In this document: piece after piece, positions 1 to 64,000 of the stretch
How positions within the stretch are numbered: the stretch's first letter is position 1
How the letters are laid out: each line of letters begins with the position of its first letter
Origin: Aromatoleum buckelii
Lineage (GTDB): Bacteria; Pseudomonadota; Gammaproteobacteria; Burkholderiales; Rhodocyclaceae
Assembly (NCBI RefSeq): GCF_012910785.2
Contig: NZ_WTVH02000010.1
Span: forward strand, 1,178,001-1,242,000
Direction: 5' to 3'
Length of the DNA: 64,000 nt
Made by a program: the position numbers and the translations under genes
The notes under the pieces: model-generated
The model's input: the letters and a program-made list of their open reading frames with translations, nothing else
Told to the model about the DNA's origin: nothing
Database searches by the model: none

Positions 1-297
1 GCCGCCTCCGACGATGACGATGCGGTGTGACGTGGTGTCGGCGCAGGCGCCGGGCCAGGCCGGGTTCGATGTGGGTTTGTCGCGCCTTTCGTCATCCTCG
101 GGCAGAAAATCCTGTCCCGGGGTGCCGAGGAAATACGTGCGCGGCGCGGCGCCGACCATAGAGGTCTGCATCGCGTCGGGCCACGCGGCGAACGGTGTCG
201 GCGAGGACGCTGGCGACGCGCTCAACAGGGCGGGGCCGAGAAGACGTGAGGCGTGCGGAAGTGAGGCGTGCGGAAAGTTGGCTGCCAGTCCCGTCAT
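1..297 (-). CDS. FAD/NAD(P)-binding oxidoreductase, N-terminal part (runs off left edge)
   Basis: The reading frame is open from an ATG at 297 to the window edge (99 codons). It ends in RIVIVGGG, the opening beta-strand and glycine-rich loop of a FAD/NAD(P) Rossmann fold, as in type II NADH dehydrogenases and related flavoproteins. About 90 residues precede this motif, much longer than usual, and they are low in recognisable structure. The true start may therefore lie further in, for example at the Met codons of the segment MQTSMVGAAP. An AAGG lies about 9 bases upstream of the ATG at 297. NDH-2 is my best guess; any pyridine-nucleotide disulfide oxidoreductase would fit. Without the rest of the gene the product cannot be fixed. 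Confidence 0.55.
   Translation of the reverse strand, partial: MTGLAANFPHASLPHASRLLGPALLSASPASSPTPFAAWPDAMQTSMVGAAPRTYFLGTPGQDFLPEDDERRDKPTSNPAWPGACADTTSHRIVIVGGG
246..275. repeat. Two tandem copies of a 15-bp unit
   Basis: GTGAGGCGTGCGGAA occurs at 246-260 and again directly at 261-275. The unit is five codons long, so in the minus-strand frame it adds a repeated peptide (FPHAS then LPHAS) near the N-terminus of the flavoprotein without breaking the frame. Confidence 0.85.
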
Positions 298-692
298 CGC
301 TGTACCTTAGGGGAAATGATTGTAATTCCGTCCCTTTGGCAAGACGTGTTCCTGCAGCCCGGGAGCGCGAAATCGGGACGCGCAGGAGGTGCAGGATCCG
401 TTTCGGGAAATACGTCGTCACCACGCAAAAAGTTGCGAAATCAGGCGGAAATACTGGTTTTCATGTCTTGTGACAAAAAAATGGTAACGGTACTCTAGCC
501 CCAAGTTGGGTCTTCGGTCTGGGGTATATGAGAGAAGCTGGCTCGAATCCTGCTGGAACTGAGTATGAGCCGGCGCTCCCGAGCCGGCCGCACGATGAAT
601 CAGCGCGTTTGCTGTGGGTGCGCTCGCGAGGGCCAATTCACCGGTCGCCGTGTAGACGCAGGTCGTGGTGCGAGTGAACGCCGAGGACCATT
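298..692. other. Intergenic region with possible promoters
   Basis: No convincing gene is seen in these roughly 400 bases between two divergent genes. On the minus strand, plus-strand positions 339-352 read GG-N10-GC with TTGC at the -12 position. That is a weak sigma-54-type candidate about 40 bases upstream of the ATG at 297. On the plus strand TTGTGA (468-473), 17 bases and TACTCT (491-496) is a weak sigma-70-like pair. The stretch 430-540 is more AT-rich than its surroundings, as expected of a promoter region. Confidence 0.3.
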
Positions 693-1031
693 ATGCATTG
701 TTCAATTTATTGCCTGATCTCCCGCCTCGAAGAACTGCAGCCCACGATGGCGAGGATGACGGACGCCGGTGTACCGAGCGAAGACGTGACGATGGTTTTT
801 CACTCGGGCGGCTACTGGCTGTCGCGCAAGGCCGATGACACGCTGGACTTGGGTCCGTCCGTGTGGGAGGCCCCGTTCGTTTCGATGGCGTTGTGGTGGG
901 AACTCGCGACCTTGGGTCTGACCGGAGGTCGGGCGGAAGCGCCTCCCCGTCGCAGCTGCAACGCCAGTCCGGCAGTAGTCGTTCCGCTGACGACGTTCGA
1001 GCAGCGGCGGATGCGAAAGCGCGGGAATTAA
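693..1031 (+). CDS. Small hypothetical protein, stress-protein-like N-terminus
   Basis: 112 codons with a good ribosome binding site (GAGGA about 6 bases before the ATG). A dyad hairpin overlaps the stop codon, which supports a real gene. The first 35 residues (MHCSIYCLISRLEELQPTMA and on) resemble small glycine-zipper or YflT-type stress proteins, in which a beta-strand is followed by a helix with paired acidic and basic residues. A short hydrophobic segment (FVSMALWWELATLGL) follows around residue 63. The C-terminal third is not recognisable, and a frameshift in that half cannot be excluded. No function is assigned. Confidence 0.45.
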   Translation: MHCSIYCLISRLEELQPTMARMTDAGVPSEDVTMVFHSGGYWLSRKADDTLDLGPSVWEAPFVSMALWWELATLGLTGGRAEAPPRRSCNASPAVVVPLTTFEQRRMRKRGN

Positions 1032-1039
1032 CCCGCGCT
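1018..1039. terminator. Hairpin at the end of the small ORF
   Basis: AGCGCGGG and CCCGCGCT form an 8-bp stem around a six-base AT-rich loop. The structure overlaps the TAA stop at 1029-1031. There is no T tract, so it may stabilise the mRNA end rather than terminate. Confidence 0.4.
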
Positions 1040-1057
1040 CCCCGTTTTCAACACCCG

Positions 1058-1093
1058 GTGGCACGCTCCCGCCATTTTCCAGGAGCGTGCCAC
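1058..1093 (-). terminator. Perfect 12-bp inverted repeat downstream of the phasin-like gene
   Basis: GTGGCACGCTCC and GGAGCGTGCCAC pair perfectly around a 12-base loop, five bases beyond the stop of the minus-strand gene 1099-1899. It lies between two convergent genes and could act in either direction. Its first arm contains GGCACG, but no GC dinucleotide sits at sigma-54 spacing, so I read it as a terminator. Confidence 0.6.
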
Positions 1094-1098
1094 GGTGG

Positions 1099-1899
1099 TC
1101 ATGCGGCCTTGTGCGAACGTGAACCACGCTCGGAGCGTGTTGCCTCCTCGCTGCCGCGGGACATTTCTTCCCGCGCTTCCTCGCCTGCTTCACGCGCCTC
1201 TTCAGCGAATTCCTGACCTTGGCGCCGCGCCGCTTCGGCGTGGCGGCTGGTGAGTTCCCGGCTGCGTTCGAAACCTTCCCGAACCGTCGCCCGGAACTGT
1301 TCACCACCTTCGCGCAAGGTTTCACGCGTCGACTCGCTGAGGGAATCCGTCGCCATTGCAAGCTCATCGGCCTGCTGGCGTACCAGTTCCTTGAGATCGT
1401 CGAGACTTTCGGTCGCCTGATGCTGCAACTCCTGCAAGCCGGTCTGCCACGCTTCGGTCAGATCCATCGTCTGCTGTTCCCACAGGCGCCCGAGATGGCG
1501 CTGAATCTCTCCGGCGGTGCGGTTCGCGTGGCGATTCGATTGCAGCAGCGTGTCGGTCGTGGTCGAAAACAGGCGCTTCGCCCGCTCGTCGGCCAGCTCG
1601 AAGAAATGTGAATAGTCGGGAAAACCCATCGCCGACAGGGCGCGAGCCTGCGCGCGCATGAAGATGCGCGCGCTTGCCGCCTCCATGTCGTACAGCTGGC
1701 CGAACCCGCGCAGCGTCGTTGCTGCCATGTCCACCGATTCCCGCCCGCGACCGCCGGAGCTTTCCTGCCGTCCTTGCTGGCGAGAGGATTCAGCATTCAT
1801 CTCCTCGTTCCTCTGCTGGCGTACGTCTTCATTCTGCCGACCTGGGCGCTCCGCCGTTTGTCGACGAGGGTCTTCATTCGTTTGCCGTTGCTGGGCCAT
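1099..1899 (-). CDS. Phasin-like protein, long charged coiled-coil type
   Basis: 266 residues. The first 55 are rich in Gln, Arg and Glu and probably disordered. Residues about 57-165 (TLRGFGQLYDMEAASARIFM and on) resemble the phasin/poly-hydroxyalkanoate granule-associated fold: amphipathic helices with AQARALSAMGF, then a leucine/heptad region with ELVRQQADELAMATD. The C-terminus is highly charged, with Arg-Glu-Ala runs suggesting continuous coiled coil. Phasins coat PHA granules; similar proteins also act as general stress or chaperone-like proteins. No catalytic motif is present. An alternative start at the Met near residue 34 (MNAESSRQQG) is possible. A second phasin lies at 56215-56769. 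Confidence 0.65.
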   Translation of the reverse strand: MAQQRQTNEDPRRQTAERPGRQNEDVRQQRNEEMNAESSRQQGRQESSGGRGRESVDMAATTLRGFGQLYDMEAASARIFMRAQARALSAMGFPDYSHFFELADERAKRLFSTTTDTLLQSNRHANRTAGEIQRHLGRLWEQQTMDLTEAWQTGLQELQHQATESLDDLKELVRQQADELAMATDSLSESTRETLREGGEQFRATVREGFERSRELTSRHAEAARRQGQEFAEEAREAGEEAREEMSRGSEEATRSERGSRSHKAA

Positions 1900-2207
1900 C
1901 TGAATACTCCTGCACAGAGTTGAAAGATGCGAAATGGCCGTAATCCGGCCATTTCGCTGCTGGTCACCCTCGCTTCCGAAGGTTGCTGTTGCATAGCAAC
2001 ATCGAGGCCCGTTTTGGGCAGGAGCGGGAAATGTGTCCCGATCCGGTGCTGCGCCCGGGATCGGAGGTGATCGAGGAATTGCGCGTCGTGGTTCGGCAGG
2101 CGAGCTTTCGTGAAAAAGATACAGCTCGCGGAAAATCCTACCCGCGCGGCCAGCGCATGCACCAACCCGTCGCGCGCATGCGCGCGCGACGAGGGCAGGC
2201 CGACCCC
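1900..2207. other. Leader region of the phasin-like gene with dyads
   Basis: No gene is seen. A perfect 12-bp inverted repeat GCGAAATGGCCG (1929-1940) and CGGCCATTTCGC (1946-1957) lies about 30 bases upstream of the phasin ATG, so it would sit in the 5' leader. A second dyad, GTTGCT (1982-1987) and AGCAAC (1995-2000), follows. On the minus strand 1996-2009 reads GG-N10-GC with TTGCT, a weak sigma-54-like candidate. The dyads could be an operator, for example for a PhaR-type repressor, but that is speculation. Confidence 0.35.
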
Positions 2208-2606
2208 TCAGTCCTGCTTGGAGGCGATCGCGCGCGCCAGCTCTTCCTTGGTCATGCGCGAGCGTCCGCGGATGCCGAGCGCCACGGCACGCTCATAGAG
2301 CTCCTGGCGCGTATGCCCGAGGACGTCCACGCCGCCGAAAGTCTCGCCTTTGGCGCGCTTGCCGCCCCGGTCGGCAGTGCTGCGGCGGGCTTGCGGGTCG
2401 GACGGGCCGGGTTTCGCCTTGGCCTCCCAGTGGTCGCCGACTTTTTCGAAGCTGTGCTTGAGCGCCGCGATCGCCGTGCGACTCGCGCGCTCGCCCGGAC
2501 CGTATTCTTCCTCTGCGCTCCTGAGAGTCTTCGCGTAAGTACGCTGCGCTTTCGGCGGGGAGCGCTTGAGCGTGCCGGGCAGTTCCACGTGTCGATTCCT
2601 GGGCAT
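2208..2606 (-). CDS. ChaB family protein with C-terminal Rho-N/SAP-like domain
   Basis: 132 residues, starting at an ATG preceded by AGGAGG (2612-2618 on the plus strand). The central region, RTYAKTLRSAEEEYGPGERA with AHK-type AALKHSFEKVGDHW, is the ChaB fold, named after the E. coli cation-transport regulator although its biochemical role is unsettled. The last 40 residues (ELYERAVALGIRGRSRMTKE) look like the small helical nucleic-acid-binding module shared by Rho N-termini and SAP domains. It is the last gene of the leftward operon 6268-2208 and starts 50 bases after the EEP gene stops. It may be a stress-related nucleic-acid or membrane-associated protein; this is inference. Confidence 0.8.
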   Translation of the reverse strand: MPRNRHVELPGTLKRSPPKAQRTYAKTLRSAEEEYGPGERASRTAIAALKHSFEKVGDHWEAKAKPGPSDPQARRSTADRGGKRAKGETFGGVDVLGHTRQELYERAVALGIRGRSRMTKEELARAIASKQD

Positions 2607-2656
2607 CTCGGGTTCCTCCTGACGTTCCTGGCGGCGCACCGTTTTGCGTTCAAGTT

Positions 2657-3472
2657 TCATGCCGGCATCGCACTTGCCGCATCGCGCACGCGGACGTGCG
2701 GGATCACGGGACGCCTGCCGGTGGCGATGATCGCCTTCACGGGGAGGTGGTCGGAGGCCTTGCGCGAAGTGGGCGAACGGTGCGTCTCGAACGCCAGTAG
2801 GTTGTGGCGCGGCCGCACCCACACGCGATCGAGCGCGAACATCGGCAGCCACACCGGGAACGAGCGCTCCGCCGGCGCGTGGCCGAGGATGCCGTGCAGC
2901 CAGCGCAATGGACGGCCGAGCGGCAGCCATTCGTTGATGTCGCCGAGCACGACGACGATCTGGTCCATCGGCAGATGATGCAGCAGCTTCAGCATCTTCT
3001 GCACCTGGAAGCGACGTTCCGCGGGCCGCAGGCCGAGATGCGTGACGATGACGCGCACGACCTCCCCTTCGACGTCGAGGTCGACTTCGAGCGCGCCGCG
3101 CGGCTCGCGCCGGTTGAAGCTCAGATCGTGCTGGCGCACGCCGAGCACCGGCCGCCGCGTCAGCAGCGCGTTGCCGAACACGCCTTCGTGCCGCACGATC
3201 GTATGGCCGGGGATCGCGGTCATCGACGCGGCGTGCGCGAGAAAGTCCAGCTGCATCGAATCGTGGCCGCGGTCGGGCCGGTTATCGACTTCCTGCAGCC
3301 CGACGGTGTCGCAGTTCAGCTCGGCGATGACACGTGCGACGCGCGACGCGTCCTCGCGCCGATCGCTGCCGATGCAGCGATGGATGTTGTACGTCGAGAT
3401 CCTCAGACAGTCGCTGCCGAGGGCCTCGTCGAGATTGCGCCAGCTAGCGAGGCCGGTTGCCTGTGTCGCCAT
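2657..3472 (-). CDS. Endonuclease/exonuclease/phosphatase (EEP) family protein
   Basis: 271 residues with the EEP motif series in order: TYNIHRC near residue 27, GLQEVDN near 58 (metal-binding Glu), VTHLGL near 143 (catalytic His), LGDINEW near 176 (Asp and Asn), and SDHLPV near 240 (Asp-His pair). All catalytic positions are present. No signal peptide is seen. The family includes DNA repair nucleases and sphingomyelinase or inositol phosphatases. Coupling to a phospholipase D gene (29-base overlap at 3444-3472) favours a phosphodiesterase acting on lipid head groups, but substrate cannot be read from sequence. PLD-EEP pairs of this kind are common in proteobacteria. Confidence 0.85.
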   Translation of the reverse strand: MATQATGLASWRNLDEALGSDCLRISTYNIHRCIGSDRREDASRVARVIAELNCDTVGLQEVDNRPDRGHDSMQLDFLAHAASMTAIPGHTIVRHEGVFGNALLTRRPVLGVRQHDLSFNRREPRGALEVDLDVEGEVVRVIVTHLGLRPAERRFQVQKMLKLLHHLPMDQIVVVLGDINEWLPLGRPLRWLHGILGHAPAERSFPVWLPMFALDRVWVRPRHNLLAFETHRSPTSRKASDHLPVKAIIATGRRPVIPHVRVRDAASAMPA

Positions 3473-5696
3473 GCGGTACGGTCTCCCTGTGCTGGCTCAC
3501 CAGCCAGCGGCGGACTGCCAGCGTCAGCAGGCTCACGCCGACGACGGCAGCGGCGAGCACGGTGTAGTTGATCTGCGCCGGGTCGTTCAGCGCGGCTTCG
3601 AGTTGGTCGCCGAAAATCGTCGTCGCCAGCGTGCCGGGCAGCATGCCGATCAGCGTGCCGAGCATGAAGTGCCACAGGCGGATGCCGATCGCTGCAGCGA
3701 CGAGGCCTTCGACTGCGAAAGGCGCCAGCGGCACGAGCCGCAGCGCGGTCACCGCCAGCAGGCTGCGGCGACGCAGTGTCTCGGTGACACGGCGCAGCGG
3801 GCGACCGGCGAAGCTATGCACGGTGTGGCGCGGCAGATACATACCGGCGACGTAAGTCAGCAGCGCCGCGACCAGGATGCCCGACAGCGCGTAGGCGAAG
3901 CCGAGGAAAGGACCGAACGCGACCACCGCCGCGAGCGTGATCAGCGGTCGCGGGAACATCACGATGCACGCCGGCGTATAGGCAGCGAGGATCACCAGCG
4001 GCGCCCACGGGCGGCCGGCGAATTCCTCCGCCCAGGCGGTGATGCGCGAGGCGTCGACCCACGCCGCCAGCGGGGTGTAGTGCCACATCGCGGTGAGCGC
4101 CCCGACCACCGCGAAGAACAGCCCGACTTTCAGCGCAACGCGCTTGACGAACTTGCGCCGATCGCGCGGCGCGACCTCTTCCTCGACTGCGACTTCCGGA
4201 CTGAACTCCTCGATCAGGCGGTCGAGCGAAACCGGCGCCGCCGGGTCGCCCACGCTCGCCAGTTCGATGACGGTCTCGGACCACTCCGGTAGGCGTTCGA
4301 TCGGCTTGAGCGTGCGAGTGCGGCCCGCGAGGGCGTCGATTGCACCGCGCAGCGTTCCCTGCTGGCGGAACGCGTCCTCGACCTGCTGGGGCGCGACGTC
4401 GAGGTGTTCGGCGAGCAGCTCGTTGCGAAACGCGTGGATCGTCGCAGCCACCTGCGGGTCGCCGCGCGCTTCGAGGGCCGCATCGCATTCGGTGTCCATC
4501 CCCATCGAGCGGTTGCACAGGTTCGCCGAGCCGATGCGCAGGATCTCGTCGTCGACGATCATCAGCTTCGAATGAAGGTCGATGCAGATGTTTTCGTCGA
4601 GGCCGTCGATGTGAGGGTAGAGGATGTGGAACTTGCCGTAATGGTCTGCGGCGCGCAGGCGCTGGATGAGGCGCGTGCGCAACACGTGCATCGTGTGCTC
4701 CTCGAGCCAGCCGTGGCTGAACAGGCGGACGACGACGACGATCTCCGGCCCGTCCGGTTCCGCGAGCCGCGCCGCGAGCGCCTCGCCGATGCGGTACGCG
4801 GTGAAGTACTGGTTCTCGATGTAGATCAGCCCGCGGGCGGCGGCGATCGTGTCGAGGTACAACGCCTCGACTTCGTGAATGCCGGCCTGCAGCGTCGTTT
4901 CGGGCAACGTGCGCGCGAGCGCGACATCGATGTCGGTGAAATCGATGTCCAGCGACGCTGGCCAGCGCGACGAGTTAGCCCCCGGGGGTGCCGGAGGCGG
5001 CAGCGCGTGGCCCGTTGCGCCCAGCCAGCGTGCGCGTGCGATGCCGGCGAGCGCGAGCGCTGCCGGGCCATCGACGGCCATCATCAGGTCGTGGAACGGG
5101 GGGTAGCGCGCCGTGCCGCACAGGCGGTGCGGCTCGTCCGGGCTGTGGGCGGGGGTGTCCCAGCGTCGTTCGGTCAGGTCGAAACCGCCGATGAAAGCCA
5201 GCGCATCGTCGATGACGACGATTTTCTGGTGGTGCGAGCCACTGACCGGATGCGTGTTGTCGTAGGCAAGGTGCACTTGGTGGTGCGCGCGCCAGCCGAA
5301 ACCGTAAGTCGGGGGCAGTTCACGATCCACGCCGAATACCAGCGGGTAGTCCCAGTCGAGGATATGGACGTGCAGGTCGCGCCGGCGCCGCGTGAGCCAG
5401 TTCAGGAAGTCGCCGAGGCGGGCCGGAGGGCCGTCGCGGGTCTCGGGGTCGAAGTGCAGGCGGGTGTTGCTGCTGAAGTCCCACGCCAGGATCAGGATCG
5501 AGCGCGTTGCGCGCTCGGCCGCGGCTGCGAAGGCCTTGAAGTACGCCTCGCCATCAACGAGCAGCCCGACCCGGGCTGCACGCGCGACGGTAAAACAGTT
5601 GACGCCGGGCCGGAACAGGCTATCCCCGGGATCCCGGTGTTTCCGGCTTTCATTCAACGCCGGCGCGTCCACCGGTTGCAAGACGCCCTCCCTCAA
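3444..5696 (-). CDS. Phospholipase D-like protein with C-terminal VTT/DedA-type membrane domain
   Basis: About 750 residues. The N-terminal half is a phospholipase D/phosphatidyltransferase with two HKD motifs: SGSHHQKIVVIDD near residues 153-165 (His156, Lys158) and LHSKLMIVDDE near 374-384 (His375, Lys377). The C-terminal 240 residues hold several membrane segments and the VTT (TVP38/SNARE-associated) signature region with ITLAAVVAFGPFLGFAYA. Cardiolipin or phospholipid remodelling at the inner membrane is the likely role. The longest start is a TTG at 5696 overlapping the preceding stop as TTGA, without a clear ribosome binding site. The true start may be somewhat further in, before the GVNCFTVARA segment. 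Confidence 0.85.
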   Translation of the reverse strand: MREGVLQPVDAPALNESRKHRDPGDSLFRPGVNCFTVARAARVGLLVDGEAYFKAFAAAAERATRSILILAWDFSSNTRLHFDPETRDGPPARLGDFLNWLTRRRRDLHVHILDWDYPLVFGVDRELPPTYGFGWRAHHQVHLAYDNTHPVSGSHHQKIVVIDDALAFIGGFDLTERRWDTPAHSPDEPHRLCGTARYPPFHDLMMAVDGPAALALAGIARARWLGATGHALPPPAPPGANSSRWPASLDIDFTDIDVALARTLPETTLQAGIHEVEALYLDTIAAARGLIYIENQYFTAYRIGEALAARLAEPDGPEIVVVVRLFSHGWLEEHTMHVLRTRLIQRLRAADHYGKFHILYPHIDGLDENICIDLHSKLMIVDDEILRIGSANLCNRSMGMDTECDAALEARGDPQVAATIHAFRNELLAEHLDVAPQQVEDAFRQQGTLRGAIDALAGRTRTLKPIERLPEWSETVIELASVGDPAAPVSLDRLIEEFSPEVAVEEEVAPRDRRKFVKRVALKVGLFFAVVGALTAMWHYTPLAAWVDASRITAWAEEFAGRPWAPLVILAAYTPACIVMFPRPLITLAAVVAFGPFLGFAYALSGILVAALLTYVAGMYLPRHTVHSFAGRPLRRVTETLRRRSLLAVTALRLVPLAPFAVEGLVAAAIGIRLWHFMLGTLIGMLPGTLATTIFGDQLEAALNDPAQINYTVLAAAVVGVSLLTLAVRRWLVSQHRETVPHGDTGNRPR

Positions 5697-6268
5697 CCCG
5701 GACGCCGGCCGATCTGCTCGATCAGCGACTGCATGTCGTCGGCATGTTCCTCCTCGACGGCGAGGATGTCCTCGAGCAGGCGCCTTGTCGTCGGGTCAGT
5801 CGCCCCGATGTACTGCACCGCTTCGCGATAGCTGTCGATCGCGATCCGCTCGGCGACGAGGTCTTCCTTGATCATGTCGATCAACGACGCGCCTTCGATG
5901 TATTCGGCGTGGCTGCGGGCAGTGAGCGTATCGGGCGAGAAGTCCGGTTCCCCACCGAGCTGGGTAATCCGCTCGGCTATGCGATCCGCATGCTCCTCTT
6001 CCTCGTGCGCGTGCTCGAGGAACTCTTCCGCGACGCTTGCCGATGTCAGGCCTTTCGCCGTGTAGTAATGACGTTTGTAACGCAGGATGCACACAATCTC
6101 GGTCGCGAGCGCTTCGTTGAGCAGCCGCAGGATCGTGTCCCGGTCGCCAGCGTAGTTTTCGGTCAGCGCGCCTTCCTCGATGTGCCGTCGCGCGCGTTCG
6201 CGCAGCGTCTTCACATCGGACAGCATCGCCGGGGCGGGGGAGGTCTGCGGGTCGGGCTGGCTGGGCAT
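5693..6268 (-). CDS. Ferritin-like (bacterioferritin/Dps-type) protein
   Basis: 191 residues from an ATG preceded by AGGAG. The four-helix ferritin-like fold shows paired metal ligands: EALATEIVCILRY (Glu), EHAHEEEEHADRIAERI (EE..H), EDLVAERIAIDSY (Glu) and ILAVEEEHADDMQSL (EE..H). This matches the bacterioferritin-related rubrerythrin-like group often annotated ferritin-like domain or DNA protection protein. It probably stores or detoxifies iron and peroxide in the cytoplasm. It heads the operon with PLD, EEP and ChaB, overlapping PLD by four bases. A candidate sigma-54-like element lies about 185 bases upstream. Confidence 0.85.
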   Translation of the reverse strand: MPSQPDPQTSPAPAMLSDVKTLRERARRHIEEGALTENYAGDRDTILRLLNEALATEIVCILRYKRHYYTAKGLTSASVAEEFLEHAHEEEEHADRIAERITQLGGEPDFSPDTLTARSHAEYIEGASLIDMIKEDLVAERIAIDSYREAVQYIGATDPTTRRLLEDILAVEEEHADDMQSLIEQIGRRPG

Positions 6269-6451
6269 GTAGGGCTCCTGTCGATTGTGGGAATGAAACG
6301 GAGCGAGGGCACCCGGCACCGAACACGACTCCCGGCTTCCAGCGGATCAGTCTGCGATCGGCGTCCCGGGGGAAGGACGGCGAACGCTTGCGTCGCTGGA
6401 CGACCTCGCCAGACTCGTCGTCTTCGTTCCGGGGCCCTCGCGACGCTCCAT

Positions 6452-6466
6452 GCGAACAGCGTGCCC
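6452..6466 (-). promoter_or_regulatory. Candidate sigma-54 promoter for the ferritin operon
   Basis: Read on the minus strand the site is GGCACGCTGTTCGC: GG and GC separated by exactly 10 bases, matching GGCACG at -24, with TCGC instead of TTGC at -12. It lies about 185 bases before the ATG at 6268, a long leader. Confidence 0.35.
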
Positions 6467-6488
6467 GGGCCCGGGCGGCTCGGCTCCG

Positions 6489-6503
6489 GGCATGAGGCTT
6501 GCC
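6489..6503 (+). promoter_or_regulatory. Candidate sigma-54 promoter for the glycosyltransferase-PAP2 pair
   Basis: GGCATGAGGCTTGCC: GG-N10-GC spacing with TTGC at -12 and one mismatch in the GGCACG element. The predicted start would be near 6514, about 55 bases before the ATG at 6569. Confidence 0.5.
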
Positions 6504-6568
6504 CGCGTTCGAACGCTTCCGCCCCGACGAATGGCGGAAACGCCGCGCCGCAGTCGAGGAGAATGCGA

Positions 6569-7750
6569 ATGAAAACAGCACTGTCGATCGCGCTGGTCAC
6601 CGAAACCTATCCCCCGGAGCTCAACGGCGTGGCGTTAACCGTCGAACGAGCGTTGCGTCACCTGCTCGAACGCGGCCATCGCGTCGGGCTAGTGCGCCCG
6701 CGGCAGGCAGCCGATCGCGTCGGCATGCCGGCGGCGACGGCTGGGGCCGATACGCTGTGCGTGCGCGGACTGCCGCTGCCACGCTATCCGGGCCTGCAAC
6801 TGGGGCTGCCGGCGCCGCTGCGCCTGCTGCGGCACTGGCGGCAGACTCGGCCGGATGTCGTGCATATCGTCACTGAAGGCCCGCTCGGGTGGTCCGCGCT
6901 GTTTGCAGCGCGCCAACTCGGCATTCCGGTGACGAGCGACTACCGCACGCATTTCCAGAAATACAGCGGCTATTACCGCCTCGGGCATCTCGCGCAACTG
7001 ATCGACGCCACGCTGCGCAGCTTTCACAACCGCACCGACCTGACTTTCGTCGCAACCGCGGCGCTGGCCGACGAGCTGTGTGGCTGCGGCTACCGCCATC
7101 TCGCGTGTGTCGGCCGCGGTGTCGACACCGACCTTTTTTCCCCGCGCCGCCGCAGCGCCGCGCTGCGCGCGAGCTGGGGCGTCGGGCCCGGGCAGCTGGC
7201 GGTGCTCCATGTCGGCCGCCTTGCGCCCGAGAAGAATCCTGCTGTCGTGCTCGATGCGTTTCGCGCCGTGCGGCAGGCGCATCCCGGCGCACGGCTCGTG
7301 TGGGTCGGCGAAGGCCCGCTGCGCCGACAGCTCGAGCGTGATGCAGCCGATCAGGTTTTCACCGGCGTGCAGCGGGACGTGGCCCTCGCCGAGCATTTCG
7401 CTTCGGCCGACCTGTTCCTGTTCCCGAGCCTGACCGAGACGTTCGGCAACGTTACGCTCGAAGCGATGGCGAGCGGTCTGCCGATCGTCGCCTACGACCT
7501 CGGGGCCGCGCGCGAACACCTCGTCGACGGGGTGTGCGCGCGCGTGCTGCCGCCCGCCGGCAGTGAAGGCTTCATCGAAGCGGCCTGCGCGCTGGCGGCG
7601 GACGGCGACACGCGCAGGGCGTTCGGCGCCGCGGCCCGGCAGGTCGCCGAGCAAATCGCGTGGCCTCGCATCCTCGACCGCTTCGAAGCTCACCTTGCCG
7701 CACAGGCCACCCGCAATGTTCCCACCGGCGACGTCGCAACGGTGGCCTGA
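6569..7750 (+). CDS. Glycosyltransferase family 4 (GT-B), mannosyl/glucosyltransferase-like
   Basis: 393 residues. The start is the second of two ATGs, spaced about 8 bases from GAGGAG. The N-terminal domain opens with ALVTETYPPELNGVALTVER, typical of family 4 enzymes acting on lipid or sugar acceptors. TDYRTHFQKYS-like acceptor motifs (TSDYRTHFQKYSGYY) follow near residue 125. The C-terminal nucleotide-sugar domain has VGRLAPEKNPAVVLDAF near residue 217 and the EX7E-type loop FPSLTETFGNVTLEAMASGL near 290. Close relatives are alpha-mannosyltransferases and sulfoquinovosyl/monoglucosyl-diacylglycerol synthases. The PAP2 phosphatase gene overlaps its 3' end by 35 bases, suggesting a shared role in glycolipid formation. 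Confidence 0.88.
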   Translation: MKTALSIALVTETYPPELNGVALTVERALRHLLERGHRVGLVRPRQAADRVGMPAATAGADTLCVRGLPLPRYPGLQLGLPAPLRLLRHWRQTRPDVVHIVTEGPLGWSALFAARQLGIPVTSDYRTHFQKYSGYYRLGHLAQLIDATLRSFHNRTDLTFVATAALADELCGCGYRHLACVGRGVDTDLFSPRRRSAALRASWGVGPGQLAVLHVGRLAPEKNPAVVLDAFRAVRQAHPGARLVWVGEGPLRRQLERDAADQVFTGVQRDVALAEHFASADLFLFPSLTETFGNVTLEAMASGLPIVAYDLGAAREHLVDGVCARVLPPAGSEGFIEAACALAADGDTRRAFGAAARQVAEQIAWPRILDRFEAHLAAQATRNVPTGDVATVA

Positions 7751-8276
7751 GCGGCTCGATCGACTGCTGGCGCTGGACTGCGCCTGCGTGGTCGCCCTCA
7801 ATCGCGTGCTGGCGCGCGAACGCTGCACGCAGTGCGCGCGGTGGATCAGCCGGCTCGGCGACGGCGAGTCGTGGGTCGTGCTGGTTGTCGCGCTGGCGGT
7901 GCTGCAGGGGCCCCTCGGCGCGCGCTGCGCATTGCACTTGATCGCGGTAGGTGCCGCGGGACTGACGCTGTACCTGCTGATCAAGCGCCGCGCGTGCCGC
8001 CCGCGGCCCTACGTCCGGCTGCAGGGGCTGCGCCTGTGCGCGCCGCCGCTCGACGAATTCAGCTTCCCGTCCGGCCACACGCTCCATGCCGTCGCGTTCG
8101 CGATCGTCGTGTCGGCCTACTTTCCTGCGCTGGGTCTGGTGCTGGTGCTCTTTGCGGTGCTGACCGGGGTTGTGCGCGTCGTGCTCGGCCTGCATTACCC
8201 GAGCGACGTGCTTGCCGGCGTCGCCGTCGGAGGCGCTGTCGCGGCGCTGTCGCTGGCGTTCATGCCGCCGCTGTGA
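7716..8276 (+). CDS. PAP2 family membrane phosphatase
   Basis: 186 residues with about four to five membrane segments. The three acid phosphatase motifs are visible: KRRACRPRP near residue 89, SFPSGH near 115 and RVVLGLHYPSDVLAG near 155 (the catalytic His of motif 3 in GLHYPSD). Likely substrates are phosphatidic acid or undecaprenyl pyrophosphate at the periplasmic face of the inner membrane. The ATG at 7716 lies inside the upstream glycosyltransferase gene, so the two are probably translated as a pair. The 3' end overlaps the convergent DUF2334 gene by 17 bases. Confidence 0.85.
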   Translation: MFPPATSQRWPERLDRLLALDCACVVALNRVLARERCTQCARWISRLGDGESWVVLVVALAVLQGPLGARCALHLIAVGAAGLTLYLLIKRRACRPRPYVRLQGLRLCAPPLDEFSFPSGHTLHAVAFAIVVSAYFPALGLVLVLFAVLTGVVRVVLGLHYPSDVLAGVAVGGAVAALSLAFMPPL

Positions 8277-9075
8277 AAGGCGCCGATGCCAGCGCGGTCC
8301 GGAGCGCGAACGCGAACCCGATTTTCGTCATCGCGACGCGTTCCTGCAGCAGCTTTTCGAGGAGCCGCTGCGCCTGATGCACGACGGTCGGATGGAGCGC
8401 GTCGTCCGGGTGCAGCGCGAGGCGCACGAGCGGGGCCTCGCGGTGCGTCAGGCACGCGTTCCGCGCCAGCGACAGCCCTAGGCGCCAGCGGCTGCGCGTG
8501 CTGTAGACGATGCACGGTGCGGGCACTGCGCGCCACGGGTGCAACAGGTGGAAGTGTCCGTGCGTCGTCGTGTAGGTGAAGGCCGATTGGTCGAGCGCCT
8601 GCCAGGCGTCGGGGCCGAGCAGCCATGCCGGCGCGATGAAGCCGTACAGCGGCCAGCCGGCATCGCGGAACCAGGCCTCGCCAACGCGCAGCCGAGCAGC
8701 TGCCTCCTCGTGGGCCAGGGCGGCGAATTCCCCTTCCCCGCAGGTCAGGACGCGCCGGTGCAGCCAGTCGCGCAGCGAGGTCGGCGCGGGCGCGTCGTCG
8801 AGATGGAAAAGACCGTGCAGTGTCAGTTCGTCGCCGGCTTCGAGCTGCGCGGCGAGAGCGGCGCGATACCACGGCGCCAACCCGTCGCCGCGCCGATGGT
8901 AGTCCGGCACGACCAGCAGGGTACGCGGCACCGGGGCGACTTTCGCGAGCGCCGCGAGCAGTGTCTCGCAGCGGCTCCAAGTCGCCGGCGCGACGTCGTG
9001 GAGCGAAACGCAGACGGCCGGGCGGACAGGCGCGAAGTCGCTCAACACGCCAGCGCCCGCGTCGCTCCGCCGCAC
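8260..9075 (-). CDS. DUF2334 / polysaccharide deacetylase-like protein
   Basis: 271 residues. VCVSLHDVAPATWSRCETLL near residue 21 corresponds to the SxHDV(A/S)P metal motif of the carbohydrate esterase 4-like DUF2334 family. ELTLHGLFH near 83 supplies the second His-x-x-x-His-like metal pair, and YGFIAPAWLL near 147 the conserved loop before the catalytic region. Members deacetylate sugars in envelope polysaccharides, but activity is unproven for most. It overlaps the glycosyltransferase upstream by 34 bases and is the last gene of the rpoN operon. Confidence 0.8.
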   Translation of the reverse strand: MRRSDAGAGVLSDFAPVRPAVCVSLHDVAPATWSRCETLLAALAKVAPVPRTLLVVPDYHRRGDGLAPWYRAALAAQLEAGDELTLHGLFHLDDAPAPTSLRDWLHRRVLTCGEGEFAALAHEEAAARLRVGEAWFRDAGWPLYGFIAPAWLLGPDAWQALDQSAFTYTTTHGHFHLLHPWRAVPAPCIVYSTRSRWRLGLSLARNACLTHREAPLVRLALHPDDALHPTVVHQAQRLLEKLLQERVAMTKIGFAFALRTALASAPFTAAA

Positions 9076-10163
9076 AGCGCCGCGTAGCGTGCGACGATTT
9101 CAGGCATCACGCGCTGCCAGTCGTGGTGCCGTGCGCGGCGGCGCGCGGCGAGGTGCAGCGGAGCGGGGTCGCGCGCGAGAACGGCGCTAATCGCGTCGGC
9201 GATCGCGACGCCGCGCGGCGTATGGGGCAGCGTGTGGGGCGGCACGGTTGCGCCGACCTCGTCATCGACGAGTTCCGCCAGCGCAGCGGCGCGCACGGCC
9301 ACCACCGGGACGCCGCACGCCATCGCTTCGAGTGCGGCGAGGCCGAACGTTTCCTGGTCGCCGGCGTGGACGAACACGTCGCAGGTTGCGATCAGGCTGG
9401 CGAGCCGCAGCGCGTCGCCGATGAACGGCACGACGCGCACGTCGGACCGCGCAGCCGCCGGCCCGCTGCCGACGAGCACCAGCACGTGCCCCGGTCCGAG
9501 CCGGTCGAGGGCGGCATACAGGTCGGGCAGGTTCTTTTCGGGGGCGAATCGGCCGACGAAAACCATCACCCTGTCGCCGGGTTGCACTCCAAGGCACGTG
9601 CGCCACGCTTCGTCGCGGCGCTCGGGGCGGAAGACCGCGGTGTCGACGCCGAGCGGCTGCTGATGGACGCGTCCGATGCCGAGCGCCCGCAGCCTCTCGA
9701 CCATGCACGCGCTCGGCGCGAGAACTGCGTCGAACTGCGAGTACAGTCGGCGCACATACCTTTCCGCGAGCCGCTCGGCGGGGGCGCCGCCGAGCTTGCG
9801 CGCGAGGCGCGGCAGGTCCGAATGATAGAAGCCTGTAACCGGCACCCCGAGCGCCTGGCCTGCGTCGAGCGCCGCCCATGCGAGATGGTAGGGATCGCCG
9901 GCCTCGATGACGTCCGGGCGCAGCGCGACCAGCGCGCGCACTGCAGGTTGCGTGGCGATCGGCAGGCGATAGCCGTGCGAGAACGGCAGCGGCACGCTCG
10001 GGACTTCCGTGACGGACGCGTCGCCCGCTGCGGCTCCGCTCGGCAGCACCAGCGAATGGCGGTAAGGCGGGCGGGCCTGCAACCAGCGTCGTTTTTCCTG
10101 CAGGTAGCGGCGGATGCCGCCGCTTTGCGGGGCATAAAACATCGTCACGTCGCAAACGTGCAT
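9042..10163 (-). CDS. Glycosyltransferase family 4
   Basis: 373 residues; the ATG at 10163 is preceded by GGAG about 9 bases away. The opening HVCDVTMFYAPQSGGIRRYL matches family 4 glycosyltransferases. GFYHSDLPRLA near residue 110 is the acceptor-side motif. VGRFAPEKNLPDLYAALDRL near 208 and AGDQETFGLAALEAMACG near 280 are the donor-binding and EX7E elements. The enzyme is probably cytoplasmic or membrane-peripheral and adds a hexose to an envelope lipid or polysaccharide. It sits between the glycine-zipper protein gene and the deacetylase-like gene. The acceptor is unknown. Confidence 0.88.
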   Translation of the reverse strand: MHVCDVTMFYAPQSGGIRRYLQEKRRWLQARPPYRHSLVLPSGAAAGDASVTEVPSVPLPFSHGYRLPIATQPAVRALVALRPDVIEAGDPYHLAWAALDAGQALGVPVTGFYHSDLPRLARKLGGAPAERLAERYVRRLYSQFDAVLAPSACMVERLRALGIGRVHQQPLGVDTAVFRPERRDEAWRTCLGVQPGDRVMVFVGRFAPEKNLPDLYAALDRLGPGHVLVLVGSGPAAARSDVRVVPFIGDALRLASLIATCDVFVHAGDQETFGLAALEAMACGVPVVAVRAAALAELVDDEVGATVPPHTLPHTPRGVAIADAISAVLARDPAPLHLAARRRARHHDWQRVMPEIVARYAALCGGATRALAC

Positions 10164-10218
10164 CGCCGTGCTCCGGGTTCGGCGGGCCGGCGGAAATCGA
10201 AATCGCCGCCGCTGTCGC

Positions 10219-10794
10219 TCACGCTCCGGTTGGCGCGCCCGACGGCGTCGCACGATACAGGATTTCGACCGGGTGGCGCGGATCGTAGTCCTGCCAGTCG
10301 CCTTCCGCCCATGTCCCGGTCGCGCGTTCGATCTGCCGCGCGCCGCAGTCGGTGAGAACCGACACCGCGACGGCTTCGCTGCCGGGGCGGTCGACGCGCA
10401 CGCACAGCACCGGTCCGGCCGGCGGCTCGGCCGGGTGCTCGACGCTGGCCTGTTCGGGATGCGCAGAGTGGGTGCGGCCCAGTGCACCCGCCAGCGAACC
10501 GACGTAGGCGCCGACGCCGGCACCCGCGAGCGCGCCGATCGGTCCGCCGATGCTGCCGAGGGCCAGCCCCGCAGCGCCGCCGATCAGTGCGGTGGTCGCT
10601 GCGCCTTTGCCGGCCTCGCTCGCGCCCTCGTCGCTGGCGGAGTCCCCGCCGAAGCGTCGCAGGCCGTGCTGGCCCGGCGGATTCAGGTAGTACGAGGAAT
10701 ATTCGTCGGCGGCGAAGTCCCGCGCGGCGATCGCTGCGCGGGCGTGTTCGAGCTGTTCGGCCTGCTCAAAGTGACCAACGATGATCGACGACAT
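10219..10794 (-). CDS. Glycine-zipper stress-type protein
   Basis: 191 residues from an ATG with GGAG at about -10. The N-terminal 45 residues (IIVGHFEQAEQLEHARAAIA) fit the YflT/general stress family, followed by a linker. A glycine-zipper hydrophobic region (ALIGGAAGLALGSIGGPIGA, then VGAYVGSLAGAL) spans about residues 68-105. The C-terminal soluble part ends with VEILYRATPSG. Proteins of this kind are small, membrane-associated and induced by stress or stationary phase; no activity is known. It begins 14 bases after the stop of rpoN, so the two are very likely co-transcribed. Confidence 0.75.
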   Translation of the reverse strand: MSSIIVGHFEQAEQLEHARAAIAARDFAADEYSSYYLNPPGQHGLRRFGGDSASDEGASEAGKGAATTALIGGAAGLALGSIGGPIGALAGAGVGAYVGSLAGALGRTHSAHPEQASVEHPAEPPAGPVLCVRVDRPGSEAVAVSVLTDCGARQIERATGTWAEGDWQDYDPRHPVEILYRATPSGAPTGA

Positions 10795-10808
10795 CGACGT
10801 TCTCCGTT

Positions 10809-12251
10809 TCAGGCATTGCCAAGCACACCGACCGGCATCACCGGCCGCTGCGCGACGCGCCGCAATTCGACGCTCGGCACGCGCATCAGCGTGCGGTACT
10901 TCGTCACCGTGCGCCGCGCGAGTCGCAGCCCCTGCTCGGCCAGAAGCCGCGCGAGCTGGGCGTCCGACAGCGGGTGCAGGGGATCTTCGGCGGCGATCAG
11001 CTCCTTGAGCAGCGCGCGGATCGCCATCGCCGAGCACGTGCCGCCATCGTCCGTGGCGAGCTGACGCGAAAAGAAATACTTGAACTCGAACAGACCGCGC
11101 GGCGTAGCCATGTACTTGCCGTTGGTCACGCGGCAGACCGTCGATTCGTGCAGCTTCAGCTCGCTTGCGATGTCCTTCAGCGCGAGCGGCTTCATCGCGA
11201 CTTCACCGTAGCTGAAGAACACGCGCTGGTGCGCGACGATCGCGTTCGCGACGCGCTGGATCGTGCTGAAACGCTGCTCGACGTTGCGCAACAGCCAGCG
11301 CGCCTCTTGCAGCAAGCGGTGGAACGACGCATCGCCCGAACTGCGGCCGGCCGCGATCTCGGCATACGCACGATTCAGCCGCACGTTCGGCTGAACCGCC
11401 GGGTTGAGCGTCGCGACCCAACGCCCGCGAACCTGCCTGACGATGATGTCGGGCACGACGTAGCGCGTGTTGTCGGGCGCGAACGTGCGCCCCGGGCGCG
11501 GATCGAGGGTGCGGATCAGGGCGCGCGCGGTATGCAGCGCGGTCTCGTTACAGCCGAGGAGCTGCTGCAGGCGGGGAAATTCCCGGTGCGCGAGCAGCTC
11601 GAGGTGGTCGGTGACGATCGCCAGCGCGAGGTCGCGTCCGACCGTTTCCGGGTCGAGCGCCTGCAGTTGCAGCAGCAGGCACTCCTGCAGCGATCGTGCG
11701 CCGATGCCGGCCGGTTCCAGCTGCTGCACGTAGCGCAGTGCAGCGCCGAGCTCGCGCACATCGACGTGTTCCTCGGGGAGGATCATCTCCGCAAGCTCTT
11801 CGAGCGGCGTTTCCAGGTAGCCGGCGTCGGTCAGCTCGTCGACGATCATGTGCGCGAGAATGCGATCGCGCTCGCTCATTGGCGACAGGAGCAGCTGGGT
11901 GCGCAGGTTCTCGCGCAGGCTCACCGGCGCTTCGGTCCATTCGGTCCAGTCGTTTTCGTCTCCGTGCGACTGCGTCTGCCGCCGCTCGTCATAGGCCGGC
12001 GCGGGGAGGGGCTCCTCCGGTTCCCGCTCCGCCCCGTCGCCCTCGACCGGCGACGCGGGCGTGGTTTCGCGCGATTCCATCGGCATTGACGGAGCTTCGT
12101 TTTCGTCCTCGAGGAAGGGATTCGTCGAAACGGCCTGCTCGACCTCCTGGGCGAATTCCAGTGACGAGAGCTGAAGAAGACGAAGCGCCTGCTGGATCTG
12201 GGGCGTTATCGCCAGGTGCTGGCGTAAACGAAGTTCCATTCCGAGACTCAT
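10809..12251 (-). CDS. rpoN: RNA polymerase sigma-54 factor
   Basis: 480 residues, full length for the family. Region I is Gln/Leu-rich (LRQHLAITPQIQQALRLLQL), which is the activator-responsive and core-inhibitory part. Region II is short and acidic. The core-binding domain contains LEPAGIGARSLQECLLLQL. The helix-turn-helix includes ALKDIASELKLHESTVCRVT. The RpoN box reads ARRTVTKYR at residues 445-453, against the usual ARRTVAKYR. An AGGAG precedes the ATG. Rhodocyclales often carry more than one rpoN; the neighbours here (stress protein, glycosyltransferase, deacetylase) differ from the usual rpoN-hpf-ptsN locus, so this may be a secondary copy. A strong sigma-54 promoter lies in front of it. 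Confidence 0.95.
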   Translation of the reverse strand: MSLGMELRLRQHLAITPQIQQALRLLQLSSLEFAQEVEQAVSTNPFLEDENEAPSMPMESRETTPASPVEGDGAEREPEEPLPAPAYDERRQTQSHGDENDWTEWTEAPVSLRENLRTQLLLSPMSERDRILAHMIVDELTDAGYLETPLEELAEMILPEEHVDVRELGAALRYVQQLEPAGIGARSLQECLLLQLQALDPETVGRDLALAIVTDHLELLAHREFPRLQQLLGCNETALHTARALIRTLDPRPGRTFAPDNTRYVVPDIIVRQVRGRWVATLNPAVQPNVRLNRAYAEIAAGRSSGDASFHRLLQEARWLLRNVEQRFSTIQRVANAIVAHQRVFFSYGEVAMKPLALKDIASELKLHESTVCRVTNGKYMATPRGLFEFKYFFSRQLATDDGGTCSAMAIRALLKELIAAEDPLHPLSDAQLARLLAEQGLRLARRTVTKYRTLMRVPSVELRRVAQRPVMPVGVLGNA

Positions 12252-12316
12252 GGCATCTCCTGCTGGCTGGGGAAAAATTGCACCTCCCTTTTACGTCGGG
12301 CGCTCGTCGTCTCGCC

Positions 12317-12331
12317 GCAAAAGCCGTGCCA
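12317..12331 (-). promoter_or_regulatory. Sigma-54 promoter in front of rpoN
   Basis: On the minus strand the site reads TGGCACGGCTTTTGC, the full TGGCACG-N4-TTGC consensus with exact GG-N10-GC spacing. The predicted start is near 12305, about 55 bases before the rpoN ATG. This is the best match in the window and implies autoregulation. Confidence 0.75.
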
Positions 12332-12473
12332 GACAACGGAGGTTCCGTGATGCCTCGCTCTGGGGCGTCTGTCGCTCCCGGCAATGCCCTTTCACGCACG
12401 CACGTTTTACATCTCGGGAGTAAGAATTGCCCCGGCCCGGCGCGCTCCGTCAACCCACTGGCGGGGTTGCTTT

Positions 12474-12493
12474 CGCGGTGCTGCAACACCGCG
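12474..12493. promoter_or_regulatory. Inverted repeat between two divergent sigma-54-type promoters
   Basis: CGCGGTG and CACCGCG flank CTGCAA. It lies about 145 bases upstream of the rpoN promoter and 60 bases upstream of the candidate promoter of the lipoprotein gene, a plausible place for an enhancer-binding protein site. The sequence alone cannot show binding. Confidence 0.35.
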
Positions 12494-12551
12494 CCGCGCA
12501 ATGCGAAAACCCCCCGAAATGGGTCGCGCTTTCCGTGCCTCCTTAAAAGCG

Positions 12552-12566
12552 GGCACGCGAAATGCA
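12552..12566 (+). promoter_or_regulatory. Candidate sigma-54 promoter for the DUF4142 lipoprotein
   Basis: GGCACGCGAAATGCA: perfect GGCACG, exact N10 spacing, ATGC in place of TTGC. The ATG at 12678 lies about 110 bases downstream. The rest of 12252-12677 holds no recognisable gene. Confidence 0.5.
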
Positions 12567-12677
12567 TCATTGCTCACTGCTCGAGCAGGGGGAGCGCCCC
12601 GTGCAGGAGCTTTCACGGCCTCATGGCCGCGCACGGAACCCGCGACGGGTGGATCCGGAATAACGACAGGAGGTCCC

Positions 12678-13376
12678 ATGGCAAAAAGTCGAATTCAAGC
12701 CCGAGCGAAGATTCTTGCGCTCGCCGCCGGCCTGATAGTGGGCGTGGCCGCCTGTGAGCGGGCGGAGGAAGTTCCACCGCCGAATCCGACCGACACTCCG
12801 AACGTTCCGGAGCCCGTGAACCCTGCAACCGTGCCGAGCCCGCCGCCGACGCCGACGCCTCCGCCGGATGGAACAGCCGGCAGCGCGGCAGGAACCGCAG
12901 CGGCGCCGGGCGCGCCGACCGCCGGACCGATCGCCGGCGCCGACCGTTCGTTCATTTCCGAAGCGATGTCGCGCGGACTCGCCGAAGTCGAGGCCAGCCG
13001 GCTCGCGGCGACGAAAGGGGCCGATCCGAAAGTGAAGGCCTTCGCCGAGAAGCTGCAGAAGGACCATACGGACGCCAACCAGAAGCTGCAGAGCCTTGCC
13101 ACTAGCAAAGGCATGACGGTGAGCACGACGATCGATCCTGCGGTTCAGGGCAAGCTCGACCAGCTCGAGAAGCTGTCGGGAGCGGAGCTCGACCGCGCGT
13201 ACCTCGAAAACTTCGGCGCGAGCGCACACAAGGAGACGATCACGCTGTTCGAGCGCCAGGCGCAAGACGCGCAGGACCCGGACCTGAAAGCGTTCGCCGA
13301 AGAGACGCTGGGCGTGCTGCGCAGCCATCTCGAACTGGCGCAGCAACTGCAGCCGGCCGGCGCGGCGGCGCAGTGA
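12678..13376 (+). CDS. DUF4142 family lipoprotein
   Basis: 232 residues; the ATG is preceded by AGGAGG. A lipoprotein signal peptide ends in VGVAAC, giving a lipidated Cys near residue 26. A Pro/Thr-rich spacer of about 60 residues follows. Residues about 90-225 form the DUF4142 helical bundle: FISEAMSRGLAEVEASRLAA, VKAFAEKLQKDHTDANQKL and a second ferritin-like helical pair with YLENFGASAHKETI. Known members are periplasmic or outer-membrane stress-related proteins of unknown activity. An MscS gene follows 135 bases later. Confidence 0.88.
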   Translation: MAKSRIQARAKILALAAGLIVGVAACERAEEVPPPNPTDTPNVPEPVNPATVPSPPPTPTPPPDGTAGSAAGTAAAPGAPTAGPIAGADRSFISEAMSRGLAEVEASRLAATKGADPKVKAFAEKLQKDHTDANQKLQSLATSKGMTVSTTIDPAVQGKLDQLEKLSGAELDRAYLENFGASAHKETITLFERQAQDAQDPDLKAFAEETLGVLRSHLELAQQLQPAGAAAQ

Positions 13377-13511
13377 GAGCGGGGAGCACGTCCCTGTCGG
13401 CCTCCGTTCCGACGGGCCGATGAGCTGCACGTGGATCATTGAAGCGCATGGTGGCGGCCGGACGACGCAAAGCAGCCCGATCGCCATGCCAGTCGCTCGG
13501 GGGAGGCGGCG

Positions 13512-14633
13512 ATGAGAGACGTCCTGGCGAGCCATCCATGGATCGCCGTGACTTTGCAGATCGTCGGCGCAGCGCTGGCCGGCCTGGCGCTGCACTTCGT
13601 GCTGCACTTGGTGGCGCGTCGTGCGGCAGCGCGGTTCGTTCTTGCCGAGCGGATCGTCGCGTATACGCGACGCACGTCGCAGTTCCTGATTCCGTTGTTG
13701 CTGATTCATCTTTCGCTCGCCGACGCGCCGCTGCCGGCGGGTTTCCTCATCGGCCTGCGTCAGGCGCTGTCGATCGCGATCATCCTGCTGGTGACGGTGT
13801 TCGTCGTGCGGCTCATCGCGGCCGCGGCCGATGTCGTCGCCCTGCGTCACCCGACCACTGTCGCGGACAACCTGCGCGCGCGCAGCGTGCAGACGCAGGT
13901 CCGGGTGCTCGCGCGCATCGCGATGTTCATCGTCGGCGTCCTTGGCGTGGGTTCGGTGCTGATGACGTTTCCGAACGTGCGCCAGCTCGGCGCGAGCCTG
14001 CTCGCATCGGCAGGCCTCGCCGGCATCGTCGCCGGCTTTGCCGCGCGCCCGGTGCTCGGCAACCTGATCGCAGGCCTGCAGATCGCGCTGACCCAGCCGA
14101 TCCGCATCGACGACGTGCTGATTGTCGAGAACGAATGGGGGCGCGTCGAGGAAATCACCGAGACGTACGTCGTCGTGCGGATCTGGGACGACCGGCGGCT
14201 GATCGTGCCGCTCGAGTATTTCATCCAGCATCCGTTCCAGAACTGGACGCGCCAGACGTCGGATCTCATCGGTTCCGTGTTCCTGTGGGTGGATTTCCGC
14301 ATGCCGATGCCGCCGCTGCGCGAGGAGCTCCAGCGCATCGTCGAGGCCGCTCCCGAATGGGATCAGCGCGTGTGCGTGCTGCAAGTCACCGATGTGTCAG
14401 ACCGGGCGATGCAGCTGCGCGTGCTCGTCAGCACCGCCGATGCGGGAAACGGCTGGGAGCTGCGTTGCAAGGTCCGCGAGCAGCTGATCGCATACATGCA
14501 GCAGGACTATCCGCAGTACCTGCCCCAGCTGCGCACGGCGCTGCTGCGCGACGCGGAGGCGAGCGAGCCTGCGGCGGCGCGCGTCGGCATGCCGGAAGGC
14601 CCCGCAGTGCGCGAGGAGCCGATCACGCCATGA
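13512..14633 (+). CDS. MscS family mechanosensitive ion channel
   Basis: 373 residues with a GGGGGAGG ribosome binding site. Four membrane helices occupy the first 200 residues. The pore-lining TM3 with its Ala/Gly pattern is visible (GASLLASAGLAGIVAGFAAR, about residues 158-177), followed by PVLGNLIAGLQIALTQPIRI and the conserved beta-domain (VENEWGRVEEITETYVVVRI). A C-terminal alpha/beta domain completes the fold. The channel releases solutes during hypo-osmotic shock. That fits its place directly before glycogen and trehalose genes, since trehalose is a compatible solute. The stop overlaps a downstream micro-ORF as ATGA. Confidence 0.92.
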   Translation: MRDVLASHPWIAVTLQIVGAALAGLALHFVLHLVARRAAARFVLAERIVAYTRRTSQFLIPLLLIHLSLADAPLPAGFLIGLRQALSIAIILLVTVFVVRLIAAAADVVALRHPTTVADNLRARSVQTQVRVLARIAMFIVGVLGVGSVLMTFPNVRQLGASLLASAGLAGIVAGFAARPVLGNLIAGLQIALTQPIRIDDVLIVENEWGRVEEITETYVVVRIWDDRRLIVPLEYFIQHPFQNWTRQTSDLIGSVFLWVDFRMPMPPLREELQRIVEAAPEWDQRVCVLQVTDVSDRAMQLRVLVSTADAGNGWELRCKVREQLIAYMQQDYPQYLPQLRTALLRDAEASEPAAARVGMPEGPAVREEPITP

Positions 14634-14721
14634 ACCGCAGCCTCCATACGGTGCCGCAACACCGACCCGCCCCCCAGTCATCCCAACCGGCAACATCGAC
14701 CGCGAACAGCGAGGTGGCGCG

Positions 14722-14725
<4 letters not shown>
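14630..14725 (+). CDS. Possible 31-residue coupling micro-ORF between mscS and glgX
   Basis: An ORF starts at an ATG overlapping the MscS stop (ATGA, 14630-14633) and ends at a TGA overlapping the glgX ATG (ATGA, 14722-14725). The peptide begins MNRSLHTVPQ and is Ser/Thr/Pro/Gln-rich with no known motif. The double ATGA arrangement suggests translational coupling from mscS to glgX, though it could be chance. No separate ribosome binding site is apparent. Confidence 0.3.
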
Positions 14726-16984
<2,259 letters not shown>

Positions 16985-17001
<17 letters not shown>

Positions 17002-18130
17002 AGTGCTCCAGGCGAGCTATCTGCGCCGCATTCCGCTCGATGAAGGCGGGTTCCGTTACGTGTGGCCGGACGGCACGGCATATCGCGACGCCGAAGGGCT
17101 CGCGCGCATCGCATCGCTCGCGGTGCCGCCGGCCTACACCGATGTGTTCGTCAGCCCCGACGCGGACGACGAACTGCAGGCGTTCGGACGCGACGCGCGC
17201 GGCCGCCTGCAGTACCGCTATCACTCCGGCTTCGTGCAGAACAACGCGATGCGCAAGTGGCGCCGGCTGGCGCGTTTCGCCGCGGCGCTGCCGAGGCTGC
17301 GTGAAATCACGACTGCCGATTTGCGCCTGTCGGGGATGCCGCGCCGCAAAGTTCTCGCGTTGCTGACGCGGCTGCTGGATCGCGTGTATTTCCGCGTCGG
17401 CAGCGAGAGCTACCTACGCCAGTACCGCAGCTACGGGCTGACGACGCTGCGCAAGCGGCACGTGCGCCTCGAAGGCCAGCGCGTCGTTTTCTCGTATCGG
17501 GGCAAGCACGGCGTGCACCAGTACCGGGAGCTGCGCGACCGCAGCCTCGCCGCCAACATCGCACGCCTGCTCGCGCTGCCCGGCAGCGCGCTGTTCCAGT
17601 ACGAGGATGAGCACGGCACGCGGCGCGCGGTGCAGGCGACCGATCTCAACGCGTATCTGCGCGAGGCCATCGGTCCTTTCACCGCGAAGGATTTCCGTAC
17701 CTGGGGCGGAACGTTGCGGGCAGCGGAATTCCTCGCCGCGGCGGGTCCGGCCGACAGCGACCGCGCGGCGTCGCGCGTGCTCGTCGATTGTGTCAAGGCG
17801 GTGGCCGCGGAACTGGGCAACACCGCGGCGGTGACGCGCTCGAGCTACATCTGTCCGGTGATCTTCGACCGCTATCTTGGCGGCGAGGTGCTCGACGATT
17901 ACGTCCCCGAGGCCGAGGCTGCGGACGACGGCGTATGCGGCCTGTCGCGCAACGAGCTCGCGCTGCGCCGCTTGCTCGAAAGCCGCCTGCGCGCGCCGCG
18001 GCGGGCTGCCCGCGCGAGGCCCGCGCCAGGACCATCCGGCTCGGCAGGCCAAGGCGCCGCGGGGCGCGGCTGCTCTCCCATTTCAGTGTCCGCGGTGCTC
18101 GTGCCGCGGCAGGTGCTTGCGTGGAGGTGA
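16985..18130 (+). CDS. DNA topoisomerase IB (poxvirus-like bacterial type)
   Basis: 381 residues from an ATG behind a purine-rich AAAGGGGGG. RRIPLDEGGFRYVWPDG and a second region with YRYHSGFVQNNAMRKW match the N-terminal DNA-clamping domain of bacterial TopIB. The catalytic domain has KDFRTWGGTLRAAEFL (catalytic Arg region) and the active-site Tyr near residue 288 in TRSSYICPVIFDRYL. The enzyme relaxes supercoils by a 3'-phosphotyrosyl intermediate. The C-terminal 40 residues are Arg/Ala/Pro-rich and unlike the family. It lies inside the glycogen operon, overlapping glgX by 17 bases and ending 3 bases before glgC, an unexpected partner. An upstream ATG at 16928 would add 19 residues. Confidence 0.92.
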
Positions 18131-18133
18131 ATC

Positions 18134-19348
18134 ATGATTGCCGGCAAATCAGTGCTTGCGTTCGTCATGGCGGGGGGGGAAGGTAGCCGTCTGCACCCGC
18201 TGACTGCGGAGCGGTCGAAACCGTCGGTGCCTTTCAACGGACGCCACCGCATCGTCGATTTCGTGCTGTCGAACCTCGTCAATTCGGAGATCTATTCGAT
18301 CTACCTGCTGGTGCAGTACAAGTCCCAATCGCTGATCGAACACATCCGGCGTTCATGGGTCATGAGTCCGCTGATTCCGCACCACTATGTCACGGTCGTG
18401 CCGCCGCAGATGCAGCACGGGCCGGAGTGGTTCCAGGGGACCGCCGATTCGGTGTACCAGAACCTGCACCTCATCGAGCTGGTGAAGCCGGATCTCGTCG
18501 TCGTGTTCGGCGCGGACCACGTCTATCGCATGGATCTGCGCCAGATGATCGAATTCCACGTCGCGACGCAGGCCGACGCGACGGTCGCGGCGCTCCCCGT
18601 GCCGCTCGAACTCACGAGCTCGTTCGGCATCATCCGCACCGACAGTGCCAGTCGCATCCGTGATTTCCGCGAGAAGCCCGAAACCGCCGAGCCGATGCCG
18701 GGACGGCCGGGTCACGCGCTGGCGTCGATGGGCAACTACGTGTTTTCCGCCGATCTCCTCGTCGACGCGCTGATGCGCGCGCATTCGCGCGGCGGCCACG
18801 ATTTCGGCAAGAACCTGTTGCCGGCGATGGCCGAGCGCAACCGCGTGATGGCGTACGACTTCACGACGAACCGCATGCGCGGCATCCGCGACTACGAGGA
18901 GCCGGCGTACTGGCGCGACGTCGGCACGATCGACGCCTATTACGCGGCCAACTTCGACACGCTCGGCGAATTTCCGAAATTCTGCATGTCGAACCCGCAC
19001 TGGCCGATCTACGCGAATCCGGACCAGACCGAAGCCGCTCAGGTCCATGACGGCCACATCCGCACCGCGTCGCTCGGCGCCGGGGTCGTGATCCGCCGCG
19101 CGGTCATCGAGCGCTCGCTGCTGCGGCGCGAAGTCGTCGTCGAGGAAGGGGCCGAGGTCGTCGATTCGATCATCATGGACCGCTCGGTCATCGGCAAGGG
19201 CGCGCGGGTGCGCCGCGCGATCATCGACCAGTACAACTTCGTTCCCCCGGGTATGAAGATCGGCTACGACCTGGAGGCGGATCGCCAGCGTTTCCACATC
19301 AGCGAATCCGGCGTCGTCGTCGTCGGCAAGGGGCAGCTCAAGCCATGA
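18134..19348 (+). CDS. glgC: Glucose-1-phosphate adenylyltransferase
   Basis: 404 residues with GGAGGTG before the ATG. The N-terminal GlgC signature [20 protein letters not shown] includes the nucleotide-binding loop and the catalytic Arg. [12 protein letters not shown] and [11 protein letters not shown] follow, then the glucose-1-phosphate region FREKPE. The C-terminal left-handed beta-helix has the hexapeptide-like repeats [14 protein letters not shown] and [18 protein letters not shown]. It forms ADP-glucose for GlgA, the committed step of glycogen synthesis, and is usually allosterically controlled. The stop overlaps treZ by four bases (ATGA). Confidence 0.97.
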
Positions 19349-21309
19349 CTATGCATTACCACGATGCCGGGACCCCCGGCCGGGAAGCACCGGAACTCGA
19401 ATACGGGGGCGCTCGCGCCGCGGGCCGGCCGTCGCGCCATGGGCCGTCGCACCATATCCACCGCATGCCGTTCGGGCCGGAGCGCATCGACGAGCACGAC
19501 GAGAGCGTCGGCTACCGATTCCGCCTGTGGGCGCCGGCGACCAAGCACGTCGAGCTGTGCCTTTTCACGCCGTCGGGAGCGAAGCATTACGTGACGTGCG
19601 CGAAGTCCGAAGGCTGGCACACGTGCCGCGTCGCCGAGGCGCGGGCGGGCGATCTTTACATGTTCCGGCTCGACGGCCAGCTCGAAGTGCCGGACCCGGC
19701 GTCGCGCTTCAACCCGCAGGACGTCCACGGCCCGAGCCTGCTCGTCGACCCGCGGCAGTTCGGGTGGGAGGACGGCGCGTGGCATGGGCGGCCGTGGCAC
19801 GAGGCGGTGATCTACGAGCTGCACGTCGGCACTTTCACGCCGGAAGGGCGCTACGACGCCGCGGAGCGCAAGCTCGCCGAACTCGCGCGGCTCGGCGTCA
19901 CCGCGATCGAGCTGATGCCGCTCGCGGATTTCCCCGGCAGCCGCGGCTGGGGCTACGACGGCGTGCTGCCGTTCGCACCGGATGCGGCGTACGGCAGCCC
20001 CGACGAGCTGAAGCATTTCGTGCAGAGCGCGCACCGGCTCGGCCTGATGGTGCTGCTCGACGTCGTCTATAACCATTTCGGCCCGGACGGCAATTATCTG
20101 CAGGTCTATACGCCGCAGTTCTTCACGACCGAACATGCCACGCCGTGGGGCGGCGCGATCGCGTTCGACGGTGTCGCGAGCGCGACGGTGCGCGAATTCT
20201 TCATCCACAACGCGCTGTACTGGCTCGAGGAGTATCGCTTCGACGGCCTGCGACTCGACGCGGTGCAGAGCATCTTCGACGCGTCACCCCGGCACATCCT
20301 CGAGGAGCTGTCGATGTGGGTGCGGGCGCGCGCAACCCATCGCCAGCTCCATCTGGTTCTCGAACACGTCGACAACGAGGCGTCGCGGCTCGGCGCGCCG
20401 CAGTCGAAAGGCACTTACGACGCGCAGTGGAACGACGACTTCCACCATGCCGCCCATGTGCTGCTGACTGGCGAGCGTGACGGCTATTACGCCGACTACG
20501 CGGACCACCCGGTGCGCCACCTCGTGCGCTGCCTCGCCGAAGGTTTCGCCTACCAGGGCGAATTGTCGCCGTTCCACGGCAGGCCCCGCGGTGAACCGAG
20601 CGCCGCGCTGCCGCCGACCGCGTTCGTCAATTTCCTGCAGAACCACGACCAGGTCGGCAACCGCGCGTTCGGCGAGAGGCTGGTGACGCTGGCGCCGCCC
20701 GACAGGCTGCGCGCCGTCGTCGCGCTGCAGTTGCTCGCTCCTTCGCCGCCGCTGCTGTTCATGGGCGAGGAGGCCGGGGCGACGACGCCTTTTCAGTATT
20801 TCTGCGACTACCAGGGAGAGCTCGCGACTGCGGTGCGGGAGGGCCGCAAACGGGAGTTCGCCGGGTTCGAGCATTTTTCCGCGGCCGGCGGCGCCGAGGG
20901 CGAGGGCGAGGGCGGGGGCGAGATCCCCGATCCGTGCGCCGAGGCGACGTTCCTCGCGAGCAAGCTCGATTGGAGCGCGCGTGAAAGCGAAGCCGGGCAG
21001 CGATGGCTAAGTTTTTATCGGGAGCTGCTCGCATTGCGCCACGAGTTTGTCGTGCCGCGCGTGCCGCAGATCGTCGCCGGCGGCTGCACGACGGCGATGC
21101 ACGGTGACGAGGCGTTCGAAATCCGCTGGCCATGCGTCGACGGCGCCGCGCTTGTGTTGCGCGCCAATTTTTCCGGCGCTGCGGTGACGTTCGATCGCCT
21201 CGAAGTCGTCCCGTTCGCGTCACTCGGGCCGCGCGCGGACGAACCGCGGCAGCTCCCGCCGTGCGCGGTGCAGGCGTACGTAGTGCCGCCGGACGGCGCG
21301 GGCACGTAG
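19345..21309 (+). CDS. treZ: Malto-oligosyltrehalose trehalohydrolase
   Basis: 654 residues. A CBM48-type N-terminal domain ([18 protein letters not shown]) starts near residue 53 after an extra leader of about 40 residues. The barrel has [13 protein letters not shown], the nucleophile in [14 protein letters not shown] (about residue 299) and [14 protein letters not shown], where TreZ enzymes have the acid/base Glu. [17 protein letters not shown] supplies the third catalytic Asp. The C-terminal domain is interrupted by an Ala/Gly/Glu-rich insertion near residue 515. TreZ cleaves trehalose from malto-oligosyltrehalose made by the TreY part of the next gene. A GlgB identity was considered, but the trehalohydrolase-type segments fit better. 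Confidence 0.93.
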
Positions 21310-21363
21310 CGGAAAAGAGGCGCAGGAAGCGACGCGCGGAACCGGCTGCAACAAGGGGGAAAG

Positions 21364-26768
<5,405 letters not shown>

Positions 26769-26772
<4 letters not shown>

Positions 26773-28253
26773 GCGCCATCAGGAAAGCCGCGCGACTCCG
26801 CGTGCTGTTTGTGACGCCCGAGTGCGCCCCGTGGGCCAAGACCGGCGGGCTCGGCGATGTCAGCGCGAGCCTGCCGGCTGCGCTTGCGGCGCTCGGGCTC
26901 GACGTGTGCGTGCTGCTGCCGGGCTATCCGTCGGTGCGCCAGGCGGCGCGAAATGCGCGCAAGGTCGCGGACATCCGCTCCGCCCATGGCCTGCCGTCGG
27001 CCCGGCTGCTGCGCGGCCGGCTGCCAAGCGGCGTGCCGGCGCTGGTGCTCGACTGTCCGTCGCTGTACCGGCGCGAGGGTGGGCCGTACCAGGACGGCGA
27101 CGGCGTCGATTACAGCGACAATGCGCTGCGTTTCGGGCTGTTGTCGCACGTCGCCGCACGGCTCGCGAGTGCCGCGAGCCCGCTGGTGTGGCGCGCGGAC
27201 ATCCTGCACTGCAACGACTGGCCCACGGCGCTCGCACCGGCGTACCTGAAGCTCGGCCTGCCCGGAGCGGCACCGAGCCTCGTCGTCGTCCATAACCTCG
27301 CGTTCCAGGGGATCTTCCCGCTCGACGTCGCCGAACGGCTCGGACTGCCGCCCGAGAGCCTGAAGTCCGAAGGTGTCGAGTACTGGGGGAAGCTGTCGTT
27401 CCTGAAAGCGGGCCTCTACTACGCCGACCGCATCGTCGCCGTCAGCCCGACCTATGCGCACGAGATCCGCACCGAGGCGCACGGCTGCGGCATGCAGGGG
27501 CTGGTCGAAACGCGCGCGAACCGCCTTGCCGGCATCCTCAACGGCATCGACATGGACGCCTGGAACCCGCGCACCGATCCGCACCTCGACACGAACTACG
27601 ACGCGGACACGCTCGAAGACAAGGCGCCGAACAAGCGCGCGCTGCAGGCCGAGCTGGGACTGGCGGCCGACGACGATGCGCTGCTGCTCGGCATGGTCAG
27701 CCGCCTGACCGACCAGAAAGGCATCGACCTGGTGCTCGATGCGCTGCCGGAATTGCTCGCGCGGCCGGTGCAGCTCGCGCTGCTCGGAGGAGGCGATGCG
27801 CGCTTCGAGCAGGCGTGGCGCGAACGCGCGGCCGCAACGCCGGAGCGTATCGCGGCGGTGATCGGCTTCGACGAGCGGCTCGCGCACCGCATCGAGGCCG
27901 GCGCCGATGCGTTCGTGATGCCGTCGCGCTTCGAGCCGTGCGGGCTGAACCAGATGTACAGCCAGCGCTACGGCACGCCGCCGATCGTGCGCGCGACGGG
28001 AGGTCTCGTCGATTCGGTCGGCGACTTCAGCGTCGATGGCCTGCATCGCGGCGAAGCATCGGGGTTCCTGTTCGCGGATGCAACGCCGGCGGCGCTCGTC
28101 GAAGCGGTCGACCGTGCGCTGAAAGTGTTCGCCGACCGGGTGGCGTGGCGCACGCTGTGCCGCAACGGCATGGCGCGCGACTTCAGCTGGGGGGGCAGCG
28201 CCGGCCGATACGCGCGGCTTTACGTGGCGATGCGAGCAGTGGCGGCAGCCTGA
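26769..28253 (+). CDS. glgA: Glycogen synthase (ADP-glucose type)
   Basis: 494 residues from an ATG overlapping the stop of the fusion gene (ATGA). The GT5 signature CAPWAKTGGLGDVSASLPAA includes the ADP-glucose-binding KTGGL motif. HCNDWPTALAPAYL, VVHNLAFQGIFPL and KAGLYYADRIVAVSPTYA follow. The C-terminal domain has LGMVSRLTDQKGIDLVLDAL and the EX7E-type segment SRFEPCGLNQMYSQRYGT. It elongates alpha-1,4-glucan from ADP-glucose made by GlgC. It is the last gene of the run glgX to glgA. No glgB or glgP is visible here, so branching and phosphorolysis must be encoded elsewhere. Confidence 0.97.
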
Positions 28254-28285
28254 GCCGCGCCGCCCACGCGGCTTCACGCGGCGGC

Positions 28286-28308
28286 CGGACGCGCTCGCGC
28301 GTCCGTTT
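28286..28308 (+). terminator. Hairpin after glgA
   Basis: CGGACGCGC and GCGCGTCCG form a 9-bp stem with a 2-base gap, followed by TTT. It lies between glgA and the convergent glycosyltransferase gene and touches the latter's stop codon. Confidence 0.55.
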
Positions 28309-29260
28309 ATGCCGTGGCTTCGGCAAGGACATGCAGCCAGTCATCGACGAAACGCTCGATGTTGAAGCGCTCGAGCGCGACGCGACGGGCCCCGGCGCCG
28401 AGCCGCGCCGCTTCGTCGGGCGCTTCGATCAGGTGCCGCATCGCCTCGACGAGACGCTGCGGATCGGTGTCGAGGAAGCCGGATTCGCCGTTGCGGATCA
28501 CGGTCACGAGTTCGGTGGTCGCGAGCCCGACGACCGGCAGGCCGATCATCATCGCCTCGATCGCGGCCAGCCCGAGGCTCGTCCAACGCACCGGGTGGAA
28601 GTAGAAGCGGTAATGCGACAGAAATTGAGGCAGCTCCGGGTTCGGAATCTCGCCGAGCCCGCCGCTGCATTCGGACGCCATGCCGACGAGGTCGAGCGGA
28701 ACCTGCGCCCGTGCCATCGCGAAGACGTCCGCGCCGAGGCGCCGGCCGCGGCGCGCGATATGGTTCACCACCGCGATGCCGCGCGGCAGCCCGCCTTCGT
28801 AGCGCACGTGCGGCGGCACGATCACGCCGTGGTCGATGACGCGCGTCGGCGTGCGGCCGTTGTCCCACATCAGCGCATTGAACGGCGTGACATGCACCAG
28901 CAGCGTCGCCGGGTCGTCCACCGGGTGGCGCGTGTTCGTCGGATGCACCTGCGGCGTGTCGTGTTCGAGGTAGATGCGCGGCAGGCGCCGCTGCGCCGCG
29001 GACAGCACGCGGTACTGGTCGTCTTCGTAGTGGCTGCGCGACTGGAACAGAATGCAGTCGAACTCGGTCGCCGCAACCTGTTCGAGCGGCAGTTCGACGA
29101 CGTTGTCGCCCCATGGCAGCGCGCCGGCACGCCCCGCATAGCCGGGCGAGCGCGCCGCATCGACGGGAATGTAGAACGTGTGCGGCACTTGGCTCAGGTA
29201 GTAGAGGTAGTTGCCATGCACATGCCACGTGAAGATGCGCAGCGGGGCGGACGATCGCAT
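28307..29260 (-). CDS. Glycosyltransferase family 1-like protein
   Basis: 317 residues. It starts at ATG 29260 (RSSAPLRIFTWHVHGNYLYY); an upstream ribosome binding site is weak. The GT-B C-terminal half has FHPVRWTSLGLAAIEAMMIG near residue 220, which is the EX7E-like donor loop, then VVGLATTELVTVIRNGESGF. The N-terminal half has YLEHDTPQVHPTNTRHPVDD. The family acts on envelope polysaccharide, often in operons with heptosyltransferases, as here. Acceptor and donor are unknown. It is the last gene of the leftward cluster from 33051. Confidence 0.82.
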   Translation of the reverse strand: MRSSAPLRIFTWHVHGNYLYYLSQVPHTFYIPVDAARSPGYAGRAGALPWGDNVVELPLEQVAATEFDCILFQSRSHYEDDQYRVLSAAQRRLPRIYLEHDTPQVHPTNTRHPVDDPATLLVHVTPFNALMWDNGRTPTRVIDHGVIVPPHVRYEGGLPRGIAVVNHIARRGRRLGADVFAMARAQVPLDLVGMASECSGGLGEIPNPELPQFLSHYRFYFHPVRWTSLGLAAIEAMMIGLPVVGLATTELVTVIRNGESGFLDTDPQRLVEAMRHLIEAPDEAARLGAGARRVALERFNIERFVDDWLHVLAEATA

Positions 29261-29280
29261 GAGGTTTTTTCCGCGTGCAG

Positions 29281-30432
29281 TCAGAAGAGGTCGTGTTCGC
29301 CGGCGCTGATCGCCGGCAGCGGGACGGAAGACTGTTCGGCGCCCAACTCCAGCAGTTCGCGTGCGGCTTCGGCAACGCGTTGCGGGTCGAGCAGCCGCAG
29401 GCAGTTGTGGTGCCCCTGCGGGCACACGCTGCGGTAGCAGAAGCGGCAGGGCACATCCTCGTAGAGCACGCGATGCGCGACTTTCCACGGCGCGTGCTGC
29501 GGGTTCGTCAGCGCATAGATGTCGACGACCGGCGTGCCGACCGCGGCGGCGAGATGCACCGGGCCGGTGTTGTTCGCGATCAGCACCGCGGCCGAATCGA
29601 TGACCGCCGCGAGTTCGCCGAGCTGGAGCCGGCCGGCGAGCGACGGCAGGCAACTGCCGGCGAGCGAACGGATCGTATCGACCAGCGCTCGTTCGGATTT
29701 ATCTCCGGTGAAGAGGATCTGGAACGCCTGGCCGCCGCCCGCGAAGCCGAGCACGCGCTTCACGACTGCGGCGAAATGCTCTTCCGGATAGCGGCGCGAC
29801 GGCGCCGACGCGCCGGGGTGGATGACGACGTACGGCCGCTCGGGGTCGATGCCCTCGCCGCGCAGCAGCGCGCGTGCATGGATCTTGTCCTCGTCGCGCA
29901 GCCGGAAGGACAGGCGGCGGTCATTGCAGCTCGCGCCGACCGCGGCGACGAGGTCGAGCTGGCGGCGCACCTCGTGGCGCAACAGTTCCTGCGGCTCCGG
30001 GTCCTCGATCCAGTCGGTCAGGAGCTGATACGGGTTCTCGCGGCAGTGCGCGAGCCGCAGCGGAATGCCGGCGAGCCAGCACAACATCGCCGCAGGCAGC
30101 GCGCTCTGGCTATAGACGGTGAAGATCACGGCCGCATCGAAGCGCCGCTCGCGCAGCCGCTGCACGGCGTCGATGAGCTCGCCCGGCGGGCTGTCGGTGC
30201 CCGGCATCCACGGCGCGCTGGACATGACGATGGCGTCGTCGACTTCCGGCACGAACGGCACTGCGGCCGCTCCCGACGCGGACGTTAGCAGCGTGATGTG
30301 CCGGCCCGGCACGGATTCGCGCAACGCCCGGATCGCTGGGGTGGTCATCAGCACGTCGCCGAGGTTGTCGAGCCGCACCACGAGGATGCGCCGTGCCTCT
30401 TTCCAGCGCGCGGCGCGGGTCAGCGCGTCCAT
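29281..30432 (-). CDS. GT9 family heptosyltransferase-like protein
   Basis: 383 residues. The N-terminal domain starts ILVVRLDNLGDVLMTTPAIR near residue 15, typical of ADP-heptose:LPS heptosyltransferases. The C-terminal ADP-heptose site contains HPGASAPSRRYPEEHFA near 218 and NNTGPVHLAAAVGTPVVDIY near 315. A Cys-rich segment (PCRFCYRSVCPQGHHNC) lies near 350. It probably transfers heptose in inner-core LPS or a related polymer. The gene overlaps the HAD phosphatase upstream by 13 bases, consistent with one heptose pathway cluster. Confidence 0.88.
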   Translation of the reverse strand: MDALTRAARWKEARRILVVRLDNLGDVLMTTPAIRALRESVPGRHITLLTSASGAAAVPFVPEVDDAIVMSSAPWMPGTDSPPGELIDAVQRLRERRFDAAVIFTVYSQSALPAAMLCWLAGIPLRLAHCRENPYQLLTDWIEDPEPQELLRHEVRRQLDLVAAVGASCNDRRLSFRLRDEDKIHARALLRGEGIDPERPYVVIHPGASAPSRRYPEEHFAAVVKRVLGFAGGGQAFQILFTGDKSERALVDTIRSLAGSCLPSLAGRLQLGELAAVIDSAAVLIANNTGPVHLAAAVGTPVVDIYALTNPQHAPWKVAHRVLYEDVPCRFCYRSVCPQGHHNCLRLLDPQRVAEAARELLELGAEQSSVPLPAISAGEHDLF

Positions 30433-31067
30433 TCCGGCTCGTCCGTCTGCCACACCGTGAATCCGCTCTCGGGTTCCGTCGCGATGCGATGGGACGCTTC
30501 GGCCGGCGTCCAGTCGAGGATGCCGTCCACCGCTTCGACGAGGCTCGAGGCGACGAGGTCGGGCTCGCGCATCGGTCCGCGGCGCCATTCCGTTTCCGAC
30601 CCGACCGCGAGCAGCACGGTGCGACAGCCGGCCCGTCGCCCGGCTTCGATGTCGTCGAGGATGTCGCCGATCAGCCACGAGCGCTGCAGGTCGAGGCGGT
30701 GGTCCTCCGCGGCCTGCAGCAGCAGGCCGGGTTCGGGCTTGCGGCATTCGCACCGGCTGGCGAAGCGGGTGTCGGTGCCCTGCGGATGGTGGGGGCAGTG
30801 GTAGATCGCGTCGAGCACGACCCCGTACGGCGACAGCAGCGCGGCGATCGCGGCCCACACCGCTTCGAGGGCATCGGGCTCGAACAGGCCGAGCGCCACG
30901 CCCGGCTGGTTCGTCACGAGGATGAGGCGGTAGCCGTGGCGCTGGAGCCGGGCGAGGGCTTCGCCTGCGCCTTCGCACAAACGTACTTTGGTCGGATCGA
31001 CGTTGTACGGCACGTCGTCGATCAGCGTGCCGTCCTTGTCGATGAAAACCGCAGCATTCAGGGCCAC
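30420..31067 (-). CDS. gmhB: HAD-IIIA phosphatase, D-glycero-heptose bisphosphate phosphatase-like
   Basis: 215 residues from a GTG (31067) behind GGGGGAGA. FIDKDGTLIDDVPYNVDPTK carries the HAD nucleophile and acid Asp pair (DKDGT). LVTNQPGVALGLF is motif II, and IGDILDDIEAGRRAGCRTVL holds motif IV. The zinc-binding cluster YHCPHHPQG and CECRKPEPG is typical of GmhB. The enzyme dephosphorylates heptose-1,7-bisphosphate in ADP-heptose synthesis. It overlaps the SDR gene upstream by 10 bases. Histidinol phosphatase is the main alternative but lacks this setting. Confidence 0.85.
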   Translation of the reverse strand: MALNAAVFIDKDGTLIDDVPYNVDPTKVRLCEGAGEALARLQRHGYRLILVTNQPGVALGLFEPDALEAVWAAIAALLSPYGVVLDAIYHCPHHPQGTDTRFASRCECRKPEPGLLLQAAEDHRLDLQRSWLIGDILDDIEAGRRAGCRTVLLAVGSETEWRRGPMREPDLVASSLVEAVDGILDWTPAEASHRIATEPESGFTVWQTDEPEWTR

Positions 31068-31795
31068 GATGTCTCCCCCATCGGCAGCACGGTGATCTCC
31101 GGCACGACGCTGTCCGGCGGCATCTGCAGCACCTGCACGACTGCCGCTGCGACCGTCGCGGGTTCCTGCAGCGTCGCCAGGTCGATGTCCGGAAAGCGGT
31201 CGAGCAGGAAAGGCGTGCGCATGCCGCCGGCGATGACCGCGGTGACCTTGATGCCGAGCGGGCGCAACTCGGCGTGCAGCGCGTGCGAGAAGCCGAGCAG
31301 GCCCCATTTGCTGGCGTGATACACCGAGGCGTTCGGCCACGCGCGCTTGGCCGCGGTCGAGGTGATGTTGATGATGTGGCCGCTGCCGAGCGGGCGCATC
31401 TGTTCGAGCACGCGCTTGCAGAACAGGAATGGTCCGCGCAGGTTCGTCGCCATCACGTGGTCCCACTGCGCCACTTCGAGCTCATCGAGCGGCAGCGTGT
31501 AGTCGACGCCGGCGTTGTTGATGAGGATGTCGATCGCGCCGAAGCGCTCGCGTCCGGCGTCGAGGCAATCCGCCACCTGTTGCTCGTCGCCGACGTCGAC
31601 GGCGCAATGCATCGTCTGGTACCCCTTGTCGGTCAGCGCCAGCGCGGCCTGCTCGGCGAGATCGGCCCGCACGTCCGCGATGATGACGCGCGCCCCGCCC
31701 GCGCCCAGAGCCTCGCACAGGGCCTTGCCGAGCCCGCGTCCGCCACCGGTGACGAGAGCGGTCCTGCCCTCGAGGGGAGTGTGCTGGAGAGTCAT
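31058..31795 (-). CDS. SDR family oxidoreductase
   Basis: 245 residues. TALVTGGGRGLGKALCEALG carries the TGxxxGxG cofactor loop. NNAGVDYTLPL, the catalytic Ser in NITSTAAKRAW and YHASKWGLLGF (YxxxK) are all present near residues 90, 142 and 158. Asp after the second beta-strand (IIADVRADLA) suggests NAD preference. It may reduce or epimerise a sugar for the neighbouring glycosyltransferases; the substrate is unknown. Its start overlaps the upstream glycosyltransferase stop by four bases. Confidence 0.87.
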   Translation of the reverse strand: MTLQHTPLEGRTALVTGGGRGLGKALCEALGAGGARVIIADVRADLAEQAALALTDKGYQTMHCAVDVGDEQQVADCLDAGRERFGAIDILINNAGVDYTLPLDELEVAQWDHVMATNLRGPFLFCKRVLEQMRPLGSGHIINITSTAAKRAWPNASVYHASKWGLLGFSHALHAELRPLGIKVTAVIAGGMRTPFLLDRFPDIDLATLQEPATVAAAVVQVLQMPPDSVVPEITVLPMGETSWP

Positions 31796-33051
31796 AAGCC
31801 GATCGTCCTTTCAGTGATTTGGAACGCGGGAGCGGGTTGCACGGCGCGGTAGACGGTCTCGAGCGCGCTCGTCACGCGCTGCCATGTGAAGCCGCTGCGC
31901 ACCCGCCGCATGCCGGCGCGACCGAACATCCGCCCGAGCGACGGTTCGCGCTGCAGGCGGGCGAGACGCGCGGCGAGCGCCTGCGGGTCGTTCGGCGGCA
32001 CGAGAAACCCCGTGACCCCGTCGACCACCGTGTGCTTGATGCCGCCGACCTTCGCGCCGATCACCGGGCAGCCGCAGGCCATCGCTTCGAGCGGCGTGAT
32101 GCCGAACGGCTCGTACCATGGCGTCGTGACGAACACATCGACGCCGCAATAGAAGTCGCGAAGTGCCGCGCGGGGGCGCCGCCCGGTGAAGATCACGCGT
32201 TCGGCCACGCCCTCGGCCTCGGCGATGTCCGCGAGGCGGCCGATTTCGGGCGTCAGCGCAGGATCGGGCTGGTCCGACTCGCCGCCGACGACCAGCAGCG
32301 TCGCCTCGATCCCGTGCTGCCGCCGCAATTCGGCGATGCCGCGGATGACGTTGTCGATGCCTTTGCGGGGCACCACGCGGCCCAGCTGCAGGACCACGAA
32401 CTGGTCGTCGGCGATCCCGAACTCCTTGCGCAGCGGACGCCTTCCGGGCCCCAGTTCGGTAGTATCGACGCCGCATGGCACGACCGCGACCCGCTCGGGT
32501 GGCGCGTCGTAGAGGTCGACGAGATCGCAGCGATCCTGCGGGCATTCGGCAATGATGCGGTCCGCCGAGGCGACCAGCAGCTCCTCGATGTCCGTTCGCG
32601 ACGCCGGAAATCCGTCCGCGCTGCCCTGATGCAGGCGACGCACTTTTCCGAGCGCATGGAACGTGATGACGAACGGCGTGCCGTATTCCTCGCGCATCCT
32701 CAGCGCGGCGATGCCGGACATGAAGAAGTTCGCATGGACGACGTCGTACGGCCGCCGCCCGGCGCAGCAGGCGATGACGCTTTCGCTGAATTCCTCCATG
32801 TGCGGCAGCAGCGCCTCCTTCGCGATGAAGCACGGCGGCCCGGCCGGGACCGGGATCACCCGCACGTTCTGGCCGAAGCGCACGACAGGCGGCAGGTCGG
32901 GACTGTCCCGCCGCGTGTAGACATCCACGCTGTGCCCCGCGCGTCCGAGTTCGCGGGCGACGTAGGCGACGTAGACATTCTGGCCGCCGCTGTCGACGCT
33001 CCCGAGGGTCGCGAGGGGAGAGGCGTGTTCGCTGATGAGTGCAATTTTCAT
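31792..33051 (-). CDS. Glycosyltransferase family 4, sucrose-synthase-like GT-B
   Basis: 419 residues. ALISEHASPLATLGSVDSGG with QNVYVAYVARELGR is the N-terminal pattern of the sucrose synthase/MshA-like GT4 subgroup. VHANFFMSGIAALRMREEYG and TFHALGKVRRLHQG follow. The donor site has LGRVVPRKGIDNVIRGIAEL near residue 225 and TPWYEPFGITPLEAMACGCP near 315. The ATG at 33051 is the family-consistent start. It heads a five-gene operon and is preceded by a good sigma-54-type promoter (33097-33111). Confidence 0.88.
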   Translation of the reverse strand: MKIALISEHASPLATLGSVDSGGQNVYVAYVARELGRAGHSVDVYTRRDSPDLPPVVRFGQNVRVIPVPAGPPCFIAKEALLPHMEEFSESVIACCAGRRPYDVVHANFFMSGIAALRMREEYGTPFVITFHALGKVRRLHQGSADGFPASRTDIEELLVASADRIIAECPQDRCDLVDLYDAPPERVAVVPCGVDTTELGPGRRPLRKEFGIADDQFVVLQLGRVVPRKGIDNVIRGIAELRRQHGIEATLLVVGGESDQPDPALTPEIGRLADIAEAEGVAERVIFTGRRPRAALRDFYCGVDVFVTTPWYEPFGITPLEAMACGCPVIGAKVGGIKHTVVDGVTGFLVPPNDPQALAARLARLQREPSLGRMFGRAGMRRVRSGFTWQRVTSALETVYRAVQPAPAFQITERTIGL

Positions 33052-33096
33052 GTTGTCGCCGCCTATGCTGTCGTACGGGGTGCTGCACCCGCATCG

Positions 33097-33111
33097 GCAA
33101 GCTCTGTGCCC
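33097..33111 (-). promoter_or_regulatory. Candidate sigma-54 promoter for the glycosyltransferase operon
   Basis: On the minus strand the site reads GGGCACAGAGCTTGC: GG-N10-GC spacing, GGCACA at -24, TTGC at -12. The predicted start is near 33086, 35 bases before the ATG at 33051. Confidence 0.6.
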
Positions 33112-33184
33112 GGACGGAATAGGGGACATCGGCGATCCGGCCCGCGCCGGGCGATGTAAGTTCGCATGGACTGCGGAGAAGGAG

Positions 33185-33712
33185 TTACAGCGGCCGCGGA
33201 TCCGACGGCGCCTTGTCAGGTTCGCCACCGTCCTGCCGGAGCACGGTGATCGTGCCATTGCTTTCCATGAACGCGGCACGCACTTCCGCCAGATCCTCGA
33301 TGCCGTGTTCGCGCAGCTTCGAGCGCAGCTCCTCTTCGCTCATGAATTCGCGCCGCAGGTTGCGGTGCAGGATCTGCCCTTCTCGCACCAGCCGCAGCGT
33401 CGGCGGCTGCAGCAGGCGGCGCAGGCGCTCGGAGCGGAACGCGAGGTAATCGAAGATGACGTTCCACGCGACGATCGTGGCGACCAGTATCAGCCCGTCG
33501 GTGATCGAGCGGTATTCACCCGCCATCGCGTTCTGCGCCGCGTCGGCGATGAGCACCAGCAGCAGCACGTCGGCGACCCCGACGGCCCCAATGTCGCGCT
33601 GCAGGATCGTGCGGAACATCGCCAAGATCGCCCAATAGACGATCGTGCCGCGAATGATGAGCTCGAGCGGCGAAACCGTCAGCGCAAACATTTCGTTCCA
33701 GTCGATCGTCAT
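33185..33712 (-). CDS. DUF421 family membrane protein (YetF-like)
   Basis: 175 residues with GGGAGA before the ATG. Three membrane helices occupy the first 90 residues (LIIRGTIVYWAILAMFRTIL, GVADVLLLVLIADAAQNAM and GLILVATIVAWNVIFDYLA). The soluble C-terminal domain (DUF421 core) has LVREGQILHRNLRREFMSEE and ESNGTITVL. YetF-type proteins are inner-membrane proteins of unknown molecular function linked to stress and sporulation envelopes. It lies 133 bases upstream of the glycosyltransferase operon on the same strand and divergent from the sigma-54 activator gene. Confidence 0.85.
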   Translation of the reverse strand: MTIDWNEMFALTVSPLELIIRGTIVYWAILAMFRTILQRDIGAVGVADVLLLVLIADAAQNAMAGEYRSITDGLILVATIVAWNVIFDYLAFRSERLRRLLQPPTLRLVREGQILHRNLRREFMSEEELRSKLREHGIEDLAEVRAAFMESNGTITVLRQDGGEPDKAPSDPRPL

Positions 33713-33908
33713 GATGGTCTCCCGCGAACCGGCGACGAGGCTTCCCGCGGCCGTCGCCGTTTCACGCTCCACTGCAATCAGCTTTCCCGGCGAGGGTGCT
33801 GGCACGCGCATCAGCTCGACGGCAATTGACTGAAAAAATTACAACTTCCCACAATGGGCGGACGTCGAGAGGACTAGTATCAAGCTAGCGTCGTGCCCTG
33901 GAGGAGAA

Positions 33909-35333
33909 ATGTCCAACGTACTGCTGGTCGATGACGACCCCGAATCCTTGGGCTGGCTCACCGAGTTCATCAAGAGCGAAGGCTACACCGTGGCCACCGC
34001 CGATTCGCTGCGCGCCGCGCGCATCCATCTCACCCGCTCGACTCCCGATGTCGTGCTCACCGACCTGATGCTTCCCGACGGGTTGGGGATCGAACTCCTC
34101 GACGAGCTCGAATCGCGCGACACGACGGAAGTCGTCCTCATCACCGGGCACGCGAGCGTCGAGACCGCGATCGACGCGCTACGTTCGGGCGCCACCGACT
34201 ACCTCGTCAAGCCGGTCGATATCGAGCGCCTGCGCGGCATCCTGCAGCGGATCCCGAAAGCGGAACATTTCCGCCAGGAAATCGGCGAGCTGCGCAACGA
34301 ACTGCGCAAGCTCGGGCGCTTCGGTCACATCCTCGGCAGCTCCCCGCCGATGAACCGCCTGTACGACCAGCTTTCGCGAGTCGCGCCGACTTCGGCCTCG
34401 GTGCTGCTGATCGGCGAGAGCGGCACCGGCAAGGAAGTGGTCGCGCAGAGCATCCATGAGCTGAGCCGGCGCAAGCGCCACCCGTTCCTGCCGCTCAACT
34501 GCGGTGCCGTCTCGCCGCAGCTCGTCGAGAGCGAGCTGTTCGGGCACGAGAAAGGCAGCTTCACCGGGGCCGATCGCCAGCACCACGGCTTTTTCGAACG
34601 GGCCAACCGCGGCACGCTGTTCCTCGACGAAGTCACCGAGATGCGCCCGGAGATGCAGGTCAAGCTGCTGCGCGTGCTCGAGACCGGCACGTTCATGCGG
34701 GTCGGCACGAACGAATCGATCTCGACCGACGTGCGGCTGATCGCCGCGACGAACCGCTCGCCCGAAAAAGCGGTCGCCGAGGGCCGCATGCGCGAAGACC
34801 TCTACCATCGCCTCAACGTGTTCCCGATCTACCTGCCGCCGCTGCGTGAACGCAGCACCGACATCGAACTGCTTGCGGAACATTTCCTTGCCGAACTCAA
34901 CGAGCAGGAACAGACGAACAAGCGATTTTCGCCCGCGGCGATCGCCGCGCTGTATGCGCACAGTTGGCCGGGCAACGTACGCGAGCTGAAGAACTACGTC
35001 CATCGCGCCTTCATCCTCGCCGACGAGGTCATCGAGCCGGATCACGCGCCGGAGAACTCCCTGCAGAAATCGAACAGTTCCGTGATCACGATCCGCGTCG
35101 GCACGCCGCTTGACGAAGTCAACCGGCGGGTCATGGAGGCCACGCTGATGGAATGCGGCAACGTCAAGCGCAAGGCGGCCGAGATGCTCGGCATCAGCCT
35201 GAAGACGCTGTACAACCGCCTGGCCGTCTATAACGCCGGCAAGGAGGACCTCTATGACGAAGAGGATGCCGAGGAGTTCGCGGGCGGGCCGGGCGAAGAC
35301 GAGAGCCGTTCTTCGGCCAACGGAGTTCAGTGA
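33909..35333 (+). CDS. Sigma-54-dependent response regulator (NtrC family)
   Basis: 474 residues with GGAGGAG before the ATG. The receiver domain has phospho-acceptor Asp52 in VLTDLMLPDG and the conserved Lys in DYLVKPVD near residue 101. The AAA+ domain starts near 145 with LIGESGTGKEVVAQSIHEL (Walker A) and has GTLFLDEVTEM (Walker B). The sigma-54-contacting loop reads GSFTGA (residues 216-221) instead of GAFTGA. The C-terminal Fis-type helix-turn-helix is NVKRKAAEMLGISLKTLYNR, followed by an acidic tail. No partner histidine kinase is adjacent; the hybrid kinase at 37224 is the nearest. It is a natural candidate to activate the sigma-54-type promoters in this window. Confidence 0.95.
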   Translation: MSNVLLVDDDPESLGWLTEFIKSEGYTVATADSLRAARIHLTRSTPDVVLTDLMLPDGLGIELLDELESRDTTEVVLITGHASVETAIDALRSGATDYLVKPVDIERLRGILQRIPKAEHFRQEIGELRNELRKLGRFGHILGSSPPMNRLYDQLSRVAPTSASVLLIGESGTGKEVVAQSIHELSRRKRHPFLPLNCGAVSPQLVESELFGHEKGSFTGADRQHHGFFERANRGTLFLDEVTEMRPEMQVKLLRVLETGTFMRVGTNESISTDVRLIAATNRSPEKAVAEGRMREDLYHRLNVFPIYLPPLRERSTDIELLAEHFLAELNEQEQTNKRFSPAAIAALYAHSWPGNVRELKNYVHRAFILADEVIEPDHAPENSLQKSNSSVITIRVGTPLDEVNRRVMEATLMECGNVKRKAAEMLGISLKTLYNRLAVYNAGKEDLYDEEDAEEFAGGPGEDESRSSANGVQ

Positions 35334-35363
35334 CGCCGCAGCAGCGAAACACGCTGCTTCGAT

Positions 35364-35393
35364 GTAAGTCTTACCAGCTGGCGTAAGTCTTAC
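35364..35393. repeat. Twin GTAAGTCTTAC dyads, 19 bp apart
   Basis: GTAAGTCTTAC at 35364-35374 and 35383-35393. Each is a five-base inverted repeat (GTAAG/CTTAC) around one base, and their centres are 19 bp apart, close to two helical turns. They lie 30 bases after the regulator stop and 100 bases before the next ORF, so they are a likely operator, possibly of the regulator itself. Confidence 0.6.
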
Positions 35394-35491
35394 TGGACAT
35401 CCGCATTGCATTTCCTGCGGTGCAACGCGTTTTCCCCCTGCATGAAATGTGCTTGCAGGAAGAACACGCTAACTTCCGCAAAGGTGTGCCA

Positions 35492-35860
35492 ATGAGCAAG
35501 GAAAGCAGGCGCGACCCGGCCAAGCCCGGGCAGGCGGAGCCATCCAACCCCCGTTATCCGGTCCCCGACGCCGAAGACACGAACATCGCCCGTCCTCCGG
35601 TGGCCGACGAAATGCCGTTGCCGCACGAAAGGGACGAGTCGCCCGACCGCCCCGAGCCGGAGGGGAAGCTCCCGCGCAAAGTGATCGAACAGGCGGCTCG
35701 CGATATTCGCCGCGGCCTGCGCGACACGACCGGGCGCGGCATCCCGTCGGATGTCCCGGGTCCGGGCGTGCCACCCGAACGCTCGCCGGGGGCCGACGTG
35801 CCGCCCGAGACGTCGGAGGCGACGAACCGCGACCCGCGCGAGGACGAGCGCCGGCGCTGA
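35492..35860 (+). CDS. Hypothetical acidic/proline-rich protein
   Basis: 122 residues; AAAGGTG lies about 8 bases before the ATG. The protein is rich in Pro, Arg, Asp and Glu with no predicted membrane segment, so it is probably intrinsically disordered. PRYPVPDAEDTNIARPPVAD near residue 20 and VIEQAARDIRRGLRDTTGRG near 62 are the most ordered parts. I recognise no family. An in-frame ATG at 35420 would add 24 residues but has no good binding site. It follows the twin dyads and precedes the YqjD-like operon with its own promoter. Confidence 0.55.
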   Translation: MSKESRRDPAKPGQAEPSNPRYPVPDAEDTNIARPPVADEMPLPHERDESPDRPEPEGKLPRKVIEQAARDIRRGLRDTTGRGIPSDVPGPGVPPERSPGADVPPETSEATNRDPREDERRR

Positions 35861-35874
35861 CCGTCATTTCCCCA

Positions 35875-35889
35875 GGCACGCGGTTTGCC
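35875..35889 (+). promoter_or_regulatory. Sigma-54 promoter of the YqjD/E/K-like operon
   Basis: GGCACGCGGTTTGCC: perfect GGCACG, exact N10 spacing and TTGC. Predicted start near 35899, about 60 bases before the ATG at 35960. Confidence 0.65.
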
Positions 35890-35959
35890 TCTCGGGAGTA
35901 CGCCAGCGGCTTTGCCTCGGCAACGGGCTTTCGGCAGATCACTCAAAGGAGAACCCAGA

Positions 35960-36244
35960 ATGGAAAACACGACAACGGGTATGCAAGGCACGATGGCCGG
36001 GAGTGGCGAGAAGGGAGCGGAGAAAATAGAGCGCTTCTCGAGCACCGCGCACGAGGCGGTCGATCGTGTTACCGGAGCTGCCGCCTCGACGCTGCGGCAT
36101 GCCGGGGAAAAAGGGCAGGAATGGATGGCGACGCAGGAGCAGATGCTGGAAGGCGCCCGCGAATGCGTGAGGCGCCATCCGGTCGCATCGGTGATGATCG
36201 CGGTCGGAGTGGGGATGTTGTTCAGCCGCTTCACGTCGCACTGA
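35960..36244 (+). CDS. DUF883 (ElaB/YqjD-like) membrane-anchored protein
   Basis: 94 residues with AAAGGAG before the ATG. The N-terminal two thirds are amphipathic helix (STAHEAVDRVTGAAASTLRH) and end in the DUF883 core ECVRRHPVASVMIAVGVGML, a single C-terminal membrane anchor. In E. coli YqjD and ElaB sit in the inner membrane in stationary phase and associate with ribosomes. The next two genes complete a YqjD-YqjE-YqjK-like trio. Sigma-54 control is suggested by the element at 35875. Confidence 0.85.
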   Translation: MENTTTGMQGTMAGSGEKGAEKIERFSSTAHEAVDRVTGAAASTLRHAGEKGQEWMATQEQMLEGARECVRRHPVASVMIAVGVGMLFSRFTSH

Positions 36245-36264
36245 TCGCCCGCGAGCGGGAGTCG

Positions 36265-36657
36265 ATGATGGCGGCGGGAACGTACGAAACAGGGCCGGCA
36301 GACCCTTCGCTACCGGGCCTGTTGCGACGTGTCAAGAGTCTGGCTAAAGCGTACGCATCGTTGGTCGTCGTCGACGCTCGTCACGCGGTGCACCAAATCA
36401 TCGAGGTGTTGTGCGTCGCGATCGTGGCGGCAGTGCTGGTCGTCACCGCGTGGCTCGCATTTGTCGTCGCGGTCGCCGGCTGGCTGCTCGCAGATGGCGT
36501 TTCGTGGCCCGGCGTGTTGGCATGCGCGGGGCTGATCAACGTCGTCGCAGCAGCGCTCGCAGGGACGTGGCTGTGGCGCCAGCTCAAGCACAATCCGCCG
36601 CTCGCGGCGACCTTGCGGCAGGTCGAGGGTGAGCCGCCCCGCGGAGACATACCATGA
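36265..36657 (+). CDS. YqjE-like / phage holin family membrane protein
   Basis: 130 residues from ATG 36265 (a second ATG follows at once) behind GGGAG. Two strong membrane helices, VLCVAIVAAVLVVTAWLAFV and VLACAGLINVVAAALAGTWL, are joined by a short loop with LADGVSWPG. This is the YqjE/holin-X superfamily topology. It lies 20 bases after the DUF883 gene and overlaps the next gene by four bases. The function of YqjE is unknown; these are stationary-phase inner-membrane proteins. Confidence 0.8.
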   Translation: MMAAGTYETGPADPSLPGLLRRVKSLAKAYASLVVVDARHAVHQIIEVLCVAIVAAVLVVTAWLAFVVAVAGWLLADGVSWPGVLACAGLINVVAAALAGTWLWRQLKHNPPLAATLRQVEGEPPRGDIP

Positions 36658-37064
36658 ACACACGTGGAAAGTCCCTCACGGAAGTCGAAGCCCGTGTCGC
36701 GCTCGAGCGTCGATTGCTCGACGCTCAGTTCGACGCGTGGCGCGGGCATGTGCGCAGCGAAATCGCATCCCCACGTGGGCTGGGGGCGGCGCTGATGATG
36801 GGGTTTGTCGTCGGCAACGTGATGCGGCGACGTCCTCGCCGCCAGGAGGCAGGAGCGCCAGTGCGCAAGGGCTTTCTCGCCGTGGCAACCGGCCTGGCGC
36901 TGTCGGCGTTGCGCTGGCGCTATGGCAACCCTTGGGGAGCGGTCCCGCACCTGGTCGGGTGGGTGCAGCAGCGAGGGGCAGGTGGAACGGCGTCGCCAAG
37001 GGTAACTGTCAGCCCTCCGCCCCCTTGGCCGGCGTCGGGCATGTCTGCAAACGGTAAACGGTAA
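36654..37064 (+). CDS. YqjK-like hypothetical protein
   Basis: 136 residues starting in an ATGA overlap with the YqjE-like gene. The charged N-terminus (LTEVEARVALERRLLDAQFD) precedes a hydrophobic segment GLGAALMMGFVVGNVM and a second one, KGFLAVATGLALSALRW. The Pro-rich tail has no motif. Position as third gene after DUF883 and YqjE-like genes makes a YqjK-type partner likely, though sequence similarity to E. coli YqjK cannot be judged here. Confidence 0.65.
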   Translation: MNTRGKSLTEVEARVALERRLLDAQFDAWRGHVRSEIASPRGLGAALMMGFVVGNVMRRRPRRQEAGAPVRKGFLAVATGLALSALRWRYGNPWGAVPHLVGWVQQRGAGGTASPRVTVSPPPPWPASGMSANGKR

Positions 37065-37223
37065 TTATCTGCAAAAAAGAACACCGCCTCCGGATCACGG
37101 TCATAAGATGCGTGAGCCGGACGGCCGTTTCGTCCCCTTTCGGCGGCCTCTGCAGGCGCTGCTGCCTGCAAGTGCGGACTGAAAGGGGCAGGGCCGTCTC
37201 CGCGTGGCGCAAGGCCGGAGACC

Positions 37224-40220
37224 ATGCCGATGACGATGCGAGTGGGTGACACGGTGTTCCTTCCACCAGCCGCCGACCGGGGCCCGAGCCTCTGGGGCAT
37301 GCGGTTCCAGCAGGTGTCCGCGTACGCGAGCCCTGCCGTTGTGGTGCTGGCGCTCATCGGCGCAGTGGGATGGTTTGTCGGAATGCCCGCTCTGGGAACG
37401 CTCGGAGCGGATTTCGTGCCGTTCATGCCGACCAGCATCGTCAAGCTCCTGTTCGTCGCCTTCGCGCTGCGCGAGCTCGATCGTGCGCCCGCTGCGCGCG
37501 CATGTTTCACTGTTCCGCTGGCCGCCCTTGCCGTTGCGTTGATGTCGGTGATGGCCCTGACGCTTGGGCCGGACCCGATCGGCATGGTCTTGTCGCCGCT
37601 CTTGCCGCCGGCCGATCTCGGCTCGATTTATTCCCCTTCCGGGCCGGCCGTCGGCACCGCCACCACCTATTTCCTCCTTGCCGCAGCCCTGGCGCTCGCG
37701 CCGATGGACGACTCTCGCCTGGTCGCGATCTCGCGGCTTCTTGCCGTGGCCGTCGGGGGCGTCGCGCTGGTTGCGGTGGTCGGGCTGACTTTTCACCTCG
37801 TCCGCCTCAATCTCGCGATTCCTTCAGTCGGCATCGCGCTGCCGGTGGCGCTGGCGCTGCTGATCACGAGCTTCAGTTTGCTGTTGAGGAATCCGCCGCC
37901 ACGCTTCATGCAGCTGCTCGAACACGATTCGCCCGGCGCGGTGATTTTCCGCCGCTTGCTGCCGGTCGCGGTCGCCGTGCCGCTCTTGGCCGGCTGGCTG
38001 CAGGCACTGGGCCAGCGCTTCGGATGGTTCGGCGTGATCGAGAGCGAAGGAGTCGTGGCGGTCGCGATGATCGTCGCATCCACGGTCCTGATCCTGTGGA
38101 CCGCCGCCCGGCTCGACGAGATGAATACCGACCGTTCGATCGCCGAGATCCGCGCCAACACGCAGCAGCAGTGGCTGGAGGTCACGCTGGCGACGATCGA
38201 GGACGCGGTCATCACCGTCAATAACGAGATGCGTGTCGGGTTCCTCAACCCGGCGGCCGAGACCTTGCTCGACGTCAAGGCCGGCGACGCGATCGGCCGT
38301 GATCTGCAGGAGCTGGTCGTGCTCGTCGACGAAGCGACCGATCAGCCGATGGGGTCGCCGTTCGAGAGGGCGTTTGCCGAGCTGCGCCAAGTGACGATCA
38401 GCGGCGAACCGGCGCTGCGCCTGCGCGACGGAAGCGTGCGCGCGGTCGAGGCGACGGCGACACCGATCCGCGACTGGAAAGGCGGGATCAGCGGTGGCGT
38501 GCTGGTGCTGCGCGACGCCCGTGCTCACCGCGCGCGCGAACATGCGGACCGGCAGGCCTACGCCGCCCTCGACCGGCGCGTCGGCGACCGCACGCGGGCG
38601 CTGGAACGGACGATGTCGGTGCTGCGCGAAAGCACGACGCTGCTGCGCACGATCGCTGCGAGCACTCCGGAGCTGATCGTCGCGAAAAGCCGGGAGGGGC
38701 GCATCATGATGGTCAATCCGGCCGCGCTGCAGGCGATGGGGCTGAGCCGGGCGCAGGTTGTCGGCCACAAGGAAGAGAGCCTTTTCGGCGACTCCGAGGA
38801 AATGCGGCGCATCCTCGAGAACGACCGCCGCGTCATCGAGACGCGCCGGCCCATCGTCGTCGAGGAGACGCGCACGACACGCGCCGGCACACGCACTTTC
38901 CTCGTGACGAAGTCGCCGCTGCGCGACTCGCAGGGGCACGTTTTCGGCCTCGTCGGTGTGTCCAAGGACATCACCGAGCGCAAGCGCGCGCAGCGCGAGC
39001 TCGAACAGCTGCTCGTCGCCGAACACCGGCTGCGCGGCGAGGCTGAACGCGCCAACCGTGCGAAGGACGAGTTCCTTGCGATCGTTTCGCACGAGCTGCG
39101 TTCACCGCTGAACGCGCTCAAAGGCTGGAGCCAGGTGCTCACCGCGTCGAACAACCTCGAACCCGCCACGGTGCTGCGCGCGGCGGAGGCGATCAAGCGC
39201 AACATCAATCACCAGGCGCGGCTGATCGATGACCTTCTCGATACTTCGCGGATCATCAGCGGCAAGCTCGAACTGAACAACCGCCGCGTGAATCTCGTCG
39301 ATATCGTCCATGCGGCGATCGACCTTTCGTGGGATACGGCGAAGGCGAAACGGATCGAGCTGCGGGTCCATACCGATCGCCCGACGATGACCATCAACGG
39401 CGATCACGACCGCCTGCAGCAGATCGTCATCAACTTGCTTGCGAACGCGCTGAAGTTCACGCCGGAAGAGGGCTGGGTCGAAGTACGCCTGACCCAGGGT
39501 GAGACGTCGGTGATCCTGTCGGTGGCGGATTCCGGCGTCGGCATCGAGGCCGACTTCCTGCCACACGTGTTCGACCGCTTCAGCCAGGCCGACACTTCGA
39601 TGACGCGTCGCCATCAGGGCCTCGGCATCGGGCTTGCGCTGGTACGCAACCTCGTCGAACTTCACGGCGGCAGCGTGCGGGTCGAGAGTGGCGGCGCGGG
39701 CTGTGGGTCGGTATTCACGGTCGAGCTGCCCGGCGCGCTGGAGGACGCCGTGCCGGGCGAATCGCTCGAGGCGCGGGAAGGCCGCCCGCAGCGCACTGCG
39801 CTCGAAGGTGTCGAAGCGCTGGTGGTCGACGACGAGGCGGACGCGCGCGAAGTGATGACGATGATCCTGTCGCAAGCCGGTGCGCGCGTGCGCACTTTCA
39901 GTTCCGGCGCGGAGCTGCTCGCGGAGCTCGCCCGGCCCGATGCGATCAGTCTGCCGGCGATTCTGCTGCTCGACATCGCGATGCCCGGTGACAGCGGCTT
40001 CAGCGTTCTGCAGCGCGTGCGCGAACTCGCTTCGCTGCCGTTCATCCCGGCCGTCGCGGTGACCGCCCTGAGCCGCCTCGACCGGACGCGCTTCGAACTC
40101 GCCGGCTTCCAGGATTGCGTCGGCAAACCGATCGAGGCGCGGATCCTGATCGAAACGATCGCCACGACGCTCGACGTCGCGGATCGCGAGGCGCAACGCC
40201 CACAAGCATCGGCCGCATGA
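37224..40220 (+). CDS. Hybrid sensor histidine kinase/response regulator
   Basis: 998 residues. The first 290 contain about seven membrane helices (SAYASPAVVVLALIGAVGWF and others), probably a MASE-type sensor. Two PAS domains follow (about residues 315-420, LATIEDAVITVNNEMRVGFL, and 475-590, VGVSKDITERKRA at the end). HisKA has FLAIVSHELRSPLNALKGW with His623. HATPase has the N box INLLANALKFTPE, then DSGVGIEADFL and GLGIGLALVR. The C-terminal receiver has Asp917 in LLLDIAMPGDSGF and Lys near 970 in CVGKPIEAR. It is membrane-bound and may feed the sigma-54 activator upstream. Inverted repeat TGCAGGC/GCCTGCA (37151-37170) lies in the leader. Confidence 0.93.
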   Translation: MPMTMRVGDTVFLPPAADRGPSLWGMRFQQVSAYASPAVVVLALIGAVGWFVGMPALGTLGADFVPFMPTSIVKLLFVAFALRELDRAPAARACFTVPLAALAVALMSVMALTLGPDPIGMVLSPLLPPADLGSIYSPSGPAVGTATTYFLLAAALALAPMDDSRLVAISRLLAVAVGGVALVAVVGLTFHLVRLNLAIPSVGIALPVALALLITSFSLLLRNPPPRFMQLLEHDSPGAVIFRRLLPVAVAVPLLAGWLQALGQRFGWFGVIESEGVVAVAMIVASTVLILWTAARLDEMNTDRSIAEIRANTQQQWLEVTLATIEDAVITVNNEMRVGFLNPAAETLLDVKAGDAIGRDLQELVVLVDEATDQPMGSPFERAFAELRQVTISGEPALRLRDGSVRAVEATATPIRDWKGGISGGVLVLRDARAHRAREHADRQAYAALDRRVGDRTRALERTMSVLRESTTLLRTIAASTPELIVAKSREGRIMMVNPAALQAMGLSRAQVVGHKEESLFGDSEEMRRILENDRRVIETRRPIVVEETRTTRAGTRTFLVTKSPLRDSQGHVFGLVGVSKDITERKRAQRELEQLLVAEHRLRGEAERANRAKDEFLAIVSHELRSPLNALKGWSQVLTASNNLEPATVLRAAEAIKRNINHQARLIDDLLDTSRIISGKLELNNRRVNLVDIVHAAIDLSWDTAKAKRIELRVHTDRPTMTINGDHDRLQQIVINLLANALKFTPEEGWVEVRLTQGETSVILSVADSGVGIEADFLPHVFDRFSQADTSMTRRHQGLGIGLALVRNLVELHGGSVRVESGGAGCGSVFTVELPGALEDAVPGESLEAREGRPQRTALEGVEALVVDDEADAREVMTMILSQAGARVRTFSSGAELLAELARPDAISLPAILLLDIAMPGDSGFSVLQRVRELASLPFIPAVAVTALSRLDRTRFELAGFQDCVGKPIEARILIETIATTLDVADREAQRPQASAA

Positions 40221-40280
40221 CGTCGGCCGCGTGATACTCGCCGTGCGGGCTGCGCGCCGCTATTGACCTGGCAGCCAATT

Positions 40281-40366
40281 ACCGTTCGGGCTGAGCTCTT
40301 CGGCTTGGCTCGGACCGGCTTGTCGAAGCCTTGGCAGCGCCCTGCGACAAGCTCAGGGCGAACGGT
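40281..40366. repeat. REP-like palindromic element
   Basis: ACCGTTCGGGCTGAGCT (40281-40297) pairs with AGCTCAGGGCGAACGGT (40350-40366) at 15 of 17 positions. Inside lies a second palindromic core with CTTCG and CGAAG. The right arm, GACAAGCTCAGGGCGAACGG, resembles dispersed REP/BIME-type intergenic palindromes seen in many Pseudomonadota. No other copy was noticed in this window. The rest of 40221-40562 has no gene apart from the promoter below. Confidence 0.65.
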
Positions 40367-40465
40367 TGTCGATTGCCGCCTTATAACTACATCCTCCTGT
40401 AATCGTTGCAACGCTTTGCCCTGCCGAGAAGGACCGATCGGCCCATCGCGGCAGCCCGCGTGCAG

Positions 40466-40480
40466 GGCACGGCGTTTGCC
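40466..40480 (+). promoter_or_regulatory. Sigma-54 promoter of the BON-PRC pair
   Basis: GGCACGGCGTTTGCC: perfect GGCACG, exact N10 spacing, TTGC. The predicted start lies about 70 bases before the ATG at 40563. Confidence 0.65.
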
Positions 40481-40562
40481 ACTCTCCACAGAAGAGGGAG
40501 CAGGGTCGCCGGTGCAAGGCGTCCCTCGGGCAGCTCCCCAACCGGGCAAGAGGAGCACGATG

Positions 40563-41516
40563 ATGAAACGACATCGTTCGCAGCCAACGCCGCAGCACGA
40601 CGAACAGCTCCGCCGCGAACAAGAAGGCGGGCGTGGCATGCCGGGGCCGGGTTATGGCAGACCCCCAGATGTGTATGGACAGCGTCAGGGCAGCGGCTCG
40701 CGCCAGCCGGAACAACTGCAGGGCAGCCAGCGCAGTTTCGACGAGGGCGGTTCAGCAGGGGGCTACGGCTCGGTGCGCGAAGGCTCGTTCGGCGGGCGCA
40801 CTAGCCACGAATACGGACGGTCCGGCGAGGACCCTAACCTTCAGGAATGGCGCCGGGGCAACCCCGGGGGCAGCTTCGAAGGAGGCGGGTACGGCGGCAA
40901 CCGGCCGTACCACGGGAGTTCCGGGGACATGGAGTACGGACCCTTGGATCCCGGCATGGGGCAGTTTCAGCAGGGCGGGGTGCGCGGCGGCTTTGGGGCT
41001 GGCGACTACGGTTCATCGCAAGGCCAGTGGACCCAGGACCAGGAAATTCCCCGTGTCGGTAGCCCGTCGTACAGCCGCACCCCGCAATACCGCGGCATGC
41101 CGCTGTGGAGCGACGTCGGGCGCCGCCGCCAGGGGCCGAAAGGCTATTCGCGCTCCGACGAGCGCCTGCACGAAGTCGTCTGCGAGCGCCTCATGCAGGA
41201 GCAGTCGGTCGACGTCAGCGAGGTCTCGGTGAATGTTTCGGATGGCTGCATCACGCTGGAAGGAACTGTTCCCGAGCGCTACATGAAGCACGTCATCGAA
41301 AACGTCGCCGACAGCTGCTGGGGCGTCAAGGACATCGAAAACCACCTGCGCATCCGCGCTCCGGAGCCTCCGCCCGAAGCGCAGACGTTCGCCAGCTCCG
41401 AGGCGTCGTCGAACAGGAGGGCGCAGGAAACCGGAGCTTCGTCCGGGCGATCGGTATCCGGGCAGTCGGAACCGGGCGATTCGGGCGGACGGGGAAGCTC
41501 CTCCGGCGAGTCGTAA
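40563..41516 (+). CDS. BON domain protein with Gly/Gln-rich N-terminus
   Basis: 317 residues; AGGAG is 7 bases before the second of two adjacent ATGs. Residues 1-190 are low-complexity Gly, Gln, Tyr, Arg and Ser (GYGRPPDVYGQRQGSGSRQP), with no signal peptide. The BON domain spans about 195-265: KGYSRSDERLHEVVCERLMQ, VSVNVSDGCITLEGTVPERY and DIENHLRIR. BON proteins bind phospholipids and help envelope stress tolerance. The C-terminus is a Ser/Gly-rich tail. It is followed at 93 bases by a PRC-barrel gene under the same promoter. Confidence 0.88.
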   Translation: MKRHRSQPTPQHDEQLRREQEGGRGMPGPGYGRPPDVYGQRQGSGSRQPEQLQGSQRSFDEGGSAGGYGSVREGSFGGRTSHEYGRSGEDPNLQEWRRGNPGGSFEGGGYGGNRPYHGSSGDMEYGPLDPGMGQFQQGGVRGGFGAGDYGSSQGQWTQDQEIPRVGSPSYSRTPQYRGMPLWSDVGRRRQGPKGYSRSDERLHEVVCERLMQEQSVDVSEVSVNVSDGCITLEGTVPERYMKHVIENVADSCWGVKDIENHLRIRAPEPPPEAQTFASSEASSNRRAQETGASSGRSVSGQSEPGDSGGRGSSSGES

Positions 41517-41609
41517 GGACAAAGCAGGGAGTGAGCAGGGCCGGCCGGGCGCCCTCCGCGAAGTCCGGTCGTCTTCATCGTGGAACCTTCATCGAAAAGG
41601 AGTAATGAC

Positions 41610-42053
41610 ATGGCAAGCATCAATCCTCCCGGGACCCCCAGCACTCAGCAGGCCGGCATCGTCGGCTCGGGAATCGAAGACTCCAGCGGACCCGGCCCCG
41701 AAGTCATGGCGGCAAGCACCCTGGAAGGTGATGACGTCGTCAATCGCGCCGGCGAAGACCTGGGCAACATCAAGGAGATCATGATCGACGTGCAGAGCGG
41801 GCGCGTTGCATACGCAGTGTTGTCGACGGGCGGATTCCTCGGCCTCGGCCGCAAGCTCTTTGCAATCCCGTGGGGCGCCCTGACGCTCGACACGGACCGC
41901 AAGTGCTTCATCCTCGACGTGGACGCCGAACGGCTCAGGAACGCCCCGGGGTTCGACAAGGACCACTGGCCGACCATGGCCGACCCGACATGGGCAAGTG
42001 AAATACACGCCTATTACGGCCAGCGGAACTACTGGCAGTCCCCGAGTCCTTGA
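41610..42053 (+). CDS. PRC-barrel domain protein
   Basis: 147 residues with AAAAGGAG before the ATG. The PRC barrel runs from about residue 34 (ASTLEGDDVVNRAGEDLGNI) through IMIDVQSGRVAYAVLSTGGF and KLFAIPWGALTLD. PRC-barrel proteins of this small, stand-alone type are found in stress-response clusters of Betaproteobacteria, often next to BON or CsbD proteins; the substrate is unknown. A strong terminator follows 18 bases after the stop. Confidence 0.9.
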   Translation: MASINPPGTPSTQQAGIVGSGIEDSSGPGPEVMAASTLEGDDVVNRAGEDLGNIKEIMIDVQSGRVAYAVLSTGGFLGLGRKLFAIPWGALTLDTDRKCFILDVDAERLRNAPGFDKDHWPTMADPTWASEIHAYYGQRNYWQSPSP

Positions 42054-42070
42054 TCTGCAGCATGAAAGCC

Positions 42071-42107
42071 AGGGCCGGCGGCGGAATTTCGCCCCGGCCC
42101 TTTTTTT
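42071..42107 (+). terminator. Intrinsic terminator after the PRC-barrel gene
   Basis: AGGGCCGG and CCGGCCCT form a G+C-rich stem, followed by a run of seven T residues. Confidence 0.88.
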
Positions 42108-42162
42108 GCCGAACGATCGGCCTCCCGCGATGCGGGGCGCCACTCAGGGGACCGTCGCCCCG

Positions 42163-44886
42163 ATGAGAGCTTCCTCGCCGCCCTCGACGCGCGGCTTCGT
42201 CCTGCGCCTGCTGTCGGCAGCGGTGCTCCGCTATCCGCAACGCACTGCCGTGGCGCTCGGCTTGGTCGTCCTCGCGAAACTCGCCGTGGTCGCCGTGCCG
42301 CTGGCGCTGAAAGCGATCATCGACAACCTCGGCGCCGCCCCGGTCGCCGTCCTCCCGGTTTTCCTGCTGCTCGGCTACGCGCTGCTGCGCTTTCTCGGCA
42401 CGTTCTTCAGCGAAGTGCGCGACGTGGTGTTCGTGCTCGTCACACAGAAGACGGTGTCGGGATTTCTCCTCGACGTATTCCAGCACCTGCATCGCCTCAG
42501 CTCGCGTTTCCATGCCCAGCGCCGCATGGGCGGCGTCACGCGCGACGTCGAGCGCGGTACGGCGGGCATCGGTTTTTTGCTGGGCGTCGGGCTGTTCACG
42601 ATCCTGCCGACGATGGTCGAAATCATCGCAGTGATCGTGATCATGACGCTCAACTACAGCGACTGGTTCACCGGCGTCATCCTCGCGACCTTCCTCGTGT
42701 ATTCGAGCTTCACGGTGCTGTTCACCGAGCGCCGCGCAATCTACCAGCGCGCGCTCAATGAACTCGATTCCAGCGCCAACGGGCGGCTCGTCGACAGCCT
42801 GCTGAACCACGAGACCGTCAAGTACTACACCAACGAGCGCTACGAGCACCGGCGCTTCGGCACCATCCTCGACGACTGGGTGGACGTCGGCGTCAAGAAC
42901 CAGAAGGCGTTGTCGATGCTGCACATCGGCCAGAGCGCGATCATCGCGGTCGGCGTCGCCATCGTGATGCTGCTCGCGGCGCAGAACGTCGTGCAGGGCA
43001 CGATGACAGTCGGTGACTTGGTGCTGGTCAACGCCTACGTGATCCAGATCTGCCTGCCGCTGAACTCGCTCGGTTTCGTCTTTCGCCAGACCCGCGATGC
43101 GGCGGTCAACGCCGAGAAGATGCTGCGCCTGCTCGAACAGAAGCCCGAGATCGGGGAGGTGGCGCAGGCCGCGGACCTCGCGGTTTCGCGCGGCGAGGTG
43201 CGCTTCGAGCACGTCGACTTCGGCTACGAGTCGAACCGGCAGATCTTGCGGGACGTCAGCTTCACGATTTCGCCCGGCGGCACGGTGGCCGTCGTCGGCG
43301 GCAGCGGTTCGGGCAAATCGACGCTGGCGCGGCTGCTGTTCCGCTTCTACGAAGTCGGCAGCGGGCGCATCCTGATCGACGGCGCCGATATCCGCGAAGT
43401 CTCGCTGCACAGCCTGCGCGCCGCGCTCGGCATCGTGCCGCAGGACACGATCCTGTTCAACGACACCGTCGCGTACAACATCGCCTACGGGCGTCCCGGC
43501 GCGTCGCTCGCCGAAGTGATCGACGCGGCCAAGGCCGCCCACGTGCACGACTTCATCTCGGCGTTGCCGAACCAATACGACACCGAAGTCGGCGAACGCG
43601 GCGTGATGCTGTCGGGCGGCGAAAAGCAGCGCATCGCGATCGCGCGCGCGATCCTCAAGAATCCGCCGATCCTGGTGTTCGACGAAGCGACGTCGGCGCT
43701 CGACACGCGCTCCGAGCGGGCGATCCAGGACGAGCTCGACCGGCTGGCGAAGACACGCACGACGCTGATCATCGCGCACCGCCTGTCGACGGTCGTCGAT
43801 GCGGACGAGGTCCTCGTGCTCGAACACGGTCGCGTCGTCGAGCGCGGCTCGCACGACCATCTGCTGCGCCAGGGCGGGATCTACGCGCAGCTGTGGCAGC
43901 TGCAGCGCCAGCAGCAGGAAGTCGAGCGCGCCGAACGGGGCCTCGCGACGCAGCAGATCAACCTCGTCGCGCTGCTCGCCGGCGTCGTCGATGGCCTTCG
44001 CGCCACGATCGACGCGCGCGGCATCGGCTTCTACAGCACGATCACCGCCGATCCGGTGCGCATCACCGGCGATCCGGGGCTGCTGCAGCAGGTGATGTGG
44101 GCGCTGGCCGAGAACGCGATCGCCTCCACGCCGCCGGGAGGGCGCGCCGAGTGGCGCATCGAGCGCGTCGGCGAGCGCCTGCGCGTGAGCTTCATCCATG
44201 CCGGGAAGACGGCCGACGCGGAGCCGCCGCCCGCTGCCGGAGTACCGCCGCTCGACCTGACGGCCATCCGCGCGATCGTCGAGCAGCACCACGGCACGAT
44301 CGAGCTGCGGCGCGACCCGGACGGGGACGTGCGGGCGATCGTCGAGTTTCCGCTGCGGGGGGCGCCAGCGATCGGCGCCGTTGCCGCGGAGGGCGGCACC
44401 GAGCCTGTCGCGGGCACTCCGGCGCTCGCGGCGCCGTCGATTTCAGGAATCAACGTGCTGGTCGTCGATGACAACGCCGAAATACGGGCGCAGCTCGAGG
44501 AGATGCTGAACCGGCACGGGGCGTTGTCGCGTTCCAACCCGTCCGGCACAGCGGCCCTCCAGTGGCTGTTCGCACTGCCGCGTTCCCGATGGCCGGACAT
44601 CCTGGTCTGCGACGTCGCGCTCGGCGACGAGGACGGCTACGAGGTGATCCGGCAGCTGCGCCGCTTCGAGGTCGAGCACGGGTTCGGCCTCGCCGACCGT
44701 CTGCCCGCGATTGCGCTGAGCGCCTATCGCGGTGATCACCGCATGCGCGCGATGCTCGCCGGGTTCCAGGTGTGCATCGCCAAGCCGGTCGACGCCGACG
44801 AGCTCGTCGCCGTAATCGCGAACCTTGCCGGACGGCGTGCTGATTCTCCTTCGCCTGCGCCACCGGCCCTCGAACCGCCGCCATGA
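42163..44886 (+). CDS. ABC exporter fused to a degenerate kinase ATPase domain and a receiver domain
   Basis: 907 residues from ATG 42163, a start with only a distant AGGGG; ATG 42130 is an alternative. The first 300 residues are a six-helix ABC-B (Atm1/MsbA-like) membrane domain. The nucleotide-binding domain has GGSGSGKSTLA near residue 379, LSGGEKQR near 484, ILVFDEATSALD near 503 and IIAHRLS near 537. A Gln-rich helix (LWQLQRQQQEVERAERGL) follows. Residues 605-735 align in pattern with a histidine-kinase HATPase (LLQQVMWALAENAIASTPPG), but the G1 and G2 loops that bind ATP are replaced. A receiver spans about 761-880 with Asp817 in LVCDVALGDE and Lys in CIAKPVDADE. Confidence 0.9.
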   Translation: MRASSPPSTRGFVLRLLSAAVLRYPQRTAVALGLVVLAKLAVVAVPLALKAIIDNLGAAPVAVLPVFLLLGYALLRFLGTFFSEVRDVVFVLVTQKTVSGFLLDVFQHLHRLSSRFHAQRRMGGVTRDVERGTAGIGFLLGVGLFTILPTMVEIIAVIVIMTLNYSDWFTGVILATFLVYSSFTVLFTERRAIYQRALNELDSSANGRLVDSLLNHETVKYYTNERYEHRRFGTILDDWVDVGVKNQKALSMLHIGQSAIIAVGVAIVMLLAAQNVVQGTMTVGDLVLVNAYVIQICLPLNSLGFVFRQTRDAAVNAEKMLRLLEQKPEIGEVAQAADLAVSRGEVRFEHVDFGYESNRQILRDVSFTISPGGTVAVVGGSGSGKSTLARLLFRFYEVGSGRILIDGADIREVSLHSLRAALGIVPQDTILFNDTVAYNIAYGRPGASLAEVIDAAKAAHVHDFISALPNQYDTEVGERGVMLSGGEKQRIAIARAILKNPPILVFDEATSALDTRSERAIQDELDRLAKTRTTLIIAHRLSTVVDADEVLVLEHGRVVERGSHDHLLRQGGIYAQLWQLQRQQQEVERAERGLATQQINLVALLAGVVDGLRATIDARGIGFYSTITADPVRITGDPGLLQQVMWALAENAIASTPPGGRAEWRIERVGERLRVSFIHAGKTADAEPPPAAGVPPLDLTAIRAIVEQHHGTIELRRDPDGDVRAIVEFPLRGAPAIGAVAAEGGTEPVAGTPALAAPSISGINVLVVDDNAEIRAQLEEMLNRHGALSRSNPSGTAALQWLFALPRSRWPDILVCDVALGDEDGYEVIRQLRRFEVEHGFGLADRLPAIALSAYRGDHRMRAMLAGFQVCIAKPVDADELVAVIANLAGRRADSPSPAPPALEPPP

Positions 44887-44940
44887 CCTCAACTTGGCGG
44901 TCCCAGCGCTTCCCCGAACCCCACCCCGGAGCAGCCCGAC

Positions 44941-45504
44941 ATGACGACACTGAATGAAGATGCACCTGCCTACCCCGGCACCGGCAGCCACTACCTCACG
45001 CCTGCCGCGGCCCGCCGCGCGATCGCGCTGACGGCGCCGATGATCGAGCACGCGATGCGCGACCGCAGCGTCGTCGGCAGCGGCTTTCTCCACGTCGTTG
45101 TCATGGACCCGTGCCGGCCGCCCGGCGCCACGTCGTTCGAGGAGGCGATCCTGCACGAGCACACGTTCGGCGACCGCACCGCATGGGACGCCGATTACGC
45201 CGCGTTCGCACGCGCGAAGGCGCGGCTGAGCTGGATCACCGGCAGGGACGGCCGGGTCCTGCAGCAGCAGTTCCCACACCTGCTGCGCACCGGCGACACG
45301 CTGCTCGCGGGCGGGGTGTGTCTGGATGGCATCGTCGTCGCCGCGAGCGGCGCGTTTCCGTGGTACGACGAGGTGTTCGCCGGGACCGTCGCGCTGTGCT
45401 TGCGGGCGCTGGCGCGGGAAGCGCGCGAGGCGGAGCGCGACACCCTGAAGCTGGCGCCACGCGCACCCGAGGCGGAACCGCCGTCGCTGTTGCGGCCACG
45501 TTGA
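44941..45504 (+). CDS. Hypothetical protein, GlcG/HbpS-like pattern
   Basis: 187 residues with CGGAG about 10 bases before the ATG. RRAIALTAPMIEHAMRDRSV, VVMDPCRPPGATSF, FARAKARLSW near residue 90 and DTLLAGGVCLDGIVVAASGA near 120 are arranged like the GlcG/HbpS (DUF336) fold, in which VVD, KA and GGxPL motifs recur. The match is weak: typical key residues are not all present, and a Cys-rich variant loop is seen. I would call it hypothetical with this tentative relationship. It sits 54 bases after the ABC-receiver fusion and could be its partner. Confidence 0.55.
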   Translation: MTTLNEDAPAYPGTGSHYLTPAAARRAIALTAPMIEHAMRDRSVVGSGFLHVVVMDPCRPPGATSFEEAILHEHTFGDRTAWDADYAAFARAKARLSWITGRDGRVLQQQFPHLLRTGDTLLAGGVCLDGIVVAASGAFPWYDEVFAGTVALCLRALAREAREAERDTLKLAPRAPEAEPPSLLRPR

Positions 45505-45621
45505 GGATCCGATCGGTGGCGGAGGACGCCAGGCACCCCAATTGCTCTTCCATGCGTGCCACGTGCATGCGGGCTGCACTCGTTCCCCGCGCCCCGCATC
45601 CGCCGGGCCACGGAGGCAGTC

Positions 45622-46101
45622 TTGGATACGATCCTCGCCGAACTCAGTGCCGGGCTGGGCGGGTTCCAGGAACTCGCAAGGCCCGTGCTGCGCCTCATGG
45701 TTGCGCTGCTGTGCGGCGCCGTCATCGGCATGCAGCGCGAACGCGCAGGAAAGGCCGCAGGATTGCGCACCCATATTCTCGTCGCATCCGGTTCGACGCT
45801 GTTCGTCATCGCCGCGGTGGAAGGGGGCATGGACAGTTCCGGCCTATCGCGCGTCATTCAGGGGCTGATCACCGGCATCGGTTTCCTCGGCGCGGGCGCG
45901 ATCCTGAAGCGCGAAAGGGAAAACAACATCCGCGGGCTGACGACCGCTGCGGGGATATGGATGACGTCTGCAATCGGTGTGACGATCGGAACGGGGCGTT
46001 TCGGTGTTGCGATTGCCGCGACCGTGATCACGTGGGTCGTGCTTTCGGTGCTGCGCCAGATCGAAATCTGGACCGACACCGAAGGCAACGACCGTCCCTG
46101 A
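45622..46101 (+). CDS. MgtC/SapB family membrane protein
   Basis: 159 residues from a TTG start behind ACGGAGG. The MgtC membrane domain is recognisable: VALLCGAVIGMQRERAGKAA, GLRTHILVASGSTLFVIAAV, ITGIGFLGAGAILK and RGLTTAAGIWMTSAIGVTIG. Four membrane helices are expected and the long C-terminal soluble domain of Salmonella MgtC is absent. MgtC-type proteins help survival at low magnesium and inhibit ATP synthase in Salmonella; the role here is unproven. Upstream ATGs give unlikely N-termini. Confidence 0.88.
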   Translation: MDTILAELSAGLGGFQELARPVLRLMVALLCGAVIGMQRERAGKAAGLRTHILVASGSTLFVIAAVEGGMDSSGLSRVIQGLITGIGFLGAGAILKRERENNIRGLTTAAGIWMTSAIGVTIGTGRFGVAIAATVITWVVLSVLRQIEIWTDTEGNDRP

Positions 46102-46201
46102 CCCCCTTGCATCCGCCGGGGTGTAGCAACGCGGTGGAACCCCGCGGCCGGGCCCGCGTCGTATCAACACGCCCTTCATGATGTTCGACAAGGAGATTTC
46201 G

Positions 46202-46411
46202 ATGGCCAGCACAGAACGGGAACCCGCATGCACCGATCCTTCGGTGCATAAGCCGAAGGATTCGCATGTCGAGGATCTGATCGACGAATCGAGCGAAGAG
46301 AGCTTTCCGGCAAGCGACCCGCCGGCCGTGTCCCCCAAGCGCGACCCCGTCGCGCCGAAGACCGGCGAAACCTCCGAACGGGGCGACAAGGCGAAGAACG
46401 AAGGCACATAA
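46202..46411 (+). CDS. Small acidic protein with SFPASDPPA motif
   Basis: 69 residues with AAGGAG before the ATG. EDLIDESSEESFPASDPPAV near residue 24 matches a motif found in many small uncharacterised proteins of Betaproteobacteria and rhizobia. The rest is charged and probably disordered. An in-frame ATG at 46178 would add 8 residues but has a poorer binding site. No function is known. It ends about 150 bases before the convergent GH15 remnant; that gap has a GGGCCCC/GGGGCCC inverted repeat around 46454-46485. Confidence 0.75.
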   Translation: MASTEREPACTDPSVHKPKDSHVEDLIDESSEESFPASDPPAVSPKRDPVAPKTGETSERGDKAKNEGT

Positions 46412-46561
46412 CCCCGTGAAGGCCGTGACCCGACAGGGGATGCGGCCAGAGGGCCCCTATGCCGAGTGACACAAGCGGGGCCCGCGGCGAACTCGCCCGC
46501 GCTCCTCGCGGATGCCGACCGTCGATCGAAGCGTTTTCCGGAACGGCCCGCCACAATCAAA

Positions 46562-47607
46562 TCAGGGCCCGGGCGGAAGATGGTCGGCTCCTCGGTCCTC
46601 CGCAGGCCCATGGGCAGAGATCAGGTTGTGGGCGGAGTTGATCAGCGCGATGTGGGAGAAGGCCTGCGGAAAGTTGCCCAGTTGTCGCTTCAGCCGGGGG
46701 TGGTATTCCTCGGACAGAAGGCCAAGATCGTTGCGCAGCGCAAGCAGCTGCTCGAACAAAGCGAGCGCGTCATCGCGACGGCCGAGCATTAGGTAGGCAT
46801 CGACGAGCCAGAAGGTGCAGGCGAGAAACGCACCCTCGTCGCCCTCCAGCCCATCGGGCGTCTCGTTCGAGCGGTAGCGCAGCACCAGACCATCCACCCG
46901 CAATTCCCGCTCGATCGCCTCCACAGTGCTCGCGAAACGGGGATCCGCGGCGGGCAGGAACCCGACCTGGGCCATCAGCAGCAACGAGGCATCGAGTGCG
47001 CTGCCGCCGTAGTACTGCACGAAACTGCGCTTGGCCTCGTTCCAACCGTGGCGGCAGATATCGTCGTGAATCTGTTCGCGTATCGCACGCCAGCGCCCGA
47101 TCGGCCCTTCGAGCCCGAAGCCTTCCACGGCCTTGACGGCACGGTCGAACGCCACCCAGCACATCAGCCGCGAGTGCGTGAAGTGGCGCTTGCCCCCGCG
47201 CACCTCCCAGATCCCCTCGTCGGGCTGGTTCCAGTCCTCCTCCAGCTGGCGCAGGATGGTTTTTTGCAGGCGCCAAGCGTGCTCGCTCGCACCAGCCGCA
47301 CCAGATCGATGTAGTGCTCGTCGTCGGTGAAGGGCATGAAGTCGATCAGCGTGACCCGGCCTTCGTCGGTTTCGAAGGTGGTCTCGAGAATCGCGGTGTT
47401 GGGGCGGTAGCGGCGGGTGACTTTCCGCACCGGGGCGGTCGGCGCGATCTGCTATGAGCCGTTGTCCTCGTCGCCGAGCACGAGGGCGAAGCAGGCGTCG
47501 CTGTCGAAGCGGGGCAGGCAAAGCCAGTCGATCGAGCCGTCCCGCGCCACCAGCGCGCCGGTAAAGGTGTTGCCGATGAAACCGTAGTCTTCGATGGGCT
47601 TGCTCAT
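46562..47607 (-). pseudogene. Glycoside hydrolase family 15 (glucoamylase/trehalase-like), broken
   Basis: The start at 47607 gives [20 protein letters not shown], the usual N-terminus of GH15 proteins of about 600 residues. An in-frame TAG at 47452-47454 follows DEDNGS. The frame then continues to VTLIDFMPFTDDEHYIDLVR near 47290, after which the text shifts frame. It joins a C-terminal half (LQKTILRQLEEDWNQPDEGI, WEVRGGKRHFTHSRLMCWVA, ALINSAHNLISAHGP). About 250 residues normally carrying the catalytic core, including the general acid Glu, are missing at this junction. So it has a nonsense codon plus an internal deletion with a frameshift. The SDR gene ends 4 bases upstream, so both were one operon. 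Confidence 0.85.
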
Positions 47608-47610
47608 GGC

Positions 47611-48447
<837 letters not shown>

Positions 48448-48588
48448 GGCGTGGGCGATTCAGTGTTCACCAAGCATGGCTCGCTGTGACTAGCGTTTGT
48501 ACTGAAAGCGGCTGATGTCGCTGGTGCGGCGGTTCGCGGCAAAACGCGGATCCGGCCTAACGCTTCGTAAGGCGTCCGGGTGGGTCTG

Positions 48589-49149
48589 CTATTTGCCGCG
48601 CAACGGCTGCAACGCGCCAGTCCAAGCCACCAGCTGGTCCAGCATCGCATTAACAGACTTCTCGTGATGCGCAGCAGGCTTGAAGGTGCTGAAGTTTTCG
48701 AAGTCGGTGAAGAGCGAGAACATCACTTGGTTACGGACTGTGGCCACCTGAACTTCGGCCATGACCAGCCGCAGGTGCTCGACCGCCCGGGCGCCACCCG
48801 CACTGCCGTAGCTGACGAAGGCAGCGGCCTTGTTGTTCCATTCCTTGTACAGGTAGTCGATGGCGTTCTTCAGAGCCGCTGACGTGCCGTGGTTGTACTC
48901 TGGAGTGACGAAGACGAAGCCATCGAAGGAATCGATTTTCGCCGCCCACGCCTTCGTGTGGGGCTGGCTGTACTGTCCCCTCGATGGCGGTACCGGCTCG
49001 TCGAGCAGCGGCAAATTGGCCTCCTTGAGATCCACGAGCTCGAACTGGGCATCGGTCCGTCTCGAAGCGATGTCGAATACCCATTTCGCCACCGCCTCGC
49101 CATTGCGCCCGGGACGGGTGCTGCCAATAATCACTGCAATCTTGATCAT
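48589..49149 (-). CDS. NADPH-dependent FMN reductase
   Basis: 186 residues with AGGAAT before the ATG. IAVIIGSTRPGRNGEAVAKW is the flavodoxin-like FMN phosphate loop. FVFVTPEYNHGTSAALKNAI carries the conserved PEYN motif near residue 82. GSAGGARAVEHLRLVMAEVQ follows. It resembles ArsH/ChrR-type quinone or azo-reductases of the FMN_red family. It probably reduces quinones or other electrophiles in the cytoplasm. No neighbour indicates the substrate. Confidence 0.9.
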   Translation of the reverse strand: MIKIAVIIGSTRPGRNGEAVAKWVFDIASRRTDAQFELVDLKEANLPLLDEPVPPSRGQYSQPHTKAWAAKIDSFDGFVFVTPEYNHGTSAALKNAIDYLYKEWNNKAAAFVSYGSAGGARAVEHLRLVMAEVQVATVRNQVMFSLFTDFENFSTFKPAAHHEKSVNAMLDQLVAWTGALQPLRGK

Positions 49150-49301
49150 GTTGGTATTCCTTCTGTTGTTCGCCGGTAGAGCAAGCTGCGAGCGGTAAAG
49201 TTAAGCTCGACACCGGGCCGATAGCCTAAGCTCTGGCGCTCAACATCACTCGTGCAGCGTCACCCCATGCAGTGGTCGAAAGCCCCGACGAAGCCAGAAA
49301 C

Positions 49302-50531
49302 TCAGCAAATCAAACGGCAGCGTATTGTCCCGTCTATCGCGTTGAGTTCGTCGAACGCCACTTGGCGCGCTTCGGCGTCGACGTCGATGACCACATAGCC
49401 GACGTGCTGGGTCGTCTGCAGGTACTGGGCGACGATGTTCAGCCCGGCTTGCGAAATGCGGTCGTTGATGCGGGCGAGCATGCCCGGAACGTTATGGTGG
49501 ATGTGCAGGACGCGGCACTGGCCTTCGTGCGCGGGCAGCGACACTTCGGGGAAGTTCACCGCCGAAACCGTCGATCCGTTGTTCGCATAGCGGGCGAGCT
49601 TGGCCGCGACCTCGCGCCCGATGTTCGCCTGCGCTTCGGCCGTCGAGCCGCCGATGTGCGGAGTCAGGATGACGTTGTCGAAGCGCAGCAGCGGGGAGAC
49701 GAACGGTTCGTCGTTGGACTTCGGTTCGGCCGGGAACACGTCGATGGCCGCGCCGAGCAGATGGCCGGACGCGAGCGCGTCGGCGAGGGCGTCGATGTCG
49801 ACGACCGTGCCGCGCGACGCGTTGATGAGGAAGCTGCCGGGCTTCATCGCACCGAGGCGAGTCCCATCCATCATGTTCCGCGTCGCCGGGGTCTCGGGGA
49901 CGTGCAGGCTGACGACGTCCGACGCCGCCAGCAACTCGTCGAGCGACCCCAGCTGATGCGCGTTGCCGAGCGACAGCTTGGCCTCGATGTCGTGATATAC
50001 GACTTTCATGCCGAAGTGCTCGGCGAGCACGCCCACTTGCGTACCGATATGGCCATAGCCGACGATGCCGAGCGTCTTGCCGCGGATCTCCCACGAATTG
50101 CTCGCGCTTTTCATCCATCCGCCGCGATGCAGCAGCGCGTTTTTCTCCGGAATGCCGCGCATCAGCATGACGATCTCGGCGAGCACGAGCTCGGCCACGC
50201 TGCGGGTATTCGAGAACGGCGCGTTGAACACCGGGATGCCGAGCAGCGCCGCCGCCTCCAGGTCGACCTGATTCGTGCCGATGCAGAAGCAGCCGATGCC
50301 GAGCAATTTCGGTGCGTGTCTGAGCACTTCCTCGGTGAGCCGGGTGCGCGAGCGGATGCCGACGAAGTCCGCGTCGGCGATCGCATGGAGGAGCTCGTCG
50401 CCGGTCAGCGCACCGGGGCGCGCATCGACGCGCGAATAGCCGCTCGTGGCGAGCGTCTCGACCGCGGTTGCGTGAATGCCTTCGAGCAGCACGAACCTGA
50501 AATCGAAGTGGTGCAGCGGTGAATTTTGCAT
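49302..50531 (-). CDS. serA: D-3-phosphoglycerate dehydrogenase
   Basis: 409 residues, the E. coli SerA length. GIRSRTRLTEEVL, KLLGIGCFCIGTNQVDLEAA and GKTLGIVGYGHIGTQVGVLA (GxGxxG) give substrate and NAD sites. The catalytic triad is Arg in the NASRGTVVDIDAL segment, Glu in FPAEPKS and His in LTPHIGGSTAEAQ. A C-terminal ACT domain (HHNVPGMLARINDRISQAGL) starts near residue 340, implying serine feedback. It begins serine synthesis. An SDR-type alternative can be ruled out by the 2-hydroxyacid dehydrogenase motifs. Confidence 0.94.
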   Translation of the reverse strand: MQNSPLHHFDFRFVLLEGIHATAVETLATSGYSRVDARPGALTGDELLHAIADADFVGIRSRTRLTEEVLRHAPKLLGIGCFCIGTNQVDLEAAALLGIPVFNAPFSNTRSVAELVLAEIVMLMRGIPEKNALLHRGGWMKSASNSWEIRGKTLGIVGYGHIGTQVGVLAEHFGMKVVYHDIEAKLSLGNAHQLGSLDELLAASDVVSLHVPETPATRNMMDGTRLGAMKPGSFLINASRGTVVDIDALADALASGHLLGAAIDVFPAEPKSNDEPFVSPLLRFDNVILTPHIGGSTAEAQANIGREVAAKLARYANNGSTVSAVNFPEVSLPAHEGQCRVLHIHHNVPGMLARINDRISQAGLNIVAQYLQTTQHVGYVVIDVDAEARQVAFDELNAIDGTIRCRLIC

Positions 50532-50601
50532 GATCGGGCCTCCCGCCGTCCGGTGAATGCTCGTCCGGCCCGCCTCGCGCCCGCAGGCCCCGCAGCAGGG
50601 C

Positions 50602-51111
50602 TCACGACGATTCGTGGAGACAGGCGAAATAGTACGGCACGCGCATCAGTGCGTAGTGTGCGCCTGCATCCCTGACTTCGTTGCGACCACCGGAAAAACG
50701 GTGTGTTTCGCTGAAGATCGCCGGATCGTCGTCGTCGTTTTTGCCGGTGCGGAACGCCCAGGCGAAGCACTGCGTTCCGGCCGGAATTTCATCGTCGACC
50801 GCTTCGGCGACGCCGGTGTTCGCGATCGCCAGGTTCGCGGCGCTTTTTTTCAGTGCTCCTTGCGCCATTTCGCGCGCGACTTCTTCGCTCGTCAGGTTGA
50901 AGCGTTCGATCGTCTCCCGCTTCACGCCGAGGCACTGCTCTTTCGCTTCGCACGAATAGACCACATACGCGCAGTCGAGCAGCGCGCCGGCGCCCGGGAT
51001 GTCTGCCAACCGCGCCGCGATCAGCCCGGCGGTACAGGACTCGGCAGTCACCAGCACGAGCCCGTTCTGCTTCATGAACGCTGCAATGTCTTCGATCGGT
51101 TCCATTTTCAT
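50602..51111 (-). CDS. CinA C-terminal domain family amidohydrolase
   Basis: 169 residues. VLVTAESCTAGLIAARLADI near residue 20 carries the Ser of the nicotinamide nucleotide amidohydrolase (PncC) site, and GALLDCAYVVYSCEAKEQCL and TGVAEAVDDEIPAGTQCFAW follow. Canonical PncC has GIAGPxGG in place of GVAEAVDDE, so substrate may differ. The protein lacks the CinA N-terminal MoCF-like domain. It is a cytoplasmic enzyme of NMN recycling in the family. It lies 70 bases upstream of serA and 92 bases downstream of a small membrane protein gene. Confidence 0.85.
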   Translation of the reverse strand: MKMEPIEDIAAFMKQNGLVLVTAESCTAGLIAARLADIPGAGALLDCAYVVYSCEAKEQCLGVKRETIERFNLTSEEVAREMAQGALKKSAANLAIANTGVAEAVDDEIPAGTQCFAWAFRTGKNDDDDPAIFSETHRFSGGRNEVRDAGAHYALMRVPYYFACLHESS

Positions 51112-51203
51112 CGCGTTTCCCGTTGTCGCGCAGCACCGCCCGGAGCGGCGTCGTAAGCCGGTCGAGCAATTGCGGTGCCTCGCCAGGCGGTGGTGAACAC
51201 GGA

Positions 51204-51689
51204 CTATCGACGCCGCCGATCGCGATGCAACGTCCGGGTGAGGGACGGCAACATGAGGCCCAGCGCGAACGCGAGATAGACCACGGCCAGCGATTCGGGA
51301 CTCAGGCGGCGCTCGAATCCGGGCGTCAGCCGTTCCGGCGTCAGACGCAGATCGACGAAGCATGCGGCGGCCGACACGCCGAGCGCCGTGGCGATCGTGC
51401 GCGCTGCGCCGACCCGCGGTCCGGCGCGGGCAATGCGTTCCTCGAACAGCAGCGCCCACAGGATCGACATCGCATGGTGGATGCCGGCGCCCGGGAGCGT
51501 ATATCGCAGGGAAGGCTTCTGCTGGCGCAGCGCGACGCCGCGCCAGATCCAGTGGCTGACCGCATTGACCGGCGCGAACACGCTGCAACAATCGCGCTGG
51601 CCGCCGCAGGCAAGCGCGACCAGCGAGACGATCCCGGCACCGCTGCCGGAAACAACGGCGTGGCGCAGCACGCGCAGCCAGTCGGTCAT
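51204..51689 (-). CDS. Hypothetical membrane protein
   Basis: 161 residues; CGGAG lies about 9 bases before the ATG. Several hydrophobic segments are visible: VVSGSGAGIVSLVALACGGQ, GAGIHHAMSILWALLFEERI, IATALGVSAAACFVDLRL and LAVVYLAFALGLMLPSLTRT. No catalytic motif is recognised. Similar proteins occur in Burkholderiales and Rhodocyclales without a known role. It is divergent from the epimerase-DoxX gene with 93 bases between. Confidence 0.65.
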   Translation of the reverse strand: MTDWLRVLRHAVVSGSGAGIVSLVALACGGQRDCCSVFAPVNAVSHWIWRGVALRQQKPSLRYTLPGAGIHHAMSILWALLFEERIARAGPRVGAARTIATALGVSAAACFVDLRLTPERLTPGFERRLSPESLAVVYLAFALGLMLPSLTRTLHRDRRRR

Positions 51690-51782
51690 GGTTCGCTCCG
51701 TCGGTCTGGATGATGGAAGAGGGCGGGAGCCCGCTTTTGCGTCACGTATGCAAGCGCGGAGCCCGCGTGCAGGAGAAGCGCG

Positions 51783-53090
51783 ATGAACATCCTGATCACC
51801 GGCGGAACCGGCTTTCTCGGCAGCCATTTCGTCACTCGGCTCGCACGCGAAGGGCACCGGCTGACCCTCGCCGTGCGCGACCCGCAACGCGCCCGCGCCC
51901 GTTCGAATGCCACGGCGCTCGACTATGCTGCAGTCGATTTCATGCGCGCGACCCGCAGCGCCGACTGGCTGCCGATGCTCGGCGGAATCGACGTCGTCAT
52001 CAACGCGGTCGGCATTCTGCGCGAAAGCGGGGGGCAGACGTTCGACCTGCTGCATCGGCAGGCGCCGGCGGCGCTGTTCTCGGCGTGCGCCCAAGCCGGC
52101 GTGAAGCGGGTGATCCAGATTTCCGCGCTCGGTGCGGATGAGCACGCGCAAAGCGGTTACCACCGGAGCAAGCGCGCCGCCGACGAAGTGCTGCTCGGGC
52201 TGCCTGTTGCGGCCGCGATCGTGCAGCCTTCGCTGGTGTATGGGGCCGGCGGCACGAGCGCACGGCTTTTCGGCGTGCTCGCGTCGCTGCCGCTGATCCC
52301 ACTGCCGGGGCGCGGCGACCAGCGGGTGCAGCCGGTGCATATCGACGACCTGGTCGAACTCGTCGTGCGGCTGGTCGACGGCGAGCTGCCGGAAAACTCG
52401 CGCATCGCCGCAGTCGGGCCGCATGCGCTGACGCTGCGCGAGTTTCTCGCGGCGCTGCGCAAGGCGCTTGGCATCACGCGTCCGCCCCATTTCATCCCGG
52501 TGCCGGATGTGCTGACCGACAGTGCGGCAAAAGTCGCCTCGATGCTGCCCGGCGCGCTGCTCGACGTCGAGACGCTTGCGATGCTGCGGCGGGGCAACAC
52601 TGCCGACCCATCGATGATGCGCCGGCTGCTTGGCCGCGAACCGCGCGGGGTCGAGGACTTCATCCCGCGTCGTGAGGCCGGCGCGGCGCGCCTCGGCGTG
52701 CAGCTGCAATGGCTGCTGCCGGTGCTGCGCGCGAGCATCGCGTTCGTCTGGATCCTGACCGGCATCGTCTCGCTCGGCGTCTTCCCGGTCGCCGACAGCC
52801 ATGCGCTGCTCGCCCGGGCCGGCGTGCCGGAAGCGCTGCGTCCGGCCGCGCTGTACGGCGCCGCGCTGCTCGACCTCGCGCTCGGCGTGCTGATGCTCGC
52901 CGGGCGAGGGCGCGCAGCGGTGCTCGTCGTGCAGGCGGGGCTGATCCTCGCTTATACCGCGATCATCAGCTGGAAGCTCCCCGAGTTCTGGCTCCACCCC
53001 TATGGCCCGGTATCGAAGAACTTGCCGATGCTCGCGGCAATCTGGCTGCTGTACGAACTGGAATCGCACCGGTGGAATACCAATACCTGA
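51783..53090 (+). CDS. NAD-dependent epimerase-like protein with C-terminal DoxX-like membrane domain
   Basis: 435 residues with CAGGAG before the ATG. Residues 1-290 are an SDR extended-type fold: ILITGGTGFLGSHFVTRLAR (GxxGxxG), VINAVGILRESGGQTF and YHRSKRAADEVLLGLPV. It resembles NDUFA9-like or YbjT-like SDRs more than sugar epimerases. Residues about 315-430 hold four membrane segments (RASIAFVWILTGIVSLGVF, AALYGAALLDLALGVLMLAG) of the DoxX-like family. The combination occurs in some proteobacteria. It may handle membrane-associated quinone or lipid substrates, but that is inference. A DUF2269 gene overlaps its end by 19 bases. Confidence 0.87.
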   Translation: MNILITGGTGFLGSHFVTRLAREGHRLTLAVRDPQRARARSNATALDYAAVDFMRATRSADWLPMLGGIDVVINAVGILRESGGQTFDLLHRQAPAALFSACAQAGVKRVIQISALGADEHAQSGYHRSKRAADEVLLGLPVAAAIVQPSLVYGAGGTSARLFGVLASLPLIPLPGRGDQRVQPVHIDDLVELVVRLVDGELPENSRIAAVGPHALTLREFLAALRKALGITRPPHFIPVPDVLTDSAAKVASMLPGALLDVETLAMLRRGNTADPSMMRRLLGREPRGVEDFIPRREAGAARLGVQLQWLLPVLRASIAFVWILTGIVSLGVFPVADSHALLARAGVPEALRPAALYGAALLDLALGVLMLAGRGRAAVLVVQAGLILAYTAIISWKLPEFWLHPYGPVSKNLPMLAAIWLLYELESHRWNTNT

Positions 53091-53545
53091 TCGTCAAGTG
53101 GGTGCACATCCTGTCGTCGACGGTGCTGTTCGGCACCGGCATCGGCAGCGCGTTCTATCTGCTGCGCGCGAGCCTCGAACGCGATCCGCTTGTCGCCGCA
53201 TCGGTTACGCGCAGCGTCGTCGTCGGCGACTGGCTGTTCACCGGCACCACCGTCGTGCTGCAGCCGCTGACCGGATTCTGGCTGACCGCGCTGGCCGACG
53301 TCCCGCTCGACAGCCGCTGGATTGCCTGGTCGCTGGTGCTCTATGTGCTCGCGGTCGCGTGCTGGCTTCCCGTCGTCGTGATCCAGATCCGCCTGCGTGA
53401 TGTCGCCGTCGAAGCGGCGGAAAACGCTCGTCCGCTGCTCCCGCCCCGCTACTGGCGACTGTTCCGTGTGTGGTTTGCGCTCGGCGTGCCGGCATTTCTT
53501 GCATTCGTCGGTATCTTTTACCTGATGGTCGCCAAGCCGATATGA
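53072..53545 (+). CDS. DUF2269 family integral membrane protein
   Basis: 157 residues from a GTG start overlapping the upstream gene by 19 bases. YLIVKWVHILSSTVLFGTGI, VVVGDWLFTGTTVVLQPLTG, WSLVLYVLAVACWLPVVVIQ and FALGVPAFLAFVGIFYLMVA form four membrane helices, with His near residue 12 and other polar residues like the DUF2269 family. It is of unknown function, with a gene order conserved next to the epimerase-DoxX protein. They probably form a membrane complex. Confidence 0.8.
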   Translation: MEYQYLIVKWVHILSSTVLFGTGIGSAFYLLRASLERDPLVAASVTRSVVVGDWLFTGTTVVLQPLTGFWLTALADVPLDSRWIAWSLVLYVLAVACWLPVVVIQIRLRDVAVEAAENARPLLPPRYWRLFRVWFALGVPAFLAFVGIFYLMVAKPI

Positions 53546-53579
53546 CATTGACCGGACGCCGGCAGCCTTCCGCTGCCGC

Positions 53580-53635
53580 GGGACCGGCCCTTGCTCCATC
53601 GGCTGCGGACCGGTCGCCCGGCCATGGAGCAAGGG
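53580..53635. promoter_or_regulatory. Long inverted repeat and sigma-54-like element before the hemerythrin gene
   Basis: CCCTTGCTCCAT (53588-53599) and ATGGAGCAAGGG (53624-53635) pair perfectly across 24 bases. The left arm overlaps GGACCGGCCCTTGCT (53581-53595), which has GG-N10-GC spacing and TTGCT but only a partial -24 match. It may be a hairpin, an operator or both. No gene is seen in 53546-53725. Confidence 0.4.
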
Positions 53636-53725
53636 ACTGGTCCGGACTTTCGGCGACGACCTTCCGGGTCGATCTTCCGGCGGTCTTGTGTGGCCGCTTC
53701 AACAATCCGATCGAGGAGAAACATC

Positions 53726-54196
53726 ATGAACAAGTCGAGCCTGCCCACCGGTCTCAAGGACGCCCTCGGCGCCCTGCTCGAGGATCACCGCAAGGTCAAC
53801 AAGCTCTTCGGCGACTTCGAGAAGGCGAAGACGAGCGAGGAGAAAGCCGAGATCGCCCGCACCGTCTGTAATGAACTGACAGTCCACGCAACGCTCGAGG
53901 AAGAGCTGTTCTATCCTGCCGTGCGGGAAATCGATCCCGAGAAGTTCGGCGATCTGCTCGACGAGGCGAAAGTCGAGCATGCCACCGCGAAGGACCTGAT
54001 CGCGCAAATCGAGGCGATGGGCCCGGACGACGAACTGTTCGATGCCAAAGTCACAGTGCTCGGCGAATATGTCAAACACCACGTGAAAGAGGAAGAAGAG
54101 GAGCTGTTTCCGAAACTCGTTGCGGAGAAGTGCGACCTGCGCCCGATCGCCGAGAAAATGGAAGCACGCCGCCCGGCGCTGTCGAAGGCGGCATAG
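53726..54196 (+). CDS. Hemerythrin domain protein
   Basis: 156 residues with GAGGAG before the ATG. The hemerythrin HHE motifs are present: LLEDHRKVNKLFGDFE near residue 20, VHATLEEELFYPAVRE near 53, VEHATAKDLIAQIE near 84 and YVKHHVKEEEEELFPKL near 113. These supply His and Glu ligands for a di-iron site. Roles in the family include oxygen or nitric oxide sensing, iron-sulfur repair and stress protection. It stands alone, with the tRNA-Val pair downstream. Confidence 0.9.
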   Translation: MNKSSLPTGLKDALGALLEDHRKVNKLFGDFEKAKTSEEKAEIARTVCNELTVHATLEEELFYPAVREIDPEKFGDLLDEAKVEHATAKDLIAQIEAMGPDDELFDAKVTVLGEYVKHHVKEEEEELFPKLVAEKCDLRPIAEKMEARRPALSKAA

Positions 54197-54246
54197 CCGG
54201 AGTCCGGGGCGGCTGCTCAAGGGCCCGATTTGCCGCGATTGTCGCC

Positions 54247-54275
54247 TTGACGCGGCAGGGGGCTCCTTCTACAAT
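54247..54275 (+). promoter_or_regulatory. Sigma-70 promoter of the tRNA-Val pair
   Basis: TTGACG (54247-54252), 17-base spacer, TACAAT (54270-54275). Predicted start near 54282, just before the first tRNA at 54293. Confidence 0.75.
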
Positions 54276-54292
54276 TCGCGCTCTTCGCCGAC

Positions 54293-54367
54293 GGGCGGTT
54301 AGCTCAGCGGTAGAGCACTGCCTTCACACGGCAGGGGTCACTGGTTCGATCCCAGTACCGCCCACCA
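54293..54367 (+). tRNA. tRNA-Val (CAC), first copy
   Basis: 75 bases with encoded CCA. The acceptor stem GGGCGGT pairs with ACCGCCC; D arm GCTCAGCGGTAGAGC; the anticodon loop TTCACAC gives anticodon CAC (valine, GUG codon). T arm GGTTCGATCC. It is transcribed with the second copy 28 bases later. Confidence 0.95.
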
Positions 54368-54395
54368 GTTTCCGGCGAAGACACCGCAGCCCCCA

Positions 54396-54470
54396 GGGCG
54401 GTTAGCTCAGCGGTAGAGCACTGCCTTCACACGGCAGGGGTCACTGGTTCGATCCCAGTACCGCCCACCA
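54396..54470 (+). tRNA. tRNA-Val (CAC), second copy
   Basis: Identical over its 75 bases to the copy at 54293-54367, including anticodon CAC and CCA end. The spacer between the copies differs from the downstream flank, consistent with a tandem gene duplication. Confidence 0.95.
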
Positions 54471-54477
54471 CACACGA

Positions 54478-54512
54478 CCCTGAAGCTGCCCGGCTTCGGG
54501 GTTTTTGTTTTT
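54478..54512 (+). terminator. Intrinsic terminator after the tRNA-Val genes
   Basis: CCCTGAAGC and GCTTCGGGG form a nine-pair stem with one G-U pair, followed by TTTTTGTTTTT. Confidence 0.8.
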
Positions 54513-54607
54513 ATGCCTCACCCGCCGCAGCCCCGGTCACGACAGGGGACGTCCGGGCGAAGGCGTAGAATCCAGAACTTTCGACCCGGCTCCGCGCCCC
54601 TATCCCC

Positions 54608-56005
54608 ATGGCTTCCAACGTTCGCACCCGTTTCGCCCCGAGCCCGACCGGCTACCTCCATATCGGCGGAGCGCGTACCGCCCTGTTCTCGTGGGCATTC
54701 GCCCGCCGGCATGCCGGAACCTTCATCCTGCGTATCGAGGACACCGATGTCGCGCGCTCGACGCCCGCTGCGGTGCAGGCGATCCTCGACGGCATGAGCT
54801 GGCTCGGGCTCGACGCCGACGAAGGGCCGTTCTACCAGATGCAGCGCATGGACCGTTACAAGGCGGTGATCGGGGAGATGCTTGCCGCAGGCACCGCGTA
54901 CCGCTGCTATGCGTCCACCGAAGAACTCGACCGCATGCGCGAGGAGCAGCGCGCGCGCGGCGAAAAGCCGCGTTATGACGGGCGTTGGCGGCCCGAGCCG
55001 GGCAAAGTGCTGCCCGCACCGCCCGCCGGCGTCGAGCCGGTCGTGCGCTTCCGCAATCCGGTCGAAGGCGTCGTCGCGTGGGACGACCTCGTGAAAGGGC
55101 GCATCGAGATCGCGAACGCGGAGCTCGACGACCTCGTCATCGCGCGCGCCGACGGCACGCCCACCTACAACTTCTGCGTCGTCGTTGATGACCGGGACAT
55201 GGGCATCACGCATGTGATCCGCGGCGACGACCATGTGAACAACACGCCGCGTCAGATCAACATCCTGCGCGCGCTCGGCGCCGAGGTGCCGCTGTATGCG
55301 CACCTGTCGATGATCCTCGGCGACGACGGCGCGAAGCTGTCGAAACGTCACGGCGCCGTCAGCGTGATGCAGTACTTCGATGACGGCTATCTGCCAGAGG
55401 CGGTCATCAACTATCTCGCGCGTCTCGGCTGGAGCCATGGCGACGACGAGATCTTCACGCGCGAACAGTTCGTCGCCTGGTTCGATCTCGACCACATCAC
55501 GCCCTCGGCGGCGCAGTTCAACACCGAGAAGCTCAACTGGCTCAACGCGCACTACATCAAGCACAGCGACGACGCCCGTCTCGCGGCGGACGTCGCCAGC
55601 CGGCTCGCGCGGCGCAGCGTCGATCCGGAAACCGGGCCGCGCCTCGAATCGGTCGTCGCGCTGTACAAGGAGCGGGTCGCGAACCTGAACGAGCTCGCGG
55701 ATGCCGCCGAACTTTATTGCGTCGAAGCCCACCCGTCCGACGAGCTGCTCGCGCAGCACCTGACCGACGCCGGCAGGGCGGCGCTTGCGAGCCTGAAAGC
55801 CCGCCTTGCCGACGTGGCGTGGGAAAAGTCGGCGCTGAACCAGGCAATCAAGGACACGATGGCCGAACACGGGCTGAAGATGCCGCAGGTCGCGATTCCG
55901 CTGCGCGTCGCCACGCTCGGCGTTGCACAGACTCCGGCGATCGACGCCGTGCTCGAAGTTCTCGGGCGTGAGCGGGTGCTTAAGCGAATCGGCCGCTACG
56001 TCTGA
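54608..56005 (+). CDS. gltX: Glutamyl-tRNA synthetase
   Basis: 465 residues. The class I HIGH motif is in [14 protein letters not shown] near residue 10 and the KMSKS-type motif is KLSKRHG near 243. [20 protein letters not shown] and [19 protein letters not shown] are typical. The enzyme charges tRNA-Glu in the cytoplasm. The ATG at 54608 has no strong Shine-Dalgarno, but the N-terminus ([14 protein letters not shown]) is family-like. It follows the tRNA-Val pair after a terminator and likely has its own promoter. Length and domain order are normal. Confidence 0.97.
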
Positions 56006-56011
56006 GCGGAG

Positions 56012-56042
56012 CGGCAGGAGCAGAATCCTCCTGCTCCTGCCG
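56012..56042 (+). terminator. Hairpin after gltX
   Basis: CGGCAGGAGCAG and CTGCTCCTGCCG form a perfect 12-bp stem with a 7-base loop. A run of nine G follows instead of T, so termination may be inefficient. Confidence 0.55.
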
Positions 56043-56109
56043 GGGGGGGGCAGCAGCAGGGCGCCCTTCCCGGCGCGTAACCGACGCCCGCGGGCGCCGG
56101 CGCGAAACG

Positions 56110-56147
56110 AAAAAAATCCCCGCGCCGCCTAAGCGGTTTCGCGGGGA
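56110..56147 (-). terminator. Intrinsic terminator after the phasin gene
   Basis: On the minus strand TCCCCGCG pairs with CGCGGGGA around a 14-base loop and is followed by seven T. It lies about 70 bases beyond the phasin stop at 56215. Confidence 0.85.
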
Positions 56148-56214
56148 GGGCTTCACTTCGCAGCCAACCCGGGGGTTCCCCGGGACTTGCGGAGGATTTC
56201 CTTCTGGCTGCCGG

Positions 56215-56769
56215 TCAGGCGGCCTTGCGCGCTTGCTTCGCCGTCGCGGTGACGATCGGCTGCAGCGCGTTGCTGGCGGCAGCGAGGTTCGACTCGGTGA
56301 CGTCGCGGGTCGTCTTGATCATGTTCTCGTACGCGGCGCTGGCATTGGTCATCGCGGTCTTCATTGCTGCGACGACGTCGGCTGCGCCGGTCGGGCCGGT
56401 TTTGGCGACGCTGTCGAGCAGCTCGTGCATCGACTCCGACACTTCGTTCAGACGCTGCGTATTGAGCTCCGCGACCTCGCTCTGGGTCTTTGCGCACAGA
56501 TCGTTGAAGCTGCGGAAGTATTCCGCGGCCTGTTCGAACACCTTGCCTTGCGTACCCATGCGCGCCGCGATCTGGTCGCGCATGTCATTGCTCGCCGTCA
56601 ACGGGGCGGCATTCGCCGTCGCGGTGCTGCACAGCGTGCGGGCCGTCTCGATGTTGAGCGCGACGAGCCGCTCCGACGCATTCAGGACAATCTCGGCGAA
56701 CGACTGGAAAGCCTGGAGGTTGCCGTTTGCTGCCTGCGTCAGTTTCTGTACGGAAGGAAGAGTATTCAT
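56215..56769 (-). CDS. Phasin (PhaP-like)
   Basis: 184 residues with AGGAA before the ATG. The phasin 2 pattern is clear: QKLTQAANGNLQAFQSFAEI, VLNASERLVALNIETARTLC and YFRSFNDLCAKTQSEVAELN, an amphipathic helical protein of the size typical for polyhydroxybutyrate granule phasins. The C-terminus TKQARKAA is basic. It probably coats PHB granules and limits their size. It is monocistronic with a good terminator; its leader has a palindrome (56874-56890). Confidence 0.9.
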   Translation of the reverse strand: MNTLPSVQKLTQAANGNLQAFQSFAEIVLNASERLVALNIETARTLCSTATANAAPLTASNDMRDQIAARMGTQGKVFEQAAEYFRSFNDLCAKTQSEVAELNTQRLNEVSESMHELLDSVAKTGPTGAADVVAAMKTAMTNASAAYENMIKTTRDVTESNLAAASNALQPIVTATAKQARKAA

Positions 56770-56873
56770 ATTTGAATTCCTGAAAGCATATTTATTCTGA
56801 TCTCGCCGAAGCGAGCTTCGTTGCCCGGTGTCGAAAGGTTCGGGAGGCCGGCTCCCTTCTTTTCCACGTAGCC

Positions 56874-56890
56874 CCGCGTCAGTGACGCGG
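56874..56890. promoter_or_regulatory. 17-bp palindrome upstream of the phasin gene
   Basis: CCGCGTCA G TGACGCGG is a near-perfect dyad about 105 bases before the phasin ATG. It may be an operator for a repressor such as PhaR, but nothing else supports that. Confidence 0.35.
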
Positions 56891-56925
56891 ACCGAGTCCA
56901 GATGCATAAAACGACAATCACTCCG

Positions 56926-56940
56926 GGCACGAGGAATGCT
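56926..56940 (+). promoter_or_regulatory. Orphan plus-strand sigma-54-like element
   Basis: GGCACGAGGAATGCT: GGCACG, exact N10 spacing, ATGC at -12. It points right, toward the 3' end of the minus-strand response regulator gene, where no plus-strand gene is visible. Confidence 0.3.
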
Positions 56941-57025
56941 ACTTGCAGGCCCATTTTGGGGCCATACGGGGATCGGCGTGTTTGACGTCCATGAAAACAG
57001 GTAGTACGCGCGAAAAAATCTTCAG

Positions 57026-57673
57026 TCAGCCGGTAACGGTCGTTATTCCGCTGCGAATCGCATACTTCGTCAGTTCGGCAACGCTGTGCAGATCGAGCTT
57101 GCGCATGATGTTGCGGCGGTGCACCTCGACGGTCGAGGGCGCCAGGTGCAGTCGGTCGGCGATGCGGGTCGACGTGTAGCCTTCGGCGATCAGCTGCAGC
57201 ACCTGACGCTCGCGCGCAGTGATGCGGGGCGCGGAGATGTCTTTCGGTGCGTTGTCGAGCAGCGCGTTGGTGACCGTCGCGGCGACGTCGGGGCAAAGGT
57301 AGGTCTTCGACTGCTGCACGGTGTGGATCGCCCGCAACAGCTCCTCGCCGGCCTCGGCCTTCGTCACGTAGCCGGTCGCGCCGGCGTTGAGCAGATCCAG
57401 GACGAACTGGCGGTCGGAGAATGCCGAGAGCCCGATCACGCGCACATGCGGGCGGATCGCGAGCAGGCGGCGCGTCGCCTCGATGCCGTTCATCCCCGGC
57501 ATGCCGATATCGACGCAGGCGATGTCGACCGGCTGGTGGCTGATGAGATCGATCAGCTCGTCGCCGTTGCTCGCTTCGCCGACGATGCGGATTCCCGGCT
57601 CCTTCTCGAGCATCGCGCGCAGCGCGTGACGAAACATCTGGTGGTCGTCGGCCAGTACGATGCGGATCGTCAT
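57026..57673 (-). CDS. LuxR/NarL-family response regulator
   Basis: 215 residues from an ATG sharing ATGA with the kinase stop. The receiver has Asp55 in ACVDIGMPGMNGIEA and the TK switch pair in GYVTKAEAGEELL. The LuxR helix-turn-helix is ARERQVLQLIAEGYTSTRIA with HLAPSTVEVHRRNIMRKLDL. It is the DNA-binding partner of the interrupted kinase. A TAG has not affected this gene, so it may persist as an orphan or respond to another kinase. Confidence 0.95.
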   Translation of the reverse strand: MTIRIVLADDHQMFRHALRAMLEKEPGIRIVGEASNGDELIDLISHQPVDIACVDIGMPGMNGIEATRRLLAIRPHVRVIGLSAFSDRQFVLDLLNAGATGYVTKAEAGEELLRAIHTVQQSKTYLCPDVAATVTNALLDNAPKDISAPRITARERQVLQLIAEGYTSTRIADRLHLAPSTVEVHRRNIMRKLDLHSVAELTKYAIRSGITTVTG

Positions 57674-58869
57674 AAGGTCCCCGGTCCTGTTTGGAACATG
57701 CGGTCGCTGGCGCGACGCGAAGGATGTTGTCGCGTTTTCCATAGAGTACTCAGTGCGTGAAGGTCGAAGGTCACGGTGATTTCTGTCCCGGATTCAGGGT
57801 TGGATGTGATGGTGAAACGGCCGCCCGCGAACTCCGCCCGTTCCTTCATCGTGATCAGTCCGAGGCCGGGCTTCGAACCGCTCTCGCCCAGCAGACAGGA
57901 GTCGAAGCCGACTCCGTCGTCGGAAATCTTCATGATGAGGGCCTCGTCGGTCTCCGCCAGTTGGAGGTGAATCGTTCCCGCATCGGCATGCTTGGCGCAG
58001 TTCGTCAGCGCTTCCTGGGCGATGCGGAACAGCAGCGATTGAACGTTCGGCAGAAGCTGGGTCTTCAGAGGTGCCAGATCGAGGCGTACCGCAGTGCCGG
58101 TCCTGCGCGCGAACTGTTGCGCGTAATCCTGCAGCGCGGGGATAAGGCCGGCGTAATCCAGTGTCGCCGGGCGAAGGTTCGTGCAGATCTCCCGAATGCC
58201 GGCGGCGGTGTCGAGCAGGAGGGCCTGAGCGTCGCCGAGCATCGGCTCCAGCTCGGTCAATACCGACGGCGGCAGTGCGTCCGCGAGGTTCGACAGCGTC
58301 AGCTGCAGCGCAGCGAGGTTCGGGCTCGCGCGGTCGTGGAGTTCGCCGGCGAGTTTGCGTCGTTCGTTTTCCTGCACATCGACCATGTGCCGCGACAGTT
58401 CGGCAAGGCGCGCTTCGTGAGCCGCGCGCTCGATCTCGAGCTGCTTGCGCGCCGAATTGTCCGACAACATCGTGCGGGTCGCGACGAAGTGGCCCTCGGC
58501 ATCGAGGATCGCGGTCGAGTCGACCTGCACCGGCAGCCTGGATCCGTTGCTGCGGATCAGCTCGAGCTCCAGGCTCTGGAAGAGCCCGGTCTGCTTCAGG
58601 CGCAGGAACTGGTCCAGAAAGAGCGGCTGGCTGTCGGGACTCAGGATGTCGGTCATCTTCATCCTGCCGACGACTTCCTCGCGTTCGTGGCCGAGCCAGT
58701 TCAGCGCGGTGTCGTTGATGCGGATGATGACGCCATCGGCGTCGATCGACTGGTAGCCGCACGGCGCGTTCTGGTAGAGGTCCTCGATCTCGAGCGTCTT
58801 GCGGCGAAGCTGCTGTTCGGCGAGCTTGCGCTCGGTGATGTCCTGGACGGTGCCGAACAGCTTGTACAC
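57670..58869 (-). CDS. Sensor kinase fragment: PAS, HisKA_3 and HATPase domains
   Basis: 399 codons in the same frame as the fragment 58900-60153, separated by a TAG and ten codons. It contains the end of a PAS domain (TVQDITERKLAEQQL), a PAS domain (VIIRINDTALNWLGHEREEV) and the NarX-type dimerisation helix ERRKLAGELHDRASPNLAAL, with the phospho-acceptor His in ELHD. The HATPase has RIAQEALTNCAKHADAGTIH, SDDGVGFDSC and GLGLITMKERAEFAGGRF. It ends inside the response regulator start by four bases. Reinitiation at the GTG giving MYKLFGTVQDITE could yield an active kinase without its sensory half. Confidence 0.85.
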   Translation of the reverse strand: MYKLFGTVQDITERKLAEQQLRRKTLEIEDLYQNAPCGYQSIDADGVIIRINDTALNWLGHEREEVVGRMKMTDILSPDSQPLFLDQFLRLKQTGLFQSLELELIRSNGSRLPVQVDSTAILDAEGHFVATRTMLSDNSARKQLEIERAAHEARLAELSRHMVDVQENERRKLAGELHDRASPNLAALQLTLSNLADALPPSVLTELEPMLGDAQALLLDTAAGIREICTNLRPATLDYAGLIPALQDYAQQFARRTGTAVRLDLAPLKTQLLPNVQSLLFRIAQEALTNCAKHADAGTIHLQLAETDEALIMKISDDGVGFDSCLLGESGSKPGLGLITMKERAEFAGGRFTITSNPESGTEITVTFDLHALSTLWKTRQHPSRRASDRMFQTGPGTL

Positions 58870-58899
58870 CCGCCCGTTGGCGTCCTTCAGCGGGACGAT

Positions 58900-60153
58900 C
58901 TAGGTCGCGTGGTGGTGCACGGCGCCCGACGGAAGGGTGATCGTCTGTTCGAGTTCGCAGCGCTCGCCGGTGTCCATCGCGTGGCGGAAGCGGGCGCGGG
59001 TTTGTTCGCGCGTGTCCGGCTCGTAATAGGCGAGGGCCTCGTCGAGGTCCGGCGCGCCCATTTCCAGCGGCCGCCCGAATAGATGGAAGAGCTCGGGCGA
59101 CCACGTCATCGCGCCGGTTTCGCGGTCCAGCTCCCAGTCGCCGATCCGGCCCACCGCCTGCGCTTCCTGCAGTCGTGCCTCGCTTGCCCGCAACGCCGCT
59201 TCGGTGTGGCAGCGCAGCGCCTCGCGGTCGAAATGGTCGAGCGCGAAGGAAACGTTGTCCGCCATCTCTTCGAGCAGCGCGACCGCTTCGTCGTCGAAAC
59301 GGTGCGCCTTGCCGCCGTACACGTTGAGCCTGCCGAACAGTGCGCCGTTGTGCTGCAGGGGCAGGGAAACGAGGCACGCCAGACCGTGAGCGGCTGCGGC
59401 GGCATGCCACGCAGCGAGATCCGGGTCCGCTGCGATGTCCGCCACGATCGACGGCACCAGATCGCCTCCTGCCGTCTCGGCGCGGTCATGGCGCTCGATG
59501 CTGCTGGGGTTCGCCCCTGTCCTGATGCCGTCCACGTAGGAGGCGGCCGGGCCTGCCGCTTCGACCGGGATGATGTAACCGCTCAGCGGATCGTGAAGCC
59601 CGATCCACGCGAGCTTGAACCCGCAGTGGCGCACGCACGCGTCGCACACCGCGCGATACACCTCCTCGGGCTTCGAACTGCGCATCACGGCCTTGTTGGT
59701 TTCGGAGATGGCGCCGTAAAGCTGGGAAAGGCGAAGCGCCCGGGCGCTGGAAAGCTGTTTCTCGATAGCGTCGAAGCGGCCCATCAACGCAATCGACGGC
59801 TCGAGGCCGAAATGTTCGGCAACCCGTTCGAGATCGAACTCGGCGCTGTGCCCCCTGTTCGACTCGCCGGCAAGGATCCCGAGCACGTGACTCGCCTTGC
59901 CTGCGGCGGCTTCCCTGACCGCGCGCTTGATGTTCAGCGCGCCGATCCCCCATTTCTCCCAGCCCGGCGCGGACCATAGCGGCTTTCCGAGGATTTCGTC
60001 CGCCGGGATGTCGAAGAACGCAACGAGACTCCGGTTTGCCCGCAACAGCGTGCCGTCGCAACTCAGCAGGCCGAGCATCTGGTCGGTGCTGTCGACGAGG
60101 GCGGCGTCCACATTTGCGGGAGCGATCCATGCCGCCCGATTATTCCCGGTCAT
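58900..60153 (-). CDS. Sensor kinase fragment: PAS, GAF and PAS sensory domains, ending at amber codon
   Basis: 417 codons then TAG at 58900-58902, in frame with the kinase fragment at 57670-58869. The N-terminal PAS has LLSCDGTLLRANRSLVAFFD. A GAF domain follows (AVCDACVRHCGFKLAWIGLH and LVSLPLQHNGALFGRLNVYG). A third region is a PAS (AVGRIGDWELDRETGAMTWS) whose C-terminal part lies beyond the TAG. So the stop falls inside a PAS fold, which argues for a former single gene of about 828 codons. I used ATG 60153; a GTG at 60216 would add 21 residues. Neither has a clear ribosome binding site. Confidence 0.8.
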   Translation of the reverse strand: MTGNNRAAWIAPANVDAALVDSTDQMLGLLSCDGTLLRANRSLVAFFDIPADEILGKPLWSAPGWEKWGIGALNIKRAVREAAAGKASHVLGILAGESNRGHSAEFDLERVAEHFGLEPSIALMGRFDAIEKQLSSARALRLSQLYGAISETNKAVMRSSKPEEVYRAVCDACVRHCGFKLAWIGLHDPLSGYIIPVEAAGPAASYVDGIRTGANPSSIERHDRAETAGGDLVPSIVADIAADPDLAAWHAAAAAHGLACLVSLPLQHNGALFGRLNVYGGKAHRFDDEAVALLEEMADNVSFALDHFDREALRCHTEAALRASEARLQEAQAVGRIGDWELDRETGAMTWSPELFHLFGRPLEMGAPDLDEALAYYEPDTREQTRARFRHAMDTGERCELEQTITLPSGAVHHHAT

Positions 60154-60601
60154 CGAGTACCCACTTTTCGAACTGTCGCATTGCGTCGGTTGCACGAGAC
60201 GCCGGCTGGTTTCCACCGGTCATCCCGCGTTCCCGTCGCACTCGAGCGCACCGAAAGCGCCGGCGCAATCGCGCTTCGTGCTTCCGGCGCAGGCAAACGA
60301 AATAAACGGCGATTTAAGCGACACCCGCGCTGCGGGCATCCGGGATCCGGTTGTCTCCTCCACCCGGATCGGTCCGACTCGCAAGTCGGTCATGCAGCTC
60401 GATAATCCCATCGGACATACCTTCATCTGAACATCATGATTCCGGTGCGCCCTGCCGCCTGTGCCGGCGGCTGTCGAAATCGGCCTGCTGTTTTTTCGAA
60501 TAGTTTCAAGTTGGTGCGATCTTACGCAAGGGGGGAGGGGGTGCAAATACCGTAAAGCGTGTACCTGTCGCGCCGGAATGTGCCCTCATGATAGACGCAA
60601 A
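60154..60601. other. Intergenic region upstream of the interrupted sensor kinase
   Basis: No convincing gene is visible. The stretch 60290-60330 and 60485-60600 is relatively A+T-rich and probably contains the promoter of the kinase-regulator pair. I find no clear sigma-70 pair and no sigma-54-spaced GG/GC element here. Confidence 0.3.
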
Positions 60602-62509
60602 TTACCCCTCCCGCGTCATGCCGCGTACCGGTCGCAGCAGGTAGCGCGCGGGATCGAGAGCGTCGACGAGGTCACGCTCGAGCGGCAGCGGTTCGCCTGC
60701 GAGGCGGCTGGCGAGCAGCTCGGCGGCAAGGCTCGCCCACACCAGGCCGCGCGCGCCGAAGCCGGCCACCGCATACAGCCCGGGGTGGCGGGGAATCTGC
60801 GCCAGCGGCGTGGCACGGTCGGCGCGCAGGACGGCGGGAACTTCACCGACCATCGGCAGGCGGTCGGGGGATGCGGGGCGGAACCCGACGCGCCCCGCGA
60901 GGCCGGCGATCCTGACTTCCTTTGCGTAGCCGGGAAGGATGAATTCGAGTTTTGCGAGGTTTTCGCGCTGGTCCGCGTCGCGCAGCGCCGGCTCGTCGTC
61001 ATCGACCGAGAACGTCGCCCCTGCGCTGCGCACGCCGTCGAGCGCCGGGGCGACGTAGCCGAGCCGACATACCACGACGTTCGGCGAGCTGCCGGTCGCG
61101 GCGGGGAAATGCGTCACTTGGCCGCGCGCGCTGCGCACTGGAAGCGCTGCCGCCTGCGGCACGGCGCGAATGCCCACGCCGTTCGCAAGCACGGCGACCG
61201 GAGCGCTGGCGATCGCCTTGCCGTCGGCGTCGAACGCGGTCCAGCCATCGACGCTCGCTTCGAGCCGCTGCATCGCGCGTCCGTAGTGACAGCGGATGAG
61301 GTCGGGACGGGTCATCAGGTTCGCCGCGCAAAGACTCGGCGGAGAAACCCACGCGCCCTGCGGAAACCACCAGCCGCCAACCGGCAGCGGCCAGCCGGCG
61401 AGCGCCGAGGCTTCATCGCGTTCGACGAAACGCAGGTAATCCGACGGCGGACGATGGGCTTCGACGATGCGGCGCTGCTTGCCTTCGTGGACCGGGTCGC
61501 GCGCCAGATGCAGCACGCCGCACGCGTCCCAACGCACCGGCAGGCCGGCTTCGGTCAGCCGGCGCAGATGATGCAGGCCGTACAGTGCGCCGGCGCGCGT
61601 GATGCGCGCCAGCCGGTTGTCGTCGAGGCTCGGCAGCGGGCGCAGCACGCCGGTCAGGTTGCCGGACGCCCCCTCGCCGGGGCCGCCCGCCGCGTCGATG
61701 ACGTCGACGCGCCAGCCGCGAGCCGCGAGCCGCTCCGCAGTGGCGCTGCCAGCGAGCCCGGCACCGACCACCAGCGCATGCTTCGCCGCGGGCGACGCCG
61801 GCAGGGGCGCGACGCCGCGGTGGCGCGCCCGGCACATCTTGCGCTTGCTGCCGAAGCCGGGCGCTTTTTCGCAGTCGAAGCCCGCCGCGATCAGCGCCCG
61901 GCGCACGTCGCCGCACACCGACCAAGTCGCGAGCGTCGCGTCGGGCGCGGCCAGCCGGCCGAGTTCTGCGAGCAGCACGGCGGACCAGAGTTCCGGATTG
62001 CGGGCCGGCGAGAAACCGTCGAGAAAGAACGCGTCGGCATGGCATTCGAGCTGCGGCAGCAGTTCGCGTGCGTCGCCGAGCAGCAGCGTCAGCACGACGC
62101 GGCCGCCATCCAGATGCAGGCGGTGCATGCCGGGTGTCAGCGCCGGCCAGTTGTCCGCCAGTTCGGCGGCCAGCGGCGCGAGCTCGGGCCAGCGCGCGTG
62201 CAAGGTCGCGAGGTCTTCCCGCGTGAAGGGATGGCGTTCGACCGAGACGAAATGCAGGCGCTCGCAGCGCTTTGGATCGGCTCGCCACGCTTCCCAGGTC
62301 GCGAGAAAGTTCAGCCCGAAACCGAAGCCGGTTTCGAGGATCGTGAAGTGCTCGCGCCCCTGCCAGCGCTCGGGCAGGCCGTTGCCGGCGATGAAGACGA
62401 AACGCGCCTGTTCGAGCCCGCCGCCGCGCGGGTGATAGACGTCGCCGAAGGCCGCGGAGCAGGGCGTGCCGTCGTCGGTGAAAGCCAGGCGGGCGGGATC
62501 GATGGGCAC
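60602..62509 (-). CDS. mnmC: Bifunctional tRNA (mnm5s2U34) methyltransferase / FAD-dependent cmnm5U oxidase
   Basis: 635 residues from a GTG at 62509; the upstream sequence gives no strong ribosome binding site, so the start is approximate. The N-terminal methyltransferase has TILETGFGFGLNFLATWEAW (AdoMet loop) and AFFLDGFSPARNPELWS. The C-terminal FAD oxidase begins HALVVGAGLAGSATAERLAA near residue 250 and has VAGFGARGLVWASLAAELLA at the end. It completes mnm5s2U at the wobble position of tRNAs for Glu, Lys and others. It lies 68 bases after lysS on the same strand, probably co-transcribed. Confidence 0.93.
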   Translation of the reverse strand: MPIDPARLAFTDDGTPCSAAFGDVYHPRGGGLEQARFVFIAGNGLPERWQGREHFTILETGFGFGLNFLATWEAWRADPKRCERLHFVSVERHPFTREDLATLHARWPELAPLAAELADNWPALTPGMHRLHLDGGRVVLTLLLGDARELLPQLECHADAFFLDGFSPARNPELWSAVLLAELGRLAAPDATLATWSVCGDVRRALIAAGFDCEKAPGFGSKRKMCRARHRGVAPLPASPAAKHALVVGAGLAGSATAERLAARGWRVDVIDAAGGPGEGASGNLTGVLRPLPSLDDNRLARITRAGALYGLHHLRRLTEAGLPVRWDACGVLHLARDPVHEGKQRRIVEAHRPPSDYLRFVERDEASALAGWPLPVGGWWFPQGAWVSPPSLCAANLMTRPDLIRCHYGRAMQRLEASVDGWTAFDADGKAIASAPVAVLANGVGIRAVPQAAALPVRSARGQVTHFPAATGSSPNVVVCRLGYVAPALDGVRSAGATFSVDDDEPALRDADQRENLAKLEFILPGYAKEVRIAGLAGRVGFRPASPDRLPMVGEVPAVLRADRATPLAQIPRHPGLYAVAGFGARGLVWASLAAELLASRLAGEPLPLERDLVDALDPARYLLRPVRGMTREG

Positions 62510-62577
62510 GGGTACAGACTCGGAAACGACAAGGCGCCTTGCGGCGCCCGGATTGGGGTGTGACGGACCGGCCGGGA

Positions 62578-64000
62578 TCACTCCGAGCGCATCTGCGGGA
62601 ACAGGATCACGTCGCGGATGCTCGGGCTGTCGGTCAAGAGCATCACGAGGCGGTCGATGCCGATGCCGCAGCCGCCGGTCGGCGGCAGGCCGTATTCGAG
62701 CGCGCGAATGTAGTCGGCGTCGTAGAACATCGCCTCCTCGTCGCCGGCTTCCTTCGCCTTGACCTGCTCGAGGAAGCGCGCCGCCTGGTCTTCCGGGTCG
62801 TTCAGCTCGGAGAAGCCGTTGGCGATCTCGCGGCCGACGATGAAGAGCTCGAAACGTTCGGTGATCTCCGGGTTCGCGTCGTTGCGGCGCGCGAGCGGCG
62901 ACACCTCGGCGGGGTAGTCGATGATGAACGTCGGCTCCCACAGCTCGGCTTCGGTGGTCTCCTCGAACAGCATCAGCTGCAGCGTGCCCAAGCCCGCGCC
63001 GTCGCGCAGCTTGGCCTTGAGGTCGATCAGCTTCGCGCGCAGCCAGGCTTCGTCGTTGAGCTGCGCGATCGAGAAGCCCGGGTGGTACTGGTGGATCGCC
63101 TCGACGATCGTCAGTCGCGCGAACGGTTTCGACAGGTCGAGCTCGCGGCCCTGGTAGACGAACACTTCGGTGCCGAGCGCCTCGCGCGCGGCTTGGCGCA
63201 GCAGGCCTTCGGTGAAGTTCATCAGGCTCTTGTAGTTCGCGTAGGCCTCGTAGAACTCCATCATCGTGAATTCGGGATTGTGGCGCGGGCTCAATCCTTC
63301 GTTGCGGAAGTTCCGGTTCACCTCGAAGACTTTCTCGAAGCCGCCGACGACGAGGCGCTTGAGGTACAGCTCCGGCGCGATGCGCAGGAAGAGTTCCATG
63401 TCGAGCGCGTTGTGGTGCGTCGTGAAGGGCTTGGCCGCGGCGCCGCCCGGGATCGGGTGCATCATCGGCGTCTCGACTTCGAGGAAGCCGTGGCTGACCA
63501 TGTAGTTGCGGATCGACTGCACCATGCGGCTGCGCGCGACGAACGTGAAGCGCGTCTGCTCGTTCATGATCAGGTCGACGTGGCGCTGGCGGTATTTCTG
63601 CTCGACGTCGGTCAGGCCGTGGAACTTGTCGGGGAGCGGGCGCAGGCTCTTCGTCAGCAGGCGGATTTCGGTGCATTTCACCGACAGCTCGCCGGTGCGC
63701 GTCTTGAACAGCGTGCCGACGGCACCGACGATGTCGCCGCTGTCCCAGCGCTTGAAGTCGGCATAGACGTCCTCGCCGACCGCGTCGCGCGTGACGTAGA
63801 GCTGGATCTGTCCGGAGAGATCCTGGATCGTGACGAAGCTCGCCTTGCCCATCACGCGCTTGAGCATGATGCGCCCGGCCACTTTCACTTCCACCGGCGT
63901 CGCGTCGAGCTCGTGCGACTCCTTTTCTCCGTAGATTTCATCGAGCTTGCCGGCGATGTTCTCGCGCGAGAAATCGTTCGGGAAGGCCCGGCCCCCGGCA
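62578..64000 (-). CDS. lysS: Lysyl-tRNA synthetase, 3' part (runs off right edge)
   Basis: The frame is open to the window edge (474 codons); the start codon is outside. The N-terminal OB-fold shows [20 protein letters not shown]. The class II core has motif 2 [20 protein letters not shown] and motif 3 [20 protein letters not shown]. It ends [12 protein letters not shown], a normal LysRS C-terminus. About 30 N-terminal residues are missing. It charges tRNA-Lys in the cytoplasm. Confidence 0.96.

Follow-up and report, generated by a model that had tools for sequence, protein, structure and literature searches.

A fusion of an Atm1-type ABC exporter to a degenerate histidine-kinase ATPase domain and a receiver, linked to a glycan gene cluster

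We found a protein in Aromatoleum buckelii that joins an Atm1-type ABC exporter to a degenerate histidine-kinase ATPase domain (the CA domain) and a receiver domain. We propose that it is dedicated to exporting a glycan or glycoside and is gated by phosphorylation of the receiver, with the dead CA domain as a docking module and the product of a small linked gene as its likely partner. We put the probability of this reading at about 0.52. Because a pump, the broken half of a kinase, and a switch are co-inherited with a glycan cluster and the small gene, the protein looks like a phosphate-switched pump. All of the features in Table 1 lie in the window (the whole stretch of 64,000 nucleotides that was analysed).

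Table 1. Coordinates of the fusion gene, its domains, and the linked genes within the window
Feature	Position	Strand	Details and basis
Second GT1-type glycosyltransferase	28307..29260	-	Pfam, synteny
Glycosyltransferase family 9 (GT9; heptosyltransferase family)	29281..30432	-	Pfam, synteny
HAD-family hydrolase	30420..31067	-	Pfam, synteny; GmhB-like by reading; HAD-IIIA annotation in a Paraburkholderia relative
Short-chain dehydrogenase (SDR)	31058..31795	-	Pfam, synteny
Glycosyltransferase GT1/GT4	31792..33051	-	Pfam, co-occurrence
Fusion gene: Atm1-type ABC exporter, degenerate kinase CA domain, receiver	42163..44886	+	907 aa
Exporter transmembrane domain	42202..43152	+	About aa 14-330; Pfam ABC_membrane
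Nucleotide-binding domain (NBD)	43180..43917	+	About aa 340-585; Pfam ABC_tran
Degenerate HATPase (CA) domain	43948..44367	+	aa 596-735; Pfam, residue table, model, fold matches
Receiver domain	44446..44832	+	aa 762-890; Pfam Response_reg, residue table, model
Small linked gene	44941..45504	+	187 aa; just downstream of the fusion; co-occurrence

The fusion gene translates as a single open frame with zero inner stops. The frame is open upstream to a GTG at 41998; we tentatively place the start at the ATG at 42163, which gives a protein that begins with MRASS and matches two of its relatives (L006 and L041). Pfam matches ABC_membrane at aa 31-296 (113.8 bits), ABC_tran at aa 362-511 (113.5 bits), and, clearly, Response_reg at aa 765-885 (60.8 bits, E 1.7e-16); the match to HATPase_c at aa 636-732 is barely significant (27.8 bits versus a cut-off of 26.4, E 3.5e-6). 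The NBD motifs GGSGSGKST, LSGGEKQR, and ILVFDEATSALD are present. Together with the two exporter matches, this agrees with a sequence-only reading of the same DNA, which had described an intact ABC-B exporter. That reading had also proposed a search by domain architecture, and had warned that a stop or frame error might split the domains or that the C-terminus might be a separate gene in homologs. We found 15 full-length relatives that are 49-96% identical to the window protein. All 15 keep the architecture when aligned, with the entire fusion in one frame. The highest identity, 96% across the whole fusion, is that of L006 from A. anaerobium. Our alignment of 16 fusions comprises the window protein, L006, L041-L046, L058-L062, and L064-L066.

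In an alignment that includes five complete kinases, the final NBD helix of the fusions leads into the part that comes after HisKA in the kinases; the junction lies at the point where a hybrid kinase's HisKA helices would stop. Against a HisKA plus HATPase profile of 225 positions, built from the same five kinases, the best match begins at position 72-75 in all 16 fusions, past HisKA, as the sequence-only reading had maintained; it ends at 155-165 in 15 of them and at 195 in L062. The five complete kinases retain every scored residue of the N, G1, F, and G2 boxes and of the receiver. Among the 16 fusions, the first Asn of the N box is never found and the second is found in 6, so the earlier description of this box as kept is right for the second Asn in some proteins but not for the first in any. 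In the G1 box, the Asp is present in 5/16, the first Gly in 6/16, and the second Gly in 0/16; the F box is found in none; and one Gly of the G2 box remains in 1/16. The full G1 pattern and the full G2 pattern each occur in 0/16, and the stretch between them is mostly deleted. The loss of these loops had been noted before and is correct for the patterns and the region, but single positions still agree. An AlphaFold model of the tail (from a shallow alignment of eight sequences; pLDDT 73, pTM 0.49) shows a CA core whose lid region (aa 681-697) has low confidence, and a receiver with higher confidence. Structure prediction had been suggested as a check; it models both parts, but their placement relative to each other is unsure. 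The best fold match to the tail model is the hybrid kinase ShkA, followed by DivL and other kinases. We conclude that the CA domain is probably a dead kinase ATPase domain.

Within the tail, only the receiver looks chemically active. In the window protein, its key residues are the acidic pair Asp769/Asp770, Asp817, Ser853, and Lys874; the complete receiver with Asp817 and a conserved Lys (which is Lys874) had been called correctly. Across the 16 fusions, Asp817, Lys874, and the Ser/Thr are each found in every protein and the acidic pair is found in 15. This suggests a receiver that is apparently phosphorylatable, that is, an apparently intact switch. The exception, L044 from genome G003, has Ala-Gly in place of the acidic pair, and because this pair is lost, phosphorylation is probably not needed in L044. 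Of the receiver's 128 columns, 15 are invariant among the fusions, versus 5 of 139 in the CA domain. Because the CA domain evolves fast, it might serve only as a spacer. We also estimated dN/dS for six pairs of fusions by the Nei-Gojobori method. The values were 0.05-0.24 for the transmembrane domain, 0.06-0.16 for the NBD, 0.06-0.49 for the CA domain, and 0.08-0.37 for the receiver. Both of the added domains are under purifying selection and have therefore been kept. The linker between them gave 0.90, 0.23, and 1.66 in three Aromatoleum pairs, 0.43 and 0.25 in two other pairs, and no value in the sixth pair; because the linker has just 20-25 codons, these values are rough.

Two linked parts were absent from the sequence-only reading: the small gene (44941-45504) and a glycosyltransferase cluster (28307-33051). 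In the relatives, the fusion adjoins genes for GT1, SDR, HAD, family 9 glycosyltransferase, carbamoyltransferase, GT2, and PIG-L deacetylase proteins, and the window holds a reduced form of this cluster. Carbamoyltransferase genes are present in 12 of the 15 loci examined and the window's cluster is without one. Elsewhere in its own genome, a single match (40%, at C5) was rejected as the missing carbamoyltransferase. The presence of GT9 and HAD genes suggests that the cluster's product may be a heptose-containing glycan or glycoside. The cluster's GT1 gene is in all 12 of the fusion genomes checked, at a distance of 0.2-32 kb from the fusion, and in 15 of the 16 aligned fusion loci (the DNA around L006 is too short to tell). 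Within the family, GT1 is found in 7/7 genomes with the fusion and in 0/2 congeners without it. In a sample of 399 genomes from the order, it is found in 18, including 7/7 with the fusion (P about 1e-10 if genomes are assumed to be independent, which relatives are not). Among the 11 GT1 genomes without the fusion, three (G381, G494, and G287) have an unfused exporter of the same subgroup beside GT1; the other eight have no subgroup exporter within the 18-20 kb examined. Because unfused exporters occupy the same kind of cluster, the tail does not seem to be needed for export as such.

Another genome from the same genus, G137, retains the region at 86-94% DNA identity, with gaps relative to the window. 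One gap (42170-45616) corresponds to the fusion and the small gene, and the flanking alignments abut. A second (31088-33565) covers the SDR, most of GT1, and part of a DUF421 gene, and a third (28293-30274) covers the second glycosyltransferase and most of GT9. Thus G137 is without the fusion, the small gene, and four of the five cluster genes; the HAD gene is kept between two gaps. Kinase, BON, PRC, and MgtC genes are retained at 86-89% DNA identity, and a sigma-54 regulator is also present. G137 also has large gaps at 46490-49297 and 50563-54224, which remove genes without a known tie to the fusion. Because the region is variable, as these further gaps indicate, the joint absence is supportive and not decisive. 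With HAD kept and two extra gaps, joint absence in G137 is also not unique to the proposed unit.

Of the 150 family genomes, the 7 that have the fusion, and no others, have the small gene; so do 5/5 further fusion genomes, which makes 12 of 12 checked overall. It is distant on the same contig or on another contig in G245, G465, G492, and G130. The three genomes whose cluster exporter is unfused are without it, and two of the eight other cluster genomes have it (2/11 without the fusion), one of these by a 46-residue match. The small gene tracks the tail more closely than the cluster. The small protein has no match in NCBIfam, no Pfam family (one match, with E 0.076, in 1 of 8 members), and no sequence match in the PDB. 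Its AlphaFold model is poor (pLDDT 52, from two sequences), and the best Foldseek matches, to Ragulator chains (E 0.042), are a lead at most. We think that the small protein is a likely partner of the added domains. This association could also mean that the CA domain and the receiver are constitutive modules for dimerisation or docking (for instance, of the small protein) that work without phosphorylation. The loss of the CA boxes, the pairing of the small gene with the fused form (12/12, versus 0/3 for cluster-linked unfused exporters), and the relative that lost its acidic pair all fit this explanation. In contrast, one would expect a pure scaffold to have lost its phosphorylation site, yet Asp817, Lys874, and the Ser/Thr persist in 16/16 and the acidic pair in 15/16 while most of the receiver has changed. 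We consider a pure scaffold to be unlikely.

If the receiver is phosphorylated, as we prefer to think, then the signal should come from a kinase acting in trans, because the fusion protein itself contains no kinase. As a possible phosphodonor, the sequence-only reading had named the hybrid kinase at 37224. Of the 12 fusion genomes, 5 have the sensor domain of this kinase and 7 lack it; the domain also occurs in G137 (92% identity) and, as a weak match, in 1 of 67 other genomes that were searched. That G137 keeps this kinase without the fusion speaks against its being specific to the fusion. As a general rule, we therefore reject it as a dedicated donor. Kinase genes of differing length and kind are present in the examined flanks of 8/16 fusion loci; no single kinase accompanies the fusion. 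The opposite direction of signalling would be that the tail is a sensor or a sink: movement of the exporter or flux through it might alter a kinase's access to the receiver, or the receiver might only drain phosphate from another pathway. Signalling fusions of transporters and kinases are known (PMC9100948 and PMC5715377), and the receiver's site is kept here. But the systems in question, CbrA and CrbS, are described there as kinases, whereas all 16 fusions lack HisKA and have lost the CA boxes, so the protein should have no kinase output of its own. A sensor or sink is, in our view, distinctly unlikely. Since only the receiver is left, the signal could presumably only come in. The only output attached to the receiver is the exporter. 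Control of export by phosphorylation would be the simplest inference.

As for what is exported, the best solved relative of the core is NaAtm1 (4MRN; 532 bits, E 1.3e-158 by phmmer), and the core appears to be of the Atm1/ABCB7 type with its NBD motifs intact. According to PMC9000953, the conserved glutathione-pocket residues of AtAtm3 are T317, R324, R328, N387, Q390, L433, G437, and R441. The window protein keeps six of these eight, with Gln195 and His254 at the positions of R328 and N387. Gln and His are found at these positions in 19/19 members of the subgroup (the 16 fusions and the three unfused cluster exporters L085, L088, and L089), while Arg and Asn are found in 25/25 other Atm1-type exporters (the 23 best-scoring unfused matches with loci from the family search, plus L055 and L056). 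In a midpoint-rooted tree of the cores, the fusions and the three unfused cluster-linked exporters are separated from the 25 others with support of 100/100, and the 16 fusions lie on one side of a branch with moderate support (89/90; 90% of bootstrap trees). It is most likely that a specialised cluster exporter gained the tail once; alternatively, the tail may have been lost in the three unfused exporters. We also considered that the protein might simply export glutathione-bound metals or sulfur, as an ordinary Atm1-type exporter, and carry a tail that is decorative, with shared ancestry or location as its only link to the cluster. NaAtm1 is the best solved relative, most of the named pocket positions are kept, and the relatives are not independent, all of which would fit. 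Against this, the Gln/His change separates the subgroup from all of the others, 6/7 of the fusion-bearing family genomes have a second Atm1-type exporter (none was found in the window's own genome at E <= 1e-110), and in G137 the fusion is absent jointly with cluster genes. We regard this explanation as very improbable.

Full-length fusions, 58-100% identical, are encoded by 7 of 150 family genomes (G000, G100, G026, G130, G003, G075, and G013), whereas Atm1-type matches at E <= 1e-110 occur in 128 of the 150. In the order sample, 10/399 genomes match at E <= 1e-60, of which 7 have full-length fusions and 3 match by the NBD only. The class sample (369 genomes) gave G000 and one kinase in G710, and the phylum sample (398 genomes) gave G000, G426, and G454, all previously found. 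These samples overlap, limits on E were strict, and 4-6 candidates were scored per genome. Among 25 plasmid records matching at E <= 1e-100, 7 cover 80% or more of the query, and fusions are carried by replicons of Paraburkholderia, Caballeronia, Cupriavidus, and Burkholderia multivorans; the plasmid records examined exclude 4 of the 7 fusion-bearing records (H2, H5, H6, and H7) and the shorter match H17. A scan of contigs from close relatives with the tail as the query gave six loci, of which one is a fusion and the other five are kinases by reading. Coverage was best in the one order, with other groups reached through samples or close-relative scans, which may have overlooked fusions that are more distant or arose independently. 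The relatives span at least three families, several genera, and several replicons; they are not independent. Where they are annotated at all, it is as an ATP-binding cassette or ABC transmembrane domain-containing protein. Among the matches listed in openly licensed papers, none describes a fusion of an ABC exporter with CA and receiver domains. Despite the weak HATPase_c match, a sequencing or assembly artefact, a frame artefact, or a recent chance fusion is already refuted by 15 relatives that keep the architecture at identities down to 49%, across genera and replicons and under purifying selection.

Returning to an exporter gated by phosphorylation, we infer phosphorylation and its sign, the donor, the substrate, the gating, and the role of the small protein as follows. 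An Atm1-type exporter that was already specialised for the cluster (with a changed pocket, and with unfused versions in the cluster elsewhere) would have gained the CA and receiver tail of a hybrid histidine kinase directly behind its NBD. The CA domain would then have lost ATP binding, with the receiver's phosphorylation site retained. A histidine kinase acting in trans would phosphorylate Asp817; the dead CA domain would hold the receiver next to the NBD; and the phosphorylated receiver would change its contacts, freeing or blocking the closing of the NBDs. The core would pump the product of the linked cluster, and export of the glycan or glycoside would thereby be restricted to the right signal. 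A more specific version strikes us as possible rather than probable: the exporter would be the output domain of a response regulator, with the dead CA domain docking the receiver to the NBD and the exporter dimer replacing the HisKA helices; the receiver, responding to a histidine kinase, would gate the transport of a heptose-type glycan, and the small protein family would be an obligate partner of the switch. If our proposal is true, then two-component signalling can act directly on an ABC exporter as well as on genes, and the fusion offers a genetically simple system for studying how an added domain gates the NBD dimer. There is also an evolutionary series to exploit: other Atm1-type exporters, the tail-less cluster exporter, the tailed exporter, and a natural absence in G137. 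Furthermore, a conserved unnamed protein family is named as the likely partner, and the cluster suggests that environmental bacteria of the order that bears the fusion have a glycan, perhaps one that contains heptose, that awaits characterisation.

The fusion shares its whole core, its NBD motifs, and 6/8 glutathione-pocket positions with exporters of the Atm1/ABCB7 type such as NaAtm1 and AtAtm3. We found no described member of this type with a CA and receiver tail, and the fusion subgroup differs in its pocket Gln and His and in sitting with glycan genes. The domain order after HisKA is the same as in hybrid histidine kinases, such as ShkA (6QRJ) and the G710 kinase L057 (a 229-bit match to the tail profile, across 299 positions). 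In contrast to these kinases, the fusion is without HisKA, its CA boxes are lost, and an exporter replaces the sensor. The SLC5-STAC-kinase proteins CbrA and CrbS likewise combine a membrane transporter with two-component domains. These are described as kinases that signal outwards, while the fusion retains only the receiver; judged from its residues, it does not have a functional kinase domain. Rv1747 is a precedent in which an ABC transporter, a phospho-signalling module, and a cognate kinase (PknF) go together, but it has FHA domains and a Ser/Thr kinase where the fusion has a two-component receiver. Finally, according to PMC12802240, the phosphorylated single-domain response regulator EpsW switches a glycan-export pathway post-translationally, by direct contact with EpsZ. 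EpsW is a separate protein that acts on the first glycosyl transferase, EpsZ, whereas the fusion's receiver is built into the exporter. EpsW and Rv1747 may thus be viewed as precedents for the logic of the fusion and not for its parts.

The product of the small gene just downstream of the fusion belongs to an unnamed family of proteins, whose genes occur together with the fusion. This protein matched no NCBIfam family and no PDB sequence, and a comparison with Pfam gave nothing significant; a structural model of poor quality hints at a roadblock-like fold. In genome G130, the window's block of kinase, BON, PRC, small gene, and MgtC lies on a separate contig from the fusion, and BON and PRC also adjoin the fusion itself.

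The acidic pair of the receiver is lost in just one of the 16 fusions (that of genome G003), which retains the receiver Asp and Lys.

Coordinates of the features discussed
Feature	Genome	Position	Strand	Product
Small gene	A. buckelii	44941-45504	+	187 aa
Glucanotransferase/amylase gene	A. buckelii	21364-26772		1802 aa
Kinase-BON-PRC-small gene-MgtC block	G130	L124 (G130:C3:216001-232000)		
Fusion without the acidic pair	G003	L044:7964-10645		

Besides the fusion, we found no second Atm1-type exporter in the A. buckelii genome (E <= 1e-110), unlike in three congeners (G044, G100, and G137), which have an unfused one. When two loci of G137 (L126 and L127) were aligned to 28293-54224 of the window, G137 lacked the fusion, the small gene, and four of the five genes of the glycan cluster; the HAD gene is kept, and remnants of GT1, GT9, and DUF421 are still present. 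Two further large gaps lie downstream.

Elsewhere in the window, within a run of genes of glycogen/trehalose type, lies a gene whose product combines a 4-alpha-glucanotransferase (GH77) with a domain of the alpha-amylase type, which, by our reading of its sequence, is TreY-like.
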